Source: Lonicera japonica (lineage: Eukaryota; Streptophyta; Magnoliopsida; Dipsacales; Caprifoliaceae). Taken from it: a stretch of 64,000 bases of DNA. The first letter of the stretch is position 1. Each line of letters starts with the position of its first letter. The translations under genes and the position numbers were made by a program. The stretch spans positions 32,213,234 through 32,277,233 of the forward strand of contig CM038471.1 in the NCBI GenBank assembly GCA_021464415.1, written 5' to 3'. The notes beneath the pieces were generated by a model that was given only the letters and a program-made list of their open reading frames with translations, searched no databases and was not told the origin of the DNA. Below are positions 1-64,000 of this stretch, in pieces.

Positions 1-368
1 GATTGTTGAAATGCTTAATTTGGCTCGGCATGGAGCTAGTCCTTGTGAGCTTTATGCCCCTCATCTTTTTATGTATTTCGCATTGGGTTTGCACTCACAC
101 CCAAACTTGGACACTCTCCATTGCACTCTGTTCAAATTCAGAACATTTAACCTTGAATATGTTTAATGTCAGCTCTCCAGCTCTTTCACCTGTATACTAT
201 GTTAGGGTTCGATTAACTATGCTAATAGCATAATCATGAATAACGAAAATACCCATAAAAATTTATGTACCGGTCAAATTAAGGTTAAAAAAATAGTATG
301 TGGAATGCTATAGTATATGGCAGATATATATACACACATATAGATAATGAACTGAATAATGAGAAACT
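1..368. other. No recognisable gene
   Basis: The stretch is AT-rich with short open frames on both strands, none of which resembles a known family. On the minus strand it lies just downstream of the TIR pseudogene, where the second exon of the related gene at 11121-12254 would be expected. I see no zinc-knuckle or GRF-like motif here. Confidence 0.5.
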
Positions 369-896
369 TATGTGCACCCATCAACTTGGTGGTCTTTCAA
401 GTGCTCCCCAATCAAGTCAGCAACTTCTGCAAGTGCTGATCTCCACTGTTTTATCTTTTCCATCCATTTTCTTTTTCCTTCCGAATCCGTTTCCTCCTTG
501 CATTGCTTTTCTTATTTTGCAAATGCATCTGTTGTCCTACCTATTTTCTTCTGAACTTCGGATGGTTCCACATGGTAGAAGATACGTAAAACTGCAAGCC
601 CAAAGGTTCTCCTTTGTTCGAGAATCATCACAAATTCGTCAAGGCACCACAAGGAAAATGCATAGTTCTACAAGATGACAATGATCGAACTCTTTGACTG
701 AGAGATCACTTTTTCTAATTCTATCTTTAGACATTTGACCTTCTGCATCTCATCATCGTCTCTAAACGAGCGGAATCCATGTTGAACTAAAGCTGTATAG
801 AGGTGATCAGTAAAAGTATAATGAGTGTCTGTCTTAACCTCTAAAGCTCAGAAACATGTCATAGGGAGTTGAAAAAGTGGTTTCATGTGATCTCAT
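369..896 (-). pseudogene. TIR-domain resistance-gene pseudogene (copy 1)
   Basis: Minus-strand reading starts at an ATG (896-894) and gives MRSHETTFSTPYDMFLSFRG, clearly related to the start of the intact TIR gene at 12254. Translation then meets a stop at 834-836. The rest of the TIR domain can still be followed in the other frames: a DHLYTAL motif, a region like the BB loop, the WCLDE segment carrying the family's catalytic glutamate, and a VADL ending. There is at least one more in-frame stop, before NYAFS. The position matching the splice donor of the intact copy reads GGGTGCAC instead of GGGTAAAT, so the donor looks lost. No NB-ARC or LRR is seen. It is a decayed paralogue of the gene at 11121-12254. 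Confidence 0.85.
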
Positions 897-2023
897 GACG
901 ACCATTATATTATCTGCATAAAGATAGATTCTGGCAATGAAATGAAATGATGGAGCACCAAAACTTAACTTGAAGCAATTATCTATTTCTGAGAAGATGT
1001 CAAATTTTGGTTCTGAATAATTAAGATGGCGGATTGATTGAATCAATGAAGTCTTCCATAAAAAAGAACAAAGTAGAAAAAGGAAATGATAAAGTGAAAT
1101 ACATGGACAATTCGTGAAGAAGAAAAGGGGATCACTTGCAAACCATGCTTCCAGGTAATTTCTTGGACTTGAAAACCATGCTTCTGGGAACTTTCTTGGA
1201 CAATGGGTGGTTATCTAAATTTTTCCCTTTTCACTGTGAATGTAACAATATAATTATCACGAGTTATTCATCACAGAGACTTATTATAGATAAAATATCC
1301 GTGGCTAATAATTTTTTGTCTGTCCATATTAGTAAAAGCAATTATCTCTTTGCTAAAGTATAATATTGTTTTGAGAAGTTATATTGTATGCTTGTAAAGT
1401 TATACATTGCTCTGACAATAAGTATAATTAGTTTGACAATAGTATCACCCTATCTTTTTTGGTGCGGAATGCTAATACCAATAAAGTTTGTCAAATAATA
1501 GAAAAACCAGACTAATTATATAAGTGTGAATGCGGTAAGTTGATTTACACTAAAAATATTTTGCACTTTTATCAATTAGTTAAGAATATTTATTATACAC
1601 TAATTATTAAATTAAAAGTACTCTCATTTAGTCTAACCCTTCTCTTTTAGTTACAATTTATTTAATCCACCTATTGTAGATTTATAGAAATCACGTAGTC
1701 TTCGATTTATATGAGGATTCGTTTTTTTTTTTTCCGGAACATCTACGTACAAATCGTATATTCTATTTATATTAGGTTTTCTAACATCTAAATACAAGTC
1801 AACTTCTTGCTCTATTTGGTCTTTCTTTTAGAAGGGACAATTAAAAAAAGGTCTAATAAGGGAAAGATTTTCACACTAAAGCCAAGGAATAATTTTTTTG
1901 TAAATAAAGGACCTATTTTTTATTTTATTAATAATATGACATGTGTCTTTTTTTTTCATTGTAAAATGACATCTTAACCCTTAAAATAAACTAAAAAATA
2001 CCAATATGTATTAAAATATGGAT
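897..2023. other. AT-rich intergenic DNA upstream of TIR copy 1
   Basis: No gene is recognised. The part at 1048-1175 is a block that recurs at 3154, 13688 and about 15535 (listed separately). Sequence around 1230-1500 has weak similarity to 8500-8900 and 9098-9160, which fits old local duplication of the cluster. Confidence 0.5.
1048..1175. repeat. TIR-upstream block, copy 1 of 4
   Basis: The block contains GAAGTCTTCC, then AGTAGAAAAAGGAAATGATAA, then ACCATGCTTCCAGG. The same order recurs at 3154-3275, 13688-13765 (front half only) and about 15535-15690. In copies 1 and 2 the block lies just upstream of minus-strand TIR sequence, so it is probably ancestral 5' flanking DNA of the duplicated TIR genes. 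Confidence 0.7.
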
Positions 2024-2254
2024 TGCAGTATAAACTTTGCAGTTTATATTTCACTGCAATATGAACTTTGCAGTCCATATTTTATTGCAATATGAACTTT
2101 GCAGTCCATATTTTTGGTGCAAAGTTCATATTGCAGTCCATATTTCTAGTGCAAAGTTCATATTGTAGTCCATATTTCACTACAATATGAAATTTGTAAT
2201 TCATATTTTACTACAATATGAATTTTGCAGTCCATATTTTTTGTGCAAATTTCA
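2024..2254. repeat. 31-32 bp tandem repeat with internally inverted units
   Basis: About seven units have starts near 2025, 2056, 2087, 2119, 2151, 2182, 2213 and 2245. Each carries a core close to GCAGTCCATATTT plus a second block reading either CAATATGAACTTT or its reverse complement (CAAAGTTCATATT). The second block is flipped in the units at 2119 and 2151 and partly at 2245. The direction of the array is constant while the sub-block changes orientation. Confidence 0.85.
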
Positions 2255-2837
2255 TAAAGAGGGGTAGTTTAGGTAATATATAACATGTTTTTATTAATTA
2301 AATGATATTTAAATTTATTCAAATACCTTCATTTAAAATATAAAACAAAATAGGCTTCTTACACTAATTACCAATTAAAAATAGGCCCTTCATTCAAAAA
2401 AATATTATTCATTGGAGTTTTGGTAAAAATCAATGTATAATAAGACCTTTTACCTAATTTCTAGCTCTTAGAAATTAATTATAAATCGTACACAAATTTT
2501 GTTTTTTATAGTTAAAATCCTACTCTATTTGGTCCTTTTTGTTAAAATTTTAATCTATTTAACTTTTTCGGTTAGTAATATTTAATCTACTCAAAACACT
2601 ACTATATTTGGACTTTTGGTTATGAAATAATTATAAATCATACTTTACTTTTTCATGCTCTATTTGGTATTTGATTAGAAATATTTTTTTTCTACTCAAA
2701 ATCCGAATATATTCGGTCTTTTGGTTAAAAATTAATTATAAATGGTAGTATATGTTTTTTTATCAATTGGTTAGGAATAAAGATTATCCATGTGATAATT
2801 TATTATAATATATATGAACATTTATTCAATTACTTGA
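2255..2837. other. AT-rich intergenic DNA
   Basis: Highly AT-rich, with repeated phrases such as 'tctatttggtc' and 'ggttaaaa' at 2520-2720 that suggest a decayed tandem repeat. No coding signal was found. Confidence 0.4.
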
Positions 2838-3030
2838 AGGCTTTGACTAGCTGATTGCTTTTTCTAATTATGACTTGAGATATTCGACCTTATCGATCTC
2901 ATTATAGTCTCTAAAGATGCGAAATTCTTGTCAGACTAAAGTTGTGTAGAGGCAATCAGTTTTTTTTTTTGGAGGTATTTACACCCCTGAATTCAAAAAC
3001 ACGTCGTGACAAGTGGAAGAAGAGATTTCA
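2838..3030 (-). pseudogene. TIR-domain relic (copy 2)
   Basis: Aligned by eye to copy 1 on the minus strand, this segment keeps only the front half of a TIR domain: the region of the first beta strand (now reading like RVFEFR), the LYTTL helix, and the FRIFRD...EIDKVE loop. Frameshifts and stops interrupt it, and nothing matching the WCLDE half is left. The order of flanking sequence, up to the block at 3154, matches copy 1. It is not expected to make a protein. Confidence 0.65.
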
Positions 3031-3153
3031 TGGAATATTATGGTGGCCTTTATATTATTTAGAGAAAAAGTGCTTTGGTGATAAAATGATGGAGCACCCA
3101 AGTAAGTTAGATTCAGTTATATCCAAGAGCAGATTGGGATAACCAGATTCAAT

Positions 3154-3275
3154 GAAGTCTTCCACGAAAAAATAAAAAAGTAGAAAAAGGAAATGATAAG
3201 GTGGGAGACTTGGACAATAATTGAAGAAATTAAAAAGGGGACAAACCATGCTTCCAGGAAATTTCTTGGATAGTG
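3154..3275. repeat. TIR-upstream block, copy 2 of 4
   Basis: Same motif order as at 1048-1175, including ACCATGCTTCCAGGAAATTT. It lies just upstream (minus strand) of TIR relic copy 2. Confidence 0.7.
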
Positions 3276-3379
3276 GGTTGTTTAAATTCTCTTCTTTTGC
3301 GTTGTCCTAGTGGCTTGTCTATAGCTAGGTTTCTTGAGGAATCAATCTATTTATTTTTGGATTAAAGTTGTATTTGTAT

Positions 3380-3594
3380 TGTTACGAAATAGAAACAAAA
3401 GAGAGATTGAAGAAGGAGAATGAAAGAATTGTATTACTTTCTTGATAAGAGAATGTACAATAGAGTAAGGATATATATACTAGAGACTAAACCCTAATCT
3501 AGGATACAATTTGGAAAGTATAATGGGAATACAATTAATACAATATAAAAAGTAGAATAGGAATAGGAAACGTAATATATAGTATATTCTAACA
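3380..3594 (-). repeat. Copia 3' LTR (215 bp)
   Basis: Starts TGTTACGAAATAG and ends TATTCTAACA. It is nearly identical to 7199-7413. In element orientation this is the 3' LTR because the purine tract lies on its inner side. Confidence 0.95.
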
Positions 3595-3608
3595 CCCCCC
3601 ACCCCCCT
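3595..3608 (-). other. Copia polypurine tract
   Basis: The plus strand reads CCCCCCACCCCCCT directly inside the left LTR, giving a minus-strand AGGGGGGTGGGGGG tract in the place where plus-strand DNA synthesis is primed. Confidence 0.9.
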
Positions 3609-3613
3609 CAAAC

Positions 3614-3873
3614 TCAAGGTGGTAAGTGAGAGACCAGCTGGAGTTTGGAAATCAACGCTTGGAAACGGCTAGGCTGGTGAGCTTTAGTGAAGAGATCTGC
3701 AAGCTGGTCATCTGAAGATACGGGCATAAGATGAATGTACAGATTGCGAATATGCTGGCTAATAAAGTGACAATCAATCTCAATGTGTTTAGTTCGTTCA
3801 TAAAAGACGTCATTGTGACTGATTTGAATGGCACTGCGGTTGTCACAATAAAGAGTAGTAGCAGAGTCTTGAG
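3614..3873 (-). pseudogene. Copia RNase H C-terminal fragment
   Basis: The minus-strand frame encodes the end of a copia RNase H: the TTLYCDNRSAIQIS motif with its aspartate, then the TKHIEIDCHFI segment and the ADLFTKAH motif, ending at a stop at 3614. It reads into the inverted leader at 3874 rather than into the upstream half of the domain. The upstream half sits beyond the inverted segment and ends in a second copy of 3767-3873. This fragment is the true 3' end of the element's pol. Confidence 0.85.
3767..3873. repeat. 107-bp direct repeat, left copy (RNase H segment)
   Basis: Matches 5158-5264 over 107 bp with about four differences. The two copies bracket 1284 bp (3874-5157) of inverted leader plus gag. 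Confidence 0.9.
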
Positions 3874-4353
3874 AAAAGCTTCGCCTTTTCAATACGAACC
3901 AAACCCCGTTGAAAACACCCCATTCGGACACCACACGCGCTCTCACGCGCCTATGCAAGATTGCCCAGTCTCGCAGCCCAGATCCCACACACACCCTCCT
4001 TTCTTGATCAATATCCACCTCGATAAATAACCCCAAACCACCCATATAATATACCAAAACCTTCGTCTCTTCAATACGAACCAAACGCCATCGAAATCAC
4101 CCCGATCGGAGTTATCACGCGCCCCCACGCGCCGCTGGAACACAGCCACGCGCCACTGCCCTAAAAACCCTAAACCGATTTTTTTCTGAACCAATTTTTA
4201 CTCCCTTGACCGGTTCACCTATATCTAACCCGGTTTTTTTCACTCTAAGACCGATTCCCCACTAAATCAACTGCTCCGGATCCGTTTCTGGCCTCAGATT
4301 TCTCAGAATCAGATTATTTTTTACAGATATTGTGTTATCTTACACGTTTCTCA
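3874..4353 (+). other. Inverted copia leader with an internal duplication
   Basis: Plus-strand sequence ahead of the gag start. A segment of about 75 bp beginning CTTCGCCTTTTCAATACGAA (3879) is repeated in diverged form near 4061 (CTTCGTCTCTTCAATACGAA). It looks like the untranslated leader of a related copia element, carried with gag in the inverted segment. Confidence 0.6.
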
Positions 4354-5157
4354 ATGGAAAAGCACGAGTTTTCGCGTCCGATCTCTATCGTTCTCAATGG
4401 AACCAACTATGTTCAATGGTCCCAAGCCATGACCAGTTTTCTGAAGTCTCTTAAGTTCTGGCAAATTGTTACTGGAGAAGTCGTTAAGCCAACCAAGAAA
4501 ATCGATGAAACCGACGATAAGTTTAATGATCGACTTGATGATTGGGAAAGAAAAAATGGTGATATTATCACATGGGTTCGGAATACCTCTATCTCTCGTA
4601 TAGGGCAGGAAATTGGTCGTTTTACCACCGGGAAGGAAGTCTGGAATTTTCTAAAATCTAGGTACACTCCAAAGGATCTCTCTCATCAGTACCAGTTGCT
4701 TACTGCTTTACATTCTAAAACCCAACAACCTGAGCAATCGATTGATGATTATTTATCTGACCTTCAAGCTATTTGGGATCAGTTAGCCCAATCTGAACCT
4801 ACTTTTTGTGAGCATGATACAGAAAAATTTAAAACATACCGAGATAACCAGCGTGTTATCACTCTTCTAATGGTACTTCACGATAAATTTGAACCAGTTC
4901 GGGCTGCTCTACTCCATCGTAATCATTTACCGTCTCTTGATGATGTCATAACAGAGCTTCTCTCTGAAGAAACTCGGTTCGCCACTCGAGCCCACAATTC
5001 TCATGTTGTTTTAGCCGTTCAAAGCTCGAAACCTACCAAAAACTCGTCTTCTCGAGAATGTGCGTACTGTTATGCCACCACCCATGTTACAAAAACCCAT
5101 CCAGGAGATCTTCCTCTAGATCATCTTCCAGCACCATCACCGCTGCCACCACCGATT
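4354..5157 (+). CDS. Copia gag (inverted relative to pol)
   Basis: The start is the ATG at 4354 (MEKHEFSRPI), chosen because the gag fold begins here. The N-terminus has the pattern of copia-type gag proteins (LNGTNYVQWSQAM, then FLKSLKFW), followed by VWNFLKSRYTP and the helical region through SIDDYLSDLQAIWDQL. This is the capsid-like part that would package element RNA. Near the end, CAYCYATTH looks like the start of a zinc knuckle, but the CCHC spacing is not completed. The open frame runs past 5157 into antisense RNase H DNA and stops at 5274, so the last 39 codons or so are not gag. It lies on the strand opposite pol and cannot be expressed from the same LTR transcript in sense. Confidence 0.8.
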
Positions 5158-5264
5158 GTGACAATCAATCTCAATGTGTTTAGTTCGTTCATGAAAGACG
5201 TCATTGTGACTGATTTGAATGGCACTCCAGTTGTCACAATAAAGAGTAGTAGCAGAGTCTTGAG
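5158..5264. repeat. 107-bp direct repeat, right copy (RNase H segment)
   Basis: The second copy of 3767-3873. It is continuous with the upstream part of RNase H on the minus strand to its right. Confidence 0.9.
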
Positions 5265-6992
5265 GAGCTCCTAATTCATCGAGGAGGCGTCGAAGCCATA
5301 TTAGTTCTTGTGAAGTATCAGCAAGAGCGCGGTATTCAGCCTCAGTGCTTGATCGAGAAACAACAGACTGTTTCTTATTACGCCAAGTAAGAAGGGAGAC
5401 CCCGAGGAAGAAACAGTAACCAGTAATAGACCGACGATCCGTAGGGTCACCGGCCCAGTCTGCATCAGAGTAAGCCCTTAATACAAGAGATGACTTTGAG
5501 GAGTAGTGAAGCCCATGAAAAACTGTCCCTTTGAGATAACGAAGAATCCGAATAACAGCATCAAAATGAGTGGAGTGGAGCGAGGAGCAGCCATAAACTG
5601 ACTGACAACATGGACAGCATAAGCAATATCCGGGCGAGTAACAGTAAGATAGACCAGACTGCCAACTAACTGTCGGTATAAAGTACCATTAGAGAGAGGA
5701 GTACCATCAAACAGAGTAAGTTTAACATTAGTGTCCAATGGAGTAGACGCAGTTTTACAGTCAGTGAGACCAGCACGAGCCAGAACGTCAGATATGTATT
5801 TCACCTGAGATAAATAGTAACCTGTTGAATCAGAAAGGACTTCCAGTCCTAAGAAGTAGTTGAGACGACCAAGATCCTTCATTTCAAAAAACTGACTGAG
5901 AGATTGTTTGAGATCTGAGATACCAGAAATATCATCCCCAGTAATTATCATATCATCCACATAGAGGAGAAGAAAAATAGTCCCAGAATCTGTCTTTCGA
6001 ATAAAGAGGCCTGAGTCTGACGAACTGGAGGAATAACCAAGCTTTGTGATGGTAGAGCTAAATTTTGCAAACCAAGCTCGGGGAGCTTGCTTGAGTCCAT
6101 ATAGGGCACGACGAAGTTTGCAGATCTGAGTGGACTGGTGTGAATAACCGGGAGGTGGTTTCATATATACTTCTTCTGTGAGGTCCCCATTAAGAAAGGC
6201 ATTTTTAACATCCATCTGAAAAAGATCCTATTTGCGAACGGCAGCAATAGCAATAAAACTGCGAACAGACGTCATTCTAGCCACAGGAGCAAAAATTTCT
6301 TCATAGTCTATACCATACTCCTGATTGAACCCCTTGGCTACGAGACGAGCTTTGTATCGATCAATCGAACCATCAAACCGTGTCTTAATTTTATACACCC
6401 ATTTACACCCAACTGCAGATTTTCCAGGAGGAAGAGTCACAAGATCCCAGGTATACGCTTTATCTAAAGCTTGTAATTCTTCTGTCATAACTTGCTGCCA
6501 AAGTGGATTAGTACTAGCTTCCTTATAGGATGAAGGTTCATAGTAAGATATCATGGTAGAATAACAATGGTAATCACGAAGGTGATGAGGGAGCTCTCTT
6601 ACCCGAGTGGACTGTCGTTGTGGTGGAGGTATGGCAGGATCAGCAGGCAAGACATCATCATTAGGAGGTGCCGTATGTTGAAGCTCGTTGGAAGAAATGA
6701 CGTCAGGTGAGGATGGTTCAGGAGGTGTTGGACTGAGAGGTTGAGGTGGTGATGGTGTGGCTTCTGGATCAAGTTCTGGTAGGAATGTGACAACGGGAGC
6801 CTCAAGTTCAGAGGTGGAAAGGTCAAGAGATGAATGAGTAAAAAACGGAAGTGGTGATTCTTCAAGGACATGAAATTTGGATAGAGAGGAGAACATTTTA
6901 TGTTCCCAAAAGACAACATGACGAGAAATCCGTAAGCGTTTTGAAATAGGATCCCAACACCGATAACCTTTATGTTCTATCCCATACTCCAA
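5158..6992 (-). pseudogene. Copia pol: integrase C-terminus, RT and RNase H (broken)
   Basis: Minus-strand coding begins inside the integrase C-terminal domain (KGYRCWDP, then RLRISRHVVFWE), continues through an acidic linker to RT (WVYKIKTRFDGSIDRYKARL; VKNAFLNGDL; the YVDD active site) and on into RNase H. One in-frame TAG (near 6225-6227) interrupts RT. A five-base direct duplication near 5570-5581 (GAGTGGAGTGG) shifts the frame at the start of the RNase H part. Reading across these faults, the domain runs to the copy of the 107-bp repeat at 5158. Protease and the integrase core are absent: only about 200 bp separate 6992 from the primer site. Confidence 0.9.
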
Positions 6993-7186
6993 GAAGCAAC
7001 AAAGACGAAGCTTTTGGTATATGTTTTGGGTTAATCGAGGTTCTGTAGGGCTTCGAACAGTGGATCGACAGTTGGATGAAGCTAGGGTTTTTGATTGATT
7101 GGTTGCTTGGGTCGATGATGCTAGGGTTTTTTATTTGAATTTGGTTGAAGATGAGATGAAAGGTTGGTTCTAGAGGAGGATGAATC

Positions 7187-7198
7187 CCTCTGATACCA
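7187..7198 (-). other. Copia primer binding site (tRNA-Met type)
   Basis: The minus strand reads TGGTATCAGAGG directly after the 5' LTR. TGGTATCAGA is the usual complement of the 3' end of initiator tRNA-Met in plant copia elements. Confidence 0.9.
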
Positions 7199-7413
7199 TG
7201 TTACGAAATAGAAACAAAAGAGAGATTGAAGAAGGAGAATGAAAGAATTGTATTACTTTCTTGATAAGAGAATGTACAATAGAGTAAGGATATATATACT
7301 AGAGACTAAACCCTAATCTAGGATACAATTTGGAAAGTATAATGGGAATACAATTAATACAATATAAAAAGTAGAATAGGAATACGAAACGTAATATATA
7401 GTATATTCTAACA
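7199..7413 (-). repeat. Copia 5' LTR (215 bp)
   Basis: TG...CA ended and nearly identical to 3380-3594. It is followed by the second TGTAT target duplication (7414-7418). Confidence 0.95.
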
Positions 7414-7790
7414 TGTATTACATATTTGTTCTATATTTTCTCGTGTAAGACATGGTTCCTTTTCTACATTTCTATTTCAAATAGGTACTTTAACAAAATT
7501 AATTTCATATTAAGTTTAATTTCTCCTTCTGTCTTAAATTAAGATTTTCTTTTCTCTTAATTTTGTCCCAGTTTAACATTGTTCGATTTTCTTTGGAAGG
7601 TGTTCTCAAGATTTAAGAAGCAACTAATAGCTTTTACCGACTGTGTTTCTGCTATTAAAAGGAAGTATTGAGCACCACCTTGTAAGTTGTTAGAAAACAA
7701 GATAAGAATGTTTTAAAATCTTTGGAAAGCTTCTTGCTCCCAAATTTTAGTTTATCACCCCGTTGTGTAATTTCACACACACATCATAAT
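7414..7790. repeat. Segmental duplication, copy A (right part)
   Basis: Matches 9966-10013 and 10614-10960 in the same order, for example CATATTTGTTCTATATTTTC, GACATGGTTCC and AACATTGTTCGATTTTCTTT. Copy A lacks the hAT element found in copy B. Its left part (about 3355-3379) is separated by the copia insertion. Confidence 0.85.
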
Positions 7791-9944
7791 TATTACGTCC
7801 TTTATAATGCCACATTTCGCTCAAAGGGTTGAAGGGAAATACAAAAGACCTACTCGATGGAATTAGCCAATGTGTGTAGAAGTTCATATTACATACATAT
7901 AAAAGATCTTCAACTGTGTAATTCATCGGTTTTCACTTTCCCCGTTTCAATGTTCAATAATAAAGCTTTCTCCGCTTGAAAATGGATCATTGTCATGTTT
8001 CTGTCACAACCGTTTCATCTATCTGTTAGTTTAGATTTTTAATATTGTACATGTTTATTTACCATACATTCAGATGTGAGGCTTATCATGGCGGTTGTTA
8101 TGGTGACACCACGCGAAAACACCTGAAGATGCCCGTTGAGCTATTTTGATTTTGCAATGTTTGGAAACGCGACTAATTTTGGTTCGGCTTAAGCTAATGT
8201 TGGACGGCTGCTGGCTTTGCTCATAAGGTAATTTTTGTTATCTTCTTCGTCGAAAGCATAACCCTAGGCCATGAAAGTTATAGGTGCACTTTTCTTCTAT
8301 GGGGTAATTTCAGGTTTTTGACTGTTTATTGTAGTGCTTTTCTACTGATTATTGCAACTTTACCGGTCATTATTTGATCTCTCTGACAGATCCTTAACTT
8401 TGCTTAACTGCTAATCTGCAAAGAATTAATCTACAGGCATTTTTTGTAGACAAGATTATGAATCGACTTGCAGATAGGATTATAAATCTACAATACTATT
8501 ATTGTCAAAGTAATTGTGCCTTTGGCAGAGCATGGAAAGTTGTATTATATGCTTCTAATGTTTTACATTACTTGCATTGGCAATAGTATCACCAGTTGTA
8601 TAAATGTATATACCACGCAGAAAGTGAGGTTTTTAAGAAATATAATGTATTATTTGGGTCTTCTGTTCGATCATTCTGTGTTGTCTTGGTTTTGTCAAAG
8701 TTCATGATTATTTTAATTATTATTGGTTTTGTCAGAGTTTATGATTATTTTAATTATTAAAAGAAGGTTCCCCTTTGACATAACTTGACCTGTAGTTGCG
8801 AGTGTAATGGTACTTTACTGTGAATGCAATGAAACAATAATAAAATAATTGTGCCACGTTATTCATCACTAGATATAAGAGGCCAATTATTTATCACCAG
8901 AGTATATTTCTGGTACGAACTAGTCCATATGAATTAGCTTTTTAGCGACAATTTTTCGTCGCTAAAATATTGGGTTGATGTTTTTAACGATAAAAAAACG
9001 TAGCAAAAAGTTCAATTTGAATTGACTAATCCACATTTGAAATTTTTTGTATATCACTACATATAAAAGTATCAAAGAAAACACATCAATCACCAATATT
9101 TTTTTGGTGGAGAATGCTAATAGCAATAGAATTAGTCAAATACAAGAGAAACCATGCTGCTTCTTTTTTTCCTTTAAATATAATAGATAAGACCTGTAGT
9201 TCCAAAGAAAAAGGAGAAAAAATAAAACTATTCTTTACTCAGTGACAAATGAGATTACATGTTTCAGAATTTCTCCAATATTTGAAGAGCGTGTGAGTTT
9301 ATTCTTGCATTAAGGAACAACCAACTGCTAGAACATGAAGATCCATAATTGAAACCTCCGCAGCTATAAATACAGCACATATTTCCCTCCCTTGGCTCCC
9401 TTCCATTATCTCTTTCATCTAATTTCGTCCAATGAAGTCTAATATTAGGCTTCAACGAATGGATTTTTTCATAAAATTTGGTATAAATGATCTACATAAT
9501 GAGTAGATCAATTCACAACATTTCATAAAAAAAAAATTCAAACCAGGCCCAAGTCCTCCAATATAATAGTGTTTTGTCCTCCAATTTTCGAATTGAACAA
9601 TTTATAATTGTTTAATTAGTGAATTATTTAATTTGAGCATTGCAACAAATGAACTAGTATATAAATTTGTTATTTAATTCGTGAAAAATCACACCATACA
9701 TTTTTTTGTTAAAATGAAAAACTTTACATTTTGTTAATTTATAATAAAATAATTATAAATCAGATAAATTATGCAGTCAAACGAGCCTTTGATAAATAAA
9801 TAAATTGGAAAGGGTTACCAATTTTTCGGTAACTACGCAGCACTTCAGCATTGCTGACATTGTTGGAGGTTTAGATTTTTCCATGTTCTTAGGATTTCAT
9901 TTTCCGTTGGCATTGGAGCTTAGACTTCAAGAGGGGAAAAAAAA
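7791..9944. other. AT-rich intergenic DNA, no gene recognised
   Basis: No open frame here resembles a known family; the longest minus-strand frame (9264-9455, about 63 codons) has no recognisable domain. Around 8938-9010 a GCGACAATTTTTCGTCGC-type inverted motif suggests a short MITE relic. Parts near 8500-8900 and 9098-9160 resemble 1230-1500, which fits old duplication. Confidence 0.45.
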
Positions 9945-10960
9945 ATCTAGATTAAGGTGTCTTTGTAGTACATATTTGTTCTATATTTTCTCCTCTTGTG
10001 TAAGACATGGTTCTAGGGGTGTTTTCGGTTTCGGTCGGGATAGAAACTAGGGTACCCCAAAGGCCCAAACCCTCCCCAAACTTTATAGTTCGGTTTCGGT
10101 TCGATTCGGTTTCAGTTTTCGTACCTATGAAACCCAAACTCTCCCCAAATTATTCGGTTTCGGTCTGGTTCAGTCTCATTAGATTTTTTTTTGTATTGTT
10201 AAAACTTTAGTTCAGAATTACACTAAAAATATAAATTCACTCAAAAGGCGCTACAAAACAATTATATAATGTATTTATTTTAATAATTAGCTTAAGTAAT
10301 TATTTATAAATGTAAATAATCCAAAGGGTTGAGTCATTTAAATAATGTAAATGTTGTAAGAAAGTTTCCTTTTTTTTTCAACGTATTGTAAGACAACTTA
10401 AGTAATTACATTAAGTTAGCAAAAATTTTTTTAAAAGATTCGGTTTTTTCGGTCCAATTCGGGGACCCCGAATCCCCAACCCATACCGACCCAAATCAAT
10501 CGGTTTCGGTTTTTTATTTCAGTTTCAATTTTTTTTCGGTTCAAGAAATTTCGGATCGCAACGGATTGGTTCGGTTCGTCCGTTCGGTTTTCGAATTTCT
10601 GACAACATCCCTACATGGTTCCTTTTCTACATTTCTATAACAAATAGTTACTTTTAACAATATTGATTTCATATTAAATTTAATTTCTCCCTCTATTTTA
10701 AATTAAGAGTTGATTTTCTCTTAATTTAGTCCAAGTTTAACATTGTTCGATTTTCTTTGGAAGGTGTTCCCAAGATTTAAGAAGCAACTAATAGCTTTTA
10801 CCGATTGTGTTTCTGCTATTAAAAGAAAGCATGTAGCACCACCTAATTCAAAGAAAATAAGATAAAGATGTTTTAAAATGTTTAGAAAGCTTATTGCTCC
10901 CAAGTTTCAGTTTATATTATCTAACCCTGTAGTGCAATTTCACACACAAAAAAAACAAAA
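9945..10960. repeat. Segmental duplication, copy B (holds hAT element)
   Basis: Corresponds to the copia flanks plus 7414-7790. It reads through the copia insertion point without interruption (GATTAAGGTGTCTTTGTAGT next to ACATATTTG), so it is the copia empty site. It carries the extra 600-bp hAT-like element that copy A lacks. Confidence 0.85.
10006..10621. mobile_element. Non-autonomous hAT-like element with TSD CATGGTTC
   Basis: The element is 10014-10613 (600 bp). It starts TAGGGGTG and ends CATCCCTA, an imperfect terminal inverted repeat, and is flanked by CATGGTTC (10006-10013 and 10614-10621). The 8-bp duplication and TAGGGGTG-like ends fit the hAT superfamily. The interior is AT-rich with subterminal CGGTTTCGGT/CGGTTCGG repeats and no transposase. 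The paralogous site at about 7465 has the target without the insertion, which confirms both ends. Confidence 0.88.
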
Positions 10961-11120
10961 ACAAAAAAATCGCCCACAATTTCAAATGCACTGAAAATTA
11001 TACAAGTAGTACACAAAAAAAGACTACATCCATATAATTAAGGGCTCCCACCAGACACTATATATCTCTAAAATGTCATTGGTAAATATCAAAAGTAGAC
11101 TCTTAACTTAAGAATGAGTA

Positions 11121-12254
11121 TTATTTTTCTAGTTTGCACGCTGCTGTGCTTAGCCATTTAAATTTTTTACATACGATACACTTCAGAAATTTGTTGCCTT
11201 TGGTTCCTTCTTTATTTGATATAAACAATCTCATCACCCCTTCACAGCCTTTAGGACATTCTGTTCTCTTCCAAGGACAGTCCTTAGCCCAATGACCCTC
11301 CTGGTCGCATTCAAAGCATTTATCTTCATTTGGTGTGGAAGAAATTTCCTCATGGCCGCGCTTTTTCCTTGTGTGTCTCAATTTCTCTTTGACCCATTGT
11401 ACAATTTGTTGTATAATCTTGGATTGCCTACAAATTCAATAAATATACTGAGATTTGAAATAAAATACAAAATCTTTGTCGAATTGACAATAACAAAAGA
11501 AAAAACAGCACCAATAGTAATTCGAAATCACTTTCATAATTTTTAGGATAAACTTGGCGTCAAGCCTACAGATTGTGATGGGATTGGTTAATAAAGCTCA
11601 ATAATTAAACATGTCAATATATGAAACAAATCTAAAATATTATACAAATAGTGGTGATGATTAACAATAATAACAACTATAATAAATGAGTTGCTATCCT
11701 TCGCATTGGATGTGTGAGAAGCTAGAACAATGAAGACTTATTTACCCATCAGTTTGGCTTCTCAAGTGCAACCCTTTTAAGTTAGCAACTTCTGTAAGTG
11801 CTGATCTCCACTTTTTTATTTTTTCCGTTAATTGTCTTTTCTCTTCGATGTCCATCTCTACCTGGAATTGCTTTTCGTACTCAGCAAATGCTTCTCTTAT
11901 CCTCCCTGTTTGCTTCCGAACTTGGGATGGATCCACATAATAGAAGACAGGTAAAACTTCACGTCCAGAGATTCTCCTCTGTTCTAGAATCATCACGAGC
12001 TCATCAAGACACCATTCTGAAAACGCGTAGTTCTCTGAGATGACAATAACCAAAACCTTGGACCTACAAATCCCCTTCTTTAACTCTGAATTGAGATTTT
12101 CACCCTTCTCAATCTCATCTTCATCTCTAAAAGTGTATAATCCGTGTTGGTCTAAAGCGGTGTAGAGGAAATCAGTAAAACTATTACGGGTGTCACCACT
12201 AAAGCTCAAAAATACGTCATAAAGGGCGGAAGACAAGGCTTCATGGGATGCCAT
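11121..12254 (-). CDS. TIR-zinc knuckle-GRF-like protein, two exons
   Basis: Exon 1 is 12254-11746, the intron is 11745-11428 (GT...AG), and exon 2 is 11427-11121, giving 271 residues. The start is the ATG at 12254 (MASHEALSS); the frame is open further upstream but without another good ATG. Residues 11-160 are a TIR domain: YDVFLSFSGDTR, LYTAL, FRDEDEIEKGE and SEWCLDELVMIL, whose Glu is the catalytic NADase residue of this family. SFSGDTR lacks one residue of the usual SFRGEDTR. Exon 1 ends in LRSQTDG followed by GTAAATAAG. Exon 2 continues in phase (QSKIIQQIVQWVKEKL), then a CCHC knuckle (CFECDQEGHWAKDC) and a Cys-rich GRF-like finger (CPKGCEG, then GNKFLKCIVCKKFKW). NB-ARC and LRR are absent. 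TIR-only proteins signal by cleaving NAD+; a nucleic-acid-binding tail is my inference. The splice is predicted, not shown. Confidence 0.72.
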
Positions 12255-12814
12255 TATATTGTTTTTTTTGAAGATCGATGGAGTGATAGATTTGGGCAAT
12301 TAAATGGTGGAGAACCCAAGCTTAAGTTAAAAGCAATGAAAGTAGACTGAAGAATTGGTAAAGAGAGAAGAAAATCAATTGGGCGCGAGTCTCTATGTGG
12401 GCGCGAGTTTCAAAATTTTCAAACAAACTGCGAACATCCGTTAAATAAAAAATGCTGCGGTCAGAATTAGAGCATCAATTTACACATTGTGTATACTTTT
12501 TGGTGTTCTAATAGTATTGTGTAAAATATGTCACATTATTTTTTTGTGTAAAATGGATGTATATTTTACACATCCATCTTATTATTTTCTCTCTCCAACT
12601 TTTTACAAAAATTTCAAAATAATATAATTAAAAATTAAAAATATATTTTGTAATAAAGCTTACATATTTGAATTCTACTCCTCAAGATCTTTAAATCAAT
12701 ACCCACTTTGACTATTTAATTATAAATCAAAAATATTTATAAAAAAATATTGAATATTATATATTCCATGTGTTTCAATATAATTGGTGCATCATAATTT
12801 TACACAAGATTATA
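12255..12814. other. Upstream region of the TIR-zinc finger gene
   Basis: AT-rich with no second gene. It presumably holds the promoter of the minus-strand gene ending at 11121; no convincing TATA box stands out among the many AT tracts. Confidence 0.4.
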
Positions 12815-13501
12815 AGTATTGTAGGTGGTCGAAATTTTACGACCTGACCCACTTAGATAATTCGAGAAACAAGTCAGAGCGAATGGAAAAATAGGTGAAA
12901 TGTGACAAGAGGATTTTTTTGGCACGGTAGGTTCTTCCAGTAGTGCTTATGCTGATCCAGTAGTACGTCCTCCGTCTGTGTGTGTGATTATTGTATTGAG
13001 CTCTTAAGGCAGTGTTAATGGTATTACAAGCTTTTTTTTCTCTAAAATAGATCAAGTAAAACTAGTAACTCTCAGCCCAAATACCCAACAACCAACCCCT
13101 TCCTCGAGCCTCCCTTCTTCTATTTATACGTATAGAATTAAAGTTACATTTGCTCATTAGGATTGATAATAAAATGACTAAAGATGGTAAGACGTGGATA
13201 ATACTCCAGCTTTCATTCCCTTATTCACTACTAACAACTTCTGAATTCGTACGTTGGTGGTATAGCAATGGTATCACGCGTTTCCCACGTGTTCCACACG
13301 TGTTATAGCACGTGCTCCCCTTCCTAGGGGTCTCGGCACCAGTTTTCCATCTCGGCGGGCTTTGGCGCCCTTTCTTCAACTTATCTTATTGTTATTCCTT
13401 TCGTTTGGGCATGGCCCGTTTGCTAGGCCCGTGGTATGGGCCTCCGAGTAAATTGGACTGGTCCAGTTTACTTTAACCAAATTTTATGCTCCCTCAAGTA
13501 T
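12815..13501. mobile_element. Solo LTR with TSD AGTAT
   Basis: A 677-bp segment (12820-13496) begins TGTAGGTGG and ends GCTCCCTCA. It is flanked by AGTAT on both sides (12815-12819 and 13497-13501). It is more GC-rich than its surroundings, has a TATTTATA motif, and has no internal retrotransposon genes. TG...CA ends plus a 5-bp duplication fit a solo LTR left by recombination between the two LTRs of one element. The family was not identified, and it does not match the other LTRs here. Confidence 0.75.
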
Positions 13502-13687
13502 GAACCATTAGAGCAAAAATGAAAATGTGTATAATTTATGTGTAAAACAACTTTTTATCAATCAAATGTCAATTATTTATTACTCTATATGTTTTTACAC
13601 ATTACTATCGCATATGGTCTTATCGTTTTGCTGCGCTGTCTTGTTATGATTGGTTTCGGTCTAAAGAAAAAGGGAAAAAATATTAAT

Positions 13688-13765
13688 GAAGTCCTCCGGA
13701 AAAAAGCTAAAAGTAGAAAAAGGAAATGATAAGTGGAAGGCTGTCCAATAAGTAGAGAATTATCG
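13688..13765. repeat. TIR-upstream block, copy 3 of 4 (partial)
   Basis: GAAGTCCTCCGG followed by AAAGTAGAAAAAGGAAATG and an AATAAGTAGAGAAT ending. It resembles 1048-1175 but lacks the ACCATGCTTCCAGG end. No TIR sequence is left beside it. Confidence 0.6.
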
Positions 13766-14935
13766 TACTAGTGCATACACGAAATTAAGTGGAAATGGTC
13801 ATTTCCATTATAGTCCATTAATTACATAATACATATATATATATATGATTTTTTTCAATAATATTTGGTGGATATAACTTACATAATGAGTATATTATAT
13901 TCACCAAATTTCACCCAAAAATTATATCTGAAAGTGAATTAACTAAATATCTAAAATTTCAATATCAAAAAATAAGCATATTTATAAAAATTTAACTCAC
14001 TTATTGGATGAGTTTCTAGATAAATTTTGATAGAGATGGTATACTTTAACCATAAAACTAGTACACCAAAAAGGTCAAACTAGCATGCTCATCGCATTTT
14101 GATCTTGGTGGAGATGATATCTATAACTTTCGACAACAACAATATAATGGAATGAAAAAAATTATTCATTTAGATAACGCACTGATAATTCTTAAAAACA
14201 CACAAAAACAATTGCTTAACATGAGTCTGGACAACCGAAAACAAAACAAGTGCTCCAAGCATCCAACAACGATTCAACTCAACTTAATATATATATATAT
14301 ATATATATATAAACACATAATATATTATCTTTTATTAAGTAGGGTCGGGTCGGATTGTTAACACATTGGATATACCTAAATCCATATTTGCTCCATTACA
14401 TTATTGAATTATCAGATTAAAATTTTAAATCCATATCCGATAAATTATGTTGAATTTGGATCAAAAATCGATCCTTTGATAGGTGTATTTGCACGTGATT
14501 TTAGCGTTTGACAAAACTCATTAAATTTAAAACAAAAGCTCGATAGGTATATAAGAAATAGAGTAAATGAATTTTAAGTACCTCATCTATAATTATATTT
14601 AAATCGAGGACATATTTCTCTTCTATACTAGATAGAGGACTTCATTTATAATTTGTTTTAACCATAAGGATAATTTTCAATCTTTATTCACCAGAAGGAC
14701 ACACCTTTTTTTAATGGTCACTTATACATTTATTACAATATTTTATTTCAATATTACAATTATTGGCTGCTAAGTCTTACCAATTATCTCTGCCACCATT
14801 GTTCACAGGAGTTTCGACGACCATTGTCCTCTAACCTGCTCCTCGGAGATTCAGAATTTGTCACCAAAGCTCTGGTGATAATTTTTATACTGTGCAAAAA
14901 TAAATTTGCACTCTTTTACATCTTTAATTGTTTGG

Positions 14936-15121
14936 GAATTTTGTGTAAAAAATTATTTATATTAAAATTTATATCTTAATTTTTCTATGGATTTAGTGTA
15001 AAAGCATATTTTCTCTAAATTTTATAATATTAATTGCTTGTAGATTTAATGCAAAAATATATTTACACTAAAATCTATACCATTAATTATTTGCGAATTT
15101 AGTAGAAAAATATATTTGCCA
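14936..15121. repeat. Imperfect tandem repeat of about 53 bp, 3.5 units
   Basis: Units start near GAATTTTGTGTAAAA, GATTTAGTGTAAAAG, GATTTAATGCAAAAA and GAATTTAGTAGAAAA. Each is followed by an AT-rich tail containing a TTAATT motif. Confidence 0.6.
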
Positions 15122-15534
15122 AATAAAAGAAATAGAGTCTAAATACGTTTAAACGCAAATACTAATACAAAAGATAAGGAGTCACATTGTTTTAGCTAAA
15201 TAAAATAAAAATTAAATTTATTTAGAATACTAATATAATACAAAAGTATATTAAGTAATAATGTTTTTATTTAAAATTAAAGGGCATATTTGTCCAAATA
15301 CTTATATTATTTGTGTATATATTATAGAAAGTATATGTAAATGATAAGAAGCATTATGCCAACTGCCCTGATTTATTAAAAGAAAAAAAGTGATTATTAA
15401 AAAAATATATTTTCTTTTTTAAATAATTATTATATAAATTCATGTAAAAAAATTAAAATTAAAATATTTATAATTTATAATAAAATAATTTACATAATAT
15501 TTTCATATATGTTGGAGAGAGTTAAATTGAGATA

Positions 15535-15690
15535 TAGCCTCCCAGAAAAATGCAAAAAGTGGAAAAAGGAAAATTAAAGAGGAAGACTGACCAATAGGTG
15601 AAGAATATTGGGGACCACTTGCGCACCATGTTTCCAGGTACCTTCTTAAGCAAGAGTCCGTTTAAATTTTCCCCTTTAATTTTGAGAAAA
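15535..15690. repeat. TIR-upstream block, copy 4 of 4
   Basis: AAGTGGAAAAAGGAAAATTAA, then CACCATGTTTCCAGGTACC and GTTTAAATTTTCCCCTTT, in the same order as copies 1 and 2. No TIR reading frame survives next to it. Confidence 0.65.
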
Positions 15691-16016
15691 GTAAAAGGGC
15701 GGGACTAACTATCCTGAACAAAACACTTTCAAATATTCAAATATTGGCTCGGTGTAATTATATGGAATTAGTTTACCTTTTGTATCTAATAATAGATTGG
15801 CATAATAATATTGAGTAAATATATATATATTCAATGTTATTATATTAAATAAATGAGATAAAGTATTACTAAATAGATGTATAATTAATATCGCCAAGAA
15901 AAATAGTAATATGTACTGCTATCCACCATCACTCCTCTTTTAATTTACTTTTCCATTTGTTCCTCAAGTTTTTCTCCTTAAGTTTGTCTCTTTGATTTTG
16001 AAAAAAAAACATTATT

Positions 16017-16688
16017 ACTACTACTAGGGGCGTGCACGGTTCAATAGACCGAACCGTTCACTTTTGGGTTTGGACCAGACCGTTCACTTTTGGGCTTGGA
16101 CCGAACCGGTCACTTTGTTTCCAAAATATTATGGATAGGATTTGACTGAATTAAAGGCTACGATTGGACTGGACCGGACCAATTTAAATGGTCTGGTTTC
16201 GGTTGGTCTAACTAATTTGGACTTTTTTTAATGGACCCATTTTATTTGGGCTTGTTAACTACTTTTTCACACCTATTCAACCCATTTTCATTTGCATATT
16301 TATATATATGTTAAGTCCATTTGTCAATAGCTCATATTTCACAACAATTCAATTCATTTATCACAAAGTTCATATTCACATAATCACACTATGTAATAAA
16401 ATAAAATAGTGGGCCAGTGGTTGTCTACGAAAAAAAAAAGGAAAAAAAATAGTTTCCAAGAATAAGATTCAAAAATATATTACAAAAAAATAAAATTAGA
16501 TATATACTGGTTCGGCCCCCTTTTTTGTAACTTTTTTTTTAGGACTGAAGATCAAACTGGTTGAGATCGGTCCATAAAAACTCATACTAGACCGTTGTAA
16601 AAATTAAAACTGAAAAAACCTTATTTTCCGATTCAATTCATTCAGTTGATTCGGTTCGGTTCAGTTTTTGTATACCCCCAACTACTAC
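16017..16688. mobile_element. Non-autonomous hAT-like element, TSD ACTACTAC
   Basis: The element is 16025-16680 (656 bp). It starts TAGGGGCGTGCACGG and ends TGTATACCCCCA; the ends pair at about 9 of 12 positions. The flanks are ACTACTAC on both sides, but the target is itself an ACT repeat, which weakens that evidence. Subterminal GGTTC/GAACC-rich blocks resemble those of the element at 10014-10613. There is no transposase. Confidence 0.65.
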
Positions 16689-18989
16689 TACTATTTAATT
16701 TTGAAAAAGAAATATTACTAGTGTTAAAGCTGCCTCAGTTAATTTTGATAAATATTTTAAAACTAAAAACGTTCTCTTTAGTTTTTTTAATTTAAAAAAA
16801 AATATATATATATATATATAATACAAATTGTTGCAGATTATTTGCCTATACCCTAATCCGACTAAGAAGTGTTTATAATTTTTTAAGAGTGCCTTATGAA
16901 AATGGAGATGGATGCTCTAATAGGATTCCTAAGATGGATTTTTGATGATCTAGGGTTGAAAATATGAGAACCTTTATATAGTAGGCTATATAAGTAGTAT
17001 GTAAAAATAAACATCCTCGTGTAGTAATACAACACAAGTGCAAGTCTATTAGCTAGTAGGTTAATTAGGAGAATAAATCATTTATCTTTATGTGGTGTAG
17101 TTGCTTATTTATGTAGCAGACTTCTTAGTTATCCTCTAGATACATTGAACTTAGTCATAATCTCGGGAATAGGCTTGCAATTTAAGCTTAGCTGCTGGGC
17201 CAATAACTTTTGGTCTAATTGGTTTGGGCCATGTTCTTAGTCCAATTGATGGGTCATGTAGCGCTCAAACTTGACATGAGCTAGGCCTAGGGTCGATTGG
17301 AGCTTCTTTAGAGCTAACATGAGCAAGGCCTAAGGTCGAATGGAGCTTCCTTAGAACTATAATCGCTAGGGTCACGTGGCTCTCAAACTTGACATCTTGG
17401 CAAGTCTTTTTTTTTTTTTTTAACCAACAAACCCATAAGTTGTAAATTCCATATGTTCTAATTTCTCACCAAACATCCAACATATTTTAGGAATCCATCC
17501 TACATAATCCATCCGATAAAGTCCATTTAGAGATAGACTTCTTTGGGATGAAAATTAGGCCTAACACACCCTTTTTCTCTCTCATTATGAGCTGCATGCC
17601 TGCATCTCTAAGGAAATACTATGTTATTTTGCTGTAATTAGATTAAAGTTGTCTGGCTTGTGTATACTAAGTTACAAAATTTTAACCTAGTACCTGAAAT
17701 ATGTTCAACGACAACTGCACCTTTGTCATAAGTAATAAATTATATATTCAAAATCGAAAAGAAAAGTTTCAGCTTGTAATTAAAAATTGTAAGAGAACAT
17801 TTCTTAAAAATATATCTGTTTTTTAAAATAAGATTGCCTGACCCCCATGCCCACATTTACAAGTTTTCTCTAAGCTTTTGTAATGCGGGTAATATTTTTA
17901 ATACTTAAATTAATGTAAATTAAGCATATATTCGGTAATTGTTAAAACTATTACTTAAAAAAGGCACCCCAATGGCATAAGCAAATCTTAACAATCATTT
18001 AGTCAATGTTAAAATTTAGCCCCTTAATACTAAAAATTAAAACCTTTTTCAATAAACTAAGTGGTAGCTCCACTTATTCTATTGGTCAGAAGGAAATATA
18101 AGATAATCATTTCAAACTCTCATTCTTTTATCGAAAATTTAAATATGATTTAATTTATTGGCAATCAAAATAGTGGCCCCGCAATCTTGGTTCTTAGAAA
18201 TTGTTGGAGTAAAAATCTAGGACAAATAATTAATCATTCAGTCAATGTTGATTAGCTTGACAAAAAGGTTATAGTAAGCTGACTATGTGTATGACACATC
18301 CGTAGTATTGCAAAGAACTTAAACAATTTGCACAATGAACGTAGGGCATTATAGAGGAGGTTCGACCCCTTTATAATAGGGACAACTCCTCGTATGTGGA
18401 TCTTTATAAATGAAAAGAATATAGAGTATAGCTCTGATTACAAAATAATGAATATTTTTGGCTAGTGTAACTATTATAATGGGGTATCTAAAACATCTCA
18501 TTTCATTAGTTATTTACTGCTATTTAAATCCTTAAGCTATAGTATACTTATCATACCTATAGAATACAAGTAGAAAATATCTTAAGTGAGGAAATCTCTC
18601 TTGTTCTGGCTCGAATAAGTGTATTCAATGCTCAGAACTTCAATGGTTGTAATGAAGTAAATGTTTCATACATATAATGTGAGAGCGAGCATATCTGTAG
18701 AGTTGGAATGGTTAGCTATTCTTTCATCATTGCAATGGTTGATCAAATATGTTCATCTGATCTTGCTTATCCTTTTAATATGGAGCATTAAATGCAGTTA
18801 GTAACCATTTAATGTAGTTATTGTGGTATGTATATTTATTATTGTCCCATCTGTCAGTCACCCATTCTTCATTTACCTACTTTGACACAAGTGTGTTCAA
18901 GGATGGTTTTAACTTGGTAGCATAGGTCTGGAGGATCCAGGTCTTAAGTAGTGTTCCCTCCATATTAGGTAGGACCCATCCAAGTACTT
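16689..18989. other. Intergenic DNA, no gene recognised
   Basis: AT-rich, with a (TA)n run near 16802-16822 and a T16 run near 17407. A local repeat of the phrase 'gacatgagctaggcctagggtcgattggagcttc' type occurs at 17270-17350. No recognisable coding region was found. Confidence 0.45.
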
Positions 18990-19087
18990 AAATGTGGTAT
19001 GTAGTTTCCTACCACGTTATAGTGCATGCCTACATGGATTACCACGTTGAGACCCATCCACGTGGTAGGAAATTACATACCACATTT
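18990..19087. repeat. Foldback: 28-bp inverted repeat with 42-bp loop
   Basis: The left arm 18990-19017 (AAATGTGGTATGTAG... ending CCACGT) pairs with the right arm 19060-19087 with one mismatch. It could be a small MITE or foldback element. Its right arm runs directly into the broken end of the Athila gag fragment, with a short overlap in ATTTACC. Confidence 0.8.
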
Positions 19088-19494
19088 ACCTCAACTTTGC
19101 GAAAGGTTTCAAGGATTTCTTTCTCCTCCTCTTCTTTTTTGGATTTGTTCAATCTAGTGGGGAAAGGGGGCCTTGTCACCAAAACATCGGGTTGCTTCAT
19201 ATTAAGGCTTTCAGGTAGGTCAGTGTGAGGTTGTGGTACAACTACTTCTTTTTCAGCTTCTTCTTTTGGCGCATTTTGCTTCCTCTTGCTAGGTTCCTTC
19301 AACTCCGTACCACTTCTTAAAGTGATTGCACTAGCATTTTGCCTTGGGTTCACCACGGTTTGTGAGGGTAATTTCCCCGATCCTTGAGACTCTAACCGGC
19401 TCACTGTAGTTGCCAATTGACTCATTTGATTCTCCAAATTCTGGATGCTCGTCCTTGTTTCCTGTTGAAATTGCTTTGTGTTAGTTACAAAATT
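19084..19494 (-). pseudogene. Athila gag fragment, truncated at both ends
   Basis: Minus-strand gag matching residues encoded at about 27783-28190 of the complete copy: [20 protein letters not shown], a Gln/Ser-rich linker, [18 protein letters not shown], and [12 protein letters not shown]. At its left end it stops at the foldback; at its right end it is joined to LTR1 with loss of the 5' part of gag and all but the last bases of the primer site (junction GTTAGTT / CAAAATTTGATGGG). At three diagnostic sites it matches internal region 2 rather than region 1. Confidence 0.9.
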
Positions 19495-20828
19495 TGATGG
19501 GTGTCGAATCCAACAAAAATAATTCCTACTCAAATTTTGATTAAATTGTGTATAACGGTGAGCAAGGTCGAATCCACAGAGACTGGTTAGACTTAATTCT
19601 TCAAATAATAAAAGAAATGGGGGTTTTTGGAATTTTGTAATTTAAAAGAAATCAATTGAAAGTAGTTAAAAAGAGATATCAATATTTATGAAAGATCTAG
19701 CCCAAGGTATATTCTCAGAATTGATTCATTGAATTGATCATCGATGCAAAAATAAATCTTTTATCCTTTACTAAATTGGTTATAGTTATTGATACGATCT
19801 AATAACCAATCTTTCCTTACTTTGTCGATAATCAAGGTATGACCGTTAATTACTTCTCTAATCAATAAACAACCCTAGAAAAGCTCATAGGATTTAATTT
19901 ACCAACAGCATTAATAACTAGAGAGACCCAATTCTAATCAGTGGATACAAAAGCAGGATCCATTTAAATTAGATTATATATCCCCACAACATAAACTTTG
20001 ACTATGTTATTTTACCACTTATATTAGATCACCTAAACAATTACGGATTTAGATTTTCTAATTGGCAGTATATTGTTTCATCAATCAAGACAACGTGCAC
20101 TTTGTATTAATTAATCAACAATAATATAATCAAACATAGAAGATATATAAATAGCAGAGAATAAAAGAGTAATAGAAATTAATTAGATCTCACAATTCTT
20201 GAAGAATCAAAACCTTGAATAACCTTGAACTAGAATAATAGCTTAGCAATCCATGGAGCAAAGAAAGTCTTCTAACTTCGAGAAAGGAGAAAGAAAATAA
20301 TATATTGTTGTGTATATTCTACTCCTAACCCTTACCTAATATTTATAGGCCTAAAACAAGAACCATAATAAAACTCTAATTCCTCCTAAAAATAGGAGTC
20401 CTAAAAGAAAGCAACTAAATATTGTTTCCTAATTAAAATAAAAAGCTACTAAGGAAATAAATAAGATACCAAAACAATTACAAAAACTAATTAAGTTATT
20501 CTGCCAACTGGGAGAACACGCTAAAAATTAGAATTGAATTTCGGAATTGGAGCGCGCCCACGGCTTAACAAAACAGCACTTCTGTCTTTTGGACACAGCT
20601 CCTAGCTTTGGCGTGCCCACGGCTTACGCAATTACTTCTTCTGGCTTTTCACTTTTTCCAACTTAGCTTCTTTCATCTTAAACTTGGGCTTTTAGCTCAT
20701 TTATCTTTATATCCATCATCTTTCCTACATAAACACGATATGCAATTAATATTCGCAAATTAAGCATTTTAAAACTAATAAATCATGGGAATATATCTCA
20801 AGATAAATAACAATTATGCGTCTTATCA
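19495..20828 (-). repeat. Athila LTR1 (1334 bp)
   Basis: Plus strand from TGATGGGTGTCG to GCGTCTTATCA. It differs from LTR2 mainly by one extra G in a G run near 19620. On the minus strand a TATAAATA lies near 20339-20346. A purine tract follows on the right; on the left only a gag remnant remains. Confidence 0.95.
20615..20632 (-). promoter_or_regulatory. 18-bp LTR motif shared with the env-like spacer
   Basis: The minus strand reads ATTGCGTAAGCCGTGGGC. The same 18 bases occur in the internal spacer upstream of the env-like ORF at 23883-23900, and a partial copy lies at 20556-20567 in the LTR. It sits some 270 bp upstream of the LTR TATA box in element orientation, so it may be a promoter element. 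That function is inferred. Confidence 0.45.
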
Positions 20829-21458
20829 AATTCCCCCACACTAAAGCAATGCTTGTCCTCAAGCATTCAAGAGCTCAAATTACTTTCATCACCACCCCTT
20901 CTTCTACCTTAAACCACTCCTCTACAACCCAAAAACATCATGCCTTAAAGATTTAAATCTCAAAGTAACAAGAAATCAACAAAAATAGAGTAAATCCCAC
21001 AAACCAATACAACTAATCAATTACCTTGATAATTTTCTCGAAATTCAAATGTGTTGGGACATAACACTCTCGCAGTTAACCTCTCAATACGCTCAAAGTG
21101 ATTAAGGTTTAAAGTGTATACTCTCAAGTCAAAACATAGAAGATCCTTACCATAGGCTTGCTAATATATCACATCGATACCACAATGATTCGAATGTAAA
21201 GTAAGGGTCTTTAAACGGGTTGTAACGGGGCTTCGGGTAAGGTGGGATATAAAGGATATTTAGGCTATTTCATTGAAGGAATTACACAAACTTATTCTCA
21301 AAAGATCTCAGCTTGACTTAGACGCATCACATATTCTTTCATTTGAATCACTTTCTAAATAACCAAGACTACACCTCTTTCATTCACTTTCTTTTCTTCT
21401 TTGATTAAGCTTTTCTCATAATCACAACCCATTGGCATTGCTTAGGCTTTTTTTTTTC

Positions 21459-21490
<32 letters not shown>

Positions 21491-22298
21491 TTGAATAATC
21501 ATATCAAGCCTTCACTTTCCACTTCATTCAAAAACTTAGCAACTCAATTCTTCGATCTTCAAAATTTCCTTCCTTTCTAAAGTAACAAGCCGAGACTTCT
21601 CATGAACAGGTCTATATATGTATATACATTTCTTCAATGCAGGGTTCAAAAACATGGGAAAATTAACAAAGAAGGATTCTCAAGGCTTGTATTGTGGCTA
21701 ATTAACAAATGAAAGGCTAAGGCTCAAAAGTTGGCTCTCTAAGGGAATAATTCAAGGTAGGCTTTTTAGAAAGTTTTAAAATCGGCTTCACCTAAATGCC
21801 CTTACTTTTAATGCATCCAAACCATAGGGCATTCCACATGCATAACAAAGCAAGTTCTAGAAGAATCAACCACGCATGACAATCACACAATCAAAGAAAA
21901 TGAGCATGATATAATATAAGTGCTCCAAGCTCAAAAGCTTACTAGGTAGGTAATATGTTTTAAATCCCACACATTCTCCATTCAATCAATAATCAAGAGT
22001 AACTAATCACTGCGTTGTGAACGAGAATTTAACTATTTATGCCAATCCCTTTGTTTCCCTCAATTCATCTCAATAATGCATAATGATTCAGATCATATAG
22101 GAAAAGGCATCGATAGAATCTGGAATTTAAAAGAGAGCAGATTCTTAATTTTTCATATTTTTTTTTTAAAGAAAATAAGAAATATATATAAAAAGTACAA
22201 TAAGAGCCCTCCCCCACACTTAAAATATACATAGTCTCTATGTATTAATCAAAAGCAATAAAATAAGAGGGTTAGAGGACTCCCCTGGAGATAGAGTG
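20829..22298 (-). other. Athila polypurine tract and 3' untranslated region, unit 1
   Basis: Begins with AATTCCCCCACACTA (minus-strand GTGTGGGGGAATT), the purine tract bordering the 3' LTR. The rest is about 1.4 kb of non-coding sequence with a long T run near 21470-21493 and no open frame of interest. Unit 2 has the same region at 30821-32291. Confidence 0.85.
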
Positions 22299-23477
22299 TC
22301 ATGGAGAAGGGGCGGGAAGTCCCTGGCAGTCAAACAGGACTTGCAAGTACTTTTCTATCCGCGAAAGTTGAAGCTCAATCCTTGTTAGCCTATCCTCAAA
22401 CGATCCTTGTGATGTAGAAGGTTGATCCACATGCTCAGATATCCTGTCCTCTACTTCGGCTTGAGACAAGTCACGTTGAGTTCGAGTGTTAATAGTCCCT
22501 GGTCCATAGAAATAGTATTCACCTGCTTTCTTCCCAATTAAACCCATCACTTCCAAACAATGTAAGTCCAATGGTTTAATCTCACAAGCAATATGGAGGT
22601 TATTATTATCAAGCTCAACCAAATTTTCATTAACGGCTAAGTGAGTAATCAAAGAACCTAAGATCAAAGGCCGTTTGTTTGTCACTACATTAGCAAATTG
22701 GGAAGCTAGCCAACAACCAAGATTCACTTTAATCTTATTTTGCATGCACCATAAGAAATAAAATTCAACTTTAGATAATATTCCAGCTGAATCTTTCCTA
22801 CCCGAGAAAGTAAATGCAAAGAACCTATGAATATATTTCAAAACAGGATCTCGAAGGAAGGAATCTTTGGATTTACTTGGGTCATAGGAAACCTTTGATG
22901 TTGACCATGTTCCATACAATTTTATTGGCTCAAAATTCTCGCTAAAATCGCATGCACTATTCAAATATTCATCAGACTTAGCATATTCTTTAGTAATAAA
23001 ACCAAAGGCAATATTAAACTCAGTGATAGAGAGTTTAAATTCCTTCCCCATTAGCCTAAATTGTACTACACTAGGACTATGGAGTGAAAAATCATCAGGC
23101 TTCTTGAACTCAAACGTGGTATAAAATTCTCTAACAAGTTCGATATAGGCGGGGGTTTGAATAGAGAAATAATTTTGCCAACATATATTCTCAATTAACT
23201 CAAACACTTTGTCTTCAATATTCAAAGCACTCAAAGTGGGTTTATGAATATACTTACAGGGAATTATAGCCTTTGAACAAATACCCTTATACATGTCTCG
23301 TTCCTTCTTCGTTGTAAATCGCAAGTGACCATTCAGATCAGATTCAGAGGGTGGGAGAATACATAATCCTTTACCAATTCGTGCCCTCTTATGCGCCGGC
23401 GGGGCTCCGGCGTCGGATTTAGGTTGAGCGGCCCTTTTCTTACCTGAAGGGGCGCTATGATATCCACTTTCCCTCAT
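22299..23477 (-). CDS. Athila extra ORF (env-like position), unit 1
   Basis: A 392-residue protein from the ATG at 23477. It lies downstream of integrase, the place of the additional ORF of Athila elements that has been called env-like. The N-terminus is basic with nuclear-signal-like runs (GKKRAAQP, HKRARIGKG). The middle, containing FTTKKERDMYKGIC and KEFKLSITEFNIAFGF, resembles the plant-transposon protein domain annotated in many plant genomes. The C-terminus (RISEHVDQPSTSQGSFEDRL, then RIELQLSRIEKYLQ) could form a short coiled coil. No signal peptide or membrane segment is evident, so I see no support for a surface glycoprotein. It differs from the unit 2 copy at about three residues. 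Confidence 0.75.
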   Translation of the reverse strand: MRESGYHSAPSGKKRAAQPKSDAGAPPAHKRARIGKGLCILPPSESDLNGHLRFTTKKERDMYKGICSKAIIPCKYIHKPTLSALNIEDKVFELIENICWQNYFSIQTPAYIELVREFYTTFEFKKPDDFSLHSPSVVQFRLMGKEFKLSITEFNIAFGFITKEYAKSDEYLNSACDFSENFEPIKLYGTWSTSKVSYDPSKSKDSFLRDPVLKYIHRFFAFTFSGRKDSAGILSKVEFYFLWCMQNKIKVNLGCWLASQFANVVTNKRPLILGSLITHLAVNENLVELDNNNLHIACEIKPLDLHCLEVMGLIGKKAGEYYFYGPGTINTRTQRDLSQAEVEDRISEHVDQPSTSQGSFEDRLTRIELQLSRIEKYLQVLFDCQGLPAPSP

Positions 23478-23751
23478 GTGTACGAGTGAGAGATGAAGGT
23501 TCCAACGGGGTAGTAATGGGAATAGAGGCGCGTGACGGAGGCGGTGGCGGTTACGCGCGGCGGTGGCTGGGCGAGGGCGTAGGCAGCAGTGGCTAGGCTT
23601 AGTGAAGACAACGGAGAGGAAGTGAAGATCGGCGATGGCAGTGACGGCGGCGAGAGTTTGAGCGGCAACGAGCTTCTCTCTCTCTCTCTCTCTTTCTATC
23701 TTTGTTTGTTTGGGGATAAGAATGGATCTAATGCAGTTTTCTCTTTAATTA

Positions 23752-23794
<43 letters not shown>

Positions 23795-24038
23795 AGCAAA
23801 GAATTAAGGGGGGCTAAGGCGTGGGCACGTCTTATTTCAAAAGCTCTTCTGCCGGAATATATTACTTTACTCTACTAGGCACGCCCACGGCTTACGCAAT
23901 ATCTATTTCTGCTCAAAAGGTAAATAAAAGCACAAAAAAAAAACAAAAAAAAAAGAAAATAAATGCTAAATTAAAGAAAATTGGGCTGCCTCCCAAGAGC
24001 GCTTTTCTTTAACGTCTTTGGCTAGACGTTGCCATCAC
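23478..24038 (-). promoter_or_regulatory. Spacer between integrase and env-like ORF, unit 1
   Basis: About 560 bp holding a GC-rich leader close to the ORF, a (TC)n run (about 23682-23701), a 37-T tract (23757-23793), and the 18-bp motif at 23883-23900 that also lies in the LTRs. It may provide a separate promoter or a splice acceptor for the env-like ORF. This is inference from position and the shared motif. Confidence 0.5.
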
Positions 24039-27000
24039 TTAATTGGCGTAAGTAGGACAATCCAAATAGAGCTGATCAACATCATACACTTGAAATCCTT
24101 CGTAAAAAGGTTTCAGACGATGTCCATTGACTTTAAAAAATTTATCAGTGTCCAAGCTTTTTATTTCAACTGCACCGTGAGGAAACACATTAGTAACAAT
24201 AAAAGGTCCTAACCACCTAGAACGCAACTTGCCAGGAAATAATTTAAGTCTAGAATGATAAAGTAGAACTTTCTGGCCAACAGAAAAGTGTTTTCTCGAG
24301 ATCATTTGATCATGGAAGGCTTTTGTCTTTTCTTTATAAGTTCTCGAGTTCTCATAGGCATCATTACGAATTTCTTCCAGTTCTTGCAATTGTAATTTCC
24401 TTTGCTTACCTGACTCGTCTATTTCCATGTTACAGTTCTTAACAGCCCAATATGCCTTGTGCTCTAACTCCACTGGAAGGTGGCACGGTTTACCAAACAC
24501 CAATCGGTAAGGGGACATTCCTATTGGAGTTTTGTAGGCTGTTCGATAAGCCCAAAGTGCATCATCAAGTCTTAGACTCCAATCCTTTCTATTCGGATTA
24601 ACGGTCTTTTCAAGTATGGCTTTAATTTCTCTGTTGGAGACCTCGGCTTGTCCATTTGTTTGTGGGTGATAGGCAGTAGAGATACGGTGAGTAACATTGT
24701 ATTTTTTTAGTAAAGCTTCCACCACCCTATTACAAAAGTGAGTCCCGCGATCACTAATGATAGCCCTTGGCGTTCCGAACCTAGAAAAAATATGAGATTT
24801 GACAAAATCTACAACCGCTTTAGCATCATCGGTACGAGTAGCTTTAGCTTCCACCCATTTTGAAACATAATCCACAGCAAGAATAATGTAGACATGATTA
24901 TATGAAGATGGAAAAGGGCCCATGAAATCAATACCCCATACATCAAATATTTCACAAATGATAATAGGGGTAAGTGGCAATTGGTCTCGACGCCCTATGT
25001 TTCCAGTTTTCTGGCATTGTTCGCAAGATTTGCAAAACATATATGCATCACGAAATAAAGTAGGCCAAAACAATCCACACTCTAGCACCTTACGAGCGGT
25101 TCTCTTGGGACCAAAATGTCCTCCACAAGCATATGAATGACAAAATTTTAGAATTGAATGAATTTCTTTTTCAGATACGCACCTACGAATAATTTGATCA
25201 GAACAATGTTTCCACAAGTAAGGGTCATCCCAAACATAATATTTAGCATCACTTTTTATTTTATCTTTTTGAGCTCTGGACAAATCATCTGGTAATGTTC
25301 TAGTAACCAAATAATTAACTATATCAGCATACCAAGGGACTGCCTCTTGAATAGAAAAAAGATACTCATCTGGGAATGAATCTTTTAATGGTGACGGATC
25401 TTCGCTTGTGGCTAATCTACTGAGGTGATCAGCGACTAAGTTTTCTGCACCCTTCTTATCACGTATTTCTAGGTTGAATTCTTGTAGCAAAAGAATCCAC
25501 CGAATAAGTCTGGGCTTCGCTTCCTTCTTTAAAAATAAATATTTAAGAGCTGCATGATCAGAGTAAATAATCACTTTAGTACCAAGCAAATAAGAACGAA
25601 ATTTTTCCAATGCATAAACAACAGCTAAAAGTTCTTTCTCCGTTGTTGAATAGTTGCTTTGGGCACTATCAAGTGTTCTGGAGGCATAATAGATAGCGTG
25701 ATGGGATTTTCCAACTTTTTGTCCAAGCACGGCACCGACTGCATAATTACTCGCATCGCACATTATTTCGAATGGAAGACTCCAATTTGGCGGCTGAATA
25801 ATTGGTGCTGACGTGAGCATTTCTTTCAATGTATCAAATGCACCTTTACATGCTTCATCAAATTCAAATATCGCATCTTTTTGCAATAATTTACAGAGGG
25901 GCTGGGTGATTTTGGAAAAGTCCTTGATAAAACGCCGATAAAATCCTGCATGCCCAAGAAAAGAGCGAATCTCCCGCATAGTTGCGGGGTAAGGCAAAGA
26001 TTTAATAATATCTATTTTAGCTTTATCGACTTCAATGCCTCTAGCGGATACTACATGGCCCAGAATAATGCCTTGCTCTACCATAAAATGACATTTCTCA
26101 TAATTCAAAACTAAGTTTGTTTCTATGCACCTTTCTAGCACTTTCGTAAGGTTAGATAAACATGCATCAAAAGAATCACCATGTACTGTAAAATCATCCA
26201 TGAATACCTCTATGATGTTCTCCACATAATCTGAAAATATACTGACCATACACCTCTGGAACGTAGCAGGAGCATTGCAAAGCCCGAATGGCATTCGCCG
26301 ATATGCAAAAGTCCCAAAAGGACAAGTGAATGTGGTTTTCTCTTGATCTTCAGGTGCAACTGGGATTTGATGAAAACCTGAATAGCCATCGAGACAACAA
26401 TAATGAGTACGACCTGCTAAACGTTCAAGCATTTGATCAATAAATGGGAGGGGAAAGTGATCTTTTCTGGTTGCAGCATTTAACTTTCTATAATCAATAC
26501 ATACTCGCCACCCGTTTTGAACACGAGTGGGAACCATTTCTCCCTCAGAATTTTGAATTACTGTCATACCTGTTTTCTTTGGAACAACTTGAATCGGACT
26601 TACCCACTTACTATCTGAAATTGGATAGATCATACCTGCATCCAAAAGTTTAAGGATTTCTTTCTTTACCACTTCCATCATAGGTGGATTCAATCTACGT
26701 TGAGCTTCTCTAGAGGGCTTACGATCCTCTTCCAATAGTATCTTGTGCATGCATGTTGAAGGGCTTAATCCTTTTATATCAGCGATAGTCCACCCAAGGG
26801 CCTCCTTATACTCCCTAAGCACCCGAATTAATTTCTCTTCTTCCATAATAGAGAGTTTGTTCGAAATAATGACCGGAAGTGTTTCTTCTTCTCCCAAAAA
26901 TGCATATTTCAAATGATCAGGTAGTGGTTTTAATTCTAGTTTTGGTGCCTGCACAATAGAGGGAAGAAGTTTCATGTGAGAAATAGGCAATTCAATTTGA

Positions 27001-29414
27001 GACACATTATACTTTACCGGATGAAGCGAATCTAATTCATGTATTGCATCTTGCAATTCAAATTCTTCAACAAAATTGCTCACAACGTCCTTTAATGCTT
27101 CAAGAGTGAAACTCCTGCTTAGTACAACTTTTAGTTTATCATCATCAGCAAGTTCAAAAGAATCTTGTACCAAGGGGTCAATAACATCTAAAACACAAAC
27201 GGAGGACACATCACTAGGATATCTCATGGCATCATAAATATTAAATTTAATAGTTTCACCATCGAATTCCATCGTAAGAGTACCATCATGCACATCAATT
27301 TTAGTTCTAGCTGTCTTAAGGAATGGTCTCCCTAATAAAATTGGGGCTAATTTAGAAGAATTATCTTCTTCCATATCAAGTATATAAAAATCAGCAGGAA
27401 AGACCAATTCATTAACTTGTACTAAGACGTCTTCTAAAACTCCTTCAGGGTATACATTAGACCTATCAGCTAGTTGAATAATCACACCTGTTTCTTTTAG
27501 TGAACCTATATTCAAAGATGAGTAAATTGATAGAGGCATGACATTTATTGAGGCTCCTAGGTCTAGCATTGCTTTCTCAATCTTAGCATCACCTATTTTG
27601 CAAGGGATAGTGAACATACCTGGGTCCTTGCACTTAGGAGGTAATTTTTTCTGTAATACAGCTGAAACGTTTTCCCCTACAGTTACTTTTTCATTACCTT
27701 TTAGCTTCCTCTTATTGGTGCATAGTTCTTTTAGAAACTTAGCATACCGAGGCACCTGTTTAATTGCATCTAGTAATGGAATATTTACCTCAACTTTGCG
27801 AAAGGTTTCAAGGATTTCTTTCTCCTCCTCTTCTTTTTTGGATTTGTTCAATTTAGTGGGGAAAGGGGGCCTTGTCACCAAAACATCGGGTTGCTTCATA
27901 TTAAGGCTTTCAGGTAGGTTAGTGTGAAGTTGTGGTACAACTACTTCTTTTTCAGCTTCTTCTTTTGGCGCATTTTGCTTCCTCTTGCTAGGTTCCTTCA
28001 ACTCCGTACCGCTTCTTAAAGTGATTGCACTAGCATTTTGCCTTGGGTTCACCACGGTTTGTGAGGGTAATTTCCCCGATCCTTGAGACTCTAACCGGCT
28101 CACTGTAGTTGCCAATTGACTCATTTGATTCTCCAAATTCTGGATGCTCGTCCTTGTTTCCTGTTGAAATTGCTTTGTGTTAGTTGCAAGTGATTTAACA
28201 ATTTCTTCCAAAGACATACCTGAGTTGGGATTTGGCTGTGTTGGAGCTGGTTGCCTACGATATTGGTGTTGTTGGAAATTTGAAGGTTGAGCTCCATAGC
28301 TAAGATTAGGATGATCCTTCCACCCTGGGTTGTAAAAATTTGAATAAAGGTCATACTTCCTTTGTGGTGGGCCTGGAAATCCTCCAGCTGCATTAGCATG
28401 CTCAAAAGAATCTTCTTGAAGTGTAGGGCACGCGTCGGTTGGATGATTAGTAGCGGCGCAAATTCCACACGCTTTCAACTGTTGCATATTCCCTACAGCC
28501 ATTTGTTGAACAAGAGAAGTTAGATTTGCTAATTGATTCTCAATTGAAGATATATTTACCTCATTCACCCTTTTAATGGGGGTGTTTTGTCTAGATCCGA
28601 ACTGTTGTGAATTAGCAGCCATGGTGGAGATTAATTCTTTAGCGGCAGTGGGTGTTTTATTCACTATGGCTCCTCCGCTAGCGGCATCCATCATATTCCT
28701 CTCCAAGGTTAGTAGCCCTTCGTAGAAATATTGAATAAGCAATTGTTCAGAAATTCCATGTTGTGGACAGCTTGCACATAATTGTTTGAATCTTTCCCAA
28801 TACTCATGAAGGGTTTCAGTATCATGCTGTTTGATCCCACAGATTTCCCTTCTAATACCTGCAGCTCGTGAAGCAGGGAAAAATTTATCAAGAAACAACC
28901 TTACCAATCCTGTCCATGTGGTTATAGAGCCTGGAGGTAGATAAAATAGCCAATCCTTTGCTCTATCGGCTAATGAGAATGGAAAAGCGCGCAATTTAAT
29001 TTGTTCTTCAGTTACGCCTTGCGGCTTCATGCTTGAACATACTACATGGAACTCTTTTAGATGTTTGTGAGGATCTTCATTCTCGAGGCCACGAAATTTG
29101 GGAAGCAAATGGATTAGACCAGATTTTAATTCAAAGTCCACTTCTAAAGCTGGATATTGAATGCAAAGTGGCTGTTGATTCACATTTGGTGCAGTCAATT
29201 CCCTTAAGGTTCTTTCCTCGTTGGCCATTTCTGGTTCAGTTTCAGAGTCACTGGACAACGAATCAATTAAATCAACAGCTAAATTTAATCCGGGTGATGA
29301 AGATGAAGATGAAGAAATTTGGTTCCTCAACTTAGCTTCCTTCCTTAGTCTTCGAGCGGTTTTCTCAATTTCAGGATCGTACTGCAATTCACATGTACGA
29401 GAAGAACGGGGCAT
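24039..29414 (-). CDS. Athila gag-pol polyprotein, unit 1 (intact, 1791 aa)
   Basis: One uninterrupted frame from the ATG at 29414 ([13 protein letters not shown]). Order: gag capsid region about residues 85-270 ([25 protein letters not shown]); Cys-rich [14 protein letters not shown] near 320; protease near 617 with DLGAS in place of DTGAS, as is usual in Athila; RT with [11 protein letters not shown] and active site FMDDF near 1071; RNase H starting CDASN near 1219; integrase with the HHCC zinc region near 1428 ([11 protein letters not shown]), then catalytic D at IDFMGPF, D at SDRGTHF and E in [14 protein letters not shown]. The full set needed for a reverse-transcribed element is present, and no stop or frameshift is seen. 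It is probably the only potentially functional pol in the window. Confidence 0.95.
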
Positions 29415-29464
29415 AAAAGGAACAAAATAATATATAAAGAAAAATTAATTCTATTTAATACCAG

Positions 29465-29482
29465 TCCCCGGCAACGGCGCCA
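29465..29482 (-). other. Athila primer binding site, unit 1
   Basis: The minus strand reads TGGCGCCGTTGCCGGGGA, the complement of the 3' end of plant tRNA-Asp including CCA. It sits five bases inside LTR2 (AATTT gap). An identical site lies at 58479-58496. Confidence 0.9.
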
Positions 29483-29487
29483 AAATT

Positions 29488-30820
29488 TGATGGGTGTCGA
29501 ATCCAACAAAAATAATTCCTACTCAAATTTTGATTAAATTGTGTATAACGGTGAGCAAGGTCGAATCCACAGAGACTGGTTAGACTTAATTCTTCAAATA
29601 ATAAAAGAAATGGGGTTTTTGGAATTTTGTAATTTAAAAGAAATCAATTGAAAGTAGTTAAAAAGAGATATCAATATTTATGAAAGATCTAGCCCAAGGT
29701 ATATTCTCAGAATTGATTCATTGAATTGATCATCGATGCAAAAATAAATCTTTTATCCTTTACTAAATTGGTTATAGTTATTGATACGATCTAATAACCA
29801 ATCTTTCCTTACTTTGTCGATAATCAAGGTATGACCGTTAATTACTTCTCTAATCAATAAACAACCCTAGAAAAGCTCATAGGATTTAATTTACCAACAG
29901 CATTAATAACTAGAGAGACCCAATTCTAATCAGTGGATACAAAAGCAGGATCCATTTAAATTAGATTATATATCCCCACAACATAAACTTTGACTATGTT
30001 ATTTTACCACTTATATTAGATCACCTAAACAATTACGGATTTAGATTTTCTAATTGGCAGTATATTGTTTCATCAATCAAGACAACGTGCACTTTGTATT
30101 AATTAATCAACAATAATATAATCAAACATAGAAGATATATAAATAGCAGAGAATAAAAGAGTAATAGAAATTAATTAGATCTCACAATTCTTGAAGAATC
30201 AAAACCTTGAATAACCTTGAACTAGAATAATAGCTTAGCAATCCATGGAGCAAAGAAAGTCTTCTAACTTCGAGAAAGGAGAAAGAAAATAATATATTGT
30301 TGTGTATATTCTACTCCTAACCCTTACCTAATATTTATAGGCCTAAAACAAGAACCATAATAAAACTCTAATTCCTCCTAAAAATAGGAGTCCTAAAAGA
30401 AAGCAACTAAATATTGTTTCCTAATTAAAATAAAAAGCTACTAAGGAAATAAATAAGATACCAAAACAATTACAAAAACTAATTAAGTTATTCTGCCAAC
30501 TGGGAGAACACGCTAAAAATTAGAATTGAATTTCGGAATTGGAGCGCGCCCACGGCTTAACAAAACAGCACTTCTGTCTTTTGGACACAGCTCCTAGCTT
30601 TGGCGTGCCCACGGCTTACGCAATTACTTCTTCTGGCTTTTCACTTTTTCCAACTTAGCTTCTTTCATCTTAAACTTGGGCTTTTAGCTCATTTATCTTT
30701 ATATCCATCATCTTTCCTACATAAACACGATATGCAATTAATATTCGCAAATTAAGCATTTTAAAACTAATAAATCATGGGAATATATCTCAAGATAAAT
30801 AACAATTATGCGTCTTATCA
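29488..30820 (-). repeat. Athila LTR2 (1333 bp), shared by both units
   Basis: Primer site on its left and purine tract on its right. It acts as the 5' LTR of unit 1 and the 3' LTR of unit 2. Minus-strand TATA-like TATAAATA at 30332-30339. Confidence 0.95.
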
Positions 30821-31451
30821 AATTCCCCCACACTAAAGCAATGCTTGTCCTCAAGCATTCAAGAGCTCAAATTACTTTCATCACCACCCCTTCTTCTACC
30901 TTAAACCACTCCTCTACAACCCAAAAACATCATGCCTTAAAGATTTAAATCTCAAAGTAACAAGAAATCAACAAAAATAGAGTAAATCCCACAAACCAAT
31001 ACAACTAATCAATTACCTTGATAATTTTCTCGAAATTCAAATGTGTTGGGACATAACACTCTCGCAGTTAACCTCTCAATACGCTCAAAGTGATTAAGGT
31101 TTAAAGTGTATACTCTCAAGTCAAAACATAGAAGATCCTTACCATAGGCTTGCTAATATATCACATCGATACCACAATGATTCGAATGTAAAGTAAGGGT
31201 CTTTAAACGGGTTGTAACGGGGCTTCGGGTAAGGTGGGATATAAAGGATATTTAGGCTATTTCATTGAAGGAATTACACAAACTTATTCTCAAAAGATCT
31301 CAGCTTGACTTAGACGCATCACATATTCTTTCATTTGAATCACTTTCTAAATAACCAAGACTACACCTCTTTCATTCACTTTCTTTTCTTCTTTGATTAA
31401 GCTTTTCTCATAATCACAACCCATTGGCATTGCTTAGGCTTTTTTTTTTTC

Positions 31452-31483
<32 letters not shown>

Positions 31484-32291
31484 TGAATAATCATATCAAG
31501 CCTTCACTTTCCACTTCATTCAAAAACTTAGCAACTCAATTCTTCGATCTTCAAAATTTCCTTCCTTTCTAAAGTAACAAGCCGAGACTTCTCATGAACA
31601 GGTCTATATATGTATATACATTTCTTCAATGCAGGGTTCAAAAACATGGGAAAATTAACAAAGAAGGATTCTCAAGGCTTGTATTGTGGCTAATTAACAA
31701 ATGAAAGGCTAAGGCTCAAAAGTTGGCTCTCTAAGGGAATAATTCAAGGTAGGCTTTTTAGAAAGTTTTAAAATCGGCTTCACCTAAATGCCCTTACTTT
31801 TAATGCATCCAAACCATAGGGCATTCCACATGCATAACAAAGCAAGTTCTAGAAGAATCAACCACGCATGACAATCACACAATCAAAGAAAATGAGCATG
31901 ATATAATATAAGTGCTCCAAGCTCAAAAGCTTACTAGGTAGGTAATATGTTTTAAATCCCACACATTCTCCATTCAATCAATAATCAAGAGTAACTAATC
32001 ACTGCGTTGTGAACGAGAATTTAACTATTTATGCCAATCCCTTTGTTTCCCTCAATTCATCTCAATAATGCATAATGATTCAGATCATATAGGAAAAGGC
32101 ATCGATAGAATCTGGAATTTAAAAGAGAGCAGATTCTTAATTTTTCATATTTTTTTTTTTAAAGAAAATAAGAAATATATATAAAAAGTACAATAAGAGC
32201 CCTCCCCCACACTTAAAATATACATAGTCTCTATGTATTAATCAAAAGCAATAAAATAAGAGGGTTAGAGGACTCCCCTGGAGATAGAGTG
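30821..32291 (-). other. Athila 3' untranslated region, unit 2
   Basis: Nearly identical to 20829-22298, differing by lengths of T runs. No gene. Confidence 0.85.
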
Positions 32292-33470
32292 TCATGGAGA
32301 AGGGGCGGGAAGTCCCTGGCGGTCAAACAGGACTTGCAAGTACTTTTCTATCCGCGAAAGTTGAAGCTCAATCCTTGTTAGCCTATCCTCAAACGATCCT
32401 TGTGATGTAGAAGGTTGATCCACATGCTCAGATATCCTGTCCTCTACTTCGGCTTGAGACAAGTCACGTTGAGTTCGAGTGTTAATAGTCCCTGGTCCAT
32501 AGAAATAGTATTCACCTGCTTTCTTCCCAATTAAACCCATCACTTCCAAACAATGTAAGTCCAATGGTTTAATCTCACAAGCAATATGGAGGTTATTATT
32601 ATCAAGCTCAACCAAATTTTCATTAACGGCTAAGTGAGTAATCAAAGAACCTAAGATCAAAGGCCGTTTGTTTGTCACTACATTAGCAAATTGGGAAGCT
32701 AGCCAACAACCAAGATTCACTTTAATCTTATTTTGCATGCACCATAAGAAATAAAATTCAACTTTAGATAATATTCCAGCTGAATCTTTCCTACCCGAGA
32801 AAGTAAATGCAAAGAACCTATGAATATATTTCAAAACAGGATCTCGAAGGAAGGAATCTTTGGATTTACTTGGGTCATAGGAAACCTTTGATGTTGACCA
32901 TGTTCTATACAATTTTATTGGCTCAAAATTCTCGCTAAAATCGCATGCACTATTCAAATATTCATCAGACTTAGCATATTCTTTAGTAATAAAACCAAAG
33001 GCAATATTAAACTCAGTGATAGAGAGTTTAAATTCCTTCCCCATTAGCCTAAATTGTACTACACTAGGACTATGGAGTGAAAAATCATCAGGCTTCTTGA
33101 ACTCAAACGTGGTATAAAATTCTCTAACAAGTTCGATATAGGCGGGGGTTTGAATAGAGAAATAATTTTGCCAACCTATATTCTCAATTAACTCAAACAC
33201 TTTGTCTTCAATATTCAAAGCACTCAAAGTGGGTTTATGAATATACTTACAGGGAATTATAGCCTTTGAACAAATACCCTTATACATGTCTCGTTCCTTC
33301 TTCGTTGTAAATCGCAAGTGACCATTCAGATCAGATTCAGAGGGTGGGAGAATACATAATCCTTTACCAATTCGTGCCCTCTTATGCGCCGGCGGGGCTC
33401 CGGCGTCGGATTTAGGTTGAGCGGCCCTTTTCTTACCTGAAGGGGCGCTATGATATCCACTTTCCCTCAT
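32292..33470 (-). CDS. Athila extra ORF (env-like position), unit 2
   Basis: 392 residues from the ATG at 33470, the same start as unit 1. In unit 2 the frame is also open about 68 codons upstream, because repeat-length differences in the leader removed the stop. That extension has no ATG and low-complexity content, so I keep the shared start. Differences from unit 1 are few (for example IGWQNYF for ICWQNYF, and LYRTWS for LYGTWS). Function as for the unit 1 copy: unknown, nuclear or nucleic-acid related by composition. Confidence 0.75.
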   Translation of the reverse strand: MRESGYHSAPSGKKRAAQPKSDAGAPPAHKRARIGKGLCILPPSESDLNGHLRFTTKKERDMYKGICSKAIIPCKYIHKPTLSALNIEDKVFELIENIGWQNYFSIQTPAYIELVREFYTTFEFKKPDDFSLHSPSVVQFRLMGKEFKLSITEFNIAFGFITKEYAKSDEYLNSACDFSENFEPIKLYRTWSTSKVSYDPSKSKDSFLRDPVLKYIHRFFAFTFSGRKDSAGILSKVEFYFLWCMQNKIKVNLGCWLASQFANVVTNKRPLILGSLITHLAVNENLVELDNNNLHIACEIKPLDLHCLEVMGLIGKKAGEYYFYGPGTINTRTQRDLSQAEVEDRISEHVDQPSTSQGSFEDRLTRIELQLSRIEKYLQVLFDRQGLPAPSP

Positions 33471-33749
33471 GTGTACGAGTGAGAGATGAAGGTTCCAACG
33501 GGGTAGTAATGGGAATAGAGGCGCGTGACGGAGGCGGTGGCGGTTACGCGCGGCGGTGGCTGGGCGAGGGCGTAGGCAGCAGTGGCTAGGCTTAGTGAAG
33601 ACAACGGAGAGGAAGTGAAGATCGGCGATGGCAGTGACGGCGGGCGGCGACGGCGGCGAGAGTTTGAGCGGCAACGAGCTTCTCTCTCTCTTTCTATCTT
33701 TGTTTGTTTGGGGATAAGAATGGATCTAATGCAGTTTTCTCTTTAATTA

Positions 33750-33786
<37 letters not shown>

Positions 33787-34033
33787 AGCAAAGAATTAAG
33801 GGGGGCTAAGGCGTGGGCACGTCTTATTTCAAAAGCTCTTCTGCCGGAATATATTACTTTACTCTACTAGGCACGCCCACGGCTTACGCAATATCTATTT
33901 CTGCTCAAAAGGTAAATAAAAGCACAAAAAAAAAACAAAAAAAAAAAAAGAAAATAAATGCTAAATTAAAGAAAATTGGGCTGCCTCCCAAGAGCGCTTT
34001 TCTTTAACGTCTTTGGCTAGACGTTGCCATCAC
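33471..34033 (-). promoter_or_regulatory. Spacer between integrase and env-like ORF, unit 2
   Basis: Equivalent to 23478-24038, with a shorter (TC)n run, a different T-run length and an extra GGCGGCGAC-type insertion near 33640. It retains the 18-bp LTR motif (near 33874-33891). Confidence 0.5.
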
Positions 34034-34743
34034 TTAATTGGCGTAAGTAGGACAATCCAAATAGAGCTGATCAACATCATACACTTGAAATCCTTCGTAA
34101 AAAGGTTTCAGACGATGTCCATTGACTTTAAAAAATTTATCAGTGTCCAAGCTTTTTATTTCAACTGCACCGTGAGGAAACACATTAGTAACAATAAAAG
34201 GTCCTAACCACCTAGAACGCAACTTGCCAGGAAATAATTTAAGTCTAGAATGATAAAGTAGAACTTTCTGGCCAACAGAAAAGTGTTTTCTCGAGATCAT
34301 TTGATCATGGAAGGCTTTTGTCTTTTCTTTATAAGTTCTCGAGTTCTCATAGGCATCATTACGAATTTCTTCCAGTTCTTGCAATTGTAATTTCCTTTGC
34401 TTACCTGACTCGTCTATTTCCATGTTACAGTTCTTAACAGCCCAATATGCCTTGTGCTCTAACTCCACTGGAAGGTGGCACGGTTTACCAAACACCAATC
34501 GGTAAGGGGACATTCCTATTGGAGTTTTGTAGGCTGTTCGATAAGCCCAAAGTGCATCATCAAGTCTTAGACTCCAATCCTTTCTATTCGGATTAACGGT
34601 CTTTTCAAGTATGGCTTTAATTTCTCTGTTGGAGACCTCGGCTTGTCCATTTGTTTGTGGGTGATAGGCAGTAGAGATACGGTGAGTAACATTGTATTTT
34701 TTTAGTAAAGCTTCCACCACCCTATTACAAAAGTGAGTCCCGC
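34034..34743 (-). pseudogene. Athila integrase C-terminal part, unit 2, cut by Tat insertion
   Basis: Encodes the integrase from the [13 protein letters not shown] segment through [14 protein letters not shown] to the C-terminal chromatin-facing region and the stop at 34034. The frame is cut at 34743, where the Tat element begins. The missing upstream part resumes at 53757. Confidence 0.95.
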
Positions 34744-36318
34744 TGTGAGAATCCGCAAATGCGGCCCCCCGGGTCTCGTCCCCGTTGGTGGTGGGGGTCA
34801 TGGGACGTCGGAACTGATTCCGTCGTTCCATTTGCTGGAGCGTTTTCGTTGATTCATATCAAGTGTCCCTACGTTCTATTTCTAGATGCAAGGGGGTTCA
34901 TTCAGAGTCGCCAGTACGTTTTTACGAGAAAACGGACAAAAAAGGTCGTGTAAGAGGAAAGGCTATAGACAAGCCTTTCTTTACACGTTTGTCTGCGAAA
35001 CCGGGATTCTTATAGGGTTCGGAAACTATATTACGGTTTGGGAAGGTGTTAAGCACCCATTCCGCCCTTTCGGTCTCTAGTGGTCTTATATGTTTATTCT
35101 ATGTTGAAAAACTTGGATGCTTTTACCGACAGTCTACTACTTTCTAAATAAATAATAAAAAAAAACCCTAATTTGGGAAAACGGGGAAAGGAATGAAAAC
35201 CTTTGTGTTCCGAGATCCGATGTTTTTATATTTAAAAGATGTAATGACAAATGACAAAAACCTTTTATTTTTGAAAGAGTATTCCGTATTATTTCCTCAG
35301 ATAATGACGGTTTTCTCGAGTTGTGATTATTTTGAAAAAAGGTTCGGATCTTTATGTCGGGACTAATTCAATATGGAATTTGAACTCTTTGAGGAGAGTT
35401 TATCAGACACGTCGCAGTCTATAGAGAAGACAGGATATGTTGATTTTAATTCCTAGATAAGTCTTATCAGTCCGGGGTTTGAAAACAGGGTTTATCCGGA
35501 CGATAATGTACTTACTCTTCTGGTTTTGAAAGTAGTTTTATCAGGGTCTTTTGTTTTGAAAACGGTAGACTATTGGTAACTTGACAATAAGTTTATTCAA
35601 ATAAAACGTGGACAAAATAACAGAAGTAAAACAAGTACACAGATATCTAATCTTAAATACTAGAAGGGACTTTCTTTACCTTCCCGACGAGAATAATAAT
35701 AAGAAAGAAAATATAATACGGCAGAGGGATCTCCGGCGATAATAATCTTCTCTTTCTTTAGATATTTCCGAGAAATCGATTCCGGAGACGGGACACGTCG
35801 AGTGTCGAGGATAGATTCGATAATTCTTCAGAAATAAGATAATAGTAGAAAAGTGCTTGATAAAAATCAAATCTAAAGCTCCAAATTCTCAGATTCCAAT
35901 TGCTGCCCCTGAACCCTTGGGGGTGTTGGCCTATTTATACTGCTCGGGAGAGATTGTCGCGCGACATTTCCTTAAAAAAGGAGAATGTCGCGCGACATTG
36001 TGATATGTCGCGCGACATACGGGAATGTCGCGCGACAAACGGCTGAAGTGATGGTTCTGACAGATTGATGTGTCAGAAAGTGGTTGGTCTGGTGCAGAGG
36101 GGGAATGTCGTGCGACATAGTGGAATTGTCGCGCGACATATCAGGGATTGTCGCGCGACAATGTGATATGTCGTGCGACAATCTCTCTAAAGAACAAGTT
36201 TGTCGGGCGACAAACCCTCCTAGTGTAGTACCGGGTCCTCGGGTGGGTCCTGGACCCAAAATAGTAGTTCTCGGAGGTCGTTAGGGTTCTTGCGGGGGTC
36301 ACGGATCGGGTGTCTACA
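34744..36318 (-). repeat. Tat 3' LTR (1575 bp)
   Basis: Plus strand from TGTGAGAATCCGC to GGTGTCTACA. It contains the palindrome cluster at 35955-36212 and a minus-strand TATAAATA box at 35932-35939. Confidence 0.97.
35932..36212 (-). promoter_or_regulatory. LTR promoter: nine TGTCGCGCGACA-type sites plus TATA (3' LTR)
   Basis: Six perfect palindromes start at 35955, 35986, 36006, 36026, 36127 and 36149. Three single-mismatch copies start at 36106 and 36169 (TGTCGTGCGACA) and 36201 (TGTCGGGCGACA). Neighbouring starts are mostly 20-22 bp apart, about two helical turns. On the minus strand the cluster ends 15 bp before TATAAATA (35939-35932). A dimeric DNA-binding protein is the natural reading, but the factor is unknown. 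Confidence 0.75.
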
Positions 36319-36534
36319 GACCCTCTCGACTCAAGCTCCTTGCTTGCAAGGAATTGAGGCGACTGGAAGAGACCTTGATCCATGGCTCCCGCAGGAACTC
36401 TAAGAAAGTGTATGCGTATAGAAGTACTTGTGAGTGCCTCCGGAGAGGGCTTGGCGATTGGTTTGCCTCCGCAGAGGGCTTGTGTTACCTCATTGCCCCT
36501 TTCGAGGACTTTCATTTGTTCCACTTTGCGCCTC

Positions 36535-37005
36535 AGATGGGAGGACTACCGTATGCCTCTCTGGGAGGGCTTCGCCTCAGGTGGGAGGACTACCGTTCGT
36601 GCCTCTCTGGGAGGGCTTCGCCTCAGGTAGGAGGACTACCGTTCGTGCCTCTCTGGGAGGGCTTCGCCTCAGGTGGGAGGACTACCGTTGCTACACCGTG
36701 CCTCTCTGGGAGGGCTTTTTAGATCTTCTCGCCTCATGTGGGAGGACTACCATTGTGCCTCTTTGGGAGGGCTTCGCCTCAGGTGGGAGGACTACCGTTC
36801 GTGCCTCTCTGGGAGGGCTTCGCCTCAGGTGGGAGGACTACCGTTCGTGCCTCTCTGGGAGGGCTTCGCCTTCAGGTGGGAGGACTACCATTGTGCCTCT
36901 CTGGGAGGGCTTCGCCTCAGGTGGGAGGACTACCGTTGTGCCTCTCTGGGAGGGCTTCGCCTCAGGTGGGAGGACTACCGTTGTGCCTCTCTGGGAGGGC
37001 TTCTA
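36535..37005. repeat. 46-bp minisatellite, about 10 units, in Tat 3' region
   Basis: The landmark CTGGGAGGGCTTCGCCTCAG starts at 36561, 36607, 36653, 36706, 36763, 36809, 36855, 36901, 36946 and 36991, so the step is 45-46 bp with two longer units. All plus-strand frames are open here, giving long fake ORFs of repeated WEDYR/VGGLP/LWEGF phrases. Confidence 0.9.
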
Positions 37006-37937
37006 GATCTGAAAGAAGAAGGAAAAAATGCCTCTGGGAGGACTTTCATGAGTAACTTTTGCCTCTGGAGAGGGCTTGTGATTTTGTGTATTGCCTCCGG
37101 AGAGGGCTTGTGTTGGTGAATTGCCCCTCTTAGACTGCTAGAGTGAAAGAGAGTAGATTTTGCGAAGGTAAAAAGAACTTCTCAGGGTCTATTCGGGATG
37201 TCCGTTTCCCTGTATCTTTCTGAACTTTACTCTCATGTTTTCCTCAGGTGAAGATGTTTCACTCAGAAGGCATTTTTCGGATTTCTTTGCTCTCCGTAGG
37301 GTGATGGTCCGAGGTTTTCCAAATCATCTCTTCTGTATCGTGCTGAAAAGAAAATTTGCTTGAAAGTTCAATCTCTGATCTTTATTCTTTTTTTAGTTTT
37401 CTCTTTTGGTGGGCCCACATCGTATTCTGTTTTTTCGATGCCCTTATTTCTCCCTCTTTTGGGAAAGACTTTTCCTGGCCCTCTCTGTTTTTGACCAGGA
37501 GTCCTTTTGTCCCTTTGTCGTGATCAGGAGCCTTACTCACCCAAAACGAAGCTCTGAGCCGGTCTTGGCCTAGCTGTCACTTTTGGTGTGGCTCTCCCTG
37601 TCACTCTGCATTTCTGTTTCTCTCGCTCGCTCTGGGCGCTCATACGGGTTCTTTCTCTTTTCTACTTTTTCAATTTTTTTCCATTCCCGTTTTATCGTGG
37701 CATTCTGCCTTTTCTCTTTATTTGATGGTCTCGGTCCTTCTGTGAGATCAGAGACTACTTTTAATCGCGGCATTCTGTTTTCGCATTTTTTCGGAGAGAT
37801 GATTTGAAAGTTTTCTCTTTGAACTTTTTATCATGGGTGTGCGGTTTTTAGCAATTTTCCGAAAACTGCTTCTCCGAAGTGCCTCTGCAGAAGATAAAAT
37901 GAGACAGAGGTCAAAAAAATCAGGGAGGAGGGGGGAT

Positions 37938-38021
37938 TGTCGCGCGACATTTCGGTGCCTGGCTCTTTGTCGCGCGACAATGTGGCCATTTGTCGCGCGA
38001 CAAACTGACCCACCATATAAA
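37938..38021 (+). promoter_or_regulatory. Antisense gene A promoter: three palindromes plus TATA
   Basis: Perfect TGTCGCGCGACA at 37938-37949, 37968-37979 and 37991-38002, followed 13 bp later by TATAAA (38016-38021). The first ATG of gene A is at 38169. The layout matches that of the LTR but faces the other way. Confidence 0.75.
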
Positions 38022-38168
38022 CCCCTTGCTGAGCTCATTCCACCTCATTCTCTCCTTTCTCTTTCTCTCTCTAGCTCTCTTTTTCTCTCTTTTCTTCTCT
38101 CCCAAGCGCGGAAGCTCTGCCGTGTTTTTGACTTTTCCGACCTTTTCACACATATTCTACCTATATCG

Positions 38169-41100
38169 ATGGACCCGGCTCACCTCGACCGATTAGAGGG
38201 TGACCAGGAGGAGGTCACCTTTACTGACGCTCAGGGCGTTCTTCGCTGCAGCCCTCATCACGACGACTGGGCGGACTTGGACTGGTATGATGAGGATGGG
38301 ATAGACCGCGGTCGGGCGGTGGTCTATCGGGATGCTATCCGAGCTGCTCCAGTCCCGGACGTCCCGTGGCTTTTGATGGAGCCCGTTTCTCACGAGATTC
38401 GTCGTCGATCTCTGGTATGTCTTCTTTCGTGCATTTATTTGTTCTGCTTCTTGTCGTTTCCTGTATTCGTTTTAGATAATGTTAGTATGCATGTCTGACT
38501 AGGAATAACGCCCGATTTTTAGCGAACACATACTTTTACCTGTGATACCTCTTAGTTTAGAAAATTACATAATGTACCCCCATGACTCTATAACTCTCAT
38601 AATTACACCAAAGTACCCTCAGGTTTTGGAAAATCACATAATTTACACCTATAGCTTTATAACTCTCATAATTACACCAAAGTACCCTCAGGTTTTACAT
38701 AATTTACCCTTATAACCCCATAACTCTCATAATTACACCAAAGTACCCTCAGGTTTTGGAAAATTACATAATTTACCCTTATAACCCTCTAACTCTCATA
38801 ATTACACCAAAGTACCCTCAGGTTTTGGAAAATTATTTTACCCTTATAGCCCTATAACTCTCATAATTACACCAAAGTACCCTCAGGTTTTGGAAAATTA
38901 CATAATTTACCCTTATAGCCCTATAACTCTCATAATTACACCAAAGTACCCTCAGGTTTTGGAAAATTACATAATTTACCCTTATAACCCCATAACTCTC
39001 ATAATTACACCAAAGTACCCTCAGGTTTTGGAAAATTACATAATTTACCCTTATAACCCCATAACTCTCATAATTACACCAAAGTACCCTCAGGTTTTGG
39101 AAATTACATAATTTACCCTTATAGCCCTATAACTCTCATAATTACACCAAAGTACCCTCAGGTTTTGGAAAATTACATAATTTACCCTTATAACCCTCTA
39201 ACTCTCATAATTACACCAAAGTACCCTCAGGTTTTGGAAAATTACATAATTTACCCTTATAGCCCTATAACTCTCATAATTACACCAAAGTACCCTCAGG
39301 TTTTGAAAATTACATAATTTACTCTTATAACCCTATAACTCTCATAATTACACCAAAATACCCTCAGGTTTTGGAAATTACATAATTTACCCTTTTAACC
39401 CTATAACTCTTATAGTTACACCACAGTACCCTCACATTTTGGAAATTACATAATTTACCAGTTATAACCCTATAACTCTCATAATTACACCAAAGTACCC
39501 TCAAATTATGGAAATTACATAATTTACCCCTTATAACCCTCTAACTCTCATAATTACACCAAAGTACCCTCAGGTTTTAAAAATTACATAACTTACAATT
39601 ATAACCCGATAACTCTCATAATTACACCAAAGTACCCTCAGGTTTTGGAAAATTACATAATTTACCCTTATAACCCCATAACTCTCATAATTACACCAAA
39701 GTACCCTCAGGTTTTGAAAATTACATAATTTACCCTTATAACCCCATAACTCTTATAATTACACCAAAGTACCCTCAGGTTTTGGAAATTACATAATTTA
39801 CCCTTATAGCCCTATAACTCTCATAATTACACCAAAGTACCCTCAGGTTTTGGAAAATTACATAATTTACACCTATAGCTTTATAACTCTCATAATTACA
39901 CCAAAGTACCCTCAGGTTTTGGAAATTACATAATTTACCCTTATAACCCCATAACTCTTATAATTACACCAAAGTACCCTCATAACCTCATACTCGTTCC
40001 TTTGTCTGCAGTGGGTTGGCCGCGGTTGGGGTTCCCCCAATGCTATATCTTCGGAGTGGCGACGGGCACCGGCCCCTGTCCAGGAGTTGATTCTCGCGAC
40101 TCCTTTTGGCTCCCTCTTCGACGCCCTCCCAGAGCGAGTATCTAGGGCGACAGTTTTAGTATCGGCTCTGGCTTGCCACTGGTGGGACACCACCCATACC
40201 TTTCACTGGAGCTGGGGGGAGATGACGATGACCCCCCTCGATTTGTTTGCTTTGACCGGGATTCCTTCAGGGGGGTCCCCATCCAGATCGACGTCCCCTT
40301 GCGTCTGACAGCCGAGGGCATTGTTAGTTCATTAGGATGGTTTCCGGAGCGACGGAGTTCCGGCGACACGATTCCTCGGGGCGTCTTGGTTACGCGGTTA
40401 GCCACAGAGAGGGCTCGACTAGCTGCTTCAGGGGTTCCTATGACCCGTCAAGAGGCGCGCCAGTATGCCCGCGTCTTTCTTCTATTGACACTCCATGATT
40501 TATTCGAGGCTCGTGGTGGGGACACGGCTCATCTTTGGTGGTTGCCCTATCTTCGGGACTTCAGCCTCATGTTTGACTACGACTGGGGAGGTTTCATTCT
40601 TGCAGTCCTTTACGATGCCATGGACCAGGTCTCTCGTCATTTAGCCCTGAACCTCAAGGGCTTTTCTTTGCTGTGGGAGGTACATTTTTTAGTCTTTCTG
40701 TCTTTGCTTCAGTTCTTTGCTCATTACTTGTTGATCATTGCTGATTTCTTCTATCTTTCCTTTTCAGAGCTGGTTTGTAGCTTATACCCGTCTGGGTCGC
40801 GCCCAGGTGGATCTCCTCGTTGAGAACGAGGACCAGTTCCCTTTTCTCCGCCGATTCATCGCGGGGAACTATAGGGCTCCCTATGTATACCGGACTCGGG
40901 AGACCGGAGCTGCTGCTGTTCATGATCTGCGGGAGGACCAGGTAAAATATTTTTAGTCTTCTTGCTTTTCAATAGTCAGATAGAGTAGAATATATAAAAT
41001 ACTGAAATAAAATCTTATTCTCTTTTCAGATTGAGTGGGCCCCTTGGGGTGATCTGGGTCATCATTATGGGTATGGCCGTGCTCTGACCGCCTCGAGGAC

Positions 41101-42600
41101 CAGGCGGCTTATCCGGGACGAGTACGGCCTTCTCTTCTACTTGGGCGAGAGGGTCATCCGTCAGCATACGCCGTCCCAGTGGCCTCGTGTTCCATTGTTC
41201 CCTCCTGTTCTGATGAGGCGGACGGGCGAGATCGACCCGGTGACGGTGCAGGCTTTGGTTGACGGACTCGGCTTCCAGACGTTCGTCGAGGAGGGAGACT
41301 ATGCTATTTTTGCTGCCCGTTACCTGATGAGGGAGCCGAAGGGGACTCGGGGACGGGTTTTCTATGAGAGGTATCGGGCATTGGGGGGTGATCCTCATTA
41401 TATACGGGGACAGACCCATTTAGCTAGGGTGGTTCCGGGTCATCTGCCACCTGTCCCCGATCAGAGGGACAACATTCCGGATTCTGAGGATGAGGATCCT
41501 GAGGGAGAGAGGGATGTTCCTGCTACGGCTGAGGGCGGCGGTCGGCCAGAGGGCGAGGGAGGTGATGCGACAGCCGTTCCGGAGCCGTCACCTCAGGCGA
41601 CACCTGCGGGGGAGCAGCGCGCTGAGGGCTTCGAGTTTCCCACCGGCCCTTCCGTGTCTCCGGGGGGCCTTTTTGCTGCTGCTGAGGCTGCTGAGGGGAG
41701 AGCGGGATTTTCTGAGAGGTCCTGGGAGCCCGCGGACCTTGGGGCAGATTTTGATCAGTTTGGGCGGACTCCTCCCGCGGCGGCGACTACTCCTTCTAGT
41801 GGGGTACCTCCTTTGGGGGCGACGGCCATGGTGGATCCTCCGGGGGTCCGAACATACGCTACGTTGACCCCTCTACCGGCGACTGTCATGGGGCCTCCCG
41901 CCCGATCTCCGGGCTTTGGTGGCTCATCCTCTCGTCCACCCTTGTTCCCCATTCGTGAGGAGGGAGGGTCTTCTTCTGCAGCTGCTCCTGCGGGGTCATC
42001 TATTTCGTGGGTAGATCTACCTCCACTCCCCAGAGATATTTCTTATGTCGGCGCGGGCCTATGTCGATATTCTGTCCCGGAGTATCCCCTTCCCGAGGAT
42101 ACTTTTGATTTCTTGGGTGGTCGTTCTGATTGTGAGGTATCTTCTTCAACTTCTCCTGATACTTTCATGTTTATATCTATTTATTTTGACTGTGCTGATT
42201 CTCCTTTTATTGTATGTCTTTTTTACAGAGAGTGGGTGTACGGGTGGCGGATCTACGGGCCTGGTATGCCCAGTATTTCTACAGCTGGAACCTGCTCCAG
42301 TACGTCGGTCGAGACCCTCCAGCCTACATGCGTGACTATCAGAGGGCTATCGACATCATCTCTTTACGGCCGGACGACCCCCTGACTTCCTCCCATGCCC
42401 GGACGGATTCTCGGAGGAGCAGTAGTCGGACTTCCCGGCGTTCCCGATCGTCGGTGATCCGTCCTACGGCACCGGTTCAGTCCACGGGGCCTTCTCAGGC
42501 GGCAGTTCCTCCTGTTCCCGGCGTCCCAGTTGTTGATCTTACCCCTGAGGAGGGCTCGGGAGATAGTGGGAGCGTGTCGAAACGCGCCCGAGTAGATTAG
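38169..42600 (+). CDS. Antisense gene A: plant-mobile-domain-like protein, five exons, one frameshift
   Basis: Exons by GT-AG and frame: 38169-38414, 40012-40679, 40768-40941, 41030-42136, 42229-42600. All four introns are phase 0. The product would be about 855 residues if the exon 2 frameshift at the G6 run 40270-40275 is allowed for; as read, exon 2 hits a stop at 40306-40308. Exon 2 (HWWDTTHTFHWSWGEMTMTP, then LFALTGIP) has the hallmark of the aminotransferase-like plant mobile domain. Exons 3-4 continue the helical fold. The later part of exon 4 is Pro/Ser/Gly-rich, and exon 5 ends with an Arg/Ser-rich stretch (SRRSSSRTSRRSRSSV) and KRARVD, possible nuclear signals. The gene lies between pol and 3' LTR on the opposite strand, where Tat elements are known to carry extra ORFs. 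Its role is unknown. Confidence 0.75.
38555..39986 (+). repeat. 69-bp minisatellite filling intron 1 of antisense gene A
   Basis: About 21 units of 61-69 bp, each with AACTCTCATAATTACACC, AAAGTACCCTCAGGTTTTGG and a TTACATAATTTACCCTTATA tail. It occupies nearly all of intron 1 (38415-40011). A plus-strand frame through three units is open by chance at 38890-39111. Confidence 0.9.
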
Positions 42601-42908
42601 TTTTCCCTTTCTGCACTAAGTTGTTAGTTTTGGACAGATGTGCTTAGACAGATATTTAAAATGTTCTTTTATTGGTTTTATAAAATATCTTTATCTGTGT
42701 TTGATTTATACTTTTATTATCTGTCTGTGCAAGATATATACATATATATATAAGAGTCGGTAATTTAAAAGTCGTACCTTCTAGTGTAGTGATACTTATG
42801 TTTCCTGCAAAAAAGAACAAAGTGAGAACAGAAAGCATCCAGAAGTGATTCTTTTGGCAAAGATGACCATTATGTATAAGAAAAAGTAGGGTGCCCCCCA
42901 GATGGGTT

Positions 42909-43016
42909 TGTCGCGCGACAATCCCTCCTGGTCATGGGTTTGTCGCGCGACACTTCCCCTGAAAATGGGTTTGTCGCGCGACAAACAGGTACAGACCCTC
43001 TTTTTTGCTATAAATA
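42909..43016 (+). promoter_or_regulatory. Antisense gene B promoter: three palindromes plus TATA
   Basis: Perfect TGTCGCGCGACA at 42909-42920, 42941-42952 and 42972-42983 (steps 32 and 31). They are followed by TATAAATA at 43009-43016 and, 38 bp further on, the ATG at 43055. Each palindrome sits in a GGGTTTGTCGCGCGACA context, so the group looks like a short tandem amplification. Confidence 0.78.
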
Positions 43017-43054
43017 CACCCATCTTCTTTCCTTCATCCCCACACCTCTCCAAA

Positions 43055-44310
43055 ATGTCTTCCTACCGTACCAACTCTGATTTTTCTTATGTTAAAGCTC
43101 GAGATGCTCTGATATCTTCTGAAAATGGTTTGAACTTTGGTGCATTCAGTTCTTTGGCGGGCTGGTGCCATCGTCCTGTAGATTTCTCCTTTCTGTTAGG
43201 TGCTTTGTATTTCTGGAGTCCTGCGGACCATCTCTTCCGTTTTGGACTAGATGAGCTCTGCCCAACCTATGAGGAGTTCTCCTGGCTGTTACGTTCTGAC
43301 GTTCGTCTCCCGATGGCAGTTCCTATAGAAGGAATCGGTCCCCGCGACATGCTAATTGCTCTGTTAGCCATTCCCCAAGCGGCCTGCGATGGTTTCATTG
43401 TCGACGGGCTCCTTGACCTCCACAAAATGGTGAGGTTCTTTCATCGTTATGAAGATAGGGCCTCTTACGGCGTGGGGCGTACTGCAGCGGCCCTGATTTG
43501 CCTGGTTTCTGATATGCTGCTGGTGACGGGTTCTTCCCGTGTTGATCCGACTATCTTGAGTCTGATTTACCAGGCTAGAAATGGGGAGTCTATAGTGCCG
43601 ATCATTCTTGCAGAGACCCTGAATGGTCTTGATGATGTTCAACGGGGGGCCTCGCCCTTCTTTCGGGGGAGCCCGCGTCTGCTATACATGTGGCTGCTAG
43701 AGCGCTTTCGATCGGTGGGTTTCAGCGGAGTTCGGCTCGACAATCCGACTCATTTCTTCCATCGGCCTCTCTTTGGTGCTTTGACCATGTCTTCCTCTGA
43801 TTGGACGGTGTGGTTTTCGGAGAACTTTCGGGCTATCCGGTGGAACATTCCTTGGTGGAAGCTGAGGAAGATGGTACTTAGTACTGGGGGTCAGAACTAC
43901 GTTCGGCTCCGCGGGCTCTGGTTTACTTCCTTTTATCTCCCTGGGCGTCTTCTTCGACAGTTTAACATTCCTCAGGAGGTTCCCCTTGGTCTGAACAACT
44001 TCTCTTCTGAGTCTAAATTTGTGACCCCACATGTTTCTTTATCGGTAAGAGGATGTGGCGTGCTCGACTGACTCGTCAGTTTAACTATGCTCGTTTCGGT
44101 ATTTCCAGGCCTCTCCGGGCTGACATTATCCGCTCTTGCTGGCAATCTCTAGAAGGAGAGCTGATTGATGACCCCTTTCAAATGGAGTGGTTCCGATTCA
44201 TGGATTCTGAGCCTACAGAGGATGGCATTGTCTTTGCGTACCAGATTTTGGATGAGGCTCGAATTGATTTGGCCGCTGAGGACCCAGTGTGGCCAACCCC
44301 TAGGGATTAG
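43055..44310 (+). CDS. Antisense gene B: uncharacterised plant retroelement ORF, one frameshift
   Basis: The ATG at 43055 (MSSYRTNSDFSYVKARDAL) follows a TATA box by about 40 bp. The frame runs to 44071, but sequence that clearly continues the protein (RMWRARLTRQFNYARFG) lies in the next frame from about 44047 to the stop at 44310. One base is therefore out of register at 44043-44052; a 60-bp intron (GTAAGAG...TTCCAG) was tested and does not restore the frame. The intended length would be about 418 residues. The phrases FSSLAGWCHRPVDFSFL and FRFGLDELCPTYEEFSWLL recall a domain of unknown function (DUF7745-like, from memory) found in plant transposon-related proteins. It is Trp-rich with no catalytic motif that I recognise. 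It is convergent with pol, ending 225 bp from the integrase stop. Confidence 0.7.
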
Positions 44311-44535
44311 TTTCTTCTTTGTATGCTGTACTTCCTTTGTAACTCTTGGTGTTCTGAACCACCTCTTTAATAATATATGAAGGGACTTTTTATGAGAAAT
44401 AAATTTCTTTACAAAGCTTTAAACGGGCCTGAAGTCACTTCTCAGGTTGCCTACGTTCCCCCCTTTTTGATTTTTCCAGAAAATACGATATTCGAGTTGG
44501 GGCTCAGGTTTACGTAGTTCTTATACACGTCGTGC

Positions 44536-45965
44536 TTATTGATAATACTTCTTCAGTCGGTCCATGTTGACTGGTGAATGTAGTAACTGCCCGTCTAGGT
44601 CAGTGAGTATAGCGGCGCCTCCTGTATTGATTTCTTTGACGATATACGGCCCTGTCCACTTCTGCCCGAACTTTCCCCTCGGATCTCTGGCTGGCTCTCG
44701 AATTTCTTTCAACACGATGTCATTTTCATTGATACCCCGAGTCCTCACTCTCTGGTTAAATGCTCGAGCGATTCTCTTCTGATACCCTTGATGGTGGTAT
44801 GCGGCTTTCAATCTTTTCTCATCTAGTAAGGCTAGCTCGTTATAACGTGCCTGGACCCACTCCAGTTCATTGACCTGATTCTCTAGCATTACTCTGAGGG
44901 AAGGGACCTCTAACTCGACAGGGAGGACTGCCTCCATCCCGTATGTAAGCGAGAACGGGGTTGCCCCGGTAGAGACTCTTTCGGTGGTGCGGTATCCCCA
45001 CAATGCATATGGTAATTTCTCTGGCCAGTCCCGGCAGGTGTCGGTCATCTTGCTTAGGATATTCTTCAAATTCTTGTTGGCGGCTTCAACTGCCCCATTG
45101 GTTTGCGGTCTATATGGCGAAGATTTGTGTCGGGTGATACCGTATTCCTCCATGACTGTATTAGCTTCTCCTTCGAAGTGGGTGCCGTTATCTGAGATGA
45201 TCTCGTGTGGGACCCCATATCGGCAGACAATATTCCTTTTGATGAATCGGGCAACTTTCCTGGCATCCAGGGTTTGGTAAGATTCGGCTTCCACCCATTT
45301 GGTGAAGTAGTCGATGGCTACTAGTATGAATTCATGGCCGTTGCTGGCTTTGGGTGAGACTTTCCAATGACGTCAATTCCCCAGGCTGAAAAAGGCCAGG
45401 GAGCAGTCATGTTGTACAACTCTTTTGGAGGAAGCTTCTGGGACTTAGCATAAATTTGGCATTTGTGACAACGGCGTACATGATCAGCGCAGTCAGTTTG
45501 TAGGGTAGACCAGAAATACCCTTGCCTGATGATCTTGCGGGCAAGCGTATGCCCGCTCATATGAGGTCCGCAATCGCCCCCATGTATCTGATCCATCATT
45601 CTAACCGATTCTTCTTCGGTGAGACATTGAAGATGAGTCCCGTCGTAGTTCCTTTTATACAATCTTCCGGCACAGAGTATGAATCCTGATGCTAGTCTCC
45701 TGAGTGTGACCCGCGTTCTCTTGTCTGCTTTCTCGGGATACTGATGGTTCTTCAGCAGGTTCCAGATATCATAAAACCAAACGGTTGAGTCACCGTCTTT
45801 TTCAATTTCCACCTCAAGGGTCATGCAGTGGGCGGGTCCTGATTTCTTTTGTACCGTGAGGGTTATTTCTTCCATCCCCTCCGGAATATTGATCATAGAT
45901 GCCAGGGTTGCCAATGCGTCAGCAAAACTGTTTCTGGGACCTGGGGATATAGTAAAACTCCACAC
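44536..45965 (-). pseudogene. Tat integrase region, separated from pol by two frameshifts
   Basis: From 45965 the frame gives the end of the second RNase H (FADALATLAS), then the HHCC zinc region (HTLARKIIRQGYFW; CHKCQIYAK) and the first catalytic aspartate (WGIDVIG). It breaks near 45356-45364, where one base appears lost. The following frame (45294 to the stop at 44536) carries the second aspartate (IISDNGTHFEG), the glutamate segment (YRPQTNGAVEAANKNLKNIL) and the C-terminal domain with KWTGPYIV. Upstream, an A4 run at 45924-45927 (plus strand) is where the main pol frame is lost. All catalytic residues survive; only the frame is broken. Confidence 0.9.
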
Positions 45966-48900
45966 GCTCGAACCTTCCTGCGACTTCTTCTAGTCGGGCG
46001 AGGTAAGGGACTAATTTCTCATCTCTGATCTTCCATTCCTTCAGAACTTGATGGACCACTAGTGCTGAATCTCCGTATACCTGTATTCTCTTTATACCCC
46101 TTTGAAGAGCGATCTCTAACCCGAGTATGCAGGCTTCATATTCGGCCATATTGTTGGTGCAGAAGAAGTCCAGTCGATATGATACCGGGGAGTGAGTTTG
46201 GTCTGGAGAGACTAACAGGATGCCTATCCCGTTTTCGTTCCGATTGGCGGCTCCGTCAAAGTACAACCTCCAGTCTTCATTGATCTCGACGTTCATGATG
46301 GTTTCGTCCGGGAATTCGGCTTCTTCTATCATGTCTCCCAATATCGGATTGTGGGCCAGGTAATCAGCTATGATCTTGCCTTTGACTGCCTTCTGGGTCA
46401 TGTAGGTGATGTCGAATTCGGAGAGTAGAAATAACCATTTTGCCATTCGATTCGAGAGAGCCGGTTTCTCGAAGAGGTATTTCAACGGATCAATCCGTGA
46501 TGCCAGGATGACTGGAAAAACTAGCATGTAGTGCCGTAGTTTCTGTGTTACCCAGACGAGAGCGGTACACGATTTTTCTAATGGTGTGTAGTTTATCTCA
46601 AATGGGGATAGCTTTTTGCTGAGGAAATAGATGGCCTGCTCCTTCCGGGTATCGGTGAGGTGTTGGGCTAGCATTGCTCCCGCGGCTGAATCAGTGACGG
46701 TTAGGTATAGAATTAGTGGTAGTCCGGTCTGAGGCGGGGCTAACACTGGGGGCTTGGAGAGGTAATCTTTGATTTTGTCAAAAGCCTCCTGGCATTGATC
46801 GTTCCATTCTCCTGTTGAAGACTTCCTCAGGAGTTTGAAGATGGGTTCGCACTTTTGAGTGAGCTGAGAGATAAACCTACTGATGTACTGCAGATTACCC
46901 AAAAAACCCCAGATTTCTCTCTCGGTACGAGGCTCGGGCATGTCTTGGATAGCTTGAACTTTAGCGGGGTCCACCTCGATTCCTTTCTTACTGACGACAT
47001 ATCCCAGGAGTTTTCCTTTGGTTACCCCGAACACACATTTCTGCGGGTTGAGTCTCATCTGATACTGGCGGAGCCGATCAAAGAAGGCTCGCAAGGCTGG
47101 TACGTGGCCTTCCCTCTCTTTTGACTTGATTATCATGTCGTCTACATACACCTCTACTTCTTTGTGAATCATGTCGTGAAAGATAGCCGTAGCTGCCCTC
47201 TGATATGTTGCCCCGGCGTTCTTCAGCCCAAACGGCATAACGGTGTAGCAGTATGTTCCCCACGGTGTGATAAATGCTGTTTTCTCCTGGTGATCCGGGT
47301 GCATCTTGATCTGGTTATATCCGGCAAAACCATCCACAAATGACTTCAGGGCGTGGTTGGCAGTATTATCTACTATCAAATCGATGTTGGGCAATGGAAA
47401 ATCGTCCTTTGGACAAGCTTTATTGAGATCCCGGTAATCCACACACATGCGAACTTTCCCATTAGCCTTTGGAACAGGCACGATGTTGGCTAACCACGAG
47501 GGGTACTCGATCACCCGTAAGAATCCCACACTCAGTTGTTTTATTACTTCTTCTTTCACTTTCAAGGACCATTCTGGCGTAAGTTTCCTCAGCTTCTGTT
47601 TGACGGGCCTAAGTTCTGGATTGGTGTGTATTTCGTGCATGACTATCTGACTGTTCAAACCCGGCATATCTGCATAAGACCAGGCGAAGACATCCACATA
47701 CTCTTTCAGAGTTTGTGTGAATTCTTCTCTCTCTGTCCCACTTAGGCTTGCCCCAATGCGGACCTCTTTTCTTTCCTCCTCTGTTCCGAGGTTAATCACA
47801 AGAGTGTCTCCTTCCTCGCTTTGTATACGTTGCTCCTCCCGTTCAGGGTGTTCGTTCATTCTTTCCAATTCCATATAAGCAATTACAGAATTAAAAATAA
47901 CAGGATAACGCAAAATAGACTCTTCTTTATTGATACTAGTATTTACAGGTACAAGTTTAAAAAGTTCATTTAGGAGTGACTCCTTCCTATCCTTATCCTC
48001 ACTCTTATCTCTCACCCTTACAATTTCGCTCTTTTCCCTTTCCCCTTGGTAGTCTGGATCAGCGTATATCAAGTGTACAGGGTCGTCTCCTGGCTCATCA
48101 TCTCCCAGAGCCATGATGTCGAAGAGATCTCCGATCATTTCTTCCTCTTCGCCTTTCATGTCTTCACTTTCTTCCTTCGGCCCGATTGTCAACTTGGTAG
48201 CGAAGCTGTGTACGGTGTTTTCTTTGATATATAGGTCCTCTTCATAGAAGATTTCCCACCCAGGAAGGTTCTCTCCGTCGCTGTTTCTCCAAGGCTCCTG
48301 GAAGCCGCAAAAGGGGAAGTCCTCTCCTTCTTTGACAAAGAACCCGTTCAGAGAGCTGAAACTCGGATACTGATGCCCTCGACCCCTTTTTTGTTGATCG
48401 TCCTCTTCAGTGTGTTGGTACCCCAAACCTTCCCTCTCGTACCTTGCTACTGGTTCCAATGCTTGAAGTAGTCCTGGTTGTCCCATTCCCAGACCGGCTC
48501 CAGGCAAGTATTTCATCATTCTCAACATATTTGTAATCTTGGTGCTGAGACCGGGGATATTGTCAGGGGGAAGATACCTGATTGTCTGGGTGCTAAGAGT
48601 TTGCACTTGAGGCTCGTAAGAAAAGCCTCCTAACTGTATGCTCTGGCTCCCGATTCCCAAAACTGGTAACTCCATATCCGCCAAGGTCCTTTCAGGATCT
48701 CCTTGGATGGTAATTATGTTCCCTTCAAACGGTATCTTGATCTTTTGGTGCAAGGAGGAGGGGAGTGCTCCTATGTCGTGTAGCCATGCTCTTCCCAACA
48801 GTAGGTTAAAACTGGAAGGAATGTCTATGATTTGAAAGTCGGCCGGGAAGCTTCCGGGACCAACCATGAGATCAAGTTTCAGAGACCCCAGAACGGCCCT

Positions 48901-50115
48901 CCTGGTATTATCATAGGCCCTGACGGTTACAGCGGATGGTGAGAGCTCTGAATCTGAGATACCCAAGCATCTGGCAGTCTTTAGGGGGCAGACATTTATG
49001 GTCGACCCATTGTCGATGAGAACTTGTGGCAAGATCTTCCCTCGAGTTCGGACGGTGATATGGAGAGCCAGGCTGTGTTTTCTCCCCAACGGAGACAAGT
49101 CTTCATCTGAAAATGACAGACTTCTTTGGACTGTGAGTGACCCGATCATGTTTGGCAGTTGTTCGGGCGTGGAGTCCGGCGATATGACAGCCTCATCCAG
49201 GAGTTTAATGAAAGCGGTCCTGTGAGGTTTGGAGGCAACCAAGAGGCCCCAAATGGTGATGTGTGCCTGGGTTTTCTTCAACTGTTCCAGTACTCGGTCT
49301 TCTCCTACTTCTTTTGGAGGCGGTGATTTTTCGGCATCCATCGGTGGTGGCTGGTATACCTTTCCTGAGCGGGTAATCTGTTGTATCCAAAGGGATGTTG
49401 GGTCTGATCCCTCTGAAGTTTCTGACGACTCTGGTTCTGCCGACCAACTAAAAGTCCCGGGGGAGGTTTCTGTCATACAGATTGTCTCCTTATGAGGGGG
49501 GCGGGGTTTCCATGGTTGTTTTTTCTTGTCCTGGGTCCATCCTATCCCAGCTTTCCCAGGATTGGTTTTGATGGTGAGTGGTTGCGAGATCCCCTGATTT
49601 GTCTTTCCTAAGCCCTGCCCAGGTAGGAAGTTCATCTTGGCCATCCATTGGTCAATTATTGGGTTGAGGCCTGGGGCAACTTGTGCTTTTGCCGATAGCA
49701 TAACGGGTGCCTTATAGGCTGGATCGTCCCGAATGCGTCCTACGGGATCGAAGCCTTCGTCAGTGGTTAAGGCGTTAATTCCTGCAGGTGGAGCATGATT
49801 GGGGAGGGGGTTGTTGGTAACATTGGGCCCGCCAGGTGCGGGGATGGTTCCGGCTTCAATGAGGTCCTGGATACGATGGCGGAGAGCTAAACAACGTTCC
49901 GTGTCATGGCCTGCCGCCTGATGGTACGCACAGTTCTCATTCATTCTCCAAGTGTTGGGGATAGGATTTGGTGGAGGGCGTGGGTTGAGTGGGGTGACTA
50001 GTCCGGCCTTTTGGAGTAGTTCCAGGCTTTTGACCAGAGTAGTGGGGAGGGTGCAGAAATTTCTCCTTTTCTTGACCTCGGTGTTTGAAGAGTCTCCTTG
50101 CGTAGGCCAACTCAT
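45919..50115 (-). CDS. Tat pol: protease, RT, RNase H, archaeal-type RNase H
   Basis: 1398 residues from the ATG at 50115. In order: Cys/His motif NCAYHQAAGHDTERC near 60; G-patch-like LPGQGLGKTNQGI near 163; protease with DNGS (usual DTGS) near 368; second G-patch-like LPGAGLGMGQPG near 537; acidic linker about 640-770; RT with KVRMCVDYRDLN and YVDD near 991; first RNase H near 1138, reading LYLTVTDSAAGAML so the usual first aspartate is gone; second, archaeal-type RNase H from LYFDGAANRNENG (near 1284) with NNMAEYEA and GDSALVVHQ, all acidic residues kept. The second RNase H is diagnostic for the Tat lineage. The frame ends early at 45919 because of a frameshift before integrase. The start overlaps the gag stop in ATGA. 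Confidence 0.92.
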   Translation of the reverse strand: MSWPTQGDSSNTEVKKRRNFCTLPTTLVKSLELLQKAGLVTPLNPRPPPNPIPNTWRMNENCAYHQAAGHDTERCLALRHRIQDLIEAGTIPAPGGPNVTNNPLPNHAPPAGINALTTDEGFDPVGRIRDDPAYKAPVMLSAKAQVAPGLNPIIDQWMAKMNFLPGQGLGKTNQGISQPLTIKTNPGKAGIGWTQDKKKQPWKPRPPHKETICMTETSPGTFSWSAEPESSETSEGSDPTSLWIQQITRSGKVYQPPPMDAEKSPPPKEVGEDRVLEQLKKTQAHITIWGLLVASKPHRTAFIKLLDEAVISPDSTPEQLPNMIGSLTVQRSLSFSDEDLSPLGRKHSLALHITVRTRGKILPQVLIDNGSTINVCPLKTARCLGISDSELSPSAVTVRAYDNTRRAVLGSLKLDLMVGPGSFPADFQIIDIPSSFNLLLGRAWLHDIGALPSSLHQKIKIPFEGNIITIQGDPERTLADMELPVLGIGSQSIQLGGFSYEPQVQTLSTQTIRYLPPDNIPGLSTKITNMLRMMKYLPGAGLGMGQPGLLQALEPVARYEREGLGYQHTEEDDQQKRGRGHQYPSFSSLNGFFVKEGEDFPFCGFQEPWRNSDGENLPGWEIFYEEDLYIKENTVHSFATKLTIGPKEESEDMKGEEEEMIGDLFDIMALGDDEPGDDPVHLIYADPDYQGEREKSEIVRVRDKSEDKDRKESLLNELFKLVPVNTSINKEESILRYPVIFNSVIAYMELERMNEHPEREEQRIQSEEGDTLVINLGTEEERKEVRIGASLSGTEREEFTQTLKEYVDVFAWSYADMPGLNSQIVMHEIHTNPELRPVKQKLRKLTPEWSLKVKEEVIKQLSVGFLRVIEYPSWLANIVPVPKANGKVRMCVDYRDLNKACPKDDFPLPNIDLIVDNTANHALKSFVDGFAGYNQIKMHPDHQEKTAFITPWGTYCYTVMPFGLKNAGATYQRAATAIFHDMIHKEVEVYVDDMIIKSKEREGHVPALRAFFDRLRQYQMRLNPQKCVFGVTKGKLLGYVVSKKGIEVDPAKVQAIQDMPEPRTEREIWGFLGNLQYISRFISQLTQKCEPIFKLLRKSSTGEWNDQCQEAFDKIKDYLSKPPVLAPPQTGLPLILYLTVTDSAAGAMLAQHLTDTRKEQAIYFLSKKLSPFEINYTPLEKSCTALVWVTQKLRHYMLVFPVILASRIDPLKYLFEKPALSNRMAKWLFLLSEFDITYMTQKAVKGKIIADYLAHNPILGDMIEEAEFPDETIMNVEINEDWRLYFDGAANRNENGIGILLVSPDQTHSPVSYRLDFFCTNNMAEYEACILGLEIALQRGIKRIQVYGDSALVVHQVLKEWKIRDEKLVPYLARLEEVAGRFERVEFYYIPRSQKQFC

Positions 50116-51419
50116 TGGGGGACTTGCGGTGACTGCTGAAATGGGTTTTGTTGATATGGGTACGAGCTTAGTTGGTTTACGGCTGGAGTGGCCGTCTTTC
50201 TTCCAGTGTAAGAGGCCTTCTTGGTATCCGTGTCTGCCTTTCTGGTCAATTCTTCCTCTACCTGTGACCCCATACTCAACAGGGCTCTGAAGTGTGGGAA
50301 TACATGCTTTCCCATGCAGTTCAATACAGCTGGAGTAAAATTCTTCTGTATGATTTCTAACTGCTCTTCTTCGTCGGGCCGTTTGGACATTTGGGATGCC
50401 ATTTCCCTCCAGCGGGTGACAAAGTCGCTGAAGCTTTCTTTCTCGCCTTGCTTGGCCATTTCCAGGTGTTTACGGGTAATTTCCAAATTCTCGTTGGACC
50501 CGTACTTGGTCATGAATTCTTTGACGATATCCCCCCAAGTTTTCGTGTGGTGTTTCTCTAGGTCGAAGAACCATCTCAGGGCTGCCCCCGTGAGAGTCAT
50601 GTGAAAAGCCTGAGCCAGCTCCGGCTCTCCACAGCCGGACACTTGCATGGATCTGATGTAGGATTGGAGATGGGTTTTGGGGGGTGTAGTACCAGTGAAT
50701 TTGGTGATAGAGGGGAGCTTAAATCCTTGAGGTAGTCTGGCTTCTGGGTAGAGGGAAAAGGCGTTCATGTCTGTGATCTCGTCTGCCCCTTTCATCAGAG
50801 AAACACCTCTTTGCAGAACCTTCATCTGCTCTTTCAATTTCTTCATTTCTTCGCTCTCTCTTGACACCTCATCGGGCTGTTCCCGGGCTATCATCGATTC
50901 TGCGTATACTGCCCGGAGTCGGTTGATGTCTGGGTACTCATTGGGAGGGGCTATTGGGGCTGGTGGAATAGGTCTTGCGGGGACTTGTGGCCATGGTTGA
51001 TATTGGGGATCGAGGCCTTGCTGAGGTTGTGGCCAGACGATGGGTGGCTCTTGTTGTTGGTATGTGGGGCCTGAATCCGGGGCCCATTGGTTCTGATTGT
51101 TGGGGTCGGTTTGAACGGGACCGGCCATGTTGGGGCCCGTTTGGGGTGGATTAGTTCCTTGGATTGGGGGAAGTACTTGTGAAGACTGTCCTTGGTTCGG
51201 ATCACGATTCGGTGGTAGTCGATCAAACCCCGGTGGTGCAGTTCGTTCGGCTGACAATTCTTCTATTCGGATTCGGGTACCCTGTTGCTCGTTCATGAGA
51301 TTTGCTAGATCCCTGCTGACGGTCATGAGTAAACGGTGCATTTCGGCTAGGGTTGGCTGAGCTGATGATGCCTCGGCTCGGCTCTGATCTGTCTCTCGAT
51401 TCTCGCGTTCATCGGCCAT
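50112..51419 (-). CDS. Tat gag
   Basis: 435 residues from the ATG at 51419 (MADERENRETDQSRAEASS). The N-terminal third is Pro/Gln-rich linker; the capsid-like gag domain spans about residues 230-400 (FTGTTPPKTHLQSYIRSM; ALRWFFDLEKHHTKTWGDIV; FSDFVTRWREMASQM). It would form the particle that encloses element RNA. No CCHC knuckle is seen in gag itself; a CxxH...C motif lies early in pol. The stop TGA overlaps the pol ATG (ATGA at 50115-50112), which suggests reinitiation or frameshifting rather than a fused polyprotein. Confidence 0.92.
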   Translation of the reverse strand: MADERENRETDQSRAEASSAQPTLAEMHRLLMTVSRDLANLMNEQQGTRIRIEELSAERTAPPGFDRLPPNRDPNQGQSSQVLPPIQGTNPPQTGPNMAGPVQTDPNNQNQWAPDSGPTYQQQEPPIVWPQPQQGLDPQYQPWPQVPARPIPPAPIAPPNEYPDINRLRAVYAESMIAREQPDEVSRESEEMKKLKEQMKVLQRGVSLMKGADEITDMNAFSLYPEARLPQGFKLPSITKFTGTTPPKTHLQSYIRSMQVSGCGEPELAQAFHMTLTGAALRWFFDLEKHHTKTWGDIVKEFMTKYGSNENLEITRKHLEMAKQGEKESFSDFVTRWREMASQMSKRPDEEEQLEIIQKNFTPAVLNCMGKHVFPHFRALLSMGSQVEEELTRKADTDTKKASYTGRKTATPAVNQLSSYPYQQNPFQQSPQVPQ

Positions 51420-52162
51420 TTCAGGTGTGCTTGGTCTTACTAGTCTTCCGGTGTGATCACGGCCGGCCCAACCTTCCAGTCTGTTGTTGCTTCACGACTG
51501 TAGACGAAAATCACGTGGCGAAGATGAAGGAAGACTGTGATGCGACTCGATTTTTGCCAAAAGAACCACTAAAAATTGCCGAGAAGAGCCTCAAATTTTA
51601 AAAAAGGGTGTCGAAAAGTAAGCCATAAAGTGGTACATCCTCTATGGCTGCTTGACAAGTGTTTTAACTGACTCAATCTTAGATGCAGCGCAGGTGTTCG
51701 AACGGTTAAGGCTTCAGGCTCCCTCCTTTTTGGCAAGACCTTGCGATATACCCTAAGGGCGGGTACGTGCAAGAATCTTTTGATATACTTCCCGGGTACG
51801 TGAGTGTTCTCGTCACTCGATATACCTCGGGGGCGTACTTGGCCAAGGAGAGTGGAAGTAAATGCTTTCGGTTTATGTTGGCCCAAGCAAGCCAACTCCC
51901 TACTCACTTATAATACTTCCGAGGGTTTGGGGTAAATTCACACTCGTAGAACCAATGCATGATTTGTGATAGTGCGTGTAAAGTTCGAAAGGTTGGTTTC
52001 ACAAATATCATTATCTTTATTACGTCTTTTCGAAAAACTCCCATTTTTTTAGAAAAAGGTTTCTTCTCAATCAATTAACATGAGTAGGGAAAGCAGTAAA
52101 AGCAAGTTTTTTTCAACAGATAAACAAAGGTCCACATATAAGAGTCTAGTTTTCTAATGGTG
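51420..52162 (-). other. Tat 5' untranslated leader
   Basis: About 740 bp between primer site and gag start. It has only short chance frames and no extra sense ORF of the kind some Tat elements carry upstream of gag. Confidence 0.7.
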
Positions 52163-52180
52163 TCCCCAGCAGAGTCGCCA
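52163..52180 (-). other. Tat primer binding site
   Basis: The minus strand reads TGGCGACTCTGCTGGGGA, one base inside the 5' LTR. This type of sequence is described for Tat/Ogre elements as matching tRNA-Arg; I could not check the exact tRNA. Confidence 0.8.
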
Positions 52181-52181
52181 C

Positions 52182-53756
52182 TGTGAGAATCCGCAAATGC
52201 TGCCCCCCGGGTCTCGTCCCCGTTGGTGGTGGGGGTCATGGGACGTCGGAACTGATTCCGTCGTTCCATTTGCTGGAGCGTTTTCGTTGATTCATATCAA
52301 GTGTCCCTACGTTCTATTTCTAGATGCAAGGGGGTTCATTCAGAGTCGCCAGTACGTTTTTACGAGAAAACGGACAAAAAAGGTCGTGTAAGAGGAAAGG
52401 CTATAGACAAGCCTTTCTTTACACGTTTGTCTGCGAAACCGGGATTCTTATAGGGTTCGGAAACTATATTACGGTTTGGGAAGGTGTTAAGCACCCATTC
52501 CGCCCTTTCGGTCTCTAGTGGTCTTATATGTTTATTCTATGTTGAAAAACTTGGATGCTTTTACCGACAGTCTACTACTTTCTAAATAAATAATAAAAAA
52601 AACCCTAATTTGGGAAAACGGGGAAAGGAATGAAAACCTTTGTGTTCCGAGATCCGATGTTTTTATATTTAAAAGATGTAATGACAAATGACAAAAACTT
52701 TTTATTTTTGAAAGAGTATTCCGTATTATTTCCTCAGATAATGACGGTTTTCTCGAGTTGTGATTATTTTGAAAAAAGGTTCGGATCTTTATGTCGGGAC
52801 TAATTCAATATGGAATTTGAACTCTTTGAGGAGAGTTTATCAGACACGTCGCAGTCTATAGAGAAGACAGGATATGTTGATTTTAATTCCTAGATAAGTC
52901 TTATCAGTCCGGGGTTTGAAAACAGGGTTTATCCGGACGATAATGTACTTACTCTTCTGGTTTTGAAAGTAGTTTTATCAGGGTCTTTTGTTTTGAAAAC
53001 GGTAGACTATTGGTAACTTGACAATAAGTTTATTCAAATAAAACGTGGACAGAATAACAGAAGTAAAACAAGTACACAGATATCTAATCTTAAATACTAG
53101 AAGGGACTTTCTTTACCTTCCCGACGAGAATAATAATAAGAAAGAAAATATAATACGGCAGAGGGATCTCCGGCGATAATAATCTTCTCTTTCTTTAGAT
53201 ATTTCCGAGAAATCGATTCCGGAGACGGGACACGTCGAGTGTCGAGGATAGATTCGATAATTCTTCAGAAATAAGATAATAGTAGAAAAGTGCTTGATAA
53301 AAATCAAATCTAAAGCTCCAAATTCTCAGATTCCAATTGCTGCCCCTGAACCCTTGGGGGTGTTGGCCTATTTATACTGCTCGGGAGAGATTGTCGCGCG
53401 ACATTTCCTTAAAAAAGGAGAATGTCGCGCGACATTGTGATGTGTCGCGCGACATACGGGAATGTCGCGCGACAAACGGCTGAAGTGATGGTTCTGACTG
53501 ATTAATGTGTCAGAAAGTGGTTGGTCTGGTGCAGAGGGGGAATGTCGTGCGACATAGTGGAATTGTCGCGCGACATATCAGGGATTGTCGCGCGACAATG
53601 TGATATGTCGTGCGACAATCTCTCTAAAGAACAAGTTTGTCGGGCGACAAACCCTCCTAGTGTAGTACCGGGTCCTCGGGTGGGTCCCGGACCCAAAATA
53701 GTAGTTCTCGGAGGTCGTTAGGGTTCTTGCGGGGGTCACGGATCGGGGTGTCTACA
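52182..53756 (-). repeat. Tat 5' LTR (1575 bp)
   Basis: Nearly identical to 34744-36318. It carries the active promoter of the element in the minus direction and ends against the second CCCGC target copy. Confidence 0.97.
53369..53649 (-). promoter_or_regulatory. LTR promoter: nine TGTCGCGCGACA-type sites plus TATA (5' LTR)
   Basis: Perfect sites start at 53392, 53423, 53443, 53463, 53564 and 53586; variants at 53543, 53606 and 53638. The TATAAATA box is at 53376-53369 on the minus strand. The same three positions are variant in both LTRs, so the variants were present in the source copy and did not arise after insertion. Confidence 0.75.
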
Positions 53757-56700
53757 CCCGCGATCACTAATGATAGCCCTTGGCGTTCCGAACCTAGAAA
53801 AAATATGAGATTTGACAAAATCTACAACCGCTTTAGCATCATCGGTACGAGTAGCTTTAGCTTCCACCCATTTTGAAACATAATCCACAGCAAGAATAAT
53901 GTAGACATGATTATATGAAGATGGAAAAGGGCCCATGAAATCAATACCCCATACATCAAATATTTCACAAACGATAATAGGGGTAAGTGGCAATTGGTCT
54001 CGACGCCCTATGTTTCCAGTTTTCTGGCATTGTTCGCAAGATTTGCAAAACATATATGCATCACGAAATAAAGTAGGCCAAAACAATCCACACTCTAGCA
54101 CCTTACGAGCGGTTCTCTTGGGACCAAAATGTCCTCCACAAGCATATGAATGACAAAATTTTAGAATTGAATGAATTTCTTTTTCAGATACGCACCTACG
54201 AATAATTTGATCAGAACAATGTTTCCACAAGTAAGGGTCATCCCAAACATAATATTTAGCATCACTTTTTATTTTATCTTTTTGAGCTCTGGACAAATCA
54301 TCTGGTAATGTTCTAGTAACCAAATAATTAACTATATCAGCATACCAAGGGACTGCCTCTTGAATAGAAAAAAAGATACTCATCTGGGAATGAATCTTTT
54401 AATGGTGACGGATCTTCGCTTGTGGCTAATCTACTGAGGTGATCAGCGACTAAGTTTTCTGCACCCTTCTTATCACGTATTTCTAGGTTGAATTCTTGTA
54501 GCAAAAGAATCCACCGAATAAGTCTGGGCTTCGCTTCCTTCTTTAAAAATAAATATTTAAGAGCTGCATGATCAGAGTAAATAATCACTTTAGTACCAAG
54601 CAAATAAGAACGAAATTTTTCCAATGCATAAACAACAGCTAAAAGTTCTTTCTCCGTTGTTGAATAGTTGCTTTAGGCACTATCAAGTGTTCTGGAGGCA
54701 TAATAGATAGCGTGATGGGATTTTCCAACTTTTTGTCCAAGCACGGCACCGACTGCATAATTACTCGCATCGCACATTATTTCGAATGGAAGACTCCAAT
54801 TTGGCGGCTGAATAATTGGTGCTGACGTGAGCATTTCTTTCAATGTATCAAATGCACCTTTACATGCTTCATCAAATTCAAATATCGCATCTTTTTGCAA
54901 TAATTTACAGAGGGGCTGGGTGATTTTGGAAAAGTCCTTGATAAAACGCCGATAAAATCCTGCATGCCCAAGAAAAGAGCGAATCTCCCGCACAGTTGCG
55001 GGGTAAGGCAAAGATTTAATAATATCTATTTTAGCTTTATCGACTTCAATGCCTCTAGCGGATACTACATGGCCCAGAATAATGCCTTGCTCTACCATAA
55101 AATGACATTTCTCATAATTCAAAACTAAGTTTGTTTCTATGCACCTTTCTAGCACTTTCGTAAGGTTAGATAAACATGCATCAAAAGAATCACCATGTAC
55201 TGTAAAATCATCCATGAATACCTCTATGATGTTCTCCACATAATCTGAAAATATACTGACCATACACCTCTGGAACGTAGCAGGAGCATTGCAAAGCCCG
55301 AATGGCATTCGCCGATATGCAAAAGTCCCAAAAGGACAAGTGAATGTGGTTTTCTCTTGATCTTCAGGTGCAACTGGGATTTGATGAAAACCTGAATAGC
55401 CATCGAGACAACAATAATGAGTACGACCTGCTAAACGTTCAAGCATTTGATCAATAAATGGGAGGGGAAAGTGATCTTTTCTGGTTGCAGCATTTAACTT
55501 TCTATAATCAATACATACTCGCCACCCGTTTTGAACACGAGTGGGAACCATTTCTCCCTCAGAATTTTGAATTACTGTCATACCTGTTTTCTTTGGAACA
55601 ACTTGAATCGGACTTACCCACTTACTATCTGAAATTGGATAGATCATACCTGCATCCAAAAGTTTAAGGATTTCTTTCTTTACCACTTCCATCATAGGTG
55701 GATTCAATCTACGTTGAGCTTCTCTAGAGGGCTTACGATCCTCTTCCAATAGTATCTTGTGCATGCATGTTGAAGGGCTTAATCCTTTTATATCAGCGAT
55801 AGTCCACCCAAGGGCCTCCTTATACTCCCTAAGCACCCGAATTAATTTCTCTTCTTCCATAATAGAGAGTTTGTTCGAAATAATGACCGGAAGTGTTTCT
55901 TCTTCTCCCAAAAATGCATATTTCAAATGATCAGGTAGTGGTTTTAATTCTAGTTTTGGTGCCTGCACAATAGAGGGAAGAAGTTTCATGTGAGAAATAG
56001 GCAATTCAATTTGAGACACATTATACTTTACCGGATGAAGCGAATCTAATTCATGTATTGCATCTTGCAATTCAAATTCTTCAACAAAATTGCTCACAAC
56101 GTCCTTTAATGCTTCAAGAGTGAAACTCCTGCTTAGTACAACTTTTAGTTTATCATCATCAGCAAGTTCAAAAGAATCTTGTACCAAGGGGTCAATAACA
56201 TCTAAAACACAAACGGAGGACACATCACTAGGATATCTCATGGCATCATAAATATTAAATTTAATAGTTTCACCATCGAATTCCATCGTAAGAGTACCAT
56301 CATGCACATCAATTTTAGTTCTAGCTGTCTTAAGGAATGGTCTCCCTAATAAAATTGGGGCTAATTTAGAAGAATTATCTTCTTCCATATCAAGTATATA
56401 AAAATCAGCAGGAAAGACCAATTCATTAACTTGTACTAAGACGTCTTCTAAAACTCCTTCAGGGTATACATTAGACCTATCAGCTAGTTGAATAATCACA
56501 CCTGTTTCTTTTAGTGAACCTATATTCAAAGATGAGTAAATTGATAGAGGCATGACATTGATTGAGGCTCCTAGGTCTAGCATTGCTTTCTCAATCTTAG
56601 CATCACCTATTTTGCAAGGGATAGTGAACATACCTGGGTCCTTGCACTTAGGAGGTAATTTTTTCTGTAATACAGCTGAAACGTTTTCCCCTACAGTTAC

Positions 56701-58428
56701 TTTTTCATTACCTTTTAGCTTCCTCTTATTGGTGCATAGTTCTTTTAGAAACTTAGCATACCGAGGCACCTGTTTAATTGCATCTAGTAATGGAATATTT
56801 ACCTCAACTTTGCGAAAGGTTTCAAGGATTTCTTTCTCCTCCTCTTCTTTTTTGGATTTGTTCAATCTAGTGGGGAAAGGGGGCCTTGTCACCAAAACAT
56901 CGGGTTGCTTCATATTAAGGCTTTCAGGTAGGTCAGTGTGAGGTTGTGGTACAACTACTTCTTTTTCAGCTTCTTTTTTTGGCGCATTTTGCTTCCTCTT
57001 GCTAGGTTCCTTCAACTCCGTACCACTTCTTAAAGTGATTGCACTAGCATTTTGCCTTGGGTTCACCACGGTTTGTGAGGGTAATTTCCCCGATCCTTGA
57101 GACTCTAACCGGCTCACTGTAGTTGCCAATTGACTCATTTGATTCTCCAAATTCTGGATGCTCGTCCTTGTTTCCTGTTGAAATTGCTTTGTGTTAGTTG
57201 CAAGTGATTTAACAATTTCTTCCAAAGACATACCTGAGTTGGGATTTGGCTGTGTTGGAGCTGGTTGCCTACGATATTGGTGTTGTTGGAAATTTGAAGG
57301 TTGAGCTCCATAGCTAAGATTAGGATGATCCTTCCACCCTGGGTTGTAAAAATTTGAATAAAGGTCATACTTCCTTTGTGGTGGGCCTGGAAATCCTCCA
57401 GCTGCATTAGCATGCTCAAAAGAATCTTCTTGAAGTGTAGAGCACGCGTCGGTTGGATGATTAGTAGCGGCGCAAATTCCACACGCTTTCAACTGTTGCA
57501 TATTCCCTACAGCCATTTGTTGAACAAGAGAAGTTAGATTTGCTAATTGATTCTCAATTGAAGATATATTTACCTCATTCACCCTTTTAATGGGGGTGTT
57601 TTGTCTAGATCCGAACTGTTGTGAATTAGCAGCCATGGTGGAGATTAATTCTTTAGCGGCAGTGGGTGTTTTATTCACTATGGCTCCTCCGCTAGCGGCA
57701 TCCATCATATTCCTCTCCAAGGTTAGTAGCCCTTCGTAGAAATATTGAATAAGCAATTGTTCAGAAATTCCATGTTGTGGACAGCTTGCACATAATTGTT
57801 TGAATCTTTCCCAATACTCATGAAGGGTTTCAGTATCATGCTGTTTGATCCCACAGATTTCCCTTCTAATACCTGCAGCTCGTGAAGCAGGGAAAAATTT
57901 ATCAAGAAACAACCTTACCAATCCTGTCCATGTGGTTATAGAGCCTGGAGGTAGATAAAATAGCCAATCCTTTGCTCTATCGGCTAATGAGAATGGAAAA
58001 GCGCGCAATTTAATTTGTTCTTCAGTTACGCCTTGCGGCTTCATGCTTGAACATACTACATGGAACTCTTTTAGATGTTTGTGAGGATCTTCATTCTCGA
58101 GGCCACGAAATTTGGGAAGCAAATGGATTAGACCAGATTTTAATTCAAAGTCCACTTCTAAAGCTGGATATTGAATGCAAAGTGGCTGTTGATTCACATT
58201 TGGTGCAGTCAATTCCCTTAAGGTTCTTTCCTCGTTGGCCATTTCTGGTTCAGTTTCAGAGTCACTGGACAACGAATCAATTAAATCAACAGCTAAATTT
58301 AATCCGGGTGATGAAGATGAAGATGAAGAAATTTGGTTCCTCAACTTAGCTTCCTTCCTTAGTCTTCGAGCGGTTTTCTCAATTTCAGGATCGTACTGCA
58401 ATTCACATGTACGAGAAGAACGGGGCAT
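53757..58428 (-). pseudogene. Athila gag-pol, unit 2, 5' part (split and mutated)
   Basis: From the ATG at 58428 it matches unit 1 through gag, DLGAS protease, RT (FMDDF) and into RNase H. A CAA-to-TAA change (54673-54675) stops it just after [10 protein letters not shown]. Downstream an A run of seven instead of six (54368-54374) shifts the frame before integrase. The integrase frame then continues to 53757, where the Tat element interrupts it. So this copy carries a nonsense change, a frameshift and an insertion, while its LTRs and remaining sequence are almost identical to unit 1. Confidence 0.95.
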
Positions 58429-58478
58429 AAAAGGAACAAAATAATATATAAAGAAAAATTAATTCTATTTAATACCAG

Positions 58479-58496
58479 TCCCCGGCAACGGCGCCA
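58479..58496 (-). other. Athila primer binding site, unit 2
   Basis: Identical to 29465-29482 (tRNA-Asp complement), five bases inside LTR3. Confidence 0.9.
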
Positions 58497-58501
58497 AAAT
58501 T

Positions 58502-59834
58502 TGATGGGTGTCGAATCCAACAAAAATAATTCCTACTCAAATTTTGATTAAATTGTGTATAACGGTGAGCAAGGTCGAATCCACAGAGACTGGTTAGACT
58601 TAATTCTTCAAATAATAAAAGAAATGGGGTTTTTGGAATTTTGTAATTTAAAAGAAATCAATTGAAAGTAGTTAAAAAGAGATATCAATATTTATGAAAG
58701 ATCTAGCCCAAGGTATATTCTCAGAATTGATTCATTGAATTGATCATCGATGCAAAAATAAATCTTTTATCCTTTACTAAATTGGTTATAGTTATTGATA
58801 CGATCTAATAACCAATCTTTCCTTACTTTGTCGATAATCAAGGTACGACCGTTAATTACTTCTCTAATCAATAAACAACCCTAGAAAAGCTCATAGGATT
58901 TAATTTACCAACAGCATTAATAACTAGAGAGACCCAATTCTAATCAGTGGATACAAAAGTAGGATCCATTTAAATTAGATTATATATCCCCACAACATAA
59001 ACTTTGACTATGTTATTTTACCACTTATATTAGATCACCTAAACAATTACGGATTTAGATTTTCTAATTGGCAGTATATTGTTTCATCAATCAAGACAAC
59101 GTGCACTTTGTATTAATTAATCAACAATAATATAATCAAACATAGAAGATATATAAATAGCAGAGAATAAAAGAGTAATAGAAATTAATTAGATCTCACA
59201 ATTCTTGAAGAATCAAAACCTTGAATAACCTTGAACTAGAATAATAGCTTAGCAATCCATGGAGCAAAGAAAGTCTTCTAACTTCGAGAAAGGAGAAAGA
59301 AAATAATATATTGTTGTGTATATTCTACTCCTAACCCTTACCTAATATTTATAGGCCTAAAACAAGAACCATAATAAAACTCTAATTCCTCCTAAAAATA
59401 GGAGTCCTAAAAGAAAGCAACTAAATATTGTTTCCTAATTAAAATAAAAAGCTACTAAGGAAATAAATAAGATACCAAAACAATTACAAAAACTAATTAA
59501 GTTATTCTGCCAACTGGGAGAACACGCTAAAAATTAGAATTGAATTTCGGAATTGGAGCGCGCCCACGGCTTAACAAAACAGCACTTCTGTCTTTTGGAC
59601 ACAGCTCCTAGCTTTGGCGTGCCCACGGCTTACGCAATTACTTCTTCTGGCTTTTCACTTTTTCCAACTTAGCTTCTTTCATCTTAAACTTGGGCTTTTA
59701 GCTCATTTATCTTTATATCCATCATATTTCCTACATAAACACGATATGCAATTAATATTCGCAAATTAAGCATTTTAAAACTAATAAATCATGGGAATAT
59801 ATCTCAAGATAAATAACAATTATGCGTCTTATCA
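58502..59834 (-). repeat. Athila LTR3 (1333 bp)
   Basis: Nearly identical to LTR2, with about three substitutions seen by eye (near 58846, 58960 and 59726). Its right border CTTATCA is followed by CATTTATTGTC, the host flank rather than a purine tract, so this is the outer 5' end of the array. Confidence 0.95.
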
Positions 59835-61429
59835 CATTTATTGTCATTAAACAAGGTAATTTGTTATTTTTCCTTATAAATTACCCACATCCTTGACACT
59901 CAACACAAAAGAGCTGGTTGTGAATAATAAGTGTCTCTGTCGAGGTTTGAGCGGGTCTAAAGATGTAAGATAAGCCTTGTAAAAGGTTTGAAACTTCATG
60001 TATGGACCAGAGTAGCATTTCATATTCGTCTTTAGTAGAGAACCATGGTGTTTGAATTCCAAACCTCCTTCATAACACGTAGCCATTTATCGAAGCTCTT
60101 TGAAGAGTTATGTTGCTTTATCAAAGATCGTGCCTAGTGGATGTCTTTGTTCTTGGGGGTCGTGCCGGCATGCAGTCGATTGATGGGAGATGTTTTGCCA
60201 ATTAAGGGGATTGTTGGCTTCCCTTGAAGTCTCATAAAAACCTTCTTGCCATAGAGAAAAAATTTAACTTTCTCTTTTCGACATTTAGTCTTTAATTCAA
60301 GAACATTAGGAACTCTAGCTCTTTTTCTCCATTCCTCGTGGCTTACAAAAGGTCATTTGGAGCGTTTTTAAGAGGTTTTCCAATGTTACTTTGTCAGTTC
60401 TTCTCTAAAGAGCTTATTTCTTTGCCCCTAGAACCCTTATCTCTACCATCTCTAGGTTAATGGCCCACTTCACAAATTTGCATTAAGACTTAGGTTCTGT
60501 AAAAGTACCCGCCCACAATGAAGTTGGTTCTTCTATGGGAAACACTTTTATGCTATTTTCTGATGTATGGACGATTGGCATTATCGATAGCCAGGGCCAA
60601 ATAGGAAGGATTTGGGTGCTTTCCCCAGTCTAGAGCACTAACAAAGACATTGAAAAGTACATGGAGTATCTCAGTTCTTTAAGTGCATTTCTATTCAAAT
60701 CCACATCCCAATGCTAAAGCATAAATACCAGATCCCTGACTTAGTTAGGATTAAGGCTTCAGGTCCAGTATGAGAAGACTTGTTACTATCATCTAGGGGA
60801 GGTTTGCTTTTACAAAGTAACCTTCAAACACTGGTCAAATTTCCCATGGACGATCATTTATGAGAGCTTTTGGTGACAATGAACTTTCGCGGTCCTAGGT
60901 ATCCCCAAACATGTGGTCGTGCTTAATCGGGTCCGTTTTGATCTTAAAAGCTTTATCTGCTAGGATCCACAATATTTTGATGGAGGAATTCAGCATCATT
61001 TTCCAGCAAAAGGACATTAATGGGAAAGCTAGGGGAGTTCTTAGTTGCCTTATTAAACTAGGAGCTCCAAAGATCATCCAAGGGTTTGCCATATGACATT
61101 TAGAACTGGAATAAGAGGTTATTTTATGGTCATAATGAGAATTAGGAGCACAATTTGAGGTATCCCAACATCTATGGCCTCAAACACTAGTTCACAGAGC
61201 CAGAATCCATAAGTAAGTGTCTCTTACTCCTCAAATACATAAATTCATTTTTTTTTATATAAAGAGGCTTTATCTGACTTTTATTTTTTAGCCTTTTATT
61301 AAAGGAGAATAAACCCGAGCTGGTGGAATCAACTTTAGATAAATGTTAAGGACTTCATATTCAAGAATTATACTGATATAGTGGTCTTAGATATACTGTG
61401 GATGTGGGATCTGGATCCTAGGCCTTCTA
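59835..61429. other. Flanking DNA, possibly decayed coding sequence
   Basis: No intact gene. On the plus strand short stretches read as protein-like (for example around 60460-60610) but with many stops and frame changes. It may be the front part of the decayed gene to the right. I cannot assign a family. Confidence 0.4.
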
Positions 61430-63143
61430 ACATGGACCTCAATATTTTATCAATGGAGGACCTAAAGCCTATAGATGTGTTGAAGCTCTCCATCCACAAC
61501 AACCCAGGAATTAAGGCCTTAGAGGCACCAAAAAGGGACTAGGAGCTAGTGGAGGATATGGAAGCTGAAAAAGGAGGTCTACAAATGAGGGCTTCCAAAC
61601 GACCTGTCAACAGCTCCTCTAGTGATACTGCTTTGAAGGTTGCTCCCCTCCAATATGTCCCAATTGTGACAAATGAAGTAAGCCTTCCATTATATTTGTA
61701 CTTGACAACATTTCCTTCTTATTTTCTAACTCTTTTATGCCTTTGTTTGGCAGAGCTGGCCATCGGTGTAAATTCTAACAAGATCACCAAGAAGATGAGC
61801 ACTCTTTTCAGGGGTATGTCTCGTTATAAGAGGCCTAGAAGGCTAGATTTGGTTAGTGAGGGTGTCCTCACATTGCCAAAGGCCTTAATATATACTGATC
61901 CATCCTCTACCGCTGCTCTCCGTCCAGAGGACATATAGACTTGGATGGACCTTATGACTACCCCTTTAGGGATTTACATCTATTGAGCCTAGAAAATACA
62001 GCTTTAAAGAAAAAAAGTACCACTAAATACATTGATGCCTCGAGCTCCCCTACCAAAGATCCGAATCATACACGGGAGAAAGTTAAAGAGAATGTAGTTA
62101 TTACTGGAGCTAAGGTAACCCTAGCCCAGACCTCGTCTCCCAACAAACCTAGCACTAATGTGCCCAATTTTAATTTTCAAGATGGGTTTAGTTTTTTCAT
62201 GAAGGGTTTGACATTGACATCTCTTACCTAGGAAATTTTAAATTAAGTAAGGGATAAGGGAACAAAGTCCATGGCCAATTCCTTTGGTTTTCACATGAGC
62301 CATGTAATAATCTTGTCTCTCTATTTTCAGTGTTGATGTCTCTTTTTATGCTTATTAACCTCATCTTCTTTCCTATTTAGGCCATAAATCTTTTTTATTC
62401 CTCGTTTCATTTGGTTAAGAATGTGTGAACTCTGTGGGCATCTTTGCTCTCCAAGATGAGCTCTTCAACACACAAGATAATCTCTATTATATAAAGAATG
62501 ACTTGGCCATGGCTGAGGAAGAAAGAGGGTCATGTTGGTACAAGCTAACAACATGCTCTCTGAGACTGAGGGCTTGAGAAGCAAAGTTGACAACTTCAAC
62601 ATGTTTGGTAAGATGGAGTCGGGCTGCAAAATGTTAGAGCAATGGTTTGAGGTCCATGAGCAAGATGCGTTTGTTTTTATATCTAAATCAATTCAGGCTA
62701 GAGAAAACCTCCTTTCAACTGGAACTGCATTGGATATAGCTTAAAGGCCCGCAGAGCTGGAGCGCAAGGGCAAAGAGGATGGCGAGGCCAGATTAAGAGA
62801 TCTTCAAGCTCGGTTGTCTTTTAAAGAGGCTGAGGTTTTCACTTTTCACCATCATCATGAGGCCACCAAAGTTTAGGTCTCTGATTTAGAGAAATAGCTC
62901 AAAGAGCTAAACGAATCCATTCCTGCAATAGAGCTACATGCTATAGAAGATTTATGCGGTCGTAAGGGGCATTTTTTAAAGATCTCAGACTCTTTTGTCA
63001 CAGGTTTCTACAAGTCCAAGAAGCTCACTTTACGAACGATTGAGGACTATGAGAAACTTGAGGTCCTTTCAGAGATTGAGGTGATTCCAAATTTAGTGGC
63101 CAAGATTGCTAAAAAAAGGCATGACGCCATTGTGATCGTCTAA
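61430..63143 (+). pseudogene. Decayed spliced gene with coiled-coil part, unknown family
   Basis: Open plus-strand pieces follow each other: 61549-61938 (broken by a likely intron, GTAAGCC at about 61678 to TTTGGCAG at about 61753), 61941-62231, 62532-62744, then pieces with single stops to RTIEDYEKLEVLSEIEVIP and a stop at 63143. The later part is rich in Glu/Lys/Leu heptads (LSETEGLRSKVDNF; ELERKGKEDGEARLRDLQ), typical of a coiled coil. Similar coiled-coil proteins accompany plant gypsy-type elements, but I do not recognise a specific domain. At least five stops or frame changes make it a pseudogene. Confidence 0.45.
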
Positions 63144-64000
63144 CCAATTAGGGTAAAAGAGTTAGATGTATTGGCCAAATAGGAAACAAGCCTCCCTACT
63201 CCAAGTGTGACCCCTGGTAATGAGGAGGTATGTCAAGACCAAGACTAACAACACCATTAGAAAACCTCTGCTTCCTTTTTTTTTACTATAAATATACATC
63301 TCATTAATGAAAGGAAGTTTCTTTTCTTTACTTGTTGTGTGATTATGTTCTAACACTTGTTTATATTTTACCTATGTTTTATTGGAGAATGATAACTATT
63401 GGTTAAGTACCCTATACCCCTAAAACTTAGAAAAAATAAAGAAAATGGGGAAGAACTCAGTAGAAAATCATAAGTAAAGCCTTGATTTACTTAATAGGAA
63501 CTAGGTTGGTTGATCATCAAGATTTTAGTTAAGTCTACGAAGTGGGTGCCCCCCATGACTTAGTTATATTCTTGAGGATATCAAGGATCTTATTCCTATT
63601 TTGCCTAGTCACATAAGTCTTTTTGAAATGCAAACGACCTTTTATATGTCTATTTGATTGATAATTTGCCCTTTTTTGGAGAGGGTTTTTTAATATGAAG
63701 ACAAGAACTATCTTTATAACTTTTCATGGACTTGGTTAAGTCAAGAAAGTGGCTGCCCCCTAACTTAAGCAATTTCTTCCTTCGAAAACGTTTTTTAAGT
63801 GTTTAAATGAGCATATATGCCCTGCTACAGTTTTGTCAGTTCTCAATAGATTTTATAGACCTATTTCATTAATGGAACTTACCCACTTGTTGTAGATTTT
63901 TGTTTATGCTTGTATTATTTGACAATTTTGCATTTTTGATTAAGTCTTGTAGACCCATGGCCCTCAATAAATAAGTTAAATTTTGACAAATATATGAAAT
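63144..64000. other. AT-rich flank, no gene recognised
   Basis: No supported gene. Two stretches share the phrase 'AAGTGGGTGCCCCCCATGACTTAG' type (63540-63565 and, diverged, 63740-63770), possibly a weak internal repeat. Confidence 0.4.

Follow-up and report, generated by a model that had tools for sequence, protein, structure and literature searches.

Why should one 12-bp palindrome, TGTCGCGCGACA, be clustered ahead of three different promoters of a single plant retrotransposon? The element lies in a 64,000-nucleotide stretch of Lonicera japonica DNA (the window), and three questions arise from it. Are the clusters more than chance or copying, is the site shaped for a protein, and would that protein be supplied by the host or by the element itself?

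Results

The host element

By its domain order, the host element is a 19-kb minus-strand LTR retrotransposon of the Tat clade (Ogre/Retand-type; Table 1). The LTR termini are TG...CA and the target duplication is 5 bp, CCCGC. The criterion for the Tat clade of Ty3/gypsy is a second RNase H (aRH) in pol (PMC6317226). The pol ORF carries RT_RNaseH at 1132-1234 and RVT_3 at 1286-1396, and the integrase follows in the next two downstream ORFs, with no read-through between them. The aRH is thus placed between RH and integrase, as in the Ogre/Retand subclade, and the Tat assignment made in the initial annotation holds.

The features that separate Ogre from Retand are mixed. An antisense ORF with Transposase_28 (PF04195) is found in all but two Retand clusters (PMC11963269); at E up to 1, the domain was found neither in the gene B piece nor in the six gene A pieces searched. 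A plant mobile domain (PMD) in an extra ORF occurs in 57% of Ogre elements (PMC6317226), and here it was detected above the cut-off at the start of gene A exon 2 and below it in gene B. Ogre elements have two polyprotein ORFs about 274 bp apart on average, whereas the gag and pol ORFs of the present element overlap by 4 bp.

Table 1. Features of the element and of its palindrome clusters, in window coordinates
Feature	Position	Strand	Basis or remark
3' LTR	34744..36318	-	1575 bp; 99.4% identical to 52182-53756 (7 mismatches, 2 gaps)
LTR TATA box, TATAAATA	35932..35939	-	15 bp past last site
Nine-site cluster, 3' LTR, before LTR TATA box	35955..36212		12-mer search; sites at 35955, 35986, 36006, 36026, 36106, 36127, 36149, 36169, 36201 (one-base centre variants: 36106, 36169, 36201)
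Tandem array, 46 bp x 10, between gene A promoter and 3' LTR	36529..37003	+	TRF
Three exact sites before gene A	37938..38002		at 37938, 37968, 37991
Gene A TATA box, TATAAA	38016..38021	+	13 bp past last site
Antisense gene A	38169..42600	+	splice sites and frames read from sequence, relatives; proposed exons 38169-38414, 40012-40679, 40768-40941, 41030-42136, 42229-42600
Tandem array, 69 bp x 21, intron 1 of gene A	38556..39982	+	TRF
Three exact sites before gene B	42909..42983		at 42909, 42941, 42972; ~31-bp tandem units
Gene B TATA box, TATAAATA	43009..43016	+	25 bp past last site
Antisense gene B, PMD/DUF7745-like	43055..44310	+	Pfam, below both cut-offs
Integrase over two ORFs	44536..45965	-	ORF 45321-45965 passes the cut-off for H2C2; ORF 44536-45294 falls short of it for the rve core
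pol part 1: G-patch, RT, RNase H, second RNase H (RVT_3)	45919..50115	-	Pfam
gag (PF03732)	50112..51419	-	Pfam
5' LTR, carrying the nine sites of its partner	52182..53756	-	LTR alignment and site search
Nine-site cluster, 5' LTR	53392..53649		12-mer search

The palindrome and its clusters

The exact 12-mer is present 18 times in the window and 0 times in 100 dinucleotide shuffles, which rejects a chance origin of the copies. With up to two mismatches allowed, 24 sites were found against 0.46 expected, and the six that are not exact all differ by one base. They are confined to four clusters, nine sites in each LTR and three in each of promoters A and B. The initial annotation had noticed no copy beyond the 3' LTR and the two antisense promoters; the 5' LTR repeats the nine sites of its partner, as expected for an LTR pair, and the number of distinct sites is therefore 15. 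The clusters were confirmed before all three TATA boxes as first described, but the nine LTR sites, taken then as uniformly perfect, comprise six perfect copies and three one-base variants. This palindrome and its cores were the only ones occurring at least three times within 150 bp among the distinct palindromes of the window (118 of 8 bp, 57 of 10 bp and 11 of 12 bp), two-letter AT-only and GC-only palindromes being left out. The exact 12-mer string also turns up in a paper on chicken PRMT4.

Variation among the 15 distinct sites is limited to three, all in the LTR and each at the central pair, so that 10 of the 12 bases are constant; the A and B sites are all exact. The two bases on either side are A/T in 59 of 60 cases. 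Invariant half-sites, a variable centre and A/T flanks bear out the dimer-type architecture proposed earlier. CpG near the sites is concentrated within them, with nine inside and one outside at promoter A (5.7 expected outside) and nine inside and none outside at promoter B (6.6 expected outside). The contrast is weaker over a wider stretch of promoter A (nine inside against six outside, where 11.7 were expected), and the parts of the LTR beyond U3 show no CpG shortage (53 CpG against 42.7 expected).

In all three promoters a TATA box in the orientation of the gene lies 13-25 bp beyond the end of the cluster. Random positions in the element have TATAWA 8-30 bp downstream with a frequency of 0.0092 (plus strand) or 0.0188 (minus strand), which gives about 1.6e-6 for three of three if the promoters are independent, the 8-30 bp range having been chosen after the gaps were known. 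Tandem arrays were called by TRF at the sites of the LTR (period 20-21) and of promoter B (period 31), and not at those of promoter A. Because the LTR and B arrays look tandem-duplicated, sites, flanks and spacings within a cluster are not independent. The spacings are 20-23 and 30-32 bp, plus one of 80. Tested for helical phasing, the spacings gave mean resultant lengths of 0.71 (10.5-bp period) and 0.82 (10.0-bp period); of 20,000 random spacing sets, a fraction of 0.0001 matched the highest value in the 10-11 range. We give this phasing no weight, since similar scores come from periods of 9.9 and 11.8 and the arrays consist in part of tandem duplicates.

One promoter copied three times would yield the same clusters. 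Upon masking of the 12-mers, BLAST (E up to 1) gave no match between promoters A and B, none between the LTR and A, and a single 10-bp match between the LTR and B (E 0.27). With no convincing similarity among the masked promoters, copying of one promoter does not explain the shared site. Single sites of different promoters have flanking bases in common, up to 19 bp in all, and every one of the three promoters has one site with the longer arm GGATTGTCGCGCGACA.

Possible promoter-B sites in a relative

Earlier, the sites had been expected to recur in related family members. P0001, a gene-B relative from Lonicera macranthoides, has a predicted N-terminus that was compared, by codon compatibility of protein with DNA, with the sites of promoter B. 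Within its residues 1-60, two places spaced by 32 nt (31 in the window) could be encoded by the 12-mer, and a stretch compatible with TATAAATA follows 26 nt after the second (25 in the window). Of 14,910 other positions in the fetched proteins, 0 could be encoded by the 12-mer. Thus, two promoter-B sites and the TATA box are compatible with the diverged relative, at shifted spacing, in line with that expectation.

The antisense genes

The first part of gene A exon 2 matches the plant mobile domain (PF10536) with E 8.4e-9 and 35.5 bits, against a cut-off of 34.9, and the gene ends in SKRARVD. Both genes have a frame break in the present copy, gene A near 40272, inside the second exon, and gene B near its 3' end, at about 44000-44050. 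A BLASTP comparison of the second part of gene A exon 2 with P0001 gave no direct similarity, and the kinship of A and B is thus drawn from the Pfam matches only. Pfam searches of A and B gave no recognised DNA-binding domain. A PDB sequence search with P0001 gave no match and one with P0014 gave two weak, irrelevant matches. The gene-B structural model, that of P0001, was poor (mean pLDDT 49.7) and unfit for structure search. In searches that may omit records of the genome to which the window belongs, viral contigs gave three pattern matches to pol and 37 to the gene B alignment, and prokaryote contigs gave seven to P0001, with no relative among them; under the same restriction, a paired-palindrome scan returned 0 stretches in viral contigs and 8, taken as a background rate, in prokaryote contigs.

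Discussion

The palindrome TGTCG-CG-CGACA with its A/T flanks is probably an operator shared by the three promoters, a candidate target for a symmetric (dimeric) DNA-binding protein. With arrays just upstream of three TATA boxes, one factor could set the output of all three promoters: that of the LTR, which would drive gag-pol as well as new genomic RNA, and those of A and B in antisense. Control by one such factor is our best overall explanation, and we hold the chances that it is right to be about even. An element-encoded binder falls just short of that; if the protein exists, A or B is its most likely source and the host a less likely one. The complete proposal, in which a PMD-type protein from antisense gene A or B binds the same operator at all three promoters and closes a feedback circuit, is put forward tentatively. 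A factor from A or B would adjust LTR transcription and its own production at once, and it might do so as a repressor or else as an activator or anti-silencer in the manner of VANC.

A transcription factor of the host, recruited by the element to all three promoters and leaving A and B outside the circuit, is the strongest competitor, though we consider it unlikely. The clusters close to promoters, the dyad symmetry and the distance to the TATA box would suit any dimeric activator equally well. Among known cases, LTRs more commonly recruit host factors, and heat-responsive LTR elements, which recruit heat-shock factor, are a precedent. The half-site TGTCG resembles the core of auxin-response-factor sites, and on either strand the 12-mer departs from an E2F site by a single base. 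The named candidates nevertheless fit badly. Auxin-response-factor dimers want 7-8 bp between hexamers, and here there are 0 bp. For E2F, TTTSSCGC has six matches in the window against 4.6 expected, none at the clusters, and on inspection the 12-mer fails the CAMTA consensus vCGCGb. In our judgement, constancy at 10 of 12 positions across 15 distinct sites also seems stricter than most host sites.

The sites could instead be a functionless by-product, a GC-rich unit spread within the element by tandem duplication and template switching. The TRF arrays and the longer arm that recurs at one site per promoter are what such a process would leave. Yet the half-sites are invariant in promoters that otherwise lack convincing similarity, the cluster adjoins the TATA box every time, and two sites are, by codon compatibility, retained in P0001 despite neighbouring length changes; this origin is quite improbable. 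A role in RNA, with the self-complementary, GC-rich cores pairing two genomic RNAs like a retroviral dimerisation loop, is more improbable still: the 15 internal and 3'-LTR sites would fall in genomic RNA, but the TATA positions are not predicted, the stretch from the 5' LTR TATA box to gag contains none of the sites, and the mRNAs of A and B should begin downstream of their own sites.

The proposed regulator and its operator have partial counterparts. TnpA of En/Spm is encoded by its element and regulates its own promoter through many 12-bp CG-containing subterminal sites, much as we propose here, although En/Spm is a DNA transposon with a different, non-palindromic motif. The VANDAL/VANC anti-silencing system of Arabidopsis has a short motif tandemly arrayed in non-coding element DNA near the element's genes (PMC5735166), as the LTR and promoter B arrays are. 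VANDAL differs in being a DNA transposon, and its motif, YAGTATTAY, is non-palindromic and not enriched in the window (one match against 2.2 expected); binding by VANC21 was demonstrated with ChIP-seq and EMSA (PMC5735166). The PMD proteins of the MAIN/MAIL1/PP7L system are linked with the promoter motif DOWN (PMC7156037, PMC9899485). That motif, CATGCAGTTT, is unrelated to the palindrome and not enriched in the window, with no exact and seven one-mismatch occurrences (4.5 expected).

Among Tat-clade elements, Retand, Grande and Ogre share with the present one the second RNase H between RH and integrase, a long region between pol and the 3' LTR, antisense ORFs and tandem arrays (PMC7264820, PMC11963269, PMC6317226). 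The available text of these three papers describes no site common to the LTR and the antisense promoters. The present element differs in its two antisense genes, PMD-like and without Transposase_28, and in being larger, with a 1575-bp LTR and about 15.9 kb internally against 315-1,194 bp and 7,380-12,869 bp in Retand clusters (PMC11963269). In Grande, gene23 has a promoter of its own, from which it is transcribed, and encodes a nuclear protein (PMC7264820). Antisense ORFs are present in all recently active Retand elements surveyed, where a regulatory role is a suggestion only (PMC11963269). A shared operator gives that suggested role a concrete target, namely DNA to bind and three promoters to change. 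If the proposal is true, Tat elements would encode trans-regulators in their antisense PMD and TRP28 ORFs, each family having its own operator. In Arabidopsis, PMD proteins take part in controlling genes and silencing transposons (PMC7156037, PMC9899485), and the circuit would then hint at what these proteins did inside transposons.

Palindromic sites at the three promoters

The 12-bp palindrome (half-sites TGTCG and CGACA around a central CG) occurs as 18 exact copies in the window and 0 in shuffled sequence; with up to two mismatches, the counts are 24 and 0.46. All 24 copies lie within four clusters: in the 3' LTR, in the 5' LTR, upstream of antisense gene A and upstream of antisense gene B. 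The clusters that the initial annotation had placed in the LTR and before the two genes were all recovered, with 9, 3 and 3 distinct sites, mismatches allowed; its statement that no copy lies elsewhere in the window had overlooked the 5' LTR cluster. Because the latter duplicates the 3' LTR cluster by reverse transcription, the distinct sites number 15, of which 12 are exact. In a comparison that left out palindromes built of two letters only, and the cores of the 12-mer aside, it is the one palindrome among those of 8, 10 and 12 bp in the window that clusters at least three times within 150 bp.

By their position, context, internal pattern, retention and conservation, the sites look like operators. 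A TATA box in the orientation of the gene lies downstream of the sites in all three promoters (gaps of 15, 13 or 25 bp), within a range of 8-30 bp that was chosen after the gaps had been seen; the background frequency per position is 0.9% on the plus strand and 1.9% on the minus strand. The three variant sites, all in the LTR, are changed in the central pair, with both half-sites intact. Of the 60 bases that flank the sites, two on each side, 59 are A or T. Once the 12-mers were masked, no convincing similarity was found among the three promoters; in the unmasked comparison, single sites also have flanking bases in common, up to 19 bp.

CpG is readily lost from methylated DNA. Near the A sites (37900-38030) nine CpGs lie inside the sites and one outside, and near the B sites (42880-43040) nine and none. 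Over the wider stretch to the ATG the B counts are 9 inside versus 0 outside (9.8 expected), and the U3 of the LTR has 24 inside versus 4 outside (9.0 expected). The argument from CpG retention is limited, because the wider A stretch weakens the contrast (9 inside versus 6 outside, 11.7 expected) and outside U3 the LTR shows no CpG deficit (53 versus 42.7 expected).

Evidence of conservation in Lonicera macranthoides

The gene model P0001, a predicted gene-B relative, begins within promoter B, and its residues 1-41 resemble translated palindrome and TATA-box DNA. This N-terminus looks like an artefact of annotation, but one that is informative about conservation. Over its first 60 residues the protein could be encoded by DNA containing two palindromes, each in a different reading frame, and the TATA box TATAAATA; relative to the window, one base is added between the sites and one before the TATA box. 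Compatibility with the 12-mer, the motif for which a background was counted, was found at 0 of 14,910 positions elsewhere in the fetched proteins. The evidence is codon compatibility rather than DNA, and it extends to two sites, both in promoter B, of a single relative.

The retrotransposon and its antisense genes

Coordinates of features in the window
Feature	Position	Size
Pair of Athila-type elements	19488-34743 and 53757-59838	
Middle LTR of the Athila-type pair	29481-30824	
3' LTR	34744-36318	1575 bp
46-bp tandem array, near the 3' LTR	36529-37003	46 bp x 10
Gene A	38169-42600	
69-bp tandem array, intron 1 of gene A	38556-39982	69 bp x 21
5' LTR	52182-53756	1575 bp

The LTRs are 99.4% identical (7 mismatches, 2 gaps). 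A 5-bp duplication, CCCGC, flanks the element, and a sister element at about 24748 shows the target stretch without interruption. The order on the minus strand is gag, pol (G-patch, RT, RNase H, second RNase H) and integrase, the last divided between two ORFs, with a core domain match only below cut-off. According to PMC6317226, Ogre and Retand elements are recognised by a second RNase H that lies between RH and integrase, and from domain content and order the element is classed as Tat of the Ogre/Retand type. The absence of Transposase_28 and the presence of a plant mobile domain (PMD) point to Ogre, whereas a gag-pol overlap of 4 bp argues against it. Two tandem arrays are present, and arrays of the same kind are reported from Retand elements. 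Judged from the repeat pairs, the surrounding Athila-type elements appear to stand head to tail with the middle LTR common to both, an arrangement that unequal LTR recombination would produce; the Tat element appears to have inserted later, into the second of them.

In this copy, the integrase (44536-45965), gene A (near 40272) and gene B (about 44000-44050) have one frame interruption each, which may be either real decay or an assembly error. For gene A we propose five exons and four introns from splice-site consensus and open frames. All four introns sit between codons, given the frames on both sides, and, owing to its frame break, exon 2 has a length not divisible by three. Support for one boundary comes from a predicted relative, P0011, which joins exons 4 and 5 at the point proposed; two others, P0012 and P0014, run on into intron sequence and do not bear on the boundaries. 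Introns presumably persist in gene A since they lie on the strand opposite to the genomic RNA and would not be spliced from it. Within exon 2, the first part matches PMD with a score above the curated cut-off and the remainder with one below it; at E up to 1, the other four pieces of gene A gave no domain match. The PMD and DUF7745 matches of gene B are both below cut-off; its relative P0002 matches DUF7745 above cut-off. The predicted L. macranthoides relatives are 95% identical for B and 93%, 87% and 66% (a chimera) for A. In the L. macranthoides gene model P0013, a gene-A-like piece is joined to sequence similar to an En/Spm transposase domain (PF03004; 28.0 bits, slightly under the cut-off of 28.7).

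Candidate binders of the sites

Antisense ORFs, with a promoter of their own in Grande and a suspected regulatory role, have been described by Vicient 2025 (PMC11963269) and by Vicient and Casacuberta 2020 (PMC7264820). The portions of these two papers covered, within an incomplete coverage of the literature, mention no site common to LTR and antisense promoters; our analysis concerns one element in one window.

Against a binder encoded by the element, a host dimeric factor would account for the same anatomy, and no DNA-binding domain was recognised by Pfam searches of A and B or by PDB sequence searches of their relatives P0001 and P0014. In favour of A or B as candidate binder, both are extra genes carried by the element itself and both lie behind the sites. 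The C-terminus of A, SKRARVD, looks by inspection like a putative nuclear signal, and P0011 keeps SKRARID. The PMD proteins MAIN and MAIL1 are described, in the covered parts of PMC7156037 and PMC9899485, as needed for expression of a gene set with the DOWN promoter motif in 25 of 26, a link that is an expression requirement rather than demonstrated direct binding. VANC, the anti-silencing protein of VANDAL DNA transposons, is a plant transposon protein able to read arrays of short motifs that arose by tandem repetition, according to the covered parts of PMC5735166 and PMC10398659; the LTR and B arrays of the Lonicera element are tandem in a similar way.
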